Source: Calocera cornea HHB12733 (lineage: Eukaryota; Basidiomycota; Dacrymycetes; Dacrymycetales; Dacrymycetaceae). Taken from it: a stretch of DNA of 64,000 bases. The stretch spans positions 117,459 through 181,458 of the forward strand of contig KV423965.1 of the NCBI GenBank assembly GCA_001632435.1, written 5' to 3'. Of this stretch, positions 1 through 64,000 are shown one piece after another. The notes below the pieces were generated by a model that had not been told where the DNA came from, searched no databases, and worked only from the letters and a program-made list of their open reading frames with translations. Position 1 is the first letter of the stretch, and each line of letters opens with the position of its first letter. The position numbers and the translations under genes are program-made.

Positions 1-2
1 GC

Positions 3-260
3 TCGTACTGCTACGAGCTCAGCAACCTGCCCTCCCCGGCAAACAGCACAAACAGCACGACGGCCGCGAGCACGCCCTTCGTGCGCCGCCTCTCTCTGCC
101 GGGCGTCGAGCGCCCAAGCGGGCTCACGTGGGCCGGCCAGAGCTTTGAGGGACCCTCTGGGAAAGCCGAGGGCACGCGGGTCGACGAGCCGCTTGCGCCG
201 GACGGGTCGGTGCAGGGCTGGGAGAGCGAGGTCGTCGTCGTTTACTTCAGGGAGCGTTGA
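3..260 (+). CDS. 3' end of a GH79-like glycoside hydrolase C-terminal domain (partial)
   Basis: The reading frame is open from base 3 to a TGA at 258-260 and enters from outside the window. The visible 85 residues contain RRLSLPGVERPSGLTWAGQ followed by a Gly-rich strand and a C-terminal hydrophobic strand ending VVVVYF. This pattern (a GxTWAGQSF turn, then a terminal beta strand) resembles the C-terminal beta-sandwich of fungal GH79 beta-glucuronidase-like enzymes, which are usually secreted. The catalytic barrel is not in the window, so the assignment rests on the tail alone. An Asn/Thr-Ser stretch (NSTNSTT) offers N-glycosylation sites. An unrelated secreted hydrolase with a similar tail is possible. 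Confidence 0.5.
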   Translation, partial: SYCYELSNLPSPANSTNSTTAASTPFVRRLSLPGVERPSGLTWAGQSFEGPSGKAEGTRVDEPLAPDGSVQGWESEVVVVYFRER

Positions 261-623
261 GCGTTGGAGACGGGATGCAGGATGCAATGCATGCATTTGC
301 GATACTGTAACTTACAGGCGCTGGGAACGGACTGCAGATGCTCCGGCTGCCGCTCATGGAATCCTCGGAGCGCCAACATTGGCAAGGATGATTTCGCCGG
401 ATACAGGATCATGACCCACTGTACCCACACGTCACCCGCCTCCGACAAGCTATCGGGTGCAAACGCGGCGTACGACGTCCCCGGGAGAGTTAGGGTTTAG
501 ACAAGGTGGAGACAAGCCCGGAATAGTAACTCAATGTGCTTCCGGGCCTTCTTCCAATTAGGGGCTGCGAAGAATATGTATAAGTGCCTGTGCGGTCTCC
601 ATTGTCCGTTCATCACAACCACC
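261..623. other. Intergenic, no convincing gene
   Basis: Short chance reading frames only. A TATA-like stretch (tatgtataag) near 573 precedes the doubtful gene at 624. Confidence 0.4.
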
Positions 624-1071
624 ATGACAGATCCCAAGGACACCAATTCGCCGGCAGCACAAGGTCAGCAGCGTCTTCCTGAGGGAACATGGCCACGATG
701 CTTAACTATGCTGTGAAGGCCCGGGAGTCGATGATCAGGTGACTGGTGTGGTTACAATTGGTGGAGAGGATACCAGGAGATTTCACGACCTGGTGATGTT
801 CATCAAGCAACTGGTATGCTGAGCGTCTCTCGGATGTCCGGATCGCTCAGAGTCTTTGGCATAGCAAGCACTCGTGGACATGGAGGATGCAAAGCATGCT
901 GCGGCTGCGCAGGGTACCGGCAGCACTGGACCCGAAGGCCCGACACAAACCCAAGGGGCCAGGTTTGAATACATGAATGTGCGTCATGTAGCATCGTGCC
1001 AAACAGCGGCAAGTGATAACAATAACTTTGAATAGACAATCACACCAGAGGAACTAGACAGGCTACTATGT
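624..1071 (+). CDS. Possible small hypothetical gene (unresolved exons)
   Basis: An ATG in good context (caccATGACAG) follows a TATA-like element by about 45 bases. Downstream stretches read as protein once plausible introns are removed: VTGVVTIGGEDTRRFHDL near 742-800, ALVDMEDAKHAAAAQG near 870-920, and a last short exon ending ITPEELDRLLC at TGA 1069-1071, with GT..AG pairs between them. The join between the first and second coding blocks does not close cleanly in frame, so the gene may be mis-modelled or decayed. No family is recognised. It is convergent with the DUF6533 gene at 1274-2749. Confidence 0.3.
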
Positions 1072-1273
1072 TGAAGAAGTTTATGGGAAAGGGAAGGGAG
1101 ACCCTGCGGAGAACGGCTGCTCTGATGAAGAGTGATACCTGCGCCGAGGCAATTGGAGAGATAAGGAGCCACCAATCGTCAAACACGACCATGATATGTA
1201 TTGCTACAGGACATCTAGCCACAATATTAGTCATTAAGCTACAGGAAACCCCTTCAACGCCATCGGGAGATCC

Positions 1274-2749
1274 TCAAACAGCCGTATCATCACTGCTGCC
1301 GCGAGCATGATAATTTGGCATACGCATGGGCGGAGACTGAGCGACGGTGGGAATGTCCCACTTGTCCAGGCTCATAGCGGCCTCTCGGATATTAAGGATG
1401 ATGCGGCCCGGAAGGACGGCTTTTGACGCGGCGTAGAACATCGTAAATGCATTTGCCCACATTCCCTAATCCCCACGTCAATACGATAGTCTGGAAACGC
1501 AATGCCTGAATGGAGACTAACCTGTCCGGTGTGGATGAGCGCGATCGCGGTGATCGCGATGGCTGGTTGATGGTTCAGATCAGCACACAAGCTAATGAGT
1601 ATCATGGCTCTTACTAGAATATACGAGCGAAACGAGGAAAGCTGAGAAGCGGTCAGTTAATCCATGATGTGAGGCGGTTGTGATGCTCACCGTCCCGATA
1701 TAGAACCGTCAAGAGGTTCGCAAATGACTGGTTCCGCCCTTCAGTTCCGCCATTAGTCGGAGGTTTCATTTTCACAGATTCTTGCCTCACAATGCATCAT
1801 TCCTCGAATCAGAGTTAATGAAAGGTTGACTATAATCCAGACATTAGTGCGCTCGGGCGCAGAGGGTAATATAGTAATAACATACTGGTCTCCGACACAG
1901 CCCATGCGATGTAGATGTTGCCCAGCGGGCCACCAGTAGCATCCGCGATCCAGGCACATCCGCCCAGCCCGAACCCAGCAGGATAACTTACATCTGTCAA
2001 GCAAAGTTCGTCAGATCTCTTTTCGATCCGAAGAGATAACCACTCTTACAAGTATCGACTGAGAGCGCCCAATGATCGTAGAATGTAGCAACGACGATCG
2101 CTTCACACCAACACATGATAAGCAAGATGCCGACACTTCTTCTCTTTTCCCATAGCACCCACGTCCGTAGTGCTATCACCGTTTCCGACAGGATGGCTTG
2201 GGCCACTATCAGGTCTGACACGATGTCAGACAGTACCACGCGTAAGACGGCGTATGTCTCTCACATTGGGCAGCGTACAGAGTCCCTTTACATACGGCTT
2301 CGCTGGGCGTTTGCATGAGCATCTCTAAGAACAACATAGCAAGTTAGTCATGGTAAGCACATATTGATGCACATTACCATTTAGCAGGAGCGGGAAGTAG
2401 ACGAAAGGTAGGTAGCGGACCACCAGGAACAGCACTTTTCCTGGCGTCCACTTGACCAACCATACGAACTGCACCTCGGCACGGAACGTGAGAGTATAGT
2501 CGTAGACCTGTCCAACGGTGTTAGATCCGACTCTGATAACAGCACAACATCGACGTACTACGAATGCCAGGCTGGCAACTGTACTTGTACCTTAATAAGC
2601 TGATGAACGTCAGGAAGCTGTGGGACAAACTTGCCGATCGCTTGCTAGTGCTTTCGTTAGTCAGGGTGACCAAATGACGATGGTGCAGAACGAACGGTAA
2701 TCAGGGTATCGTATTGAACGGCCTCAGCCAACTCTGATTCAAGATCCAT
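1274..2749 (-). CDS. DUF6533 family multi-pass membrane protein (copy 1)
   Basis: Multi-exon gene read from ATG at 2749 (MDLESELAEAVQYD) to a stop at 1274. Successive exons give the family hallmark YDYTLTFRAEVQFVW, the next helix RYLPFVYFPLLL, then ALRTWVLWEKRR with a long hydrophobic segment, then GCAWIADATGGPLGNIYIAW, and the C-terminal AVLPGRIILNIREAAMS. Known for the family: fungal integral membrane proteins of about seven helices, common and multi-copy in Agaricomycetes, function unknown. Introns are about 50-70 bases. It is strikingly similar to the gene at 38515-39995 in start, helix motifs and C-terminus, indicating a relatively recent duplication now 36 kb apart. No internal stops were seen in the exons checked, so it looks intact. 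Exact exon limits are not fixed. Confidence 0.75.
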
Positions 2750-4184
2750 GGCGGCCTCTCGTCGAGGGCACGACCACTTGCAGCCGCCGCTGAGCCTTAT
2801 ATATGCTGCCCGCAAGGCTGCGGATGCTTGCCACCGTTTGAGGCGTGTCTTCCATGGGTTTCGAGTGATGATCGGAAGAGACGAGAAAGGGGGCGGCGCG
2901 TAAACCCATTTATGCGCATTGTCCTGTTAGCCATCATGAATTTGGCCCGGTGTATCGGGAAGTGGCGCGTATCAATCAGAGGGCGATCCCTACTGAGCAC
3001 AAAACTTCAGATCAGCGCTCCAGTAGGAAACGAAATGCCCGGTTGCTGCATTTTCTCTCGAATGAGTAGTCCGGCGTTTCCATAGACCCGAATCAAGAAG
3101 ATATCATGTTATGAAACAAAGCAAGATGCTTGATTCATGACTGCGATCATTAGTTGATGGAGAAACTGCCAGCATGAACTGCATAAAGACAGGGAGCCGC
3201 ACAATTGATAAAGGACATTTTGGGAAGACTCACAGCATTTGCGACCCTGTGCCGGCCAGAGATAGCGCAGTATCTAACGAGCTCCTCATAAAGAGAATGA
3301 GTTCGCCAATCTTCTGTCCGAGTGAAACGTGATGCTGCCAGGAACGGTAGGTCGTCCTGATGAGGGCGGTACACCGGATAGTCATTTGTCCTGTTCTGGG
3401 ACTCGCTGCCGAGCGCTATCCAGTCCCTGTCAAGAACCAGCAGGCAGACGACTACCGCAATGATGGATCGGTCGAGGCTATCCATGAGCAGGCTTCTTGA
3501 CTGATGGTATTGGAGAGTCGTAAGGCATCGTCCTCATGGTCAGTGTAATCCGCCGCGCGTGCCATTAGTCGTCCGGTCCCGCATCGACGCGTCGTGGACA
3601 GCGCAGACCTTTCGGCGATCAACCTCATCTGCTTTCGAGGCGGTACCGCGGCTTGTCCTACCACTGAACAATAATCGTCCATCATATAGCGCACAAACGG
3701 CCGCTCGCGAAATTTGCATCCTCTCATAATCAGTCTACGGCGAAGGCGGGGCAGAGGCAGCCTAGGAGGATGCGCAGAAGAGATAAGAGTGAGCCGCGTA
3801 CAGTGCCGGGGAACTGGTCGATAACGTAGCGCGCTTACAGGTGCGTCATTCTCCTCGCTCCCGCTATTACCGTCGCTAATAAGACAACCACAGCTGACGC
3901 CCCACAGCATATGGCCCTGGGGTTGGCTGGAGGGTATGCAGTCTGTGCATCTGGAACGTCTCGGGCGGACCATCCATATCGCGCTACGCGGACCGGATAG
4001 TCAGCATCCCATCGGCATACCAGTCTTATTAGGAGAAAGGACCGAGTCCTCCGTGTGCGGTTCGTTGTTCTTGGGTTGCGGCTTCTGACGCGGTGCATGA
4101 AGTGACATAATATTCATACTAGCTCATACATACGAGCGTCCGCTGCCTTAGGCGCTGTGGACACCACCAGGAGCTGAGCACGAC
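2750..4184. other. Intergenic, only weak coding candidates
   Basis: No gene of known family. One minus-strand frame at 3150-3485 is listed separately as doubtful. The rest holds short frames of arginine/serine-rich character typical of chance reading. Confidence 0.45.
3150..3485 (-). CDS. Doubtful small secreted-like hypothetical protein
   Basis: An uninterrupted 111-residue frame starts with ATG at 3485. It has a short N-terminus and then a hydrophobic run (SIIAVVVCLLVL) that could act as a signal peptide, followed by a polar domain with several Cys. No family is recognised, no introns are evident and no homologous copy occurs in the window. A longer frame on the same strand (3452-3973) overlaps its start but has poor protein character. 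It could be a real small secreted protein or chance. Confidence 0.25.
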   Translation of the reverse strand: MDSLDRSIIAVVVCLLVLDRDWIALGSESQNRTNDYPVYRPHQDDLPFLAASRFTRTEDWRTHSLYEELVRYCAISGRHRVANAVSLPKMSFINCAAPCLYAVHAGSFSIN

Positions 4185-5226
4185 CTATTGATACGAATTC
4201 TTGATTGCAAGTGCTGCCTCACCCATCTCTGCCTTCAGGAGGTCCTGGGACCAACTCCCATATTGATTGACTGTAGACACCAGAAGCTCCCCGGCTGTCT
4301 TCATGGCAATAACGCCATCCATGCCCAATGGGAAATGCAAAGGGGGATCCGCGAGTTGGGCAACGTTGTAGACGACAGAAATGCCCTTCTCGATATCACC
4401 AGGAAGGTCGGCGTCCGCCACAGCCTCCCGCATCACGGATGCTCGCTCGTCATTGTACGTCGAATGGATGGGAAGGATATTGGCTTGACGAACCATTTCG
4501 GTCTGGAAAAGGCCTGGCTCGATTAAGGTGACCTGGGGGTCTACGTATGCGTATAGTGCATCTCGAGCCCATGTATTGGTAGGCAGCATGCCTTGATGTT
4601 CCAGCTGGCGCTCATCTCCATGGCAAGGCTCTTGGTGAAGCCCTCAATAGCATGCTTTCTATTCGGACGTGAGGCCTATGACTTGGTGATGTTGCGGAGT
4701 GACCTCACGATGCCACGTATTGGCTGCAAAGGGCCATCGGGCCCAGTCCACCCATTGAGGAGTTCTGCAGGAGCCGACTTCCAATACCAGCGGGGTTTAC
4801 ATCCCTGAATACGCGGATAGCCTCGCGACTGACGTTGACAGCACCCCAATAGTTCGTGTTGAAGAGGCGCCGTGCTTCTTCCTCTGGCCACAGCTCAGCT
4901 TCGCCAATGTCGCCCACTCCAGCATTGTTGAAGACAACATCAATCCGTCCAAACAAATTGATTGCCCGTTGGAAATCAGGAGCAATCTGACTGGCCACCG
5001 TGACATCCAGCTTCACGATCAAGAGCCGATCTTTAGGATATCGTGTGGCAAAGTCGGTCAGGGCTTCGGGCTTCCGGAGCGTGGCAACTACAAAACCGCC
5101 GTTTTGAAGCACGTACTCTGTCATGACCCGACCGAAGCCGGTTGAAGTGCCAGTGACCGAACTGGGGTTGAGTAGAAATAATGAGATGAGACTGGAGGAC
5201 GTACTGAACCAGACTTGAGGGGTCAT
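4185..5226 (-). CDS. Short-chain dehydrogenase/reductase, copy with damaged splice sites
   Basis: Classical SDR: NAD(P)-dependent oxidoreductase, substrate unknown. Motifs seen are the nucleotide-binding TGTSTGFG, NNAG, catalytic YVASK, and the downstream LIEPGLFQTEM. By comparison with the tandem copy (5929-6965) the ancestral exons are 5205-5226, 4709-5156, 4592-4658 and 4185-4532, giving the same 885-base total (294 residues). However, the first intron (5157-5204) ends in GG instead of AG, and the third (4533-4591) begins GC (GCATGC) instead of GT. If the first intron is retained, its 48 bases stay in frame and insert 16 residues into the first Rossmann strand. Using the upstream CAG instead shifts the frame. 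The body of the protein has no stop codons. It may be a duplicate early in decay, or may use a non-canonical splice. It lies 702 bases downstream of its sister in the same orientation. Confidence 0.75.
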
Positions 5227-5928
5227 CTTCCAAGGCATTCAACCGACTGCCTCGACAACAAGCCTTCCTATAGTCGGCAGGAGCACAATACAGCCGGCTA
5301 AGAGTAATACAACTACCCTTGTCAGTGATTCTAGCGCAAATAATTCGAGGGACATGTTCATGTCGGCCGTTCATCTACTGTTCCACGAAGATCAGGTTGT
5401 GCTCGACAGCAAAGTGACAACACGTTGAAATGGGGAGCCGAGTCTCACGAGCCTGCATGAATATTTATGGGATTAAGGGATTCATCCCGAGTTGCCACCA
5501 GTGGACCTGTGCGTATTGACAGATACGAACGGAGATGTCCGAGGAATCATGAAGATCGCACAAATCGGCAGACCGCGACATGGTCGTACGGATAAGGACT
5601 TGGTAGACATCACCGTTCCCCCCGAAGAAACTCAACATAAGGGGTTCAAGCAGGCGAGAAGACGAGAGGGTCAAGTATGAGGTACGGGAGGCCCACTGCT
5701 GGAACCCTGTCCCGAGCAAGGACCATCAAGAGCGCAATATACATGTGCGGACTGGATAGCCAGCAGATCGCCAGCGTGATGACCTTATCAATAACCAGGC
5801 CGGGATCTTGTGTGGGCGGTTTGTGGTGGTTTCTGACATGGTGTATAGAATGGCATAAGTTTCTGTTAGTCGGTACAAGCCTCAGTTGCCTTAACGTGCT
5901 ATGGACCCAACCAGGAGCTGAGGGCGAC
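5227..5928. other. Intergenic between the two SDR copies
   Basis: No gene seen. Serves as promoter and 5' region for the 4185-5226 copy and 3' region of the 5929-6965 copy. Confidence 0.4.
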
Positions 5929-6965
5929 CTACTGATACGCATTCTTGATTGTGATTGCTGCCTTGCCCATCTCCGCCTTCAGGAGGTTCTGCGACCAACT
6001 TCCATACTGCTTGACCGTAGTCACCAGCAGCTCGCCAGCTGTCTTCATAGCGACAACACCATCCCCTCCCAATGGGAAATGCAAAGGGGGATCCGAGAGC
6101 CGGGCAACGTTGTAGATGACGGAAACACCTTTCTCGATATCACCCGGGAGGTCGCCGGCTGCCATGAGGTCGCGAACTTCTGAAGCTCGCTCGTCGTCGT
6201 ATGTTGGATGGATTGGGACGACCTTAGCCTGACGAACAATCTCCGTCTGGAAGAATCCGGGCTCGATTAAGGTGACCTGTGGAGTTCAGCGTGCATATCG
6301 TGAGTCTTGGGCGTCTCTCAGGAGCATACCTTGATATTCCAGCTAGGGTCGAGCTCCGTCGCGAGGGTCTTGGTAAAGCCTTCAAGAGCGTGTTTCCTTC
6401 AGGGATATGAGCATTACAACATGCTGATAAGCAGGGGACTCGTACGATGCGACGTAGTGGCCAAAGAGCGCCAGCGGACCCAATCCAGCCATTGAGGAGT
6501 TCTGCAGGAGTCGACCTCCAACACCGGCGGGATTAACCTCCCTAAACACGCGAATAGCCTCGCGACTGACGTTGACAGCACCCCAGTAGTTCGTGTCGAA
6601 GAGCCTGCGAGCTTCTTCCTCCGGCGAGATCTCAGCTTCACCAACGACGCACATTCCGGCGTTATTGAAGACCACGTCGACTCGGCCGAACGCATCGATT
6701 GCCTGTTGAAAAGCCGGAGGAATCTGACTGGCAACCGCGACATCCAACTTAAGTATAAGGAGTCGATCTTTGGGATACCGTGCGGCAAAGTCGGCCAGGG
6801 CTACCGGCTTCCGGAGCGTGGCTACTACAAAACCACCGTTTTGCAGCACATGCTCCGTCATGACTCGACCGAAGCCGGTCGAAGTGCCAGTGACTACAGA
6901 AGTTAGCGGAGTGAAAGGACTGCACCGACACAGGGGGACGTACTGAACCAGACTTGAGGGGTCAT
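5929..6965 (-). CDS. Short-chain dehydrogenase/reductase, intact copy
   Basis: Four exons close in frame: 6944-6965, 6446-6893, 6330-6396 and 5929-6276 (885 bases, 294 residues). Introns are 49-53 bases with GT donors (GTACGT, GTACGA, GTATGC) and AG acceptors. The protein begins MTPQVWF, so the first intron interrupts the first beta strand just before the cofactor motif TGTSTGFG. NNAG and the catalytic YVASK follow, then VTLIEPGFFQTE. The length is typical of single-domain classical SDRs. These act on alcohols, sugars or secondary metabolites in the cytosol, and the substrate cannot be read from sequence. The start was chosen because it is the only ATG giving the conserved N-terminus. It is probably the functional member of the tandem pair. 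Confidence 0.85.
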
Positions 6966-8819
6966 CTTCGAATGTGTTGAGCTGCCAACTAGTTCGAAGC
7001 ACGCCCTCATATATAGCAGGAGCACGCCATATAGCAGAATAAGCAGAACATTGCTATCCCTGTGGAAGACGCTAGCGGCAAATACCGCGAGGGACAATGG
7101 TCGTGCTGGCCGTCCGTCTACTGCGATATTCCGGTTGTGCCTGACAGCGGGGCAACAGAATGCTCCGCGCGGGGACCCATATCTCGAATGTTCATGACTG
7201 ATTCCCAGGAATCCAGCCGGAAGACCGGATCTGCATGATTTACGTGAGATCCAGTTGACTTAATCAGGAGACCGTGGCTACAAACAAGAGTACAATCACC
7301 ATGAGAAGGCCGCCAGCAGCCGATCGGCTTGCACGAATCGCACGATACGCCGAACGGAGATGACCGGGGAATTGTCAAGTCCGGAGACCTCCTAAGACAG
7401 CCGTGTGGACGCATGCCTGGTGACCTCGCAGACCATGCAGTGGCAACCGAGCAGAAGTGGAAGAAGTGGTCCAGAGAGGCTAGAAGGTGGGAGGCCACGA
7501 CATGAAGCGACAGCTTTACCCAGGCTGAAGAAGGTTCAACTTGGTTCTGTACGCTGATTCCCATTTCAATCGCGCCCGGCGACATCCGGGTGAACTCGTT
7601 AGGGATAGCTGTATCCGAGTCCTACAGTCACCGATAAGTCTCCTTGGTCAACCGAGCGTTCTCTCTTAGCTCACCCTTGATACTATCTTGTGAACTTGTC
7701 CTCGGTATCGGACATTGCTGGCCAACCAGTCGACTCATGAGACCTTTGGGCGTCGCTTCCGCTTCCAGGAATCCCGTGCTCCAATAATGAGCACGGCCAG
7801 CGCGCCCTCGACAGGACATACTTCCACTCATCCATATCGGCACCGATAGGAATATCTCCCAGTTGCTATCAATCGCTGATCGAGAGGAGGCTACGTCGCT
7901 GTATTGATCCAGACGATCCATTAGCAGTCGATGAATGCTATGAGGCAGGAATGTGATGGCTCGGGAGGAAGTCCGGCGGGCGGGCAGACTATGCGCGACG
8001 CGTCAACGTGGCGCGTTTATGAAGTAATGTATCGGACAAAACCAATCTCCTCGGCTTCCTTTCTCTTCCGTTTGCACCCGCCCTTCGCTACCCAGTCGCA
8101 AGCATCATTTTCCACCCGCTACCGTCCTTCTCCCGCCGGAGCAGTCAATACACAGTCATTTCACATGCCTCCATCCCTTTTCATTCTTCCCCCCTTCTCC
8201 GCACATCACGGGAGCACTCAATTTTCCGTTGGCTATCAAAACCGTCATCATCCAAATCGCAGTCAGGACTCAGGCTACAGTCGTGCCCTCCTAGGGTCAT
8301 CCCTCGTTCTCCCCGTTAACCTCCCAGTCTCCCTCTGTACATCCACTGCGATTCTTGACACTCTCCCTGGGATCGGACCAGGATACACCATCGATTCTCC
8401 GCTTATCTGTCAACCTGCTTTAGAGGTCCCTGCTTATCAAATTGTATGCGCATATGCACTCCAGCCTCTCCGGCGTGTATGAGATCTTCGAATCCCGGAG
8501 TCCACCATCATCATCTCCACCTCTAACGACCCGCAGGCGCGCTATCTGTTTCCCAGGAATTCTCCTGTTTTTTTGTCGCCTTGCTATTGGTGGCGGACTA
8601 GTAGTCGGTATCTTGGGCCTCCCTTATTGGCCCACGACCATCAGCCGATCGTCATCAATGATGCCGGAACCCCGTACAAGCCGCGTCTTGTTTACGCGGC
8701 GCTCACTGCACCAGTCATACCAAAACACTGTCAACGCGCGCACCTCCCCCTTCCTCCTTTATCCCCGTTTCAGTGCCTCCTCCTCCAGTATCCAGAGGGT
8801 GGTACCCACGCTCTGTACC
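6966..8819. other. Long intergenic stretch, no supported gene
   Basis: Short reading frames on both strands lack recognisable motifs and splice logic. From about 8040 the plus strand becomes C/T-rich, consistent with a 5' region of the gene that follows. A single ACGCGT box occurs at 7998-8003. Confidence 0.4.
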
Positions 8820-11800
8820 CGAAATGTCGACCATCACTCTCCGCCCACCGTTGTCGTGCTCTACGTGCACGCATTGCCATCGCTTTATATCAAGTGTATG
8901 TCATGCCATATGTTCACGGTACTCAGCTCATTCTCTCGCAGTCAAATCCGGAGCCCGTCACTTTTACCCGTGACACGTTATGCTACTGCGGCTGTCCATT
9001 TCACGGACATTATCACCCCGGGCCCCTGCGGTTTCAGTGTCCTCTTTCGGGTTGCAAATATTTCTACAACGTATGTTCTTACCTTTCGAGCATCCTTTGG
9101 TCCATTTACTGATTGCCCAATTCCTAGGCTTCTCCCACCTGGCTGGGCCATTCAACCTGCGAGAATCAACTTCAAAGCGGGCAACTCTGCAACATTGTCC
9201 ATAGTCTCCATATACCCGGCACGGATAATGTTCCTGTGGAACAGAGTCTCTCAGTTGTCAGTTGCAATTGTGTTCGTCACTATATGGACTCATACAACGC
9301 AGCTTCTACAGGCGCATTCGGCTCAGGCCGCTCTTTTATCCGCAGCCTCTCCAGGTCAGCCGCTCGGCGTTGCCCCACCTCAGCGTTCACCGGCCCGTCC
9401 TGCCTTCAGTCCTGTCCGACTGCTTGGCTCTCTCCGTGGACTCCCGCTGTCGCCTACATCATTCATTGACCGACTTCATCGTCAAGACACTACCAATGTC
9501 AATGCCAATCGTCTTGCCGCCTCCGCTCGGCATCCCTCTGCATCTGGCACGCCGTCTGCTCCACGCGCAAACTCTACGCGGGGTCGCCGCACTCACGGGC
9601 GCGGAGGGGGCCGGGGAGGCCGGGGAGGTCGTCCACCTCCGATCGAGGCTACGGATCTCTTCAACCCAAACCGAGAGCCTGCCGTTCCCCATATCGAAGT
9701 TCCTCCGAATTCCGGTAACCAATCTGCTCGTCGCTGCCAGATTGTTCTTGTGGTTCTTCCATCACCCGGGAGTTCTTTCCCTCCCTGGTCCCGGTCCAGT
9801 ATGCTAACCAGTCACTAGATTGACGGCGTTCCTGGTGTATTTCCTCGTTCGGATGCCAACGGCGTCGTCCCATACGGTGGGCTGGAGAATGGCCGACTAC
9901 GAATTATGTTGACCCGCTTCACTGCCTTGCACCTTGTTCACCGCCTTCAACCCGATATAACCACCTTTACGAGTCTTCACATCTCCCTCGAGTTGGCACT
10001 TCGGTCTCATGGATTGCAGATTCCTCTCCCGGTGGGGGAAGATGCTCTGAGCCGTCCGGCACCCGTGTCCTCCCCCTCGCATGTCCCGCCCGGCGTGTTT
10101 TATGAAGGACGACTCTTTGACCTCGTCAAGCCTGGACGTCGAGTTGACGACCATCCCGGCGCGTACGAGGTCCTCGCAATCGACCCAGCTCAGCCCATCC
10201 AGCCTCTGCTCAAACGAAAGTATTCGCAGTGGCGAAATCCGGACGGCCCCACGGATTCCAATTATGCCCGTGACTACCTCGTTTTCCTTGGTGAGCCCCT
10301 ACACTACCTATATCTGTTGTTATGTTAACACATCACGCCTGAACTACAGCTCCTCGTCACGGACCTATTGTAGGTTATCTGCCGTCGATGTTGAATCGTC
10401 CTCCTGGTCGACACCTCTGCTTTGTGGCCCATGCCCTTAGTGGTGTTTCGCATGATATCCCCGGGGTTCCATACGTGGATGACACCTGCCTTGGGGCAGC
10501 CTGCCTCGTCTCCGCACCGCTGTCCACTCCATCGTCCACTCCTGCCGCGCCCTCACCCCCTCCGCCTCATGTTCCAATTCGGCGTTCTCATAGTAGCGTA
10601 CTGTCCACTCATTGTCTTGCCTACTGCTGCGTGCTTACTTTATTCTCAGTCATCGTCCTCAACGTCGCCTCCCCTGCGTTTTACACCCCGCCCTCGTCTC
10701 TCGTCTTCCACCTCTCATTTGTTGAGTACTTCGGAAGACCGGCATCCCATCGAGCAAGAGACCCCCTCCGCATTCTCGTCTTCACCGGCACACGGTCTCT
10801 CTCGCTCCCCGAGTCCTCATCAATCCAGTCCCCCCCTGTCTATCCGGGAATCTTTCGGAGCGGCTCCGGATTCATTCTCTTCCAGCTCTCCCAATCATCA
10901 CAGTCCCACCCCACCTCCCGCTGATTATACGCGCCACGAGGTCATAGACCTGTCCCTGTCAGATTCGGAGAACGACGAGATTTTTATCGGCGGATTCTCC
11001 GTAGATCCTCACTCTGATGAGGATGATCTTGACGATGCCGGTGGGTTATCGGAGCAACCCTCTTCATTTCGCAGCTCATCATTAAACAGAATGGCAGCCT
11101 GTCGATCTCAACTCTCCCTCTTTCGCTTCTCAACGATGCCAGTGGCAACAACATGCCTCACGCCTGGTAGAGCTGCCTCCAGTCGGTGCAAATGGCCTGT
11201 TCACCGTCGACAACTATCCCGGCTATCCTGATACACACACCAATATCGCAATCCATTCCCTGTCTATGGAGATCGCCACTCATTTTTGGCTTCTCCTCAA
11301 CAGCGCCTTCTCGACTTCTGAAGTGCAGAACGACGACGCTATTAAGCCCCTTCGAGAGTTCATTGCTCGCTTAGCTCCTGGGCAATTTCGTGTTGAAATG
11401 TATGTTCTTCACCAGTGTTGCGGATTGTACCTTCTCACATGTCACAGCCTGGCACCACCAATCAGCGCCTCCATGTCGGGACGGGTTCTCACGTCTGGCC
11501 TGGGTCCCTCTCGGGTCACTTTGCAGTCAACTCTTCAAAACTATCTCACCCTCAAACCAATGTCGTTCAGCAAGACTCCAGATGGGTTCTTGGGTTTCAA
11601 TCCCCCGGAGGGCCATCATCCCTCTGACAATCTGTTCTGGCGCGGCCTTGGCATCCTCAGCCCGCTATGGATCGTACACGCTGCTACTCCACCTTTCAAT
11701 ATTTCTCCGTTCATTGTTCTTGTCTGTGGTTCCACCGACCAAATTGGGGCTATCAAATCTTGTCAAGACATCTCTTTCATTCGCGCTTTCGCCCCGAAGG

Positions 11801-12858
11801 CCGCCGACCTCCTTACGTCCTGGGACCGCCTGTCTCGGCAACACGTACTGGATCCCTCCCCGCGGCAACAAGCCAGTCGATCCCTGCTGAAACACTCAAT
11901 GGAGGCCTTCCGACCCTATCTCGATGCATTGGATGTAAGACCCTTATCTGATTTACTTCTTGTTCAGTACGTTATGGACGTTGATCTCATTGTAGGTTCT
12001 GTCTCCTGACTTGGCCGACGATATGTCGGATTTCAAGCTAAACCGAACTGAACACGCTCGTCTTCGTCAGAGTCTTTGGGCCCTATTTCTATTCGGCCAT
12101 GGGACGATCGATTCTTCCAACCCTCAGTTTGCTGCTTTCAACAGTGGCTGGCTTTTCTTGGATCGCTTAAGTGCTGTAAGCTGTCTACCAGTCATCTAGG
12201 CTCAGTGTACTTATTATAGATCAGTTCTTTTTGCGACATGCCTTCTCCGACTTCCGCTCATTCGTCTACGTTATCTGGCGCGATATCACATTAGATGCCG
12301 CACTATACCTTGAGCATCGCATCCGTTGGCTGCCTCAGGGCTCCAGCCAGGGACAGGATTGGACTCATGTGAAGACGGCGCTGTCAAGATTTCTCTCACG
12401 AGACGGCCTTCCTCCTATCACCGGGTCGGCTGCGTCCGAGGTTTTGCAGCAAGTTTACGCAAGTAATCAAATCAACGTCGATAGACTATCGTCCGTGATG
12501 GCTCGCCCCCACATTCGCCGGCTACTCTTCAATACTCTCGTCTTCGGCGTTGCCCAACCCCCCGGGGATGACAGAATACTGGTTTGGGCATTCGACTTGC
12601 CACCTTCTCTACTCACTTCACTTACTTTGGTATCAGATTGAACTACGGCCGAATCGCGCGCGCTATCTCAATCCGATGCATGAACCCCTACCAATGGAGC
12701 ATACCACATTTGTCGCTAGAGTCTGCTTTTCTCGCCTTACGGTGCACTACGGGACGACTTTACCTCTCCTCGCCGTTGCTGATGACAATGGGGAAGAGTT
12801 TGACCGCGTGGTGATGGCTTGCATTCTCGCTTCTACTACTGATTTCAACACTTTCTAA
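8820..12858 (+). CDS. HECT-like protein with N-terminal Cys/His-rich module
   Basis: A multi-exon gene whose start is uncertain. At about 8976-9067 the frame reads LCYCGCPFHGHYHPG then CPLSGCKYFYN, a compact Cys/His cluster likely to bind zinc, with an intron (GTATGT..CCTAG) directly after. A Gly/Arg-rich linker (RGGGRGGRGGR) lies near 9600. An acidic motif, EVIDLSLSDSENDE, occurs near 10940, resembling a SUMO-interacting stretch. The C-terminal exons (11266-12858) are mostly helical, and the last exon reads LPMEHTTF then ARVCFSRLTV before the stop at 12856-12858. This resembles the HECT C-lobe, where a Cys-Phe pair carries ubiquitin. That match is by eye and partial. HECT E3-like genes are known to travel with some eukaryotic transposons. 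The gene shares orientation with the integrase gene at 19714-21428. It could instead be an unrelated accessory protein. Confidence 0.5.
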
Positions 12859-14042
12859 GCCACTTTCAGACGTCTTATTTTCGTTCCCAGTAATATACAC
12901 CTTTGTCTAACCTCTTTCTGGTGCATCTCGCTGTCCTGAAGTAATGAGTGTCTCCCTCTTGCCGCCTTCCTGTCCTCATACAGCGAGGCTCATACATTGA
13001 GAGTTTGCAGATCGTGTAAAGCATTCGTATTGCAAATCCATCGTCGATTCAAGTTCTGGCAGTGGGCCGTACAGGTTTCGGCCCTCCCATTGAGTGTCAA
13101 ACGGGTATCGTACTGATGGTATCCGTTCCAACTACGAGCGGCTGTACTGAATCAGCACCGTCTCCATGGTGCTGCTATGAGTGATCGCTTCGGTGCCCAC
13201 TAGCTGGAGCTTCCCGCCAAAACAACCGAGTCGTGGCAGGGGTTCGTGCCCACCAATGCACCATAACTGAGCCATAAAGCCAATAGCTGAAGCGTGCCAG
13301 GTGTTCTTTCTCATGTTCAATAGCTGGCAGCTGAAGCATAATTCGAATAGATAGCTGAAAGGTGCCAGGTATTGTTCCTTTCCAATGCCCCATAGCTGAA
13401 TCTTATAGCCAATAGCTGAATTGTGCGACGTGTAATTTCGGACCACTGCCCAATAGCTAAATCTTGCAGCATATAGCTGAATTGTGCGAGGTGGTAGTTC
13501 CATCAATGGCCAATGACTGAACGCGACAACCCATAACCGACTCGTCTACAAACTTCCTTGTCTGTTTCAGTGCCTAACATCTCACTATTATCGATAAATG
13601 GGAGTCGCCATCAATGGTGCCCGGAGCGGGGTCCACAAACATACATCTGATCCACTGCACTTGTAGCCGCTACGGAAGTAGAGCGCGAGTTTGATCAAAG
13701 AGTATAACCACAGTCCACCTGTCCAGTTCGGCAAAAACAGATCATATTGAAGCAATTGGCTGGACTTGCTCCGTAGCAACACATCCTCCGGATGGCAGTT
13801 GGTCCTTACGCCTCACCGCTCTGCAGCCCATTTTATATTGGTCGAGCACAGACAGTGTGCTTCTTGGCACTGAATGTAGTCTACCATTGTGATTCCCTCC
13901 GTGTCGGTCCTATGCGTATTGTTGACAGCATTATTCTACCTCCTACTCCACCTGAGTTACCAGATGAGATCTTTCAGTCAGCGAGTTTACACATGCGTTT
14001 TCCACCATCCATTCCCTCCATAAGCTCATAGATTGTTAGGAT
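12859..14042. other. Non-coding stretch holding a tandem repeat array
   Basis: No gene. Contains the 60-70 bp repeats at 13279-13530. The flanks are the 3' ends of the HECT-like gene and of the minus-strand F-box-like gene. Confidence 0.5.
13279..13530. repeat. Degenerate tandem repeats built around ATAGCTGAA
   Basis: Four units start near 13279, 13348, 13408 and 13469, each with the core (C)AATAGCTGAA followed by GTGCCAGGTG or GTGCGAGGTG-like bases. A more diverged fifth unit lies upstream near 13200. Copies of the core in the opposite orientation occur at 18243-18291. Confidence 0.7.
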
Positions 14043-15620
14043 TCACTCGGACAACCCAGAACCGCGTCTTGCTCTCAGTACAACCTCCTCCCAGCGATCT
14101 TCTTGACCGATAAGTGGAAGAGTTCGGACTCTCAGACCGTTCCACCCTCGCAGGACGTTAAGGGCAAATGTCTGAGACTTGAACAGAACCTTCTGAGTAA
14201 CGATCTGAAGCGTACGATCGCGACTGATGGGTAGTTTGGGGTGTAGATTTTCTTCAGCGAGATTCACTTCTGTGACCGATATGATTTTCAACTTAGGGCA
14301 CTTGTTCGCTATCTCGGCTAAGCACGTTATCGATAGCCCACCGGTGGCAATGACACGCCCGCGAGTATTGCCCGTCGATTCCGCCTCCAGTTGTTCTCGG
14401 AAAGGAGAGCAGGAGTACGACCACCAGTAGCTGAAATCGCGTAAGTCAGCCCATTTCGCCGTCATCTCTTGCAATATAGCACCGTTGACACAGATCGGCC
14501 CGTCTGCCAGCCAGCCAAACCAGAATCTCTTCATTCTAATGCAGGCTTGCAGCGGCATCAGCCAGATCGTGTCGAAGGTCGGTACCTCCTCTTCGCCAGT
14601 CCTTTCGATAGCCAAGCGCAGGTCTTGAAGGTTGCGAGAGGAATGGCTCAGCCAATTGATGATGTATTTCACATGCCCTTCAATCGACAGGAGATTATCG
14701 TCCATGTGCCCGTAGATCCTCGCTGAGACTGGTCGTACGTTAATTTGCATCAAGATGTTGGCCGTGGCTGTTAAGCTTGCGCATATCTTCATCTGCTTCA
14801 CTGAAGGAAGCCAAATCGGCCTGTCATCCATAGCCGGACGGTCCAAAGCCTTGTGGCGGACGAGGACGTTGTCACGAATCGCAAGCGTACACAGGCTTTT
14901 CATGCGACCGAGAACCTTTGCGATCTTGCGATTAAAGTATACGCTAGGCAGGGTAACGTGGTAGCTTGAAGCCGGTGCTACGGTCTCTACACCCAGCACG
15001 AAGTAGCGGAGTGGATCCTGCCATGTTGCAGGATATATGCGCTCACTGTAAGTCATCTGCAGGCCCACTACCCGCGTCCGACTGTTGATGAAATACGTGG
15101 AAGGAGTCAGCCCCCAGGGCGAGGACGTTGTAATGCTGATCGCGATGCTGTTGCTGAAAATAGTCGAGTGCTGGGACAGGGTCGATAAGCTGTTTAGTCG
15201 CCTTATTGCGTCGCCAAAAGCAAGCTCGTCCTCTTCGTCGTTAAGCACGATCTCGACATCTCGAACAGCGGTCGCGTAGGAGAGATAGCGAGCTCCTTGC
15301 TATTACAAGATGGTCAGAAGAGTCGTTCAGTGTTCACAACGAACCTTACGGACAGGCATAGATACCGGGAGATCGAGTACATCAGCTATATGCAGCAGCA
15401 TCTTGAGATCTAACGTCTTCCATAATGATTTCTCTGCAACATCAAATGTCGACCCAGACAGCCTCAAATTCAGTAAACTTGCATCACATCCCATGCTTGT
15501 CAGCCATTCGCATATCTCTGCCTTCAGCTCTAGCACAGTGAATAACCGATGCATGATCTCTTTGTACCAGAACGAAGGTATTCGACACGGTGGTTTTGGG
15601 ACAACCAAGGCGCGTGTCAT
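14043..15620 (-). CDS. F-box-like protein with leucine-rich C-terminal region
   Basis: Two exons are supported. The first reads from ATG at 15620 or, more likely for an F-box start, from the internal ATG at 15554 (MHRLFTVLELKAEICEWL, then CDASLLNLRLSGSTFD and KSLWKTLDL). This pattern matches fungal F-box-like domains, in which a hydrophobic helix pair recruits SCF ubiquitin ligase. An intron of about 60 bases (GTTCGT..AATAG, roughly 15276-15337) joins PVRK to QGARYLSYATAV in frame. The second exon runs open for about 400 residues to the stop at 14043 and carries irregular leucine-rich segments (NLQDLRLAIE, KCPKLKIISV). These proteins are abundant and fast-evolving in Agaricomycetes. The gene starts only 135-200 bases from the divergent gene at 15755. 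Confidence 0.65.
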
Positions 15621-15754
15621 GCGGAAGCTTTTGCAATGCGTCTGTCCCGCGCGGATGGAGCGTCACCCTCACCCCGCGATAAGGCCAGCATCCTCCTCCA
15701 CCCAACAGTACTTCGCACTACCCTCTGATCGCATCTCACTCCTCATATTCTCTT

Positions 15755-18085
15755 ATGGCTGAGCTCACAAGGCCCATCACTAGGAGCCTTGCCAGTCGAC
15801 TAGGAGGTATTCCCGACTTAACCCACGACTATCTAGTGGACCGGGTCGCGCACCGCACCTCGACCAGTCATCCAAATCATGCCAACATAATTCACGCCAG
15901 TACTCCGTCAGTGGACGAGTCGGAACAATCACCCCATCTGTCTTCGGACGATCATGAGTCGCACTTCACTGGGGTTCAACAACGCCCATTCCTCAGATCA
16001 CCGCGAGCTGGTCCATCCGGTCAAGATGAAGTCGATCCTTCTTTCCATCAACCGGCCCAGTACAGCCCACCACGTCCAGATTCGCTGTTCACCCTCGGAT
16101 CCAGTCAAGAGGAGGAGGAGGATCTTCTTCCATTAGAGGATATATCAGATGATTCGTGGGAAGAAGAAGGCTTAGATCAAGAGGTGCCGGAAGGGGATGG
16201 CGCTCGTGAAGCAGCGGAGAGGCAGGTAGAGCTGCCCGACATCCGCCCATCTGGCGGCACTTATGTGACTACCAATCAGTATGCACTGTGATAACTTTAT
16301 CCCCTAACCGCATTTTTGACACTGCCGCAGACTTCTGCACTCTCTCGCACTTGAGTGTGAGCGTCGGCTTCGGCTTCAGCGCCATGAAGAATACGCGACA
16401 ACCAGTGAATCCTTCGCCGCTCGCTATCAGGCTTCGACTCCTGACAATGCTCCACCCAGTCTCGACCATCCTCCAAGCATCCCAAATGGCGACAGCTCGA
16501 TTGCGGACGAACTTGAGGACCGAGTCAACTCGATATTCAATCCCACACCTAACGCCTCACCTTCACCCACTGTGAATGGGCTCGTTGCAAGCAGCAGGCA
16601 GAACCTTTCCTCCGAGAGAAACGGCTCACCGCAAGGCACCTCACAATCACAACCTTCGGTGCCCACACCCCGTCACTCATCCAGGTCCAGGGTCTTGGCT
16701 GCGGACTCAGAGGCGTCACAGGAGCGCCCCACTAGAGGTATGTTGAACAATTTCTCACCCCATTATTAGGTGCTCAAGGCTCTACAGGGAAATACTGTTC
16801 AGTCTTCCTGATCCTGTTCGAGGCTAATTCGAAAGACGGTGTCGTCTATGCAAGGGCCAGGATCCTGAAAGAAGACATGCCCGATAATGCGCCTGCGGCC
16901 GCCCTCGTTCCTCGGTTGTTTCTGCCTTCCGCCGATGTGAATCAGCACCAGCTGTCCCAATTCTTGGCTCGTCGATTTCAGTTTTTCCACCTAGCGACCG
17001 CTCAAGTACCCTCTACTCGGAGGTGGAATCCGGACGCCTGGCACTCGCAACCTGGACATCAGAGGATTGGCTTGATGAACGAGGTCGCGAATGGGCTGCC
17101 TCTACCTAACATTGTGTTGCACCCGATGGAGCACGGACATATCATCACCCGCAACTTCATGAGACGGCTTCCGACGTCCATCCCTCGTACTCTATTCGAG
17201 GGTATCGTCTATGTGTTCTATCTAGTCAATACTTCCCGCACCCATCAAGCGGGAATCACTCTCCCGCGTGCGTGGCCTCCAACTCCAGAGCGAACACCTT
17301 CTCCCATCAGTCCAATCTCAGCGCAACCTCACCGGGGGGACGATGCCACCGACTACCTAACAAGTGTCCCGGAGACGCCGTCAGGGGCTCGCGCAATCAC
17401 TCATCACCGTGATGAGGCGCCAGCCCTCCCAGGCCGGCGCCGGCCAAATGGTCAATCGAATCAAGAGTTGATTCGCGACCCCGACTTTACCTTCATAAGA
17501 ACGTTCCTGGAGCTGCGGTTCCAGCACATCCACCGGGCGCTGGACGGATCTGAAGAAGGGAACTTATACATGGCTCCTACCTGCATTGCATGGTTCGTTG
17601 AACGTACTCAGCTCTTCCTGGAGGCCGCAGCCACCTTGGGAATGCCCTCTGCACTCGAAGGCGATACGTATTCAGTACCGTCTCCTCAAGGCTGGAATGG
17701 CATCATTACTGCAGATCACCTTGCAAGCTGGTTTTCCGAACACCGGCGAGGCGGCAGCGGTAACCGCCGAACGTATACGAACCATCGTGGGACCGTAGCT
17801 CGACTCATGAGATTTTGGAACCATCGGCGAGTATGGTATCTCAGTCAGCGACAAGTTTGGGACTCGCCCGAGAACAGTACTGTGGAAGGACGCGCAAAGT
17901 TGGAGACGACGGGTGTTATTGGGTACAGTGTCGCGCGCACGGCCGCTGAGCGTGCAGGTGTATGTGAAGGCACTCCGGGCAACGTTATCATAACGGGTGC
18001 ATGTAGTTGGAGACCTGCGAGAGTTGAAACGGCACTCGTGCGACTCTTTCCTGAATACAGTCGGCAGGCAGCTAGGCGAGTATGA
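15755..18085 (+). CDS. Orphan 748-residue protein, acidic N-terminus
   Basis: Three exons, 15755-16278, 16331-16737 and 16770-18085, give 2247 bases closed in frame (748 residues). The first 180 residues are low-complexity, Ser/Pro-rich and acidic (EEEEDLLPLEDISDDSWEEE). A short coiled segment follows (ALECERRLRLQRHEEY), then a Ser/Pro linker. The third exon encodes a more ordered region with several Trp and Arg-rich helices (RRFQFFHLATAQVP, RLMRFWNHRRVWYLSQR). The second intron is only 32 bases (GTATG..TTAG), unusually short, but without it the frame stops. No known family is recognised. The gene is divergent from the F-box-like gene and upstream of the integrase in the same orientation, suggesting it belongs to accessory or mobile DNA. 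Confidence 0.65.
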
Positions 18086-18458
18086 TCACAGCCGGACGCC
18101 TGGGAGCAATTCCCATTTCATATGCCATCATTGCCGATGTGTACATAGTTCTGCCTTTCACTTATGTCGTTCGTCGTTACCGGTCCCCACTTTTTTCAGA
18201 ATGTTATGATCATGTGTCGCTTCCCTCGTCTATTATCGAGGCAACATTCAGCTATTGTCTCAGACATTCAGCTACGGCCATTCAGCTACGGCCTCTCAAG
18301 CTGGAGGACAAAGTGCTTCGCCATGCAGTCGTAGTACCGTATGCATTCACGCACGTGGAGACGGTGAATCTACATAGAATGGCATTAAATGATAGAGAAC
18401 CTCTCGATGCCAGCTCATCAGGCAGGCTATGTACATCGACGGGCGAGGGCGCAGCGCG
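18086..18458. other. Non-coding gap with inverted copies of the TAGCTGAA core
   Basis: At 18243-18291 three copies of CATTCAGCTA occur within 50 bases, reverse-complementary to the array at 13279-13530. No gene is seen here. Confidence 0.5.
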
Positions 18459-19200
18459 CTACAAGACCCTTTTCACTGTCTGGATCTTTTGCTTCAGCGC
18501 ATCGATCTCCCCTTGCTGGCGGGTCATTGTTGCCTCCAACTCATCAAACTTGCGCTGAACCCAATCAGTATCCATTTCTGCCGCTTCGTCACTGCCGTCA
18601 TTCATGCCAGTGATCAGCGGCAATAAGTCTTCGAGTCTAAGCTGAATAGTGCGGGATCTGCTTCTCTGTAGATGAATCGGCTTGTCAGCATGCGAGAGAT
18701 CTTGTTTCATCATCTTCGTACCTTCGTTCGCTTGCGAATTGCACCACGCGTGGCGTTATTCCCGTGGGTCACAGAAGGACCAGCGACCGGCCGGCGACCA
18801 TCACGCGTGTTGTAGATCCTGTCTGATACGGAGAAACGACCCAACTCCTGTGGCGCTGGCCCGTGAACTGTATGCTGTATATTATCTTCCTGGTGGGAGG
18901 CGGCCAGTTGGCTCTTATCGTGGGAGGCGTTCTCCAAAGGCTGTGCGGGAAGGACATGAGCGGATCAGCCAGATCCACGTCCGATTGATCCTTCTCACCG
19001 TCTCCGCCGTTCCCATCTCCGTTTCATCTTCATCCCCGCCGTCGATGTAGTTCATCCAGTCTCTTTCTGTCCAGCTATCCCAGATCTGTCGCACGTGTTA
19101 GTGCATACAGCCTCGATCTGTCTCCATTGGCGCAGCCGGCACCTTTTCGCCCTGATATTCGGCGACGGGATCAGTCGGGGGACCTTGTCCATCTTCGGTT
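18459..19200 (-). CDS. Small basic/coiled-coil protein, unknown function
   Basis: Built from splice logic. An exon with KIWDSWTERDWMNYIDGG ends before GTGAGA (about 19007). After a 74-base intron ending CGCACAG comes PLENASHDKSQLAA through to a basic RGAIRKRTK. A second intron (GTACGA..CTACAG) joins this to RSRSRTIQLRLEDLLPLI and a coiled-coil tail (KFDELEATMTRQQGEID) ending at 18459. The junctions hold frame with no stops. The basic RKRTKRSRSR junction could be a nuclear localisation signal. The 5' end beyond about 19200 is unresolved, although TDPVAEYQGEK near 19150 joins in frame. No family is recognised. It lies between an orphan gene and the integrase on the opposite strand. Confidence 0.5.
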
Positions 19201-19713
19201 GATCCTTCTCACCTTCGTCACCTTTCCCAGCGCGCGTTCTTCTCCCTGATGCCCGTCAATCACGCGTTCCCCCGTCGAAGGGGACGCCTTCTGTCACACG
19301 ACTAGGGTGTCGGCGCATATAGTTGACGTGTGTTCCATTGGGGCGCGACGCACCTCATTCGACGGACGGCTCATGGTCGCGGCAACGCTGGGTTCATTCT
19401 CCTTATGAGAAGGATTGCCGGATGGTTCTGGAGTAGAAGGCGGTAACATCGGATGAGGTCGTTGTCAATCGATGATCGTGGCCCAGGCACTGCATGTGGG
19501 AGGGCAGCGGCGCTTTTATGGGCGTCGGAATGAGTGATTGCTTCCGGCCGCGCGTGCCGGGATGCAGAAGGGATGACGGCGCGGACTCACTGCGCAATGG
19601 CCCATACATAATTGATGGGCCCCAGTGGAGTCAGTCGGCCAGTACCTAGTATTGTACTGTTCCCATTCTGTGTGCTTCAAATCACAACTCTTGTCCCCTT
19701 TCAGTCCTCGAAA
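19201..19713. other. Upstream region of the integrase gene
   Basis: May include unresolved 5' exons of the minus-strand coiled-coil gene. No other feature is supported. Confidence 0.35.
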
Positions 19714-21428
19714 ATGGCGTCTGTACATGCATCGCCTCTCCTCGACCATAATGAAGTGACTGCGCTTGCCGCTTTGGAGCAGTACGAGCGGCTGGAGCAG
19801 ATCGTCGTTCTCGCTGTACGTGTTGACGCAGGGGATCAGATTGCCTTAGAACGAGTACGCTGTCAAGTCATTGCCTTCTGGGAGAATGTTCGACCTGTAA
19901 GCAGTATCTTCTTTCTTCCTCCTTGGGTTGGCTTGATTGAACCTCCCTTGCTTAGTTATTCCGCCTCTTATCTGCTCAGACTGCATCGGTCGTCCAAGGC
20001 AATCTTCAAGATATGCTTGTGCAACTAGACCATGCGATGGTACGCGCGCTCGATAACATCCCAAGATCAATTCCACAAGTCCTCAAGAAGATATCTAAAT
20101 CCACATCTGGACGACCGCGCTTTTCGATCGATCCTGTCATTCTTGACTCTCTGTCGCGATGGACGGGGAACGCAGGTGCAGCTCGTGCGCTTGGCGTGTC
20201 AGCGCGGACTATACGTCGACACTTGTTGGAGGAAGGACTGCGGCAGCCGGGTTTACCGCCATGTAATGCGGTTAGCGACTCCGATGGGCTTGTAGAGGTG
20301 CGCTGGGCTGGACGCCGTCCAGCCCCTCTCGCGCTGTCTGACGACGAGTTGGACCATATTGCTCTACAGTGGCGCACGGACTTTCCAGACAATGGGTTTC
20401 GAATTTTCAATGGCTATCTTACGAGTCTTGGCCTCTATGTACCTCTGCAGAGACAGAAGGACGCCTTACGACGGATCGACCTGGTGCCACGCACGTTCGA
20501 TCGCACTGCCATCCCTCGCCGGCCGTATAAGGTCGCCGGCCCAAATTCCCTCTGGCACCATGATGGCCAGCATGGTTGCGTCAGATGGAAGATGTTTATC
20601 CATGCCTTCATTGACGGATTCTCTCGCTGTGTTCTCGCCATACGTGTCAGCACGAACAATAGGGCCGATACGGTCGCCAACGTCTTTCATTCTGCTCGTC
20701 AACTGTTCGGCGTTCCGTCCCGTGTTCGCGGTGACCATGGAGGAGAGAACGTTCGTGTCGCAGAATGGATGCTTCAGCATCGTGGCCCTCATCGTGGCTC
20801 CTACATTTGGGGTCGCTCAGTACACAATACACGCATCGAGCGCCTATGGGTCGATGTCACCAACTCATTTGGTCGCAAATGGTCAAACTTCTTCTACAGT
20901 CTTGAGACCAATCACGGTCTTAATCCTCTTAACGATGATCACATCTGGCTCTTACAATGGCTCTTCCTCTCCGATATGAACAACGATGCGCTCACATTCC
21001 AGAATCAATGGAACTACCATACCCTCGCGTTGGACGGTCGAAATCAGCGACCGGTGGTGCTTTTCCTCGTCGGCTGCATCCAGCTTGGCGCAAGAGGGAT
21101 CGATTTGCAGACCCAAGATGACGAAGAATATGGACGAGATCCACCAGGCTTCGGAGTTGAGCATGATCGCGGGCCGGCACAGTCACAAGACAACGATCTC
21201 TCCAACTCCGGCTTCGGAGAAGTCCTGGACACCGGGTATGATAATGGAGATCAGATACCTTCTCGGCTAAATGTTGTTGACCCGGTACCGTCAATATGTC
21301 CCCTCCGACCTGAGCAGCTACGCGTGCTGTCCGAGGCTTTGGAGGGTCAGTTCACCTCAACGAACTCCATCACGCTCACCGAAAGGTGGAGACGTGGTAT
21401 TTCCATTTGTGCCCGGTTTAACAGGTAG
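19714..21428 (+). CDS. DDE integrase/transposase (IS3-like catalytic core)
   Basis: Two exons, 19714-19896 and 19956-21428, give 551 residues in frame. A helix-turn-helix like segment (GNAAARALG-type, read as GNAGAARALGVSARTIRRHL) lies at about residues 130-155. The catalytic core follows: first Asp in LWHHDGQHG (residue 264), second Asp in VRGDHGGEN (321) and Glu in NTRIERLW (356), giving D-56-D-34-E spacing as in retroviral and IS3-type integrases. IDGFSR after the first Asp is typical of a widespread eukaryotic group of such proteins. The tail is acidic. The enzyme would bind DNA ends and catalyse strand transfer in the nucleus. All three acidic residues are present and no frame break is seen, so it may be active. 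No reverse transcriptase is nearby, which argues for a DNA transposon rather than a retroelement. The start was chosen at MASVHASPLL, in frame with the splice at GTAAGC. Confidence 0.85.
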
Positions 21429-22206
21429 CTTCCACGAGTAGGGTCAGCCATATACCTGGTACAGACACGGCTATGTGATTCATTGATGTACATTCGTAGA
21501 GACAGATATGCGATTCATTTACTGCACCGAGATACGGTAATCATAATTAGTTACTCGCTCTTGACTGGCACTGCTCTGGATAACATCATTTGCCCTCACC
21601 TTTCATGCATAGCGGAATGATTCTGCTATGGCCCTCTAAGGTCTTCGTTGATGTTGTGAAGTGCTCTGCTTCCCACTATGCCTGCTTGAGTGGTGTACCT
21701 GAAAGATACCGCTCTGAGTCGTTCTCTTAGTCTCCTTGTACCCACATCTCCTCGCGGAATAGAGTCCTCTCCTGTCCATTAAATTGACTGGACGACACGT
21801 CACTTACGGTGGCCGGACTCGTGAGGAGCCCGAAGTAGGCAATCCGCCACACAAGTCCGTCGGAATTGCGGCATCTCGGCAAGCCGCGCATCTAGGGAGC
21901 TGTCCGCCGGACGCGCCCCTTTTTGGCCATCAGGTGCAGCGACCTACCTTCTCAGAACACGCCTCCCCTCAACGCGACCAAGCTGCTTCCTATCGGGTCA
22001 ATCTACGTGCGGCGCAGGCGACATCGAACAGCTCATCTGCGTTCCTATACAAGCAAGGAACGCTGCTGTTGCGCACGTGATTGACATATACTGTACACAC
22101 CGACTTCTTGTACCTTCGCCCGCGTCGCGTCTGCCTCTGTGGCGGTGCCTGTCAATCCTTCTACCCTGAACTGGCCTCTCGTCATTTCGTTTCCCAAGAC
22201 CCTTAC
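21429..22206. other. Intergenic, contains a palindrome related to the helicase-element ends
   Basis: No gene. An imperfect hairpin is at 21609-21629. C/T-rich promoter-like sequence precedes the gene at 22207. Confidence 0.5.
21609..21629. repeat. Hairpin ATAGCGGAAT..ATTCTGCTAT
   Basis: The arms ATAGCGGAAT and ATTCTGCTAT nearly match the hairpins in the terminal repeats at 26.5 and 34.7-35.0 kb. It lies 181 bases after the integrase stop codon. Confidence 0.6.
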
Positions 22207-23989
22207 ATGGCGAACTCGGCGCGTGCGACTGGCACCTCGGTCAATATGGAACCTGCGAAACTCTCCTCTGTTGCTGTACCTATAGCCCGAGCAAACCGGC
22301 TCCTTGAAATGCTCGTCGGAACGAGCGCCAAGGTGAGTGTTTTGAGTGGCGAACGAAGTATATATTGACCGCCAAATTATTCGCAGGACCGCCTGGCTCA
22401 GCTGAAGTCTCTGGGAGCCGCTTCAGAAGACTCTTTCTTGAGCAAAGCCTGGTCTGTCTTCCTCGAAGGGCCCATCACACAGTTCGACAAACTGTAATGA
22501 ATGAATTACTCCTTTGCCTTCCTCATACTAATACAGCGTCCTAGTTTTCTTACGATCGATACCGACAACCCGGATACAGCTGCAGATACCCTTCGGACGA
22601 CCCGAGCCGGGACGGACTCCGTCGTACTTGATGGTGTTCCGTTCCGACAGAAGGATAAGGAGTCTAAGAAGCGGATCCGCAAGGAAGCTCGCGCTTCGGG
22701 GTCTTCCCCAGCGCTACTGGACCTTTACGAACACGTAGAGAGAGACGTGCTCGGCGCTGCCCAGAGGATGTCTCACATCTACGAAGTGTTGGGTAAGTAT
22801 GATGTCGCATCCACTTATGCCGTTCGCTTACGCCATCGTATCCCAGTTTCCTACCACTTCGACGGATCGCCCCTCCTCCATGTCGTCGATGTCCTCGAAT
22901 CTCTGGTCGTGACGGTCTGCAATGCGAAGCAGTTGTCACCGTCGGCTGGTTATCGCACCAAGATGGAACCACGGATGTGGTTCGCTGCTGCTGTTACCGA
23001 TAAGGACCGGAAGATCGTCAGCCTCGGAGAGTTGCTCGGAAACTTGGAACCAGATTCGGAAGCGCCTGCGAGAATATCTTTCTGCGGAACTGCAGCCGCG
23101 CCGGGCAAGACGACGGATCAGCACGACCGAGACTTGAAGGACGCCGTCCGAGCTCTGCACAGTGAAGAGCTCGCGAGAGTAATTGGTGCCGACGAGGTCC
23201 AATTCATCAAAGAGGCTGTCAAGGACTTGATCAGCTTCTCTTTGCGTCACGAGCCATACAACGGCATCCACGACCTCTCAGCTCAGAAGGACAACGGCGT
23301 CGGCACGTGTGCGGAGTTCAAGACCTTCCTCGGGTGGGTCTAATCTTCATATATTATTGGACGTGACTGACTTGACTATCAGCCTGGCAATTTGGCTTGC
23401 GAGAGGGGGAAACGTCACGCACTGGAAAGAATGTACAGTGTGGTTTATGTGTGTCGATGTCCAGATTGTGGACCACCTCTATATGCTTGCAGACAAGACG
23501 AAGGGCGACGCGGCCGCGGTACATCACGAGGCGATCAACTGCGTATGCACCCACGGGGTGGCCATGTGCCTCGTCTGCCGTTTGACGCTCTCGTGCCTTT
23601 GCTGGAAGTATCCTGCCTTATTACAAGTCAACATTCTCCACTGGGATCACCGCCAACAAGGTTACGTTCGACCATGGCTGTTCGAGCGGAGCGAGTTGGT
23701 CGCATATCTTGCGAAGTGGAGACCCCGGGTGACTGAGCAGTCAGATGTCGGTGATCACGACCATCCAATGCGTGGCAAAGGAGAAGCTCAAGATATCGAG
23801 GATCGCCCAGCCGCAGAACGCGGAGAAGAGACAGGAGCGGTGGCGGCAGCAGGGGGCACAGAGGACACAGGAGCGGTGGCGGCAGTGAGAGGCACAGAGG
23901 ACACAGGAGCGGGGGATGCGGCGGCTCAGAGGAAGCTGAGGAAAAAAATGATGAATGCTGAGAGAAGGAAAAAGGTCCAGAGAGAATGA
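22207..23989 (+). CDS. Hypothetical protein with repetitive, basic C-terminus
   Basis: Exons 22207-22332, 22387-22493, 22545-22792, 22847-23333 and 23383-23989 join in frame with GT..AG introns of 48-54 bases. The start MANSARATGTS was chosen because exon phases close from it. The middle exons encode a helical domain (LYEHVERDVLGAAQRM, LHSEELARVIGADEVQFIKE), and the last contains several Cys and His (CVCTHGVAMCLVCRL). The tail has two to three copies of a GGTEDTGAVAA motif and ends in lysine/arginine-rich sequence (RKLRKKMMNAERRKKVQ). No family is recognised. The gene is convergent with the next gene, the stops being only 36 bases apart. Confidence 0.6.
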
Positions 23990-24024
23990 CTGGGATAGAT
24001 ATGTACATGATTTGCAGCGGCGGT

Positions 24025-26221
24025 TCATAAGGTGTCCGGTCGGCTCGGCCTTTGGAAGCCGAACCTACGCAAGGCAGCGTCCTTTCCCTTGGCAGTGTCG
24101 AATTGTAGATTGCTTTCATCCAGTGCTCGCGCCAAATCGACATGAAGCTGGTCTCCGTCTAAAGTGCAGCACGGATCATCGTCCATATCGTCCGGATGGC
24201 CAAGTTTCTCGCCAGGGAACACGGTGTACGTTTGGACGGCCCATTCATCGACTCCGTCACCTTCTTCTATACGGTAGAGAAGGTCATACCCTTCGAACCC
24301 AATAGCGGCGAACACGACGTTTGCCGTCGGGGCGTACGCCACGGGCCATGGGAATCCGGGAACCCGCAGTCCCTTCACCAAGGCTTCGAAACCGCCTCTG
24401 GCGAAGCTGAAAAATTGTGGGTAGACGTAAGCGATGTTCACTTCACAATCCTCTGGGAAGCGGTCCACGGTAAACGAGCCTGGGGAGGGCATTCCACGGC
24501 GGAGGGAGGCGCGTGGATACTGTCTCATAGCATTTGCCCATTTCTTATTGGGATTTCTAATCAGTATATGGCATATATGTGAACTAAATGCAACACGCAC
24601 CACGACAAGCTTGATATCCGCACTGTCAAGGTCTTCCACACTCTTCGTAGCCCATGGGGGACCTGACGGTTCACCAAGAGGCTCCGTGGAGATCCGTGCT
24701 AAACGTTGAGGAGCGCCTCCACGACTTGCATCTTTGGACGTATCATCGTGTCTTCGTTGGCTGGCGTCGATCGTCGCCGCGAGCTTCTTCGTTGTAAGTA
24801 GGTAAACCGCAACGGAAAATCTTTGCGCGATCAAAAGCTCGTCGGCATTGCAGGCCGCAATGACGTCGCAATGAAGAAGGTCGCTATCACTGACTATCGG
24901 CTCGGCCGGAACGGCAGCAGTAGATGCTTCGCCCTCGCTGCCGGTGAGTTGCAGCTGCGGGCTTCAAAAGACGTGACTGTTCCCGAATGATGATGAACGC
25001 GTTGCACTTTCAACGCTATGCTGCACCCAGACAACGCGTCGATTGTAGCGATCAATATTCAAGGCTGAAATATACTGGTCCTGTGCGATCGCCTCTTGCC
25101 AGATTGGTTTGAGGAGATATCGTTCATCCTCAGTCGCGGTTTCAGAGAGGTCATAAGCGACGACGCCGTGTGCGTTTCTCGCCGCGATGATGCCGAGTGT
25201 TGAGGTCGCCGTAGCTGTGAGTGTCGTCGGAGATAGAGGCGACAATGCCACAGACCACACCTTGTGAGCGACCTGCAGTGGAAATGAGGTCACAGGTTCG
25301 AGGATTTGCGGTTCCGCCTCGAGTGCTGCTGCTGCTGTGTTGATTGCGGCCACAGACAACACAGACACCATCCGGGAACTGGCGACGATTAAGCGGTCTC
25401 CGAAAAAGTCGGCGGCAAGAACCGCGTCCTACACCAACGGTTTAACCTCTATGAAAGGAGAAGATGTGGATGACACGCACCTCTAGCTCAAATTGCAGGT
25501 TCGTGTATCTCCGAGTTGACCAGTCGTAAGCATACAAGTCCACATCGCCATCGTATATGCCGTGAATGGACCATGTCCCATTGTAAGCCATCGTCGCTGC
25601 GACTTTGTTTCGCGTGCCGGTACATGTAAGTCCGGTGGAGTCCAGCTCAAGCCTGTAAGACACGGGGTCCTGCGGAATAACGCCATAGCTGCTCTCGAGT
25701 GTCCGGTCCGAAATAACATCCTCGTAAGTGACGATGAAGCTCACAGCTCCAGAATCAGACGCGAAAACAGCACCAGAACAAGCCGCGTAGCCCACCCGGT
25801 CGCCTTCGTCGGGTCGCCAACGAGATATCTCATGGAGCGACTGATTTTCGAGGGATGTATGGATTAGCGTTACGTTCCCGTCCGACGTGGCCCGAGCCAA
25901 GTACTTGTCCACAGGCTGGCTCCAAGTAATCTGCCCCGCGGGTGGTGGTGGAACACGGAGAAGGTCGAAGATACGTTCTGATGTAGGCTCGACCGCCGCA
26001 AAACTGGGGTCGTGGGTATGTGATTCTCGTATGTCGGGTGTAGAAAGCGAAGTAGAAGCCGTCAAAGGCGGTAGATCATCTTCAGAGTATGCCCGGTCTC
26101 TTTGAGGGTGGTTCAAGGGAGACAGATGGAGGCGTGCTCTCTTGTGCTTTCGACCTACGGCGTAATGCCCCTTGATAGTTTCATGTCGAGATCGCTTCGA
26201 CACCGAACGAGTTGCTGACAT
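24025..26221 (-). CDS. Hypothetical protein, possible beta-propeller
   Basis: Starts MSATRSVSKRSRHETIKGHY at 26221 with a basic N-terminus, then strand-rich repeats (KYLARATSDGNVTLI, NGTWSIHGIYDGDVDLYAYD, KVWSVALSPLSPTTLTA, GVVAYDLSE) suggestive of WD-like blades, though WD dipeptides are lacking. An intron (GTGCGT..GTGTAG) links FELE to DAVLAADFFG. A TGA at 24964 would end the frame, but a 72-base phase-0 intron (GTGCAG..CGCAG, about 24962-25033) removes it and joins VVW to LQLTGSEGE, continuing to the stop at 24025. Another intron probably lies near 24550-24600. If that 72-base intron is not used, the gene carries a nonsense codon. No function can be assigned. Confidence 0.5.
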
Positions 26222-26536
26222 TCTGCCTCGTTATCTAATTGGCGATCGCCGGCTTGCTAGTAGCCTCCTTGGAGAACGTATGCGACGCCCGGGCGACCGT
26301 GAGAGATGAGGGTTTCTGAGACGAGGGGCAGCAGGTGGACAGCTCTCTCTGTGTGCTCCGCGGTTGTCCGTGAGGGGCTTCGGAACCAGACACGGGCGCG
26401 TCAGCGGTGGAGTGGCCATATCATAGGAGCTCAGGCGGGCTCAAATTGCTTTGGTTCTTACATTTGCTTCCGTACACGCACCACTCGGCCGAACCTGAGC
26501 CGCTTCTGAGACGCTGCTTACTAATGGAGCTAGGCG
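26222..26536. other. Gap between hypothetical gene and element terminus
   Basis: No gene seen. 5' region of the minus-strand gene ending at 24025. Confidence 0.4.
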
Positions 26537-26817
26537 ATCGCCGCGCGCGATGAATAGCAGAAACATTCCGCTATTCCCCTAAACTGGGCAGCGATGAGAA
26601 AATCTCATTAATGTCCGCCTGCGCCCATCGTGCCACAACGGACTACCTGTCGCCGCGAGACGAATAGCGGAAACATTCCGCTATTCAGTGAACTCGGCAC
26701 CAATGAGAAGATCTCATCAATCTCTGCCCGCATCCACTCATTATGCTCATACGGATTACCTATCGCGGCGCGACGAATACAACAGCTGACACGTTGCGCT
26801 ATTCACCTGGTCAGTAA
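26537..26817 (+). repeat. Left terminal inverted repeat with three hairpins
   Basis: Hairpins start at 26552, 26662 and 26774 (spacing 110 and 112). The two outer ones have arms GAATAGCRGAA / TTCCGCTATTC around a 3-base loop; the inner one is diverged. Between them lie conserved blocks such as GAGAAAATCTCAT and CGCCCATCGTGCC. The repeat ends inward at GGTCAGTAA (26809-26817). Confidence 0.85.
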
Positions 26818-27252
26818 TGGATGCGTTGCTGTTTATGAATATCAATGCATGCGGACTCGCAACATAGGATAAATTAGACATTCAGGAAGCGCTCCTCTCA
26901 CACACAGGGAAAATTGCTTCCTCAGACTGACTATTGTCGGAAGCAGGAATCACGAGCCCTCGAACTGAACAGATTTCCTGTGGAGACAGTTATTGCTTTC
27001 GGGCAGCACGAGCGGTCGATACAGGAGGATGTCCGGGTGGTGAGATCAACCTGGATGCAGCTGGTGTCAGTGTAGACCGCGCCCAGAGACGGCAAATTGT
27101 AAGGCACTGAATCAGCTTGGAATATCGCACACGGGGACAGCATGAGTACTCATAGTCACGCACCTGCGGAGCGCGATTATGAGCTAGTCGAGAGTTTCCA
27201 ACTTGGAATCAAATGTAATAACCCTCTTGTTTGTGTATACCTGCACTTGGGG

Positions 27253-30200
27253 TCATACACCGGCCATCGACCCTAGAAAGGGGTAACGCACTCGAGTTGG
27301 CTCAAAGTGTAGAACTTGAAGGCCCTTTGGACTTGTCGCACGCGAGAGGGCAACGTATGCTTGCCCTACAATTTGATGAGCATTGACCCATCCCGTATCA
27401 TAATCTTCGGGAGTTTCACCTGCTTCGAAAATTTTCTTCAGGTCGACAATCACCTTATGGTAGGTCCCTCCCTGCACCTTGTGAATGGTCATAGCCCATG
27501 CAAGTTGCAACGGTATCTGTCCGATCGTGAGCTTAAAGCCATGTAGAATGACGGGTACATGCCTGCTTTCTAGAAGCGGACCATCTGTCACCGCCGGATT
27601 GAAGATCCCAAGTCTCGTAGTCCACTAGCTCCTGCCGGACACCGTCGTTCGTCCGGAAATTGACGACTGGAAGAAGCATATCTGGTGCAGCGGGAACGAC
27701 ATCTCCGGTCTTCCTGTTCAAGTCTGGCCGTATAGCCCGGTAGTCGTTCCTTTGACGAGCTGCCCACTCGGCCCTCGTGTGGAAACCCACTACGATCCCC
27801 ATGGTCCCGTTCACGAGATATGGATCAGGAAAATGCCGATTAGAAATGAGCATTACCTGGGCTCCCTTGCAGAGCTGCAGCTTAGCAAGGCCAAAAGCGC
27901 CGCCTTTGCGCTCCCGCGCAGACAGAGTTCGACGATCGCCAAAATCTTGGGAGGTATAGGTGTATACATGCTTCTCCTTAGCCCAAAGGCGTTTGGTGTT
28001 CGATATTCGAACCTCCTTGCGAGTGGCGAACCTACGGCCAGTATCACAAAGCCAGTCAAACAGCTAGGCTAGCACTCACAATTCGATCGGCTCGATCCCG
28101 CCAATCCCCGGGAGCGGTCGGGACAACTCGCGGAACTTCTCTGCACTTGCTGCGCCGACGCATCCCACCCTTGCCTCGTTGAGCATGTCAATGAACTCTA
28201 ATACGATCCGTGTCAGTGATATCAGCGTCGCCTTGGAGAGATATCTAACCTTGCTCTTTTTGCCGGTGAACGCGTGTCAATTTCCACGCTTCTGGTAAAG
28301 CCGCTGCCCACCAGTGGGACTCGAATGCAAAATATACCTTCTCTCCCTCATCCGCGATCGGCGGGAGCTGAAAGAAGTCGCCGCATACAATCAGCTACAG
28401 CAACAAGCGCATGATATGTCAGTATGACAGTCACGAATATTCAACTTCGTCCCACCTGCAAGCCCCCAAATGGACGCTGATTGTTCCGTAGACGTTTGCC
28501 GAGTTCGTCGAGCTTGCCAAAGAGTTCTGCCCTGACCATTGAAACTGCAACAGGATGAGCATGGCCTCACCGAAGATTGCGTCGAATATCTCACTTTCAT
28601 CGATGATGAGAACCTTAACACCCCGCCAGCGCTTTAACGGCTCTTCTCTTGTGCTGATGGCGTCTGCCAACGCTCGCGCGGAGTCAATACCCAGGCCTAT
28701 CGCAGCCCAGGAATGCAACGTCGATCCGCCGATGATGCTCGCGGCTGTTGCAGTCGGAGCAGTGACGGCTACTGCATAGGGCTCGTTCGAGTACCGCTGC
28801 TTCATTGCCTTGATGATTTTCTTCAGGACATGCGTCTTTCCGGTGCCTGAAAGAAGAGGTCATCAAACAAAATTGTTATGTTACGGGAATGGTTCGCCTG
28901 ACCTGCTGCACCGGTGAAAAAGAGGCTGCGACCCTGCATCACCCGTCGCATAATCTCCCTTTGCCCTGGGGAGAGTGCGTCCTTCTGCTCCAGGTTTGGT
29001 GCCTTGTGAAGAATGGGCAGTACTCGCTGAGCTGCCTTTGTGACAAGCGGTGCTGTTGTTGCGGTTGTCTTCTCCAAAGCGGGTGGTTTGACTGAAGTTT
29101 CTTCTAAGCGGCGTCGGCCGTCTGACAGCTTGACCGGAAGTGCGGGAGGTTGATCTGTTGTCCGCGATTGTGGTGGTTCAACGGTTCTATCTCGAGGATC
29201 TAGGCGATGCTTGTTGAATGACGTGACAAGCGATGGCGCAGTATTAGGTGGGACTTCAGTACAGCCTGCGCTATGCTGATCGACGGGCGATCGTCCTGCA
29301 TTGATATCGAAAGGGGATTGTGCCGCAGCTTTGCCCTGCACATTGACGGCCGTCTGCTGGAGCGCAGGTTGAAAGGCGGGCAGTGAGCGGTTCACTGTGG
29401 AGACGGAGTGAGCCTGCGCGGACTGAACAGGTTCTGGACCGCTCCGAGGAGGACTGGAAGTAGAACGAATGACCACGTTGGCAGGTTTGGAAATATACTT
29501 TCGGTTGGGTTGTTGGATGTTCACATCGTGTGAACTGGAGGCAGCAGAGGCAGCAATTGCCAATCGCTGTAATTCACGTGTCGGTCGGGACGGAGACGTC
29601 AGCGTGACCGCTCGATCTTTGACGTCCTTTCGCTCGTCCTGTGCAAGAGGCTGAGGCGAGGACGATGAGGGCGGATGTGGTGGCTGAGACGCTGCAGTAA
29701 CCAGCTCGACGGAGACAGGTGGTGGATGGCTTGGTGGAGGGCTGGGCTTAGAACGCACCAGCACCCTTACTGGTTTCAATTGTCGTTGACGGCCTGGTGA
29801 GCGTAGTTTCCGATCGTCACCTGATGCGTCGAGAGACCTCGTCGAGGGCGATGGTGATGCTGCAACCTGCGGAGCAGAGAGCGGAGAGGTGGCCGCCAGC
29901 ATTCCCAGTGGCTCGCGCGGTGGAGAGGGAGGAGTGAGTTGAACCTGGCGAGCCTGAATGTCCTCTCGCTCGGCCTGTGGAGAAGGCCGAGGCGAGGACG
30001 ATGAGGGCGGATGAAATGGCTCAGACGCTGCAGTAACCAGCTCGGCGGAGACAGGCGGTGGATGGCATGGTGGAGGGCTGGGCGTGGAACGCACCAGCAC
30101 CCTTACTGGTTTCAATTGTCGTTGACGGCCTGGTGGGCGTAGTTTCCGATTGTCACCTGATACATCGAGAGACGTCGTCGAGGGCGATGGTGATGCTGCA

Positions 30201-31281
30201 ACCTGCGGAGCAGAGAGCGAAGAGGTGGCCGCCAGCATTCCGAGTGGCTCGCGCGGTGAAGAGGGAGGGGTGAGTTGAACCTGGCGAGCCTGAATGTCCT
30301 CTCGCTCGTCCTGTGGAGAAGGCCGAGGCGAGGACGATGAGGGCGGATGTAATGGCTCAGACGCTGCAGTAACCAGCTCGGCGGAGACAGGTGGTGGAGG
30401 GCTTGGTGGAGGGCTGGGCGTGGAACGCACCAGCACCCTTACTGGTTTCAATTGTCGTTGATGGCCTGATGAGAGGGAGTTCGGGTAGTCTGGTAGAGTT
30501 CAGTTGATGAGGATGACAAGAAACTGTGGATGGGCGGGTACTAACTTGAGATATTCCCACAGAGAGGAGGTACGCTTGGCTCCTGGGAAACAGCACCAGC
30601 AGTATGCAGCGATGAAAGGGTGTCATATGCGCGAAGGGTGGACTGAGGATTGTCCACGAGCTGAGCGCGCGAGTCCGGTCGGGCCGTGAACGGGCTGGGA
30701 GATCGAGATGGCGGGCTGTGTGTCTGATCTCGAGGGACAGCAAAGGCAATACTCGCAGGCCGGGCAACTTCATCTTGATCCCAATGGTCAGACGCGACTG
30801 GTTCTACTTTGCGCTGGGCAGGACTTGACGTGGTGCTCGAATGGCTTGCAGCGGTGGAGCGAGGCGAGTTACCATCGGCGAGATGGGTGCCATTCCGAAT
30901 CGGACTGCGAGTCGGCGAGTCCACTACCGTAGACCGTGCCTGTTCGAGCCTTGCGTCGGGGAGGAGAGAGTTGAAGACATGTCGAGACCTAAGCAAGACA
31001 GCCCGAGTACGCTTTTGCTGAGCGATTCTGAGATTTAGATGGCGAAGTGTCCCGGAGGGCGACCAGTTGCGACCGCTCAGCGTCTCCCGCAATAAAGCTT
31101 CTCGCTGCTCCTCTGGGCACACAGTTATCGGCAGAGGGAGATCGTCATCGCCAGGCCACCCATGACTTGCGAGGGGAGGCAAGCCAGACTGAGCGCTCGT
31201 ATTTGTCGGGACACCGATGTCTTCCCCTGGCCAGGCACGCAAGGGCACCGTGTCCGTGTCCGTGGTCCGAATGAGGAGCAT
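27253..31281 (-). CDS. Pif1-type DNA helicase with long repetitive N-terminus
   Basis: 5'-to-3' superfamily 1B DNA helicase. Starts [12 protein letters not shown] at 31281. Supported exons include 30546-31281, 28903-30465, 28595-28846, 28456-28544 and one starting at 28394, then further exons to the stop at 27253. Motifs appear once introns are removed: Walker A GAAGTGKT (split by the intron 28847-28902), motif Ia APTATAA, motif II IDEISMV (split by the intron 28545-28594), motif [12 protein letters not shown], motif [11 protein letters not shown] and motif [11 protein letters not shown]. All the core motifs are intact, so it is probably active. The N-terminal half is disordered, Ser/Pro-rich, with a 112-residue block repeated three times (about 29690-30465). 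Family members unwind replication forks and G-quadruplexes. Here the gene sits between inverted repeats, so an element-borne replication role is inferred. A host PIF1 is the alternative. Confidence 0.85.
29690..30465 (-). repeat. 336-bp in-frame tandem repeat in the helicase gene
   Basis: The block starting [10 protein letters not shown] recurs at a 336-base period (anchor CTTACTGGTTTCAATTG at 30438, 30102 and 29766). The first two copies are nearly identical; the third diverges after about 60 residues. The period is a multiple of three. Confidence 0.85.
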
Positions 31282-31587
31282 GAAAGACAGTTAGATGATG
31301 CGAAGGGTTGGAGTGGACGTCATGATCATAATTTGGCATATAGAGGCGCATATAATGAGGTCTGCGAAACGAAAAAGCAGAGACAGCGTAGTCGTGTACC
31401 GATAAGGCCGTCGAAAGGAGAGATGGAGTCGGAAGCAGCGACGCCGCGCGATGTGCATGCACTCTTGAGGCGCGCTGTCAATGTACCGACAACACCTACA
31501 TAGCGCGAAGGCTCGTCCGACGACGATCACCGGCAGCACTGGATGCTGCTTTCATGACTCTGATGCACTTACACCTTATTCCACACG
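31282..31587. promoter_or_regulatory. Shared divergent promoter of the element's two genes
   Basis: 306 bases separate the two start codons. No coding exon is supported here. Co-regulation is inferred from geometry only. Confidence 0.45.
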
Positions 31588-34500
31588 ATGATCCCGTCAG
31601 AACAAGCTTTGTCCGAGCTGCGAACGCTGTCGAAGAGCAAATGGGAGGCGAAGGCGGACTGGGTGAAAAGTTGGGCAACAAGCATGCCGGGGATAGTAGA
31701 TCGCCTATTGGATCTGCTATATGCTGAGAAAATGCTACCCAGAAGAGGATCAGAGCAGGATGTATGCGGGATGGACATTGAAAAAGGAGCACAACAAATG
31801 GAAACTCTGGCGACAGTGCTGGTAAGCCCACATGACAGCGCCCTTCGTCCTGCACGCTGACCATGCTCTAATAGAACCCCGTGCTGCAGCTATGGTATTA
31901 TGCCGGTCTCGGGAGTACACTACCGGAGACAGTCATCGTGCAGGTGGAGCGCTTTGTTCGCATAGCGCAGTTCCTGGACGAAGCGGATCAATATCCCGTG
32001 CTGCATGGCGAGAAGAGTATCGACTTCCATTTCTTCTGAACCCCAGACGAATGGCGTCAAGCATACTCCGTCCTCAGCAGCATAAGCAACGTCGACTTCC
32101 CATCAATGCCCGATGACATCGGACCGAGAGAGGGAATACTCGGAATACTTATGGACGTTGACGAACACACGATGGAGACAGCGTGGGTGGGTTGGGAGAG
32201 TCGTCTTCGGATTCTGCATGGGGACTTTTGGGAAGCGATTTTCCGTATGATTGGACCACCTCTGCGACTCGAAATCTCGCAGATCGGGGATGCAAGAGCG
32301 TTCACAACGCTGACCGACAGTATATGGGTGCGCGGTGTTTTTCGATTTGTACAACGAGATCTGATATTGTGCTAGTCGCTCGTCGACCAGTCCGCAACGG
32401 CGATGATGATCGGCGAATGGACGGGCCGGCTCCAGACGATATTTCTTCAGCATGCCCTGTACTCAAGAGATCTCACGTGGTGGTTCGCTCTTCGGCCGGC
32501 GGGAAATATCCTCGTGGCAGAATACATGCCCAGGACAATGTACCATTACGCCTTCGGATTGGCACCGTGGCTCTGGTCAATAGCTCCGGTGAACGTGCGC
32601 GAACGGTTCAAACCAAACAAGTGGTGGGAAGCGACTTCGTCATACAGGACCTCGTACATCCAGGAATGTTTGTACATCGCGTTCGGCATTGAGCTCATCG
32701 ATGCGGTAATGCCAAATGGCAAATGGTTCAAAGACGACGATCCTAGAGCTATGTGGTGGTATGTAAATTCGCGCTGCGACGTATGGGTATGTTGGAATAC
32801 TACTTTGGTCGGCGTCAAGTGTCTGACTCGGGAAATTTTCCAGTGTCGTTACCTGTTGCAATGCTATCTGCACCGCGTCCCCATACACGAAAGGCTCACC
32901 GGAGCACTTTTGGTTTTTTTGGACCAGATTACGGATCTGATTTCCGACATACCGGAGCTGACCATCCCGATACCTGCGGACTTGCTACCGGTACAGCTAT
33001 TACCAAAGCGCGTTCTAGGCCGATGTCTGAGCGACGTCCGCGGGCTGCAGCCCCGCCGGGCGAACCACCTGATAACGAAATACTGGAACGGACAATTCGA
33101 GTTCCTTCACGACAGGTTTGAAAAGTCTGCAAATGAAGACGCCGTACGGCGGTACTCCAAATCAATCGTGAGCGATGACTTTCAGCAATAAATCTTTGAG
33201 AGGCTGAACAGCGGAGCAGGGATCGCTCTTCGCCAGCTTTCGCGTCGACGCCTTAATGAGCTGTTCATCTGAGGTCTTTGCCAAGGCCGTCGAGCTGATT
33301 AATGGTCTCTATATGTTCGCCGAGTTATGCCCAGCTGTGTCAAGTGGTCTTCCCGACGTTTCGCTAATACCGCCATCACTCCTCCAGCCGCACGTACAAC
33401 GCCTGGACAGTGCTTATGTGACCCGACTCGAAGAAATGAAGCGAGAGATTGCGGCCTCCAAGACGCGGCTGGAGTTGAATGGATCAGTAGGAGAACACGC
33501 TTCACAACAGTTCTATGGTCCGGTGACGACCTTCGCTTCCGGCAATAGACCTTCGGTGGACCAGCCAGACTCTATGCGCATGGACGATTATGTGATGCAT
33601 GAGGTTGACGAGGACGGTGGGCTGCCAAGCCTCTCCTTGGGGACTGTTGACAATGAGATCGCGGTCGACGGGGGTGGATGGCCGACTACCTCAAGACACG
33701 AGCTCGCCGTTTCGAATTCAGCGGATGAGATCGATAAAGATGATGCAGAGCCAGCACAAAATGCAGCGACACAAAAGGCGCCAACGAAGGCAGACCATCG
33801 ACTATCAGTTCGCACGATCATCATAGATGCGGACGTCAAACATGACTGTGACTACCTCGTGCCACTGGTAACCGTGAACCTTATCTCTGTTCTAAATGAT
33901 CCTCGACGCCAGCTGCACAGCTTCTTCTCGACAGGACCGTTTGATTCGACAATGATTGTGCGTTTGAAAACGTACAAAAATAACGAAACTCTCAAATCCT
34001 ACCGGCCCGAGTATACCAACCGTGGCCATCGCCATATTGAACCACTGCGTATTCCTTTGTCGGAGCTAACCTTGGAGCTCCTGCAGAAGGTGGGATTCGT
34101 CGTGGCTGTATGCAAAGGTGGTCTTGAAATTGAGGCAAGTCTGGTCTATTAAGCAGAGCGAGCGTATTTGAGGTCATCTGCAGGTGATGTGGGGAATCTA
34201 TCGATGCCAGACATGTCAACAAGCACATGAGAGCACGATATCGCAGGATATCTGGTTTATGATCTGCTGGCGGTTCAGAGGCCATCCTTGCTCTGTGTGC
34301 TTTTTGAGAAACCACACATGCACCGAAAGGAACCAATGGTGTCGTTCAAGTACGTGATGAGTTGAATCAAGCAGAACTTCAAACTGATTTGTCTTTAGTT
34401 ACGCCTGCAGTTCATTGCTCGCCTCAGTTACCTCTTGACAAATCGCTTTTACCACTGCGATCTCAGGTGTTTCAGTTCCTGAAAGACGCGTTCAAAATCG

Positions 34501-34619
34501 ACCATGACCCACCGCTGTCGCAGAGCGAGCGCCAAGCGCATGAGAGTGCTGCCAGGAAGCGGAAGAGGGAGGCGAGCCAGGCGGACATGGTTGCGCTCAA
34601 GAAGCAGAAGACGGAATAA
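31588..34619 (+). CDS. Orphan 916-residue protein with Cys-rich module and basic tail
   Basis: Seven exons close in frame: 31588-31821, 31875-32016, 32047-32327, 32376-33167, 33220-34134, 34184-34349 and 34399-34619 (2751 bases). The N-terminal 450 residues are ordered, Trp-rich and helical (LTWWFALRPAGNIL, WEATSSYRTSYIQECLYIAF). An acidic disordered linker follows, then a region with KTYKNNETLKSY. Residues 796-841 hold CQTC, then HPCSVC, HTC and WC, a likely zinc-binding module. The C-terminus is basic (RKRKREAS, LKKQK), a probable nuclear signal. One intron is GC-AG (GAG/GCAAGT at 34135). Another (32017-32046) is only 30 bases; if it is not spliced, TGA at 32036 ends the frame. No known transposase signature is recognised. 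Being the only partner of the helicase inside the repeats, it is the best candidate for the end-binding or recombinase protein, by inference. Confidence 0.7.
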
Positions 34620-34734
34620 AGAGAAGCATGTGCGACAAGTAGCCTAACAATGACCGTGCTTAATAGAACACATGTTCGACTGTATACATACCGTTTCTCG
34701 TGGGCCCGGACCGACTGGTGGGTATTCGAAGATG

Positions 34735-35011
34735 TTACTGACCGAATTGACGTCAATAGCGGAATGTTTCTGCTATTCGTCGCGCCGCGACAGACCATCC
34801 GAATCGGCAGGATGGGCGCAGGTGCAGATTAATATGAGCTTCTCCTCAGTGCCGAGCTCAGCTGAATAGCGGAATGTTTCCGCTATTGGTTGCGCCGCGA
34901 CAGGTAGTCCGTTGTGGCACGATGGGCGCAGGCGGACATTCATGAGATTTTCTCACCGCCGCCGACTTTAGGGGAATAGCGGAATGTTTCCGCTATTCAG
35001 CGGGCGGCGAT
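34735..35011 (-). repeat. Right terminal inverted repeat with three hairpins
   Basis: Reverse complement of the left repeat. Hairpins at 34754-34778, 34864-34887 and 34974-34998 have spacing 110 and 110. The stretch CCTGCGCCCATCGTGCC and its continuation to the neighbouring hairpin is almost identical in both ends. Confidence 0.85.
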
Positions 35012-35297
35012 AGACTCGGCGTATTGTCTCTGCTGACTGCTTGCGCTGAGACACCGTGTATGAAGTCAGAACGAGTGTAAACAGCGACAGCAAGATCCTT
35101 GATCTTGCGCACTGTGGGTTATCGGTGCTGGACATGCACAATGGATTCAACGGATCTCGTGCCCGTTTCTACTTTACACTTTTTAATACAGGTTACGATA
35201 GGGATGAAGCAAGACGTTGAAGCCGTCGGACGGGTATCTCCTTGTCCTGATCTTGGCAATCCTGTAGGGAGTTGGACAGCATGATATCATCGGCAGC

Positions 35298-36790
35298 TCA
35301 CGTATATGCAATCTGGCTACATCCTACGTCAACAGAAGGCTGAGAAGGCAAAAAGCTACTCACCAGTCCACAAGAAAATACAGTGACGGTCACGCTGATA
35401 CCGATGTAAGGGCTGGACGGGGCAGCCTTGACTGGGTGGTGATGATGTCCCAGTTTTCCTGTCCGTCTGCATGGTCTTGATACCTTGGAATAAGAAGTGA
35501 GAAGCCGCAGAGAAAAACGATTGATCGAGTCCTCACCAGTTTCGGAGGTCGGTTTGTACAGGATCAGCATCGTCATAATGAACAGCAGTTTCACCTGATC
35601 TAGTACGCAGACAGGGTCCAAGGGAGAAGTCGGTTACGACTCCCTTGACCGCAACCACCTTCCCCTTGCGCGCGAGAAACTGTTCCCCAAATCCATCGAA
35701 CGCGCGAAGCTGAATCCAAGCACAAGATTTATCAACCAGCCAAATTCCACCAGGTGGTATAGAAGGCTTCTGTGTGATGGATCAGCAAGAGGCGATATAA
35801 TGAGCCAGTGTTGCCCACATGAGAATGATTGGTCCTGTCCTGAGCTTCATTGTGTTTCGATGCCTTCCTGCTTCTGATCGGAACATCTCCCGGATCCCCC
35901 ACAATACCCAATATATCTGAGGCTTGGCGTTAACCATGATCCTACCAGTATACCAAAATGACGGACCGACTGACTGGCCCTTCTGCATGTGTTTGATACT
36001 GTCGATCGGCTTGAAGGAAAAGTAGACCAGGGGAATGTTTGGACTGTTAGCGAGCTGAACCATTGGTCAGTGCTGTGTTGATGGGTCCTAAGACAGGCGT
36101 ACTGTCTTGAACTTGGTTTTGCCATCACAAAGCAAACGAAAGTTGTCTCTGTTCCCACGGTTGGAGGGTCCTGCGATATCGAGGACAGTTGCGCCCCAAA
36201 GGAGATAAATCTAAAACGGGTGAAGGATCAAGAATATTTCACGGGTAAGGAACTAGAAATGCGCACGCCGTTCAACGTGAGATTCTCTCCGATATCCGCA
36301 GCCTCGTCGCAAGCCATGGCGATCATCTCCCCCTTGGGGAGAGTCAGCAGTAGATTTGAGACAGACGAGATGACCGCACAGTTGAATCATGCACGACTAG
36401 CTGCAGAGTCTCCTTCGTCACCCGTGTCGATCTATTCCGCCATCGGCCTCGTGGACTAATCTTCGTGACGCGTACGACGGTGCAAAACCTAGGAGTGTCA
36501 GCATTCAAGCCCAACGGACCTGTCCTTACGTACTGTTCCGAAGCCGGGGAAAGACGGGCGATGGTTGTGTAGTCCAAGCGGGGAAATTGTCCAATATACT
36601 GTGGCGAGGCGACTGGGGGGCGATACGCCGGAAGGTCCTGGGGTGGGAATACATCTTCATGCCGCCAAGGCTCGGGGTGACCAAGAACGGGTCCAGGTGG
36701 ACCAATGAGTTCGAGCTCCAGCACAGTGAGAATGCTGGCTGCAGGTTGAGCACGATCGAAAACGGGTAGCAGTATATATGCTTACATGCA
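35298..36790 (-). CDS. Hypothetical protein, exon structure unresolved
   Basis: Several minus-strand stretches have protein character: LGHPEPWRHEDVFPPQDLPAY near 36660-36600, EMIAMACDEAADIGENLTL near 36330-36280, IYLLWGATVLDIAGPSNRG near 36200-36140, NSPNIPLVYFSFKPIDSIK near 36050-35990, WIQLRAFDGFGEQFL near 35720-35680, and a C-terminal hydrophobic segment ending at 35298. GT..AG introns of about 50-70 bases fit between several. The start could not be fixed: candidate upstream exons (36782-37072) do not join in frame. No family is recognised. It lies 287 bases from the right end of the helicase element. Confidence 0.4.
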
Positions 36791-38514
36791 GCCGGTCACA
36801 GGCGACACTTTCCTCGATACTGAGGAGAGCTTCACTAAAACTCCATCGTACGGGCGCCTCCCACGACTCAAACAGTGAGCTCGTCGACTCAACCGAGTGC
36901 GTATGTAGTTGCTGCCGTCGCTTAGAAAACACCTACCCGGGCTAGTCAGTTTGGAGACCACTACACAGCGCAGACACGACTCACAAGTCATCCGATGGGA
37001 ATATAAGACGTCCTGATGGACCTCGAGCTCTGACGAGGCACAACAATTGGAATATACACTGATGGATCTCATTGTCTTGCAGAAGGCGGAAGCAGCCTCG
37101 ATGAGTGAGTGGAGCGTGAGACATAAATTCGATCTGAATCAGGGGGGAGTGGTCGTCCCAATGGAAGATTCGGCGCGCGATCGGCTGGCGCCACCTGACT
37201 CAGCCGACGGGACCCCCGCCGCGTTTCGTAAGCTTCCTTGATGGACCCCAGAGGTCGCGAAGGCCGTGCTAACCGTACCGATGGAATTGGAAACAAAAAT
37301 AAGGTGCTACATATATCAAAGAATATGTGCGTGTATATGCAATCAAGCAACGAATATAATGTGGAAAAGAGCATAACTAGGAATAGGGGGATTTGAGAAG
37401 TGGAAATTTCGAGTAGATCGGCAGGAGATGGAAGAATGCCGAAGCCGGGATGATTGAGTGCGGCAAGGCTCGTGGAGAGCGACTGCGCCATCGCGGATGC
37501 TGCAGGACCCGTGAGGGACGACTGATGCCTCAATGAGGACACTGTCAGAAGACTGACGACACGTGTATTTTGAATGCCCCGCTCCGTCAGTGAGGTTTTG
37601 TCCCAAACGTTACCTCATACGCGTTCAATCCCTGCCATACTATCTCCTGGTCACCACTCCCCTCTCACACCCATTTTCCCACACCCTTACGGCCGCGAAA
37701 CTCGTACAATGGCAGCATGTCTTCCCTCGGCGCCGTTCTCCACTGTCGTAAGTAGTGCCAAGGTGATGAGAACGCGGCACAGGTCGATGGCGAGTCCCAA
37801 GTCCCACGGCTAGACCGCTGGTGACAGGTGGCACAACAGACCTGATGAGCACCGAACTTCGCCTACCAGATTGGACTGTTTGAGGAGATGTCGGCGGTAC
37901 AGAAGCGAGTCTGTAGTTCGAGTTCGGGGAGACGGGGGGCATTGATGGGGCCGTAGACGCGGCACGCTCGGGGAGTTGTGTGGTTCTGTGCATAGTGCGT
38001 TTCTGCGTCTTCATCCATGGTATCAGATTTGCGCTGACACGGCTTTTGTGGCAGTGGATAATATGCCTTCCACGCGAGGGTGATTCACACGAAGCTTGTA
38101 CTTCAACAAATGTGTCTGCTACCGATACAAGATGCTCTGGCTTGTCGGCCGGTGTAACCCTACGGCTACTAGCTGCTCTCACTCATATCTGCCAATATGC
38201 CACGTATTCTTGTCAAAGGGGACATCAGGGCCTACTGCTGAGAGGCGGAAGTCTTAGAGGTGTGAACGAGGCCGTGGGAGGGCTGAGACGGCTTACGTCG
38301 GTGGGGTAGTGCTTTGGGGAGCAGAGGAAAGTGCAGGGGACGAGGGTTGAAGAGGCGGCCAGGGACGAGGGTCGGCGACGTTGTCTGTTCCGCCACCGTA
38401 TAGAGAAGCGTGCCCAATACACAGCGGAAGCGACATACTGCAGATCCGTAGAAATCTGCTGATAGTCTAGTCATTAATATACCGTAATATGGCTTGAATA
38501 CGCACGGCAGGACC
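36791..38514. other. No confident gene
   Basis: Minus-strand frames at 37069-37542 and 37640-38182 are Ser/Pro/Arg-rich without recognisable domains. One has a hydrophobic run (PLFLVMLFSTLYSLLDCIY). A real but undetermined gene is possible. Confidence 0.35.
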
Positions 38515-39995
38515 TCACACGCGGTCAGTGTCGGTGCTTGTCCTGCGTGGGGGAGAATGGAGGCTAATCATGGAGGGAGACGGTGCCATGGTCGGTATGT
38601 CCCAATTGTCCAAGCTCATGGCCGCCTCCCGAAGGTTCAAGATGATACGACCGGGAAGAACTGCTTTGGAGGCCGCGTAGAACATGGTGAATGCGTTGGC
38701 CCATACTGGCTATACGAGATGTCAGATCACCAATAAGCTAGTGAAGAATATGCGGCGCGGGTATCGTTACGTACCTGTCCGGTGTGCAGCAACACGAGTG
38801 CGGTGATCGCAATTCCTGGCTGGCAGTTCAGAACAGAAGAGTTTCCCGATGTCCAGTCTCTCACCCGAATATACAAAAGAAACGAGAAATGCTGAGACAA
38901 TCGTGTCAGAACCTTGGCCATACACGCCCAATGCGAGGCGTACCGTCTCGATATAAAACTGTCAAGAGGTTTGCAAATGATTTGTTTCTCCCTTGTTATA
39001 CGCTATCAGCCTGATTTCTTTTCGTTTCGGAGATATGCTCTCACAATGTATTGCTCCTCGAATCAGCGTCAGGTACAGATACACTATCTTGACATCAGCA
39101 GTGAGAGAAAAAGCGGTGACTTGGTCAGCGACTTACAGGTTTCGGAGACTGTCCAAGCGATATAGCTGTTTGTGAGCTGCGCTCCTGTGCCGTCCGCAAT
39201 CCAAATGCATCCTGCTAATCCAAATCCAGGGGAATCACTTGCATCCCGAAGATATCGTCGATGAGGAATGGTGGGGAGTTGCAAAGAGTCCGATTCCTCC
39301 ACGGACAGAGCCGAATGAGTGTAGAATGTACAGACGATGATGGCTTCACACCACAGGAGGACGAGCAGGACGGCGACCCCTCGCCTCCTATCCCATAGAG
39401 CCCACGTCCTCAACGCTATGACTGTTTCGGACAGTGCGCCTTGGATGATTATCATATCTGTCGAAGAATACCATTAAGATCCACGGTGAAACGGCCCTCT
39501 TCGGGGTTTCTCACATTGGGAACCGTAGAGAAACCGTGTGCATAGAGCCTCACTAGGAGCTTGCACAAGCATTTCTAAGAATTGTGCAGAAATCAGTGAT
39601 TATCGAGAGTGATCCTCCCGGAACGTACGGATTAGTAGAAGTGGGAAGTAAACGAAAGGCAGGTACCGGACAATGAGGAATAGAGCTGTTCCAGGCGTCC
39701 ATTTGGCCCGCCACACGAGCTGGACTTCAGCACGGAGGGTGAGAGTATAGTCGTAGACCTGTGAGAGCGACTCAGAGGTGCCCTTGTCGGAGACGAGCGT
39801 CTTACTGCGAAGGCAAGGCTGGCAACTGCTTGTTGGACGCCATGAGATGCTAAACGTTTGGAATATTGGGAGCTGACTTGCCAAGTGCTCGCTGAGAGCA
39901 GCATTAGTCCCGTTCCAATGCAATGACACGGAAGGACGTACAACAATAATTCTATCGTTCTGGACCGCCGTCGCCAACTCTGATTCGAGGTCCAT
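38515..39995 (-). CDS. DUF6533 family multi-pass membrane protein (copy 2)
   Basis: Starts MDLESELATAVQNDRIIVV at 39995. Exons then give YDYTLTLRAEVQLVWRAKW, RYLPFVYFPLLL, ALRTWALWDRRRG followed by a hydrophobic helix, GCIWIADGTGAQLTNSYIAW, and the C-terminus AVLPGRIILNLREAAMSLDN, ending at 38515. These match the copy at 1274-2749 position for position, including the N-terminal MDLESELA and the C-terminal helix. About seven transmembrane helices are expected, with unknown function and probably a plasma or internal membrane location. It is in the same orientation as the other two family members in the window. No internal stops were noted in the exons checked. Confidence 0.8.
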
Positions 39996-40855
39996 GCCGT
40001 GCCGCCGAGGGCGGGAACTATTATAACTTCTGCTGGGTCTTATTTATATTGCCCACCATGAGGCGCCCGATGCTGGCCGTCTCACAGCCAACGACTTTCC
40101 GTTGATCGTCGGAAGCGAGAGTGAGTACATCGATTCACGAGCAATGGCACGAACACGGCTGCGAAGACGATGGGGGTTTCGTGTGCAGATCAGAAGGAGA
40201 CAGATCCTGACGTACTGACCAAAATATGAGTCAGCCCCCGGGATCGATATCTCTAGTCGCCGGCGCAGATTACCGGTACCGCCGAACGTGGGCTCGTCAT
40301 AACGGCTCTTCGGCGCGTATGTGAACCCAAGTCAGACATGGCATATCGCTAATAAGGGCTGGCACACAGTTATTAATAAATGGGGTTTCTCGCAGCCAAA
40401 TCGCGGGATTTGAAACTCACGTACCATGCGCCCTGCCGACTCACAGCATGAGCCTCCACCATGTGCCGCCGAACAATCCTTGTACATGATGTACTGCACC
40501 CTTCATATAGATGACTCGGCATTCTCTTGAAGAGAATATATGCCGTTCCTGAGGATGGTAACTACAAAACTGAGAACGGCATGAGACAGTTGCCGATGGT
40601 TACAGTATGATTCCAGTCAGTTGGCAAACGCCGCCTCAACGTTTTCCATTACCTTTCAGGCTCTGGGCGCTGGGCAGCGTTCGTCAAGATTGCAATGCCG
40701 GTGTTTCAGTGAGCCTCTCTTTGATTGAGAGCGCCGTAGGACAGTAGGGCTCTTTGGTGAGGGTAGGGCGGCCCTAGAGGAAGCGGTATCGGAATGCATA
40801 ATGTGCGACGCGTCGACGCGTCGCGTCCAGTCCGCTCTCCTGTCTCTAGCCCACC
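39996..40855. other. Intergenic, divergent promoter region
   Basis: Between two divergent genes. No gene is seen. Holds the ACGCGT pair at 40808-40821. Confidence 0.5.
40808..40821. promoter_or_regulatory. Two ACGCGT (MluI cell-cycle box) motifs
   Basis: ACGCGT occurs at 40808-40813 and 40816-40821, within a palindromic run, 35-48 bases before the ATG of the MCM-binding protein gene. Such boxes bind MBF-type factors that drive G1/S transcription of replication genes in yeasts. Confidence 0.55.
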
Positions 40856-42793
40856 ATGGTCACCGCTGCCCTTTCAGACGCCCTTTCCCATCCCATCCAG
40901 GTAGTCAGAGATCTACAGTCACAGCATGGTCTCTCATCGGCGCCATTCTTGCCCGTGGTGAGAAAGCACTTCCATGACCAATTTGGCAATGGGAACTTGC
41001 AGAAGGTAAGTGAGAGGTCGTGTGAGGCTTGGGTCTAGCAACTAAGCCGTCGCTGCAGGTCCCACCTCTGGACGTACACCATCCAGCCTCATCATACCCG
41101 TCTGGGTCTCTCGTCAGATTTAGAGCCATGGTGCAAGATACGTCCGCATCCCCAGAGATCTACCTACGACACCTCGGGTACGGCCTCGACAGCCTACCTC
41201 AGACAAATGGCTCGACACAAGACACGTTCCGCATGCACACGCTGCAAGATGCTCTGGATTCCGCCGCCAGGGGAGCAGACAAATGGAGAGAGAGGACCGT
41301 ATTTTGGGCAGTGAGCGTGCCGGGAGAGAGCGATTGGGTGGGGAAGTCGCTGGATGGGAATCATCCGGGTGCGTTGCTGCAGCCCGCGAATCGTGAGGTC
41401 ACGCTGACTGTTCCATCCAGTTTCTGCGGAGACACCCACACCCCCGTCATCCAGCATGGCACATAAATTCCCTCTGCCGAACACTGCACATGTCGGTGCA
41501 CTGGTGAAATCGTACGGAACCGCCCAGTTCAAGCCGGCCGTGGTGCACGATTTGGTCGGGATCCTGACCTTCGATCCGAGACTGAATCTGTTGGGTGACG
41601 AGGAAGACGACATCCTCGTCCCTACGGTGCATGTGCTCTTCCAAAACCATGTGCCGACTACGTTAGTCAAGGCTGCATACCCAATGCCCCCTGCACGAAG
41701 TCGGTCGAGCCTGGAGGTCAAGGACGAGATAGTGAGGTGGTTGGCCGAGGGCGCCCTTGGCGGAGACCTGCTTGCGGCAGAGTATGTGCTCATGTGCTGT
41801 ATTGCGAGAGTGTAAGCTCTGTCCACACTTTCGTGCGTGGCTGAAGCTGATCATAATCATAGGCAATCCCGCAATCCGTTCCTCCCACCTCCATCTCTAC
41901 TTTTGTCGCGATTCCAGTCACGATCTGAAAATTCTGCCTCGACCCTGCAACAGCGCCTGGAGATGCTCTTCCCCATCGTCGCCAATCTTCCACTGTCTAT
42001 CAAATACTTGAATGAGGTTCCTTTCGCACCTTCGTCATCTCTCAGAGATGACAGTGAGGAACTTCGCAGTGGAGTGTTGCAGCTGGCTCCGGGCACTGTG
42101 GTCGTCGTTGACGAGCGAAATATTGCAGAAGGAAAGCTGGGAGAGCAAGGTATGTGTGCACCCGAGTGGTCCTAACATGTGGAACTGAGTCGTGTTCAGG
42201 CGTCAGGAACATCGCGACGATGCAGGCAGTCATCACTGGGCAAACGCTTGGATATGCATTCCCGTTCAGCTCCTACGAATTCCCGACGGACCTCTCCTTC
42301 ATCATCCTAGCCTCGGGGTCGAAGAGCCCGTTCTTTAACGTGCGTGTCAATTATCTTCTATCTAGCATCGCCCCTGACCCTTGAATGCAGACCGACATCA
42401 ATGTTCCGCTCCAGGGCGCTGCGTCCTCGCCGTCGCCATCTCAATTATCAGAGGATCAGCTTCTCGAGTATCGTCTCTGGCTGGCTGGTGCCAAATCGCA
42501 AGCGGCATCGAAGAACGCGGTTCCTATCACAGCAGGGATGGCGGAATACATCCAGTCTGAATTTGTGAGAGAGCGAAAGGAGGCGGGAGACCAATCACTA
42601 ACCAGCGATGATCTGAGTTTGCGAATGACTTTGGCGAAGTGCGTGTTTCCTCCCCTCTCAATCTAGTTGTAGTTCTCATTCCATGTCTAGACTGGAAACG
42701 TACCTACGACACGACGCGGAGATCACGAAAGAGGCGTGGGAGCATGTTGTATTGCTGGAGAAGAAGAGGAAGACCAGATTGTCGTCGCTGTGA
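40856..42793 (+). CDS. Mini-chromosome maintenance complex-binding protein
   Basis: Binds MCM3-7 and helps unload or stabilise the replicative helicase and maintain cohesion; acts in the nucleus. Seven exons close in frame: 40856-41005, 41059-41368, 41421-41811, 41863-42149, 42200-42339, 42391-42638 and 42691-42793 (1629 bases, 542 residues), near the size of fission yeast Mcb1 and shorter than the human protein. Diagnostic blocks are FPLPNTAHVGALVKSYG, FKPAVVHDLVGILTFDP, VPTVHVLFQNHVPTT, LLMLFPIV-type RLEMLFPIVANLPLSI and the ending LEKKRKTRLSSL. Introns are 49-53 bases. The start fits the context caccATGG. It is a conventional host gene amid accessory DNA. The paired ACGCGT boxes upstream suggest periodic G1/S expression. 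Confidence 0.88.
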
Positions 42794-43032
42794 TTTACAC
42801 GTCAAAACGATACCGCCCGACGCCTGTCCTAGCTATGTGTACCCCGCTGTCTTAGTAGTTCGGTCGAGATCGGAGTCTCTGCTCGGTTCTGAGGTGATAC
42901 AGTTATCCTTTAGGACGATTCCGTTGATTACAATACTTAAGTTAAAGTCCTTCATACCTACCCAAAGTTCATCACTGATAGTCCCGTAGTTAAAGGAAGA
43001 GTGTCCTTGAAGAGCGGCACTGCAGAAGACGT

Positions 43033-44348
43033 CTAAACGTTGGAGCCTTGAAGGCTTACCTGACTCATGTCATGGCTTTGTCGTCTAGTAGACGGCATTG
43101 ATGGCGGTTTTGGGAGCTCCGGAGCACTGAGATCGAAGCCATTCACCGACATTGATGCTTCCCTCATGTTGAGGATAATGCGCGCAGGTAGTATGGCGAG
43201 GAATGCTCGGTAGATGACGATGAGCCCATATTGGAACGGTGACTATTTGAACATTAGCTTCAGATCATGGGGGACAGGCGTGCATCACTCACATCTGTGA
43301 TTGCAAGTACTAGGTTGGCCGCAACGATCACTACGCACGATAGATTAGGACGGCCTGTGGCGCTTGCCTTTGCTACTGCACCTACTGAACAGACATATTG
43401 ATGCTAAGAATGCATCGCGGTACATGATTGTCATCACTTGAGCAGGATGGTTGCGCACTATAAGCGGTCATCAATATCAGATCAGAGTCGGGATGAGATG
43501 TTTTCACGATGTGTGAATCCTCGGACGACGGTTGCAAGAAAGATCACTGCGGCATGGTCAGCATGGTAGTTGAACGACACGTCAAGACCATCCACCTATT
43601 TGATAACTTCCAAGTGCGATATACATCTTGAATGATGCGTCAGAGCCTCCAACCGTGAAGTGGCATCCAAGGATGGTGGGAGCATCGGCCGGGAGCGGTT
43701 CATCTGACAGCCATCGAGGGTTAGGATAGCGGCCGCTCCTGAGCTGAGATACACTTACAGAGAAACCCGCCTGTCTGATAAAGCGAGAAGTAGTATATAC
43801 TTCCGATCGCCATACCGAGCCATGAGAGCGAGACGAAGACAGCGGCGGTTCTGCTCCGTTCCCAGATCGCCCATGTCCGGAGACCGATCACGCTGTCCGC
43901 GAGAAGGGCGCCTAGCACGCAGCAGGCTATGGGCGGAGTCAGATAGGTTGGGGGAGGGGGAAAGCTTGACATACTGTAGTGCCAGTAGGACGCTACTCGA
44001 CACAGGTTGGTTATTGGTACTGGGAGCGTGACCTCTGCTGGTCGTCAGATGACGACGGGATGCTAGTGCCAGACCCGGACTGACCCAGCAGAATGGCACA
44101 GTGATCCACCCACGGTAGATACCGGAGTACCAGGAAGATGACCTTGCCAAAGTTCCACGGTTGGAACCAGACGTAGTCCACCTCTTGCTGAAAGGTCAAG
44201 CAATAGTCGTATGCCAGCAATGTGAGCGCTACGCATGACCCGATCTGGCAGGTGAGGTGAGCAGGGTCGGTCACACAGTACGCTCGGCACTGACCCGGAT
44301 GTCGTCGATTGACAATGCATAATCCAGAACTTCCGTGGGAGTATCCAT
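43033..44348 (-). CDS. DUF6533 family multi-pass membrane protein (copy 3)
   Basis: Starts MDTPTEVLDYALSIDDIR at 44348. Exons give YDYCLTFQQEVDYVWFQPW, VIFLVLRYLPWVDH, IGLRTWAIWERSR followed by AAVFVSLSWLGMAIG, and C-terminal AILPARIILNMREASMS, ending at 43033. The YDY..EV..VW signature and the ARIILNMRE end place it in the same family as the copies at 1274 and 38515, but it is clearly more diverged. Multi-pass membrane protein of unknown function. Several introns of about 50-60 bases; exact limits in the middle are not fixed. Confidence 0.75.
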
Positions 44349-45160
44349 TCTGTGGCACAGAAGAGGTTGAGTCAAACTGGGCTGAGAGACGGAGAACGTG
44401 CAAGCTGAAGCATACTTGTATTCCAGCCAAAGTCTCACGATACGACACTGCACGTCCAGCACGATGGACACGTTCATCGTGCACGACGTGCATTGAGACT
44501 ATGCGCTGATGAGAAGCACTACTAGCTCGGCGCCTTGTTCGTCCCGGACATAGCACGAATAGACTCAAGCATTGTGCACAGAAGGATTCAACCCGGCCTA
44601 GCGCATCTGCCTGCCGCAGCCGAAGCCGTGGACCAAGATGATCGAAAGAAGATTGAATTCGATGAGGCTGTCCCAGTATGTAGAGCGAGTCATTAACGGC
44701 ATATTACCCGCGAGTATGCCAGAAGCTCTGAAGATAGAGTTGCATGCAGTGTCGGACAAACGAAAGGCTCGCTCGACCCGCAGTGGATGAGCGCCTGTCG
44801 CCGCAGACGATGAACCCTTTACGCGACCGCGGGCGAATGGAGACACAGCCCACGGATCGAGATTGACATTAATGTACATCCAAAGGTTCGGGGTGCGCCA
44901 CAGGTAGCTGGAAAGATCAACATGCTATGTAGTTATGCGAAGGTCGGAAAGGCGGGGAAGACCGGGCGGAACATATGCAGCCAGCAAGGTGAGGAAACAA
45001 CAGGTGGAAGAGGCGTTCGGAGATACTCCCGGCTCCTCGGGAATTAACGCCGAGGCTGGCGCTACGTAAAGGGTCAGCCCCGCATAGTCAGCGCTGCCGC
45101 CGTCCATCTCCAGCGCGCACTCGACGTCGGCCTGTCTGTCCTCGTCGTCGAAGAATCACA
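44349..45160. other. Intergenic
   Basis: No confident gene. A minus-strand frame at 44598-44879 (RVERAFRLSDTACNSIFRAS) has some protein character but no family. Base composition becomes more GC-rich from here on. Confidence 0.4.
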
Positions 45161-46577
45161 ATGCGGCCGATACCCTCAACATTACTGTTGCTCGTCGCGG
45201 TAGCCGCTACTGCGTATGCACACGAGCATCATGGAGAAGCCGAGATCGACCCGAGTGTACCGATCGACACGATAACGTGGCTGCACGTCGCGCTCCAAGC
45301 GTTCGTCTGGCTCGTCCTCTTCCCAGCGGGGATGGTGCTCGGCATGGTCAAGTCAAGATGGCATATCCCGCTGCAATGCGTTGGACTGGTGCTCACGACC
45401 GCTGGATACATCCTGGGTCACTCACATGGCGGGCGGCAATTCACATGGACTGTACACGTCCCAATGGCCACCGTCATCATCTTCTTACTTGGCGCACAAG
45501 CTGCGCTCGGCATCTACCTCAAGCTCCACATCCACCAAAATACCCTCCGGCCATGGGCGGTGCGCGCTCACGGTATACTCGGAAAGTGCTACCCGCTCGT
45601 TGGCTGGGTGCAGACCGTATTCGGATACGTGACGCTCGGCGGCTACTGTCGGGATGGTGCGCTGGGGCAATGCCTTGCCCATTACATCATGGGCAGCGCG
45701 TTCATTGCGTACGGCATCATCATGGCTATCCTGCTGTCCGTGGGAGCAAGCTTTATTGGAAAGAAGAGGAGTCAAGAGTGGTTCGACAGTTGGGTTATCT
45801 GCCTCTGGGTATGTTGACGACTGTGCTCAAATCCTGCCAGTTGATTGACTTTCTTCAGGGAATCGTCAATACCTTCACAGAGCATCATGGCGGTGCTTGG
45901 ACACACAAGGACCTGCAGCATACCATGATGGGCGTGCTTTGTGCGTACCACATCTACTGGCTTATATTCTCTTTATTGACCGACGAACAGGGTGGGCGGG
46001 TGGCGCCCTCGGCATCTTCCTCTCGCGCAACAACCAGCGCACGCTGATCCCGTCACTCATCATCATGATGACCGGCTGGGCGTTCTCCGGCCACGCCCAA
46101 GCCCTCATGCTCAGCACAAACGTTCATGCCGTGTTTGGCGTCACCCTCATCAGCGCGGCCGCCGCGCGCATTGTCGAGATCGCCTTTTTCTTGCGGGGCA
46201 AGCCGAGCGGCACTCTACGAGAGGGGAACATCAGCTCGTGGCAATGGCTTCCGCCGTTCGGCCTTATTGCCTCCGGCTGCCTCTTCATGTCCGCGACGGA
46301 CGAGGAGCTGCAATGGGCCGACTCGCTCGGCGTCGACCACGTCACGTACTCGCTTATTCTCTTCAGCGCCGCCTTCATCATCTTCCTGCACGTCCTCCTC
46401 CTCATACATATCTACATGTATGCGGGCCAGAGCGGCGACCTGGTCAAGGAAGGAGGCGTGAAGCTGGAGAACGGACACGGAGTGAACGGATACACGCCTG
46501 TCCATGTGGCCGACGCGGAGGTGTTCGAGCTAGGTGGTCTGGACGAGGAGGACGCGGAGGAACTGCCTACTAAGTAG
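45161..46577 (+). CDS. Ytp1-like multi-pass membrane protein
   Basis: Three exons, 45161-45808, 45859-45940 and 45991-46577, close in frame (438 residues). An N-terminal signal peptide (LLLLVAVAATAYA) is followed by a His-rich stretch (HEHHGEAE). The first domain matches the DUF2427 region (HVALQAFVWLVLFPAGMVLG, YILGHSHGG). The second is the Ytp1 C-terminal domain: EHHGGAWTHKDLQHTMMGV, WWAGGALGIFLSRN, TGWAFSGHAQAL. About ten membrane helices. Yeast YTP1 is a mitochondrial-protein-like membrane protein of unknown role; a metal or redox function is suggested by conserved histidines but unproven. The C-terminal tail is acidic. It is convergent with the GH31 gene, about 110 bases apart. Confidence 0.88.
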
Positions 46578-46688
46578 GGCTGGTTTAGAACGGAGGGATA
46601 GTGGAATGAATCAAGCATTTTTGTACTTCTATTATCGGACCCACGGCGTAATTGGCATATTAGTCTGTACTCATCCGTCAAGTTCCGC

Positions 46689-49613
46689 TCAGAAGTCAGT
46701 CAGCTTCAGCTCCGACACCTTCCCGTTCCTCACGATCTCGCCGGCAAGCGCGCTGATATCGTCGCCGCTTGAGCTGACAGCGATGTCGCCCTGCTTCGAG
46801 CGCTTCACGGTGATGGTGACCGCGACGTCCTTGCCCTTCCCGCGGGGGATGATAACCTGGACCTTCTCGAACGGCCCGTCGTACACCTTGACGGTGCCGC
46901 TCTCGAGGTAGTCGTAGTCGGGCACCTTGCTGCCCTTGGGACCGAGGACGAGCACGCTGCCCTCCCTGACCCAGACGGGGATCGAGTCGTACGCGACCTT
47001 CTCCTTGATCCAGCGGGGTCCCTCGACGACCTTGGCGTCGTCCCAGAAGGACGTCCAGCGGCCGGCGGGCAGGTAGTACTCGTGCAGGTAGGTGTCGTTG
47101 CCGAAGACGGGCGCGACGAGCAGGGACGGGCCGAGCATGTACTGCTGGTCCAGGTGGTACGTCGTCTTGTCATCCGGGTACTCGAGGAACGTGGCGCGCA
47201 TGATGGGCTCGCCGACCGTGTGGGCGTTGATAGCCTGGACGCGCAGGTCAGCGTAGTTCCATACTCGAATGATCGGTCCATACCTGAGCATAGAGGTACG
47301 GCACCAAGCGGTGCTTGGCCTCCACAAACTTGGCCATGACCGTGGCGGCCTCCTCGCCGTAGTTCCAGGGAACACGGTACGACCCGGAGCCGTGGAGACG
47401 GCTGTGGGAGGAGAAGAGGCCGAACGCCATCCAGCGCATGTAGATCTCGGGAGGAGGGTGGCCCTGCACCGGGGGTCAGTGGAGGGATACAGTAGACGGA
47501 CGGGGCGCGCACCTCGAATCCACCGATGTCGTGGGACCAGTAGGCGAACCCGGACAGGGTGAACGACAGACCACCCCGCATCGTCTCGGCCATCGCCTCG
47601 CTACGCCCCTATCAGTATCGCTTCCTCGCTTTCTGGAAACAGTTACTCACTAAGTACTGTGCGGGTCCCCGCCCCACGAGACGGGGAACCTCTGCCCGCC
47701 CGCGGAGGCGCTACGGCCAAAGAGGACGGCCTCGTACTCGCCCTTGACCTCCTTGAGCAGGTTGAACACGGTCTGGTTGTACAGGATGGCGTAGTAGTTG
47801 TGCGCGCGGTACGGGTCGGAGCCGTCGTGGAACTTGACGCTCGCGTGGGGGATGCGCTCGCCAAAGTCCGTCTGGATCGACAGATTGTGGTTAGGAGGTG
47901 CACAGCGAGGAGGGTTAGGAAGGCGCGGGACGGACCTTGAAGCAGTCCACGCCCATGTCGAGGAGTGTCCTGAGCTTGCCCTGGAACCACTTGCACGCCT
48001 CGGGGTTCGTAAAGTCGACGACGGCCATGCCGGGCTGCCAGGCGTCCCACTGCCAGACCTGGCCATTCGTGCGCTTGATAAAGTAGCCGCCCTTGACGCC
48101 CTCGGCGAAGAGCGGGCTCTGCTGGCCGATGTACGAGTTTATCCAGAGGCAGATCTTGACGTTGAACTGCTTCTTGAGGTCGGCGAGGAAGCGCGCCGGG
48201 TCCGGGAAGAAGGCCGGGTCGAACGTAAAGTCGCACCACTGGTACTGCTTCATCCAGAAGCAGTCGAAGTGGAACACCCGCACGGGGCAGTTGCGCGCCT
48301 GCATGCCCTGCAGGAAGCCCGAGACGGTCTTCTGGTCGTAGTCCGTCAGGAAGGACGTGGAGAGCCACAGGCCGAACGTCCATGTGGGTGGGAGCCCGGG
48401 GCGCCCAGTAAGGAGCGTGTAGCGCCGGAGGATCTGCGCGTGGGGTCAGCACTTTGCTGCGAAGCGGGGCGAGGTGAGCCCTCTGGCGAGCCGGCGGGGA
48501 CGGGGCGGGAAGGGGGAGGAGGAACGAGACGCACCTCCTTAGGCTCCGCCCCGTAGATGATGTAGTACTCGAGCTCCTCGCCGCGGACCGAGATGCCGAC
48601 GCGGGAGGCCTTCTCGCTGCCGACCTCGAAGTCGACCTCCCCGGGGTGGTTCACGAACACGCCGTAGTTCCTGTTCGTCTGCGCGTGGGGTGTCAGTACG
48701 GACGAGGAACCAGAACTCCACCCACAACAGGATGGAAGAGGAAGGAGGCGGGGACGCACAAGGTAGAAGGGAATGGACTTGTACGTCTGCTCGGAGGACG
48801 TCCCGCCGTCCCTGTTCCAGGACGTGATCTGCTGCCCGTTCTTGACGAACGCCCTGAACTGCTCGCCTGCACAAGCCCCGTCAGCCGCCGTACACTCGCA
48901 CAGCGCACACGGGCGTACCCAAGCCGTACACGAGCTCGCCCGCGCTGAGCTGGAGCTCGGCCTGCATATACCGCACATACTCGGTCGGCGGTGCCGGGGT
49001 CGGGTTGGAGCTAGAGTCCCACTCGAGGCAGCTCGTCGCGCTCGCTGCGTCCCTGGTGAACTTGTAGGGCAGGTCCATCATCGCCTGGCTTTTTGGCAGG
49101 GCGGAGGTGAGCAGCTCCTGGGAGGGGGAGAGGAAGTCGATCGAGAACTGCTGCGAGGGCTTGTTGATGCGGGCTGTGAGCGGGCCCGAGGACAGGTGGA
49201 TCGTGTCCCCGTCGGAGGAGGTCTTGATGCTGGGCTTGGAGGGCGGGGGCGCGCCGTCCGGGAAGAGCTCGAAGGACGGGTAGCCGGGTTCTTGGCCCTG
49301 GGAAAGTGGTTAGGTTGGGAGGGAGGAGGGGAGGGAAGGGCGCACGGTAAAGTGGGTGAGCTTGATGCCGATGATGCCCTCCGCGGGCGCCGTGAGCTTG
49401 ATGTTGACGACGGGACCTGCTCTCGCATCAGGCTCATCGCTCACTGTCCAACGCGCCTTGCGCACCTTTCAGGGTATCGCCCCGATGCCGGATGGGCGCC
49501 GTCGCGCACACGAGGCTGACCGAGTCCGTTGTGGTCTGGACATCCTGTACGTTGAGTGCCCAGGCTGCCTTTACGCCGTCGCGCAGGTGCCAGAGCCCGT
49601 CTGTGAACTTCAT
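46689..49613 (-). CDS. Glycoside hydrolase family 31, alpha-xylosidase type
   Basis: Retaining glycosidase that would release alpha-xylose from xyloglucan oligosaccharides. Starts [13 protein letters not shown] at 49613, with introns near 49470, 49300, 48870, 48730, 48490, 47900, 47650 and 47500. Order seen: N-terminal beta-sandwich ([18 protein letters not shown]), barrel ([30 protein letters not shown] [15 protein letters not shown]), nucleophile Asp in [11 protein letters not shown], acid/base Asp in SWGGDPHS, then [11 protein letters not shown] and C-terminal beta domains ([14 protein letters not shown]). KTDFGE and WGGD are typical of bacterial YicI-like alpha-xylosidases. There is no signal peptide, so it is probably intracellular, acting on imported oligosaccharides. 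The neighbouring MFS genes make a sugar-uptake link possible but unproven. High GC. Confidence 0.9.
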
Positions 49614-50474
49614 GGAGGGAATGGTTGGGTGGTGGGCGTGGTCGTGGTCGCTGGAGAGGCGGGCGATGGGTGTGGGTCACCCGGGAGGAGGGCTATAAGG
49701 GTTGGGGTGTGTGTTGCAGGCCGGCCGGCCGATGGGTGCAGGCCCAGGCCGAGGCTTGGTGCAATGAGTTACTGCTGTGGACGGGCTGTGGCCGGGCAAG
49801 GCAATAATGAAGACAGAGTCCTCACCCGCCTGCTCATGTTTCGCCGCGCCATTATTACACCGTGCCCGCCGCTCGGTGCGCCTTCCCAATCGAGCCCCCT
49901 GCCGACTCTGGGGAAGCGATCCCCTAGGTGCCACCGGGCGCGGAACCGGGGTTTATCCGCATCTCCCCAATGCCCAAATTCGGACGCCCGGGCCTCGGCG
50001 GATACTCGGCGATACTGCACCGGCTCCCCCGCGAGCCTCGACAGCCGCCGGCTCGGGCACGTTTGACCTCCCGACCGTCGGCATACGGACGTTTGATGCT
50101 TTTGCTTTGCCGGACGTCTATATTGGGCAGGCGAGTTGCTGTTTTTGGCTGAGTGCCGGTTGGAGAGAGTGGGGAAGAGAGGCACCCGTTGGCACGGGTC
50201 CTCGGCCCGACGCGGGCGGTCATTCCCGCGAACAGCATTCGTGACTTCGTTTTTGTGGACATTATTATTCTGGTTCTTCCCTTCGCCAGGCCTCAGCTGA
50301 CCCGGCCAGCCTGCTCCTATTATTGAAACCTGACAACAATTATCTGTATGTCCATGCCGATTCAGCGAGGCATGCCGTCCTCTTCTGCCGGTGACTCCTG
50401 ACGAGCACGGGTAACGGCATCAATATACAGTGTATTCACCGGTCTAGATGTGGATGAGCCCATGCACGTGCCTT
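49614..50474. other. Intergenic, between GH31 5' end and MFS transporter 3' end
   Basis: GC-rich, with no gene supported. Contains the GH31 promoter. Confidence 0.45.
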
Positions 50475-52641
50475 CTACTGCACAGCAGCGGTGCTCCGAG
50501 CCGGCAGACCAGGGACCATACCAACATCCTCGATCGTACCAGCTGGCTTCTCCAGCCCCTGCCCTTCCACAATCGGCTCCTTGCTCGCCTCCAGATCTCC
50601 CGCCCCCTTCCGCTCAGGCTTAACCCCAATCATGCCAATCCCCCTCAGCAGCACGGCCGACACGGCCGTCGCGAACAGCGCGAACGCGAGGTTCGCCCAT
50701 TGCGCGCGGCGGTAGCCGTACAGCAGCGCGGCGGGCGAGGCGTTCGTCGCGTACTGGTCGAGGACGATCCCCTCGCGCTGGGCCTCGGACTTCATCGACC
50801 GGTCGTACACTATTGTGCTGACGGTGGTGGCGAAGGATATCCCGATCTGGCACGGCAGAAGGTTAGGGGAAGGACAGAGTAGAGGGGGGCAGGACGGACC
50901 TGCGTGATCGTGTTGAACACCCCGCCGGCCAGGCTCTGCTCGTGCGGCAGGGCGACCATGGACACGTACAGGCTTCCGGCAGCCATGATACTACCCAACC
51001 GGAGTCAGCTCCCTACAGACCAAAGAAAGGCAGGGACATACATGTCAGCACCTAGCACGTCGAAGAAGGCCGCGGGGAATCCGAACGCCCAGTAGATCTC
51101 GTCCGGACTGATGAGCGCGAAGAGGATGCTGGCGATGCCTGTTCCGAGACAGCCGAATGCTCATGGGATGTTAGTTGGAGGTGTGGGAGGGAGGGATGGG
51201 CAGCGCACTGATTAGGACGTAGCCGGAGACGTGCGCGGCGACGATCGCGAAGATGACGTTGACTGAGAATCCTGATACCCATATAAACCCGATGTTACAG
51301 GCTCATGTACGCGAACCGCGCTTACCGACAACTGTCATGGGCAAGAAGCGCACCACCGTCATGATCGGTGACAAGAACTGGTAGTTCTGATAGCTGCGAC
51401 TCATCAGCAAACAGCTCGACCAAAGGAGACGGACACGTACTAGAGTGTCGCCCAATATTGCCACGACGAGAAAGCGCCGTTGACCAGAAATGAGATGAGG
51501 AGGACAGCCGAGAACTTCCAGTTGCCACGGGCGAACAGGTCAAGCTTCATGAGCGGCGGCAGGGTCAGGTGTGTCTCTACGTAGTGCTCCCATGCGATGA
51601 AGCCGACGATGAGCAGGCCTGACAGGATTAGGAGGGCAATGATGTCTGCGGGCTGTATCAGCCAGAATCAGGCCACCTGATGAGGAACGGGCATACAAGG
51701 CGTGTTCCACTGCTCGGGCGCGATCTCCCCCTCGCCAAGGCAGAACAACAGCAACACGAGGCCCGCGGTGATCAGGAACGCGCCGAGCCAATCCACCCGC
51801 TTGTCCTCTGAGAAGTCGTGATCTTTCGGGAATACGAGAATTGCGCCGATCAGGACCAGACCGCCGATACCGGCGAGTACGAAGAACAGCGCGCGCCATG
51901 ATATGCTGCCAACCCGAATGAGCAAAATACGGCAGGAGATGAAGAGTGTGCGCACGCAGCATATTCCGTAACGATCCCTCCGACGACCATTCCCAGCACT
52001 CCTCCGCACGGCGCGGCAGCTTGGAACATCGAGAACGCGACGGTCCTAGCGTAGCTCGGCGGGAACGCGTGAGCGAGGATACCGATGCACGCTGGGATCA
52101 TCGCTGCCCCTCCAATGCCGGTCAAGGCGCGCATGATGATGAGGGTGAATGCGCCATTTGAGAACCCGCAGCCGATGGTGAAGGCGATGAACCATAGGCT
52201 GCCGGCGACGAAGACGACTTTGCGGCCGAAGATGTCTGCTAATCGACCGAAGAGGAGCAGGAAGCAGCCCTGTCCAAAGAGTTGAGTATGGTATACGACC
52301 GGATGAGAGGAGAGTCGCACGGAAGTTAGAGCATATGCCGTCACCAGCCATTGCAGAGATGCTGGGTCGATCAGAAGGTCTCGACCGATCGTGGGTAACA
52401 TGATGAACATGGATCCAATAGAAGCGATCTATATGTCGCATGTGAACTCAAGTTCATGCTTCTCGAGAACAATTGTACATACATATATGATCATCGTAAA
52501 GCATGTCGTGGCCATCAGGAGCAGCGATGTCGGCGATGACAGGCTGGGGACGACGAGTGGCTCATGCGCGGTCGGCGTGGAGGATGGGGTTTGCGATCTC
52601 GTCGGCGGTTTCTCCATTATGATTGTGTCGACGGCGCTCAT
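50475..52641 (-). CDS. MFS drug:H+ antiporter-like transporter (copy 1)
   Basis: Multi-exon, about 14-helix major facilitator. Starts MSAVDTIIMEKPP at 52641 (an internal Met at 52617 is possible). Exon order: FTMIIY, MFIMLPTIGRDLLIDPASLQ, motif A GRLADIFGRK, RALTGIGGAAMIPACIGIL, APCGGVLGMVVGG, SWRALFFVLAGIGGLVL, DWLGAFLITAGLVLLLFCLG, EHYVETHLTLPPLMKLDLF, ALPHEQSLAGGVFNTITQ and ISFATTVSTIVYDRSM, ending at 50475. This order fits fungal Atr1-like/DHA transporters that export toxic compounds, or borate and similar, at the plasma membrane. Introns are about 50-60 bases. It is head-to-head with the close paralogue at 53404, which has the same exon layout. The substrate is unknown. Confidence 0.87.
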
Positions 52642-53403
52642 TGGTGCGGTATATGCGAGTATAAGCTGGAGTAAATTATTGGTGACTGTGAAGTGAATTG
52701 CGCCGACAACGATGGTGCAGTCGGGGTATATACAGACGAGAAGGGCAGCGTCGATAACCCATGCTGACTGCACTGTGCAAGCAACGCAAGCCTCTGCTGA
52801 CTCCGGAGGTCCGGCTGATCAAGGCGCCATTGAGGGCACTTCAGATGAGCCAGACAGCTTGCGGGGATTGGCAGACACATCAGTGGCATTAGCAAGCGAG
52901 CGTTAATCGCCAGCTCAGTGGGAGGACAGCAGGAAGAGCGGCGCGCACAACGCCGCGGGAAGACTTGGACGCGACTTTTGCTGGGTCCCGTTCCCAGTCA
53001 CGTGTTGGGTGCTTCTCGTCCGCTGGCGTATTCGTCTTCTTTCGCCGGCACAGCTTACATCATCCCTCTGTTTACCGCAGGGCAAAGTCCGCGGTCCGAC
53101 TGTTTCTTCCCAACCAGAATGAGGGGGAAGCCCGGTGCCTCTCTGTGCCGGCGCGCGGCGTCTTCGTATCCGTCATTGGGTGGATGATTTCTTGTGGGCT
53201 GTTTGGCCCAGGGCCTGACCGACATCTGTCTGACTCCTACCTTTAAGTCCTGCCGACCATTGCAGCTGGTCTCGGTGTGCTATGGCTTTGGAAGGCATGG
53301 AAGGGAAAGGAGAGCAAAATGGGGCGCTCCAAACAGCCCAGACCTCAGTACATTCCGAGTCCACAGAGGTGAGAGAACACCAGTGCTGTCTGCTCGCAGG
53401 CTG
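52642..53403. promoter_or_regulatory. Bidirectional region between the two MFS genes
   Basis: 762 bases between divergent starts. A frame from ATG 53282 runs in toward copy 2 but does not join it in frame, so I treat it as leader sequence. Confidence 0.45.
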
Positions 53404-55440
53404 ATGGGACACGAGGACGGACCCAAGCTGTCGTCTCCCAAGTCTATGCTAATACTAGGCTCGACATGCCTCACCATGGTCATCTATGTGAGCCTCTCCT
53501 TCTCTTCTACTGGGTTGGGATGACTCACCGCTCGCGATAGATAGCCTCGATTAACTCGATGTTCATCATCCTCCCGACCGTCGGCCGGGACCTGATGATC
53601 AACCCAGCCTCACTGCAATGGATCGTGACCGCCTACGCGTTAACCTCCGTATATCCTCCCTTCTTTCTGCTCCTAACGTCGCGGCTTAAACCGCCGCCAT
53701 AATGCAGGGCTGCTTCCTGCTCCTCTTCGGCCGCCTGGCCGACATATTCGGGCGCAAGCTCGTCTTCCTCCTCGGCAACACCTGGTTCCTCGCCTTCACC
53801 CTCGGGTGCGGCTTCGCCCGCTCCCCCCTGGAAATCATCATCATGCGCGCGCTAACAGGCATGGGCGGGGCAGCGATGATCCCTGCCTGTCTGGGCATCC
53901 TTGCGCACACCTTCCCCCCGGGGAAACAGCGGACGATTGCGTTTTCGAGTTTTCAGGCGGCCGCGCCGTGCGGCGGCGTGCTCGGGATGGTCGTAGGGGG
54001 CGTAGTGACCCAGTTCGCTGCGTGCGTCCCATCCCCTCCAACGCAAACACCCTTCCGCACCTCTTTCTAAGCTAAAACGGCAGCGTCTCCTGGCGAGCGC
54101 TGTTCTACGTGCTGGGGGGCGTCGCCGGGCTGGTATTCGCAGGCGCACTCATCTGCTTTCCGAACGACCGGGTCGACCCGTCCGCGGACAGGCGGGTCGA
54201 CTGGCTCGGCGCGTTCCTCATCACCGCTGGGCTCGTGCTGCTGCTGTTCTGCTTGGGGGAGGGCGAGATCGCCCCCCAGCAATGGGCGACGCCCTGTGCG
54301 TCCAGTCTATTTCCTAAGCACTGCTCTGCGGACTGCTAAGCGCCGCTGCAACAGACATAATCGCCCTCCTCATCCTGTCCGTCCTCCTCATCACAGCGTT
54401 CATCGCGTGGGAGCACTACGTGGAGACCCGCATGACGTTCCCACCGCTGATGAAGCTCGACCTCTTCACGCGCGGCAGCGGCAAGTTCGCCGCCATCCTG
54501 CTCATCTCCTTCCTCGTCAACGGCGCGTTCATCTCCTGGCAGTACTGGGCGACGCAGTAGTACGTTTCCGCTCACTCAGCACCGCATGCCCGTGAGCCCA
54601 GATGGCTGATCGGAGTCGCAGCTATCAGAACTACTGGCTGGTCACCCCCGCCTACACGGTGCTCTTCTTCCTGCCCATGTTCTTCGTGGGCTTCACAGTC
54701 GCCCTCGGCTTCGCGTTCATCACCCCCTACATTTCTGGGCAAGTCCTGATCGGTGCGTCGTCTGTGTCTGGGGATGCTGTTTCCAATGCCGTTGTCGATC
54801 CGGCTGACGAGCGGCAAGTATTCGGATGCGCGATGACAAGCGTTGCGAGCCTGCTGTTTGCGCTCATCAACCCGCAGGCGATGTACTGGGCATTCGGCTT
54901 CCCGGCGGCCATCCTCGACGTAGTCGGTGCAGACATGTGGGTCGCCCCTCCTCTGGGACCTTGCGAGCCGGATCTGACACACAGCACCAACTACCAACAA
55001 CGCAGAATCATGTCCGGCGGCAGCCTCGTCTGCTCCCACCTCGCGCTCCCGGAAGAACAGAGCCTCGCCGGTGGGCTGTTCAACACCGTCACCCAGATCG
55101 GCATTTCCTTCGCGACGACGATCAGCACGATCGTGTACGACCGCGTCGTGCGCGCGCGGTCCGCCGCGCAGGGCGTCGCGCTTGATCAGTACGCGTCGAA
55201 CGCCCCCCCGGACGTGCTGCTGGACGGGTATCGCGCAGCACAGTGGACCAACTTCGCTTTTGCTATCTTTGGTGGGTCGATGCCCCAGGAAGAAGACGAA
55301 AGACTGTGTTGCTGATCTATGTATTTGCAGGGGCGCTCGTAGGCACCGTCGTTCTTCGCGGGATCGGCAGGATTGGTGGAAAGCATGCGAGGCCTGAGCA
55401 GAAGGACGACGAAGCTGTTGCTAGTACTGGGGATGCTTGA
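53404..55440 (+). CDS. MFS drug:H+ antiporter-like transporter (copy 2)
   Basis: Paralogue of the 50475-52641 gene. Starts MGHEDGPKLSSPKSMLIL at 53404, aligned with copy 1's N-terminus. Exons give MFIILPTVGRDLMINPASLQ, GRLADIFGRKLVFLLGN, RALTGMGGAAMIPACLGIL, APCGGVLGMVVGGVVTQFAA, SWRALFYVLGGVAGLVF, DWLGAFLITAGLVLLLFCLG, EHYVETRMTFPPLMKLDLF, ALPEEQSLAGGLFNTVTQ, ISFATTISTIVYDRVV and a basic cytosolic tail, ending at 55440. The helices differ mainly in the loops from copy 1, and GC is higher. Export of toxic small molecules at the plasma membrane is the family's usual role. The segment after SGQVLIG (about 54752-54850) can be read through without a stop, so an intron there is likely but unfixed. 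Confidence 0.87.
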
Positions 55441-55914
55441 TTGCATAGCGCTACGCTATAGACTGAACCTTGGTGAAGCATAGACTTAGACTTAGAAATG
55501 CTTGAATCGGTAGATCGTTCGGAGGACACCCCATGACGTCACCACGGCAACGCGTCGGTGATCCCTGACGCCCTGCTCCCCCAAATCTCTTGGCGCCGCC
55601 CCGGCCCCGCTCACCAGCACACGCCCACCCAAAATAACACTCCGCTGCTGTTTGAAGACACGATGGAGCGCCCGGTGCGCACGGTTCAGATGGCAGGCGG
55701 GCTATTTTTAGGGAGGGCGCGTCATGGGTGGTTGACTGTGCGTACAAGATGATGGTTGAGCAGGGTCAGAGGGAGAGACGACCATTTTATCCACCTCGCT
55801 GCTCTCTACCGCCTCAAGCATAAGAAAGTAACAACTTGATCAATAACCACCACCATCACCACCACCACCACCACCACCGAAAGAACCACATAACCAACCG
55901 AATCACCGAGCAAG
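55441..55914. other. Intergenic with a CAC microsatellite
   Basis: A (CAC)n tract at about 55847-55877 lies in the probable 5' UTR of the phospholipase D gene. No gene is seen otherwise. Confidence 0.6.
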
Positions 55915-58559
55915 ATGTCCATAACGCAGCACATCGTCGACCTCTGCACCTCACCCTCGACCGTAACATCCTCCCTCACCCAGAACCCCGACCTAGCGCC
56001 GCACTCCGTCCCCGCCTCATTATACAAGAAGCCCAACCCGCTCGCCCGCCTCGTCAAGCGCGTCAATATCAAGGGCGCGCTCACGAAGGGATCTGGTGAA
56101 GGGGAGGAGGATGGGTGGAAGGACGGCGAGAGGGAAATGGTGGTGCGCTGTGGGAACTGGGGGGGCAAGGAGCCCAGCGAGCTGTTCTTGAAGGTGCGCT
56201 GGCTTCCCATACGTCCTTTAGTAGTACTAGCTGACGAGATGTGGAAGATCTATCGCGACGTGCTCTTGACACTCGATCGTGATCCCATGATCGGCTGCGT
56301 GAGCCCGCCCCTGCTGGGGTCGAACGGCACTATCCCCCTCACGATCGTCTCCGTGTATGTCCCCCCTCCCCTTCCCTCCCCCCTTCCTCCCTTTCCACGG
56401 TCCCCGTGATTTTTTTGTGATTCGAGCCGGCATTAACACCCCCGCACAGCATCCCCGACATAATGCGCCACTACGGCTCTGTCCTCTCGCGCGCGTCGTC
56501 CGAAGTGATCCTCTGCACGAACTACTGGGAGCCCTCCGCCTCGAGCGACATCATCGCCGACTCCCTGCGCACGCTATCGAAGCGCATGCAGGATGCGGGC
56601 GACGGTCGGAAGGCGGTTGTCAAGCTCATGTACGACCGGGGAACGCCGAAGCAGGTCGTGGAGAACCATACGCCTGTCAAGCCCGAAGACTGGGGCAAGG
56701 TCAAGTTACCGAGCCAGGAGGAGATCCCGGGGATCGATATGGAGGTTATCGTGCGTCCCGTCTCGTGCCCTTCTTTCCCCGCCCAGTACTCACTCCACCC
56801 TTTCATTCTCGTAGAACTTCCACCGCCCCCTCCTGGGAACATTCCACAGCAAGTACATGGTCGTGGACCGCAAGGTCGCCGTCCTCTCGTCGAACAACAT
56901 CCAGGACCGGCCCAATGTCGAGATGATGATCCATCTTGAAGGGCCGATTGTCGACTCGTTCTTCGACATGGCCCTGCTCAGCTGGCATAACAAGATGGTC
57001 CCGGGGATGCCGTCGCTGGTGCACCCGCCCGGCCAGGAACCTTCCCCTGCTTCCACCACTGGCACCGCAGCGCCGGGGGAGAACAGCCCGACCAACTTGC
57101 CCTCGCACCACTCCCCCCAGCATAAATACGCGTTCGGTAAGGAGAACCCCTGGATGAAGGACACAGGGTTGGAGGGCCAACAGCGGGTTGGCGCGGCGAG
57201 GGAGGAGCTGAGGAGGCAGCATGAGGAGGGGGAGATGCATGGCGAGGAAGGCGTGGGGGGAGAGTCGGTTCCGGGCCCAGCGCGGCAGCCTCAGCAAGAG
57301 CAGCCTACCACCGGACAGGCCAACGACCCGGGAGTGAACGGGCAGGCGGCACAGAAGCCTGCAGAAGAGGCGAAGGGCGCGGCGGCTAACGACCAGACGG
57401 ACGACGCGGAGGTGGAGGCTGTGGATGAGGCGCTATTCGATGGGGAGGGTGGGAAGGAGACGCCCGCACATATCGCGCAGCATCTCGGTGCGTCCACTCT
57501 CACTCCTCTCTATACCTCGGTGGGGCTGAAGGATGGGATGGTGCTGCGTAGATATCAAGACGCATGTGGATCCCACTGTTACAACGCTCGACGGGGACGA
57601 CTTCCGCCCGCACATCCTACACAAGGACCACGCGCCCTTCCCGATCGCCATGGTCAACCGGGCGCCGCACGGCAGTACGTCCTTTCCCTGTCCGCCCAAC
57701 CCACTTTCATTGTATGCTGACTGGCAATAGCTCCGGGGCACGAAGATGTCCGCGTGCCGCAGGACGCCGCCTGGCTCGCGGCGCTGCGGTACGCCAGACA
57801 GAAGGTATTCATCCAGACCCCGACGTTCAACGCGACTCCCGTGATTCCCGCGACGCTCGACGCCTGTCGGCGCGGGGTCGTAGTCACGCTCTATGTGGAC
57901 CTTGGTGCGTCCCCTCTCTTCATCCCTGTCCTAGTTCATTCCTGGTCGGGGAAGGCAGGAAGGAAGGAAGTGCTAGTGCTGATGTGCTGGTATGGTAGGG
58001 TTCAACGACCAGGGAGAGCAGATCCCTGGCCAGGGAGGGACGAACGAGCAGGTCGTGTCGGGGATGTACAAGTCTCTGCGCGAGGAGGGCAAGGGCGCGG
58101 AGCACAACTTCAAAGTGTACTGGTACACCAGCAAAGACCAGGTGTCGCCGTTGAATGCTAAGGCGAAGCAGCGGAACTGCCATGGTGCGTGCTCTCCCGA
58201 TGAGGAGAAGGCGAGAGCTGATGTAGGAGATGCGAACAGTGAAATTCATGTCCGTCGACGACCAGATCGCGATCCTCGGGAACGGGAACCAAGACACGCA
58301 GTCGTGGTTCCACTCGCAGGAGATCAATGTGCTGGTCGACGCGCCGCAGCTGATCGCGGAGTGGCATCAGGGGCTGAACGCGAACCAGAACACGCGCCTG
58401 TACGGCCTTGTGGACGAGGATGGGATCTGGCGGTATCGCGAGGGGAAGAAGAAGGGCCAGAAGCTCGAGACGCTCGGAGAGAGGAACGGGAGCGAGCTGG
58501 CGAGGCTCAAGGGGCTCGCGGGCGCCGTCAAGCGGGCACAGGGGAAGGGCGGGTTCTGA
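55915..58559 (+). CDS. Phospholipase D family protein (two HKD motifs)
   Basis: Multi-exon gene starting MSITQHIVDLCTSPS at 55915 and ending at 58559. First half: IMRHYGSVLSRASSEVILCT with the first catalytic motif HSKYMVVDRKVAVLSSNN near 56845-56900. A long acidic, Gln/Pro-rich linker (about 57000-57480) follows. Second half: RYARQKVFIQTPTFNATPVI, then HVKFMSVDDQIAILGNGN, the second HKD motif, near 58240-58290. Both motifs keep His, Lys and Asp, so phosphodiesterase chemistry is plausible. Fungal proteins of this shape resemble cardiolipin synthase/PLD-nuclease relatives and are poorly characterised. A Lys-rich tail ends in GKGGF. Some introns lie around 56190, 56750, 57485 and 57905. The substrate is uncertain. 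Confidence 0.82.
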
Positions 58560-59262
58560 GTACAGCCCGCATGTGCCTGTGGGCAGGGCTGGAGTGGATT
58601 GAGGACTATGAATAGTACCGTACACGCGTTGGACTCGGGATGAAAATGATATGCTACGTTCTAATGTGGACTGCCATCAGCGCATGACATGGGTGAAGTG
58701 CACGCCATGGGACATGTGTACCACCGTCAAGCATCTATTTGCCTTCCGACCAACCCACCCTTGAGCCCTCCACCCTAGGCCTCCCCGACCCGATCAACGG
58801 CATCCGACCGAAGAACCCCTCCAGCTCGCCGAGAGCGCGGCACCTGCAAACCGCCCGTGTAGCCCAAATAGAACGTCAGTTATCCAGGAGGGTTAGACTC
58901 ACCGGGCTTGACCTCCCCGGGGGCGGTCGTAATTGAAGGCATTAAGGCGTGCCCAGCCTGCTGGGCGGGCACTTGACCTCGGGCCGAACCCTGATTCGCC
59001 GCCCTCACCCCGCCCGCCCGCCCTCAGGCTCGCCCCACCTGACTCCCATCAGCCCGCAACCGCAACCGCCGCCGCCGCTGCCAGCGCACACCCGCCATCC
59101 CCGAGCGACCTTCTTTCCTCTCCCCTATTCTGCGCTCCACTTCCTCACACGGCGCGGCGCAACGCCTGCTGAGTATTTTCTGCTCGGTTCCGGTTCGGCC
59201 CTGGGAGGGCGGAGGGCTATATAAGGCGAAGCACTGCTGTTCAGCGCCCGACTACCCCGCAC
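58560..59262. other. Intergenic, promoter of the first F-box-like gene
   Basis: C-rich region with no gene. A TATA box is at 59218-59224. Confidence 0.5.
59218..59224 (+). promoter_or_regulatory. TATA box (TATATAA)
   Basis: Lies 39 bases before the ATG at 59263; the short distance implies a very short leader. Confidence 0.55.
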
Positions 59263-60747
59263 ATGACGAGCGACAGGATAGTCCGGTCGATCGAGAATGG
59301 GAAGATGAGCAACAAGCCGTCTACCCGTGTTGCCGCGCTATCGGAAGCGAAAACCAAGACGAAGACGAAGACGAAAGCGGTCGACGACGCACCGCGAGCT
59401 TCGACTTCCGCCGCCGCGGGTGGGTCGGCACTCGCGCGTCTCCCGCCCGAGCTGTGGGTGCACGTCCTCCGCCAGGCGTTCGACGTGAGCGAGAGCTGGG
59501 CATACGACACCTCGAGCCGGATGCGGTGCATGACGGCGGCATGGGCGCAGGACGAGACGTTCCTCGCGAACGACGGGCAGCGCGGGCGCGAGCTGTGGAG
59601 CTGGCGGCTCGTGTCGCGCGCGTGGAACGCCCTCCTCCTCCCGCTGCTGTTCGACTCCTTCCTTGTGTACGGCTCGGCGCGCGATCTGGAGCGAGCGGTC
59701 AGGGCGCTGCAGGGGTGTGTGGGCGCGAGCGAGACGGGACGGTTCGTGCGGTACCTGACGTTCAGGTTCGACGAGCCGGACGAGGGGGCGGAGGGCGGCT
59801 GGCCGGTGGAAGACGTCGCGTCCCAGATCTACCAGGTGATCAAGCTCTGCCCGGGGATCGAGGAGATCCTCTGGATCGCCGCGGACGACCTGCCCGCAGT
59901 CATCATCCCCGCGCTGCAGGCGACGTCCGTCCGCAAACTGCACCTCCGCGACTGGCGCGACAACCCGCCGGGGGAGGCGCTCCTCGATTTCGCAGCGGCA
60001 GTGCCGTCGCTCGAGGTGCTCGGGCTCGTCGAGGCGTGCCTCGATATGGACCGGGCGATCTACGTCCAGCCAAGAGGCGGCAGGTCAATGCCTAACCTGC
60101 AGCACATCGCCCTCCGGCTGGCGAACGCCAACGTGCCGTTCATCCGCGCTCTGGGCTCGTTCGACCTCCCCCGGCTAACGTCCGTCGTCGGCGACGCCTA
60201 CCAATCCGCGGACATCGACGCGCTTCAGCCGCTGCTGCAGCGGCACGGCAAGTCTCTGAAGAAGCTGGTGCTGCTCTACCCACACGCACACAAGACCTAC
60301 GGCCTCGAGCTCTCCCTGCTCGCCCTCTGCCCCTTCCTGGAAGAATACATCACGCACCTCCCGCTCTGCAGGGAGCAGCGCGCACTCCCCTCCCTCCCGC
60401 GCCTCCGCCGAATAGGCCTCTTCGGCTTCGTCCCCGCCGCGGGCTCGTTCTCCGAGCCCCTGACGCAGACCGACCGGCAAGCATGGTGGGACGAGAAACA
60501 GCCCTGCCACAAGGCCTTCCTCACCAGCCTGAGCAGGGCCAGCCTCCCCGCCCTCTCCGCCATAACCCTCTTCGACCTCTTCCCGCTCGAGGTCCAGAAC
60601 TGGGCCGAGTACGTCTACGGCCTCGTGGACGCCGTCGCGCATGGGTATGTGATGCAGGGGATCACGCTCGAGAATGCAGATGGGCAGCCCGTGCTTGCCC
60701 TGCTGGATGCGTGTCTGTCCCAGTCGCGCCGTATGGCCGCGGCGTGA
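59263..60747 (+). CDS. F-box-like protein
   Basis: A single uninterrupted exon of 494 residues. A KTKTKTKTK run at residues 30-38 precedes the F-box-like motif LPPELWVHVLRQAF (from residue 60). SWRLVSRAWNALLLPLLFDS completes the usual fungal F-box pattern at about 125. The rest is leucine-rich, with irregular repeats (SLEVLGLVEACLDM, KSLKKLVLLYPHAH, LELSLLALCPFLEEY). The family links substrates to SCF ubiquitin ligases, and targets are unknown. It resembles the second gene at 62265 in layout (W..LVCRAWSRFLLPFLLD versus RLVSRAWNALLLPLLFD; LELVVLELCPNVEEY versus LELSLLALCPFLEEY), so they are distant paralogues. High GC. Confidence 0.72.
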   Translation: MTSDRIVRSIENGKMSNKPSTRVAALSEAKTKTKTKTKAVDDAPRASTSAAAGGSALARLPPELWVHVLRQAFDVSESWAYDTSSRMRCMTAAWAQDETFLANDGQRGRELWSWRLVSRAWNALLLPLLFDSFLVYGSARDLERAVRALQGCVGASETGRFVRYLTFRFDEPDEGAEGGWPVEDVASQIYQVIKLCPGIEEILWIAADDLPAVIIPALQATSVRKLHLRDWRDNPPGEALLDFAAAVPSLEVLGLVEACLDMDRAIYVQPRGGRSMPNLQHIALRLANANVPFIRALGSFDLPRLTSVVGDAYQSADIDALQPLLQRHGKSLKKLVLLYPHAHKTYGLELSLLALCPFLEEYITHLPLCREQRALPSLPRLRRIGLFGFVPAAGSFSEPLTQTDRQAWWDEKQPCHKAFLTSLSRASLPALSAITLFDLFPLEVQNWAEYVYGLVDAVAHGYVMQGITLENADGQPVLALLDACLSQSRRMAAA

Positions 60748-61008
60748 CATGCGAGATGTGGCCGGGCGAGAGGGTGGCCGCCGCATGTGTACAGTCTGGA
60801 CGAAAGAGGGCAAGTGGGGTTGCTGGTGAATGATCGCTGTATACTGATGAGAGTTTGGGTTCGTAATGACTAATGTACAATAATGCAAAGGAACTGTTGG
60901 GATCGTCCCCTGATGATGCTATTGGGCTCGCACGGGCGTACGCCGTTCGTTCATGACACTGCCAACCCGATTGATTATAACTCAACGAAGGAGCAACGCT
61001 GGATCCGT

Positions 61009-61944
61009 CTACAGGTCCTCCTCCACCGCCGGCGTCCTCAGCGCGTCCGATACGCTCACATTGACGCCTCTCTCGACGGGCCAGATCGTATACTCGCGCA
61101 TATACACCCTCTCCGGGCCCTCGAGCCCCTCCAGCGCGTCCTGTATCTCCAAGAGCGCCGCCCGTCCCAGCTCCAGCTCATGCTCCTCCGGCTGGTACAC
61201 CGTCTCCACCGGGTAGTCGACATACGGCGTGCGGGACTGCTCGATGTGCGCGCCGAGGATGTGCGTGACGCGCTTGCCCTTCGTGTACTCCACCAGGCGC
61301 GTGTTGGACGCGACGAAGTCGGCCCAGGCGGGTTGCGGCACGTACAGCCGGCCGGGGTAGACCGAGTCCCCAGAGAAGAGGATGCCGGTGCGGTGGTCGT
61401 AGAACGCCAGTGACGCCTCTTCGTGCCCCGGGATGGCGATCACGTCGATCGGCCGGTCGCCGAGGTCGACGGCGCCGAAGTAGTCGCTGATGTTGAAGTA
61501 CGCCGCGTTCGCGTCCACCGTGGCGGGGATGACGGTGTATCCCGCCTCCTTGAGCTCTCCATCGCCCCAGACATGGTCCCAGTGACCGTGTGTATGCACC
61601 ACGACCACCTCTCCCGCCCATTCCCTCGCGTCTAGTACATCCTTCACCGCAGGCACCACGCCCCCGTTACGCGACCCCGAATCCAGCAGCAGCGCCTTCT
61701 CGCTCCCAAACAACAGGTAGAGGAAGGGCTTCTCGTAGTCGGTGCATCCCGACTGGCGCAGGATGGTGAGGTCGTCGTTGTATGCGTGGACGAGCCAGGG
61801 CGCAGGGAGAGGGTCGGCGCTGCAGTCGTACGCTGGCCATTGCTGCGGCAGGACGCCCGTTTCGATGCCGGCCTTGATGGACACGGGCAGTATCGGTAGT
61901 TGGGATGGCGCGAAGAAGGGAAGGAGGGAGAGCGGCCAGATCAT
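61009..61944 (-). CDS. Metallo-beta-lactamase fold hydrolase
   Basis: A single exon of 311 residues. A hydrophobic N-terminus (IWPLSLLPFFAPSQLPIL) may be a signal or anchor. The metal-binding motif HTHGHWDH is at residues 117-124, with later ligands in the GHEEASLAFYD region and in LFSGDSVYPG (Asp) and GAHIEQS (His). The fold hydrolyses thioesters, lactones or lactams with two zinc ions. This relative looks closest to the glyoxalase II-like or lactonase branch, but the substrate cannot be read. It lies convergent to the F-box-like gene on its left and divergent from the one on its right. All expected ligands seem present. Confidence 0.8.
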   Translation of the reverse strand: MIWPLSLLPFFAPSQLPILPVSIKAGIETGVLPQQWPAYDCSADPLPAPWLVHAYNDDLTILRQSGCTDYEKPFLYLLFGSEKALLLDSGSRNGGVVPAVKDVLDAREWAGEVVVVHTHGHWDHVWGDGELKEAGYTVIPATVDANAAYFNISDYFGAVDLGDRPIDVIAIPGHEEASLAFYDHRTGILFSGDSVYPGRLYVPQPAWADFVASNTRLVEYTKGKRVTHILGAHIEQSRTPYVDYPVETVYQPEEHELELGRAALLEIQDALEGLEGPERVYMREYTIWPVERGVNVSVSDALRTPAVEEDL

Positions 61945-62264
61945 CCTTCAGGCTTGATCGAGGAGATGATGTCGTGCAGCACGAAGAGACGGTCGTCCAT
62001 GTTGGCAAATTTCTGCCGCGGTCGCTGGCTGACGGCAGAAGCATAGCTCTGGCAACCGGCGGGCCGGAAGCTTCTGTCCTCTCTTCAATCTACCGTCACC
62101 GCTGTCACGGTCGAAACGTGATTCAATAGCAACACCTTCACAGTAAGTTATCCTGTGGAGCCTTATCGCCATGGGATTCTGAGTGCCATCTTACTCAAAG
62201 GCAGCCATTCAGCGCTGAGCGCCTTCCTCCGACGACAATATCGAACAGCACTGCCGAATCAAGC
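61945..62264. other. Divergent promoter between hydrolase and second F-box-like gene
   Basis: 320 bases, no gene seen. Confidence 0.45.
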
Positions 62265-63773
62265 ATGTCCCGTCCAAATGCAAATCCCGAATCTGCTGTA
62301 TACCGCTGCCCGACAGAGATCTGGGAGCAGATTCTTATCACCCTGGTGTACTCAAGCAGAACGCATCCCGTTTACAACCAACATGTCATGCCGCTGTCTC
62401 GCGGCGGTCATGCTCGATACAGCTTTCATTTCAGTTTCGACGAAGTATACCAGCCGCACACTACAGCTTGGAGGGACTGGTGCGAAGACGTTCGATTCAA
62501 GGTCGAGCCCACCTCTATTGTCACCCTGAACTCGCTTGACTGGAGCTATCGTTTGGTTTGCAGAGCGTGGAGTCGATTCCTGCTTCCTTTTCTATTGGAC
62601 ACTATCCGCATTCATCGAAATTACACCGAGCTGGATGAGGTACTTGCTATGCTCGGCACGAACGGCGGGTCACAACTACGTGGACACTATGTGCGCTGCC
62701 TGCTCGTACAGATTGGCTATTTGCAGGATTGGGATATCAAAGAGCCGGACACAGCAATCGCAACTGCGACAATGGCTAAGCTTTTCAAGCGATGCCCAAA
62801 GCTCGAAGAGCTACGCTACATAGACGACGTGATACTGCCCTCGCCGGACTTGACGATGTCAGTCTGCTCAAACCTCCAGCGCATCGCGCTGAGTTGGAGT
62901 ACATCCATCGATGCCGCCAGTTTTCTTGACTTCTGCGCTTCTCTCCCTTCGCTATATCTGCTCGATTTGAGCAGGCACAACGCAGACACATCTCGACCTG
63001 GAAACACAAGAAACAGCTTTAGATGGCATCTTGGTACGTTAACACACCTCGTCTTGCGCCTGGACTCCTCCTGGATGCGCCACATTACGGCCTGCGCCCT
63101 GCCACGCTTGCAACACCTCTACGCTCTCGTATCATCTCTGGAGGAACCACAAGACGGGGGAGAACACGCAGAACATTTTTTCCACTTGAATGGCGCGAAG
63201 CTCCGCTCCATCGTATTTGCCCATACAACGGTGCCAACCCGTAACGACTTGGAACTTGTGGTTTTGGAACTCTGTCCCAATGTGGAGGAGTACACCACAT
63301 GTTTCCCATTTATCCACTCGGATACCCCGTTTCCAGTTCTTGCTCAGCTGCGATCGCTGGGCCTATCTGGATTCGGATTGGACGAACAAGCTGCTCAAGT
63401 CCTCGGACTAAGTGACATAGGCATTGCAGGTCTACCGGAGGCGACTCTCGCCTTTTTCTCAAAGCTAAACCGCGTCAACACACCGTCGCTCGCTGTTATC
63501 AAGGCACTCGATCTAGAGAGTCACAAGGCACGAGATACGGCTTGGACAAAAACAATATCGGCGGTGACCGAAATCTGCCAGGCTCGTGGCATCCGTTTCC
63601 AGGATGCACTTGAACGGCCGGTTTTTCTTCCTTCTGTTCATACAGGTGCGTACCTCAGGCCCGAATACGACTCGAGTCTTCTAAAAGCAGTCAGCATAGC
63701 AAACCCTGTCTCTTTCCTCGCGTCCGGATTCACCAGCCGTCCTGCACCATCCAGATTTCCAAGTCATGGCTAA
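62265..63773 (+). CDS. F-box-like protein, second copy
   Basis: A single exon of 502 residues starting MSRPNANPESAVYRCPTEIW. CPTEIWEQILITLVY (from residue 15) and YRLVCRAWSRFLLPFLLDTI form the F-box-like region, followed by leucine-rich segments (KLFKRCPKLEELRY, SLPSLYLLDLSRH, LTHLVLRLDSSWM, LELVVLELCPNVEEY). A distant paralogue of the gene at 59263 but with lower GC and different linkers. Expected to act as an SCF adaptor; target unknown. The frame is intact to TAA-type stop at 63771-63773. Confidence 0.72.
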   Translation: MSRPNANPESAVYRCPTEIWEQILITLVYSSRTHPVYNQHVMPLSRGGHARYSFHFSFDEVYQPHTTAWRDWCEDVRFKVEPTSIVTLNSLDWSYRLVCRAWSRFLLPFLLDTIRIHRNYTELDEVLAMLGTNGGSQLRGHYVRCLLVQIGYLQDWDIKEPDTAIATATMAKLFKRCPKLEELRYIDDVILPSPDLTMSVCSNLQRIALSWSTSIDAASFLDFCASLPSLYLLDLSRHNADTSRPGNTRNSFRWHLGTLTHLVLRLDSSWMRHITACALPRLQHLYALVSSLEEPQDGGEHAEHFFHLNGAKLRSIVFAHTTVPTRNDLELVVLELCPNVEEYTTCFPFIHSDTPFPVLAQLRSLGLSGFGLDEQAAQVLGLSDIGIAGLPEATLAFFSKLNRVNTPSLAVIKALDLESHKARDTAWTKTISAVTEICQARGIRFQDALERPVFLPSVHTGAYLRPEYDSSLLKAVSIANPVSFLASGFTSRPAPSRFPSHG

Positions 63774-64000
63774 TTATGCGGTGGCATGACCCGACTTGGA
63801 CGCAACTGCCTCAAAAGGCCTTTCCGATCTATATATGCTATCCCCGTCTTTGCAAACCGCTGTATTCAGTACGAGAGCGCACGATACTGAACTACATCCC
63901 CGATGTGCGATCCTTGACTGTGCCTCTTTACTCCGCCTTCTGAGTCAGAGACACACAAAGCTCAACCATGCCCTGTGGCTCAAAAGAGTTACTGGACGTT
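63774..64000. other. Right edge, no gene seen
   Basis: Contains a TATA-like stretch (ctatatatgc) near 63830. A gene could begin beyond the window. Confidence 0.35.

Follow-up and report, generated by a model that had tools for sequence, protein, structure and literature searches.

Giant cargo-carrying transposons of fungi are best known from the Starships of the Pezizomycotina, whose captain is a tyrosine recombinase. Helitrons encode a Pif1-like helicase and a HUH Rep, lack terminal inverted repeats (TIRs) and produce no target duplication, and some of them carry RPA genes. Polinton/Maverick elements are large TIR elements with AG ends that encode an rve integrase and a protein-primed DNA polymerase B. 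Target duplications are given as 6 bp for Polintons and as 9–10 bp for AcademH (PMC10045372), and Starships are described as giant, cargo-carrying elements of fungi (PMC12134995). The IS3EU/GingerRoot superfamily is characterized by TA..TA termini, usually 6-bp duplications and an IS3/IS481-like DDE transposase without an HHCC finger, and passenger genes (TET/JBP, alpha-kinase) are described for fungal members in rusts and Tuber (PMC12730594); in that source, 'helicase' occurs once, in reference to Helitrons, and 'replication protein' is absent.

The locus studied here lies in a 64,000-nucleotide stretch of the genome of Calocera cornea (Basidiomycota, Dacrymycetes), which we refer to as the window. 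An initial annotation had marked out an 8.5-kb interval, with a Pif1 helicase and an orphan partner between inverted repeats, as a mobile element without a known transposase. We find that this interval is an interior slice of a mobile element of about 30 kb, several copies of which are present in this fungus. We therefore read the locus, with a probability of roughly 0.88, as a giant (~30–37 kb) TIR DNA transposon that carries an rve/DDE integrase and a recurrent gene set, the helicase–partner interval being its interior (Table 1).

Table 1. Features of the element and its surroundings, in window positions.
Feature	Position	Strand	Basis
Whole giant transposon, 29,602 bp	8018..37619	none	TIRs, 6-bp target duplication and limits of homology to sister copy C14
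Target-site duplication CGCGTT, left copy	8012..8017		
Target-site duplication CGCGTT, right copy	37620..37625		
Left TIR, 26 bp, TATGAAGTAATGTATCGGACAAAACC	8018..8043	+	End comparison; genome pattern search
Right TIR, 26 bp, TATGAGGTAACGTTTGGGACAAAACC	37594..37619	-	Same sequence in C14
Gene 1, multi-exon, limits approximate	8424..12907	+	C14 homology; genome matches
418-aa ORF, possible passenger gene	14043..15299	-	ORF list; no Pfam match
Gene D, 449-aa ORF, recurrent gene	16736..18085	+	21 matches merged to 14 loci (including this copy)
rve/DDE integrase (transposase), 490 aa	19956..21428	+	PF24764 E 1.5e-59; PF00665 E 2.7e-9
Two overlapping ORFs	22501..23989	+	ORF list; first ORF without Pfam match
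Three ORFs that may be exons of a single gene; possible passenger	24025..26230	-	ORF list; one tested, without Pfam match
Left internal palindrome array (initially annotated as left terminal repeat)	26537..26806	+	
Multi-exon gene for a Pif1-like helicase with a Pro-rich N-terminal region; 5' limit approximate	27253..31290	-	PF05970
Cys-rich orphan partner	31588..34619	+	Gene model; genome matches; dN/dS
Right internal palindrome array (initially annotated as right terminal repeat)	34742..35015	-	Three palindromes at same place in C14
RPA70-like single-strand-DNA-binding protein gene, multi-exon	35533..37124	-	PF16900; PDB matches of C14 protein

The window element has 26-bp TIRs of the form TATGA...GGACAAAACC and is flanked by a perfect 6-bp duplication, CGCGTT. 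When 27 bases are compared, one of them a flanking base, the left and right ends match at 22, the next-best end match within the 64 kb being 17/27. Homology to the sister copy C14 (33,736 bp, read in part; duplication CCCCAC) starts at window position 8018 and stops at 37619, and the left end of C14 was located where the comparison with the window had put it. A genome search with the end pattern at three mismatches gave 10 matches against one for the reversed pattern, so a single weak end match is no proof; at up to four mismatches the fetched loci yielded one extra weak match (L018), which we dropped as a further element end because the reversed pattern gave 4.

In the window element, C14, C21 and the C154 copy, both termini are of the TATGA...TCATA form; TATGA-type ends also occur at C34, C94, C4 and C39, and the C48 end, whose second end was searched for and not found, starts TACGA. 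Two copies that are 99.98% identical across 5,046 bp lie at unrelated flanking sites and begin exactly at the TIR, which points to recent movement. The duplications GGCTTT and TGCGGC link these two copies to what are presumably their opposite ends, on two further contigs, the four ends pairing as C34/C4 and C94/C39 while cross-pairing fails. The C21 copy measures 36.7 kb and has the duplication GCCGAG; a pattern derived from its right flank located its left end. Among the six insertions for which the two ends are known or have been paired, the duplication is 6 bp in five (window, C14, C34/C4, C94/C39, C21) and 7 bp in the sixth, C154, a non-autonomous copy of 571 bp with little beyond its two ends. 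From the ends and duplications across copies, and from the near-identical copies at unrelated sites, we conclude that the element has moved in the past.

The integrase, which matches PF24764 (rva_4), has an intact catalytic triad, D203-x56-D260-x34-E295 (D56D34E), with one Cys upstream of the first catalytic D and no HHCC finger; its NCBIfam matches to IS481 (9.1e-13) and IS3 (1.1e-3) both lie far under the curated cut-offs. It sits within the same element, 5 kb left of the 8.5-kb interval, and the earlier statement that no known transposase is present holds only inside that interval. We infer from its sequence that this IS3/IS481-type enzyme catalyses the reactions at the element ends, where it would cut and join TATGA...TCATA and yield the 6-bp duplication. 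The partner had been proposed as an end-binding or recombinase factor; with the integrase in the same element it is not needed as the recombinase, and the end-only C154 copy would fit a mode of mobilization in which an integrase acts on the element ends.

The two divergent genes of the interval were correctly recognized. The helicase on the minus strand matches PF05970 (E 3.5e-12, 46.8 bits against a cut-off of 25.9), its Pif1_2B and UvrD_C_2 matches falling below cut-off. The partner on the plus strand is modelled with six exons (31588–31821, 31875–32327, 32376–33167, 33220–34134, 34184–34349 and 34399–34619) and 926 codons ahead of the stop, and the model bears out the Cys-rich module in a Cys-rich exon, together with a basic C-terminus. 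One of these codons, at 32037–32039, is an in-frame TGA where C14 reads CGC, so that the window copy may be decaying. By the measure of dN/dS, the partner (0.19 against C14) and the RPA70-like gene (0.23) are under purifying selection. A protein database search with the partner, which like that with gene D scored just under 8,000 candidates, returned two annotated fragments, both from C. cornea; its alignment searched against PDB and Pfam gave nothing above chance (best E 0.43 and 0.21), and a structure predicted from two sequences, with a mean pLDDT of 32.6, was too poor for use.

The inverted repeats on either side of this gene pair are real, although to call them near-identical was an overstatement: 26537–26806 and 34752–35011 share 80.7% identity over 275 aligned columns, the best ungapped block being 145 nt at 92%. 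Their arms consist of units at 110-bp spacing around a palindrome which, within the 64-kb window, is confined to the element. As element ends these 280-bp repeats are rejected, since homology to C14 begins far to the left, at 8018, and resumes beyond the right repeat with a third gene, continuing to 37619; the interval is part of a mobile element, but one bounded at 8018–37619 and not at 26537–35011. The palindrome arrays may serve as binding sites.

Their position flanking the pair in the window, and a break in C14 homology near the left array (at 27097), would also be in keeping with a helicase–partner pair that forms a separate mobile or replicative module, carried in the integrase element or independent of it, with the 8.5-kb interval nested. 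Matches to the partner (by one exon), the integrase, gene 1 (by one exon) and gene D, numbering 33, 43, 16 and 21, were merged by hand into 28, 26, 14 and 14 loci, all match counts being lower bounds. A helicase lies within 20 kb of 24 of the 28 partner loci, where a plain uniform estimate gives 1.15, and all five gene types occur together in 5 of 60 clusters; this clustering speaks for the giant element. In favour of a separate module, 16 of the 60 contain helicase and partner but showed neither an rva_4 integrase nor gene 1 or gene D, so that the two genes may be independent of this integrase. However, integrases of diverged lineages may have escaped detection. The right array, moreover, sits between blocks that are collinear in C14, where three palindromes (up to 3 mismatches) occupy the same position and none were found to the left of the C14 helicase in the stretch read; and none of 20 fetched helicase loci of 8–10 kb, most of them too short to hold both ends, has an inverted repeat of at least 30 nt. 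We consider an autonomous module unlikely, and prefer the single large transposon.

Just beyond the right array of this transposon lies the RPA70-like gene, which exceeds the PF16900 cut-off of 27 bits (29.6) and whose C14 protein matches the RPA70 chains 1jmc and 1fgu (E 7.3e-9 and 9.4e-9) over residues 152–388. An RPA family search of the genome gave 15 matches and missed the window's own gene, and RPA was therefore left out of the cluster counts. The gene 1 region is 67% identical to C14 at 8018–8710 and 74% at the DNA level at 10406–12907, and two of its ORFs have no Pfam match. Gene D has no match in Pfam, NCBIfam or the protein database search, and its structure prediction, from gene D alone, was too poor for use (mean pLDDT 34.9). 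With its many genes, a size of about 30 kb, an integrase of the rve class and a 6-bp duplication, the element resembles an endogenized DNA virus of the Polinton/Maverick–adintovirus kind. We regard such an origin as quite improbable: Pfam recognized no domain of a capsid protein, packaging ATPase or polymerase in the 16 ORFs scanned (of 137 stop-to-stop ORFs of at least 80 aa in the element), and the ends are TATGA, as opposed to the AG of Polintons. A search with the polymerase profile PF03175 gave no match, which is uninformative because none of the control genomes gave one either.

Helicase and RPA have normal host functions and many copies have diverged, but copying of a host cluster (PIF1, RPA and neighbours) by segmental duplication without a transposon has a negligible probability: five insertions have TIR ends and perfect 6-bp duplications, the near-identical copies start precisely at the TIR while their flanks are unrelated, and the 571-bp copy has these ends too. 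The end structure refutes such an origin unless chance produced all five duplications. A host PIF1 expansion was likewise rejected. The helicase profile has at least 81 matches in the genome, from which the 33 loci used in the cluster counts were hand-picked by profile range and exon pattern; three loci among the remaining matches were examined. The window helicase is distant from a Helitron-like helicase of the same genome with a Helitron_like_N domain (L007), the sole match between them being 38% identity over 76 aa of one block. The transposon explains an orphan protein family and many of the PIF1 genes of C. cornea.

Within this transposon, the Pif1-like helicase and RPA70-like protein would most likely unwind and coat element DNA during copying or repair, and the Cys-rich partner would probably bind element DNA and load or recruit the helicase. 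More speculatively, and with the odds somewhat against it, we suggest a lineage of giant fungal transposons that couples an IS3/IS481-type integrase to a replication set of its own (Pif1 helicase, RPA70, Cys-rich loader, palindromic sites), copying itself or passing through a replicating extrachromosomal stage, with the helicase–partner pair as an exchangeable module of more than one integrase lineage.

In the literature searched, mostly without subscription papers and preprints, we recognized no such element with a Pif1 helicase and RPA70, nor did we recognize this one among the papers listed on giant transposons of basidiomycetes, on Mavericks, on Calocera or on IS3EU elements with Pif1. It fits the IS3EU/GingerRoot superfamily in its termini, its integrase and the length of its duplication, an assignment set by these features and not by phylogeny: both have TA..TA termini, 6-bp duplications and an IS3/IS481-like DDE enzyme without an HHCC finger, whereas the Calocera element is distinguished by its 30–37 kb, its Pif1 helicase, RPA70-like protein and Cys-rich partner, and genes 1 and D. 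With Helitrons it shares a Pif1-like helicase, but it has true TIRs, a 6-bp duplication and a DDE integrase, and no Rep or Helitron domain was found in the element ORFs scanned with Pfam. AcademH is likewise a DNA transposon with a helicase, but has duplications of 9–10 bp in place of the 6 bp and rve integrase seen here, and the initial annotation was right to set both aside. Polinton/Maverick elements are also large, with TIRs, an rve integrase and 6-bp duplications; the Calocera element differs in that neither polymerase nor capsid was recognized in 16 scanned ORFs. Like Starships it is giant, fungal and cargo-carrying, but Starships use a tyrosine recombinase, a domain absent from the element ORFs scanned with Pfam, and belong to the Pezizomycotina. 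The present family, by contrast, is basidiomycete, spans 30–37 kb, and combines TIRs and a DDE integrase, quite unlike the recombinase of Starships, with DNA-replication genes that would be superfluous for a plain cut-and-paste element, and thereby makes it directly testable whether DDE transposons can carry their own replication machinery.

The nearest sister copy of the transposon, on contig C14 of the same genome, aligns to the window in DNA blocks of 65-73% identity. These start at 27097, span both the helicase gene and the partner gene, and resume at 35418; at 37619 the homology breaks off sharply. Inward from this edge the sequence is TATGAGGTAACGTTTGGGACAAAACC, whose top inverted match in the whole window lies at 8018 (TATGAAGTAATGTATCGGACAAAACC) and agrees at 22 of 27 positions, one flanking base included; the runner-up reaches 17. 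CGCGTT lies immediately outside both ends. From the inverted match and this flanking duplication, we conclude that the element occupies the interval listed in the table. The initial annotation had proposed an 8.5-kb element (26537-35011) bounded by 280-bp inverted repeats. These repeats do exist (80.7% identity over 275 columns; best ungapped block 145 nt, 92%), but they are not its ends, because homology to C14 continues past the right repeat to 37619. Their arms are arrays of units spaced 110 bp apart and built round the palindrome AATAGCNGAANNNTTCNGCTATT, which, allowing up to 4 mismatches, occurs eight times in the 64-kb window, always inside the element, and is absent from 20 mononucleotide shuffles.

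Coordinates of features (unprefixed, window; C, other contigs of the genome; L, fetched loci)
Feature	Position	Strand	Remarks
Similar short-chain-dehydrogenase-like ORFs	4185-5238, 6382-7053		left of element; by eye
Element	8018-37619		29,602 bp
Gene 1	8424-12907	+	recurrent gene
Gene D	16736-18085	+	recurrent gene
Integrase gene	19956-21428		490-aa protein
Internal inverted repeats	26537-26806, 34752-35011		
Tandem 336-bp units	29582-30553		three, in Pro-rich N-terminal part of helicase gene; 87% and 69% identity to first unit over 300 nt
Partner gene	31588-34619	+	Cys-rich orphan protein
Stretch with third gene	35418-37619	-	beyond right repeat
Transporter-like gene, inverted copies	51381-52432, 53537-54634		70% over 1.1 kb; by eye, look like a duplicated MFS transporter
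Non-autonomous copy	C154:46978-47548 (L048:279-849)		571 bp; both terminal inverted repeats (TIRs); 7-bp duplication

The right flank of the C14 copy predicted a duplication of the CCCCAC kind before its left end was located. Since C14:24500 aligns to window position 10406, that end was expected at about C14:22100; a 1.5-kb stretch retrieved from that region has TATGACGCGATTTATGGGACAAAAC at 22040 with CCCCAC directly before it, and homology with the window begins exactly at 8018, giving a copy of 33,736 bp. To its right, in L033, a host gene that by eye is UreD-like (urease accessory protein) lies close to the insertion. For C21, whose right end was known, a search with a pattern made from its flank hit C21:23989-24018, where GCCGAG precedes a TIR with one mismatch. 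The site is near the position predicted by the distance from gene 1 to the end in other copies, and the two ends give a copy of 36.7 kb. The same kind of search did not find the second end on C48. Only parts of the 33.7-kb and 36.7-kb copies were read, several gene limits are approximate, and one genome was studied.

A genome scan with the end pattern (up to 3 mismatches) returned 10 matches, against 1 for the reversed pattern. From the TIR inward, the C34 and C94 copies share 99.98% identity across 5,046 bp (first TIR T to the limit of the fetched sequence) and C4 and C39 share 99.84% across 613 bp, with unrelated flanks in each case. C34 shares GGCTTT with C4, and C94 shares TGCGGC with C39; when the partners are swapped, one pair has no match and the other 3 bp. 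Because these flank duplications match and all four ends lie 5-8 kb from their contig ends, we infer that the pairs are both ends of two near-identical copies split by assembly. Of the six insertions for which both ends are known or could be paired, five have a 6-bp target duplication and one has 7 bp. These copies show that the element has moved in the past. An end at C76:119100 resembles that of the 571-bp copy, and an end-like match at C71:22822-22851 (3 mismatches) is some 3 kb away from a match to gene 1 (C71:18919-19780), as in known copies.

The annotated Pif1 helicase is real (PF05970 match); its motifs were recognised by eye. Its partner gene also stands, with a Cys-rich exon, a basic tail and intron positions conserved in the sister copy; at one codon the window copy carries an in-frame TGA in place of the CGC of C14. 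Where matched on its own in three paralogues, the Cys-rich module is the partner's most conserved part (44-52% identity, versus 25-33% for other segments). The third gene, when spliced, is RPA70-like: PF16900 scores 27.5 and 29.6 bits in both copies (cut-off 27), and residues 152-388 of the C14 protein match RPA70 chains 1jmc and 1fgu (E = 7.3e-9 and 9.4e-9). Nei-Gojobori dN/dS between window and C14 is 0.19 for the partner (920 codons, dS 1.16) and 0.23 for RPA (285 codons without the last exon, dS 0.90); both are under constraint.

The integrase matches rva_4 (E = 1.5e-59) and rve (2.7e-9), and the triad that we take as catalytic (D203, D260, E295) is conserved in the C34 copy. An HTH is visible by eye. 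The nearest NCBIfam families are IS481 (9.1e-13) and IS3 (1.1e-3), both far below cut-offs.

Across 32.1 Mb in 302 contigs, a profile search gave 81 PIF1 matches and a single partner exon gave 33. Matches of five genes (helicase, partner, integrase, gene 1, gene D) were merged into loci and then clustered; RPA was left out, as a search for its family failed to recover the copy in the window. A helicase lies within 20 kb of the partner at 24 of 28 partner loci (1.15 expected by a uniform estimate). All five types occur in 5 of 60 clusters (C52, C14, C48, C120 and C2 at 425-455 kb), four types in 3, three in 4, two in 18 and one in 30. Gene order varies among copies. The gene set is recurrent, and the element's ends, its duplications and the intact triad of its integrase are established alongside it. 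Helicase plus partner makes up 16 of the 18 two-gene clusters (e.g. C10, C25, C65, C87); these 16 gave no hit for the rva_4 integrase or for genes 1 and D.

The integrase most likely cuts the element ends and joins them, and the helicase and RPA70-like protein most likely serve DNA synthesis during or after transposition. The partner, from motifs seen by eye a putative zinc-binding nuclear protein, probably binds the element, perhaps at the palindromes, and loads the helicase. A replicative or self-copying mode is a tentative proposal, with the odds against it.

Helitron and AcademH were rejected on the features tested. A search for a Polinton-type DNA polymerase gave no match, but the control genomes were silent too, so this result does not weigh against a Polinton. 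Among the best genome PIF1 matches, L007 has a partial Helitron_like_N, and L003 and L010 have PIF1 plus Pif1_2B; L007, L008 and L009, with near-equal PIF1 match scores, are perhaps Helitron copies. IS3EU/GingerRoot transposons, as described in PMC10045372, have TA..TA termini, usually 6-bp duplications and an IS3/IS481-like DDE, with no HHCC finger; all these defining features are present in the element, a match of features rather than of a tree. Rust IS3EU elements have TAYGG..CCRTA ends, 6-bp duplications and TET/JBP and alpha-kinase passengers, and in the paper that describes them (PMC12730594) the word helicase is used once, concerning Helitrons. As far as literature searches go, the novelty lies in how large the element is and in its set of replication genes.
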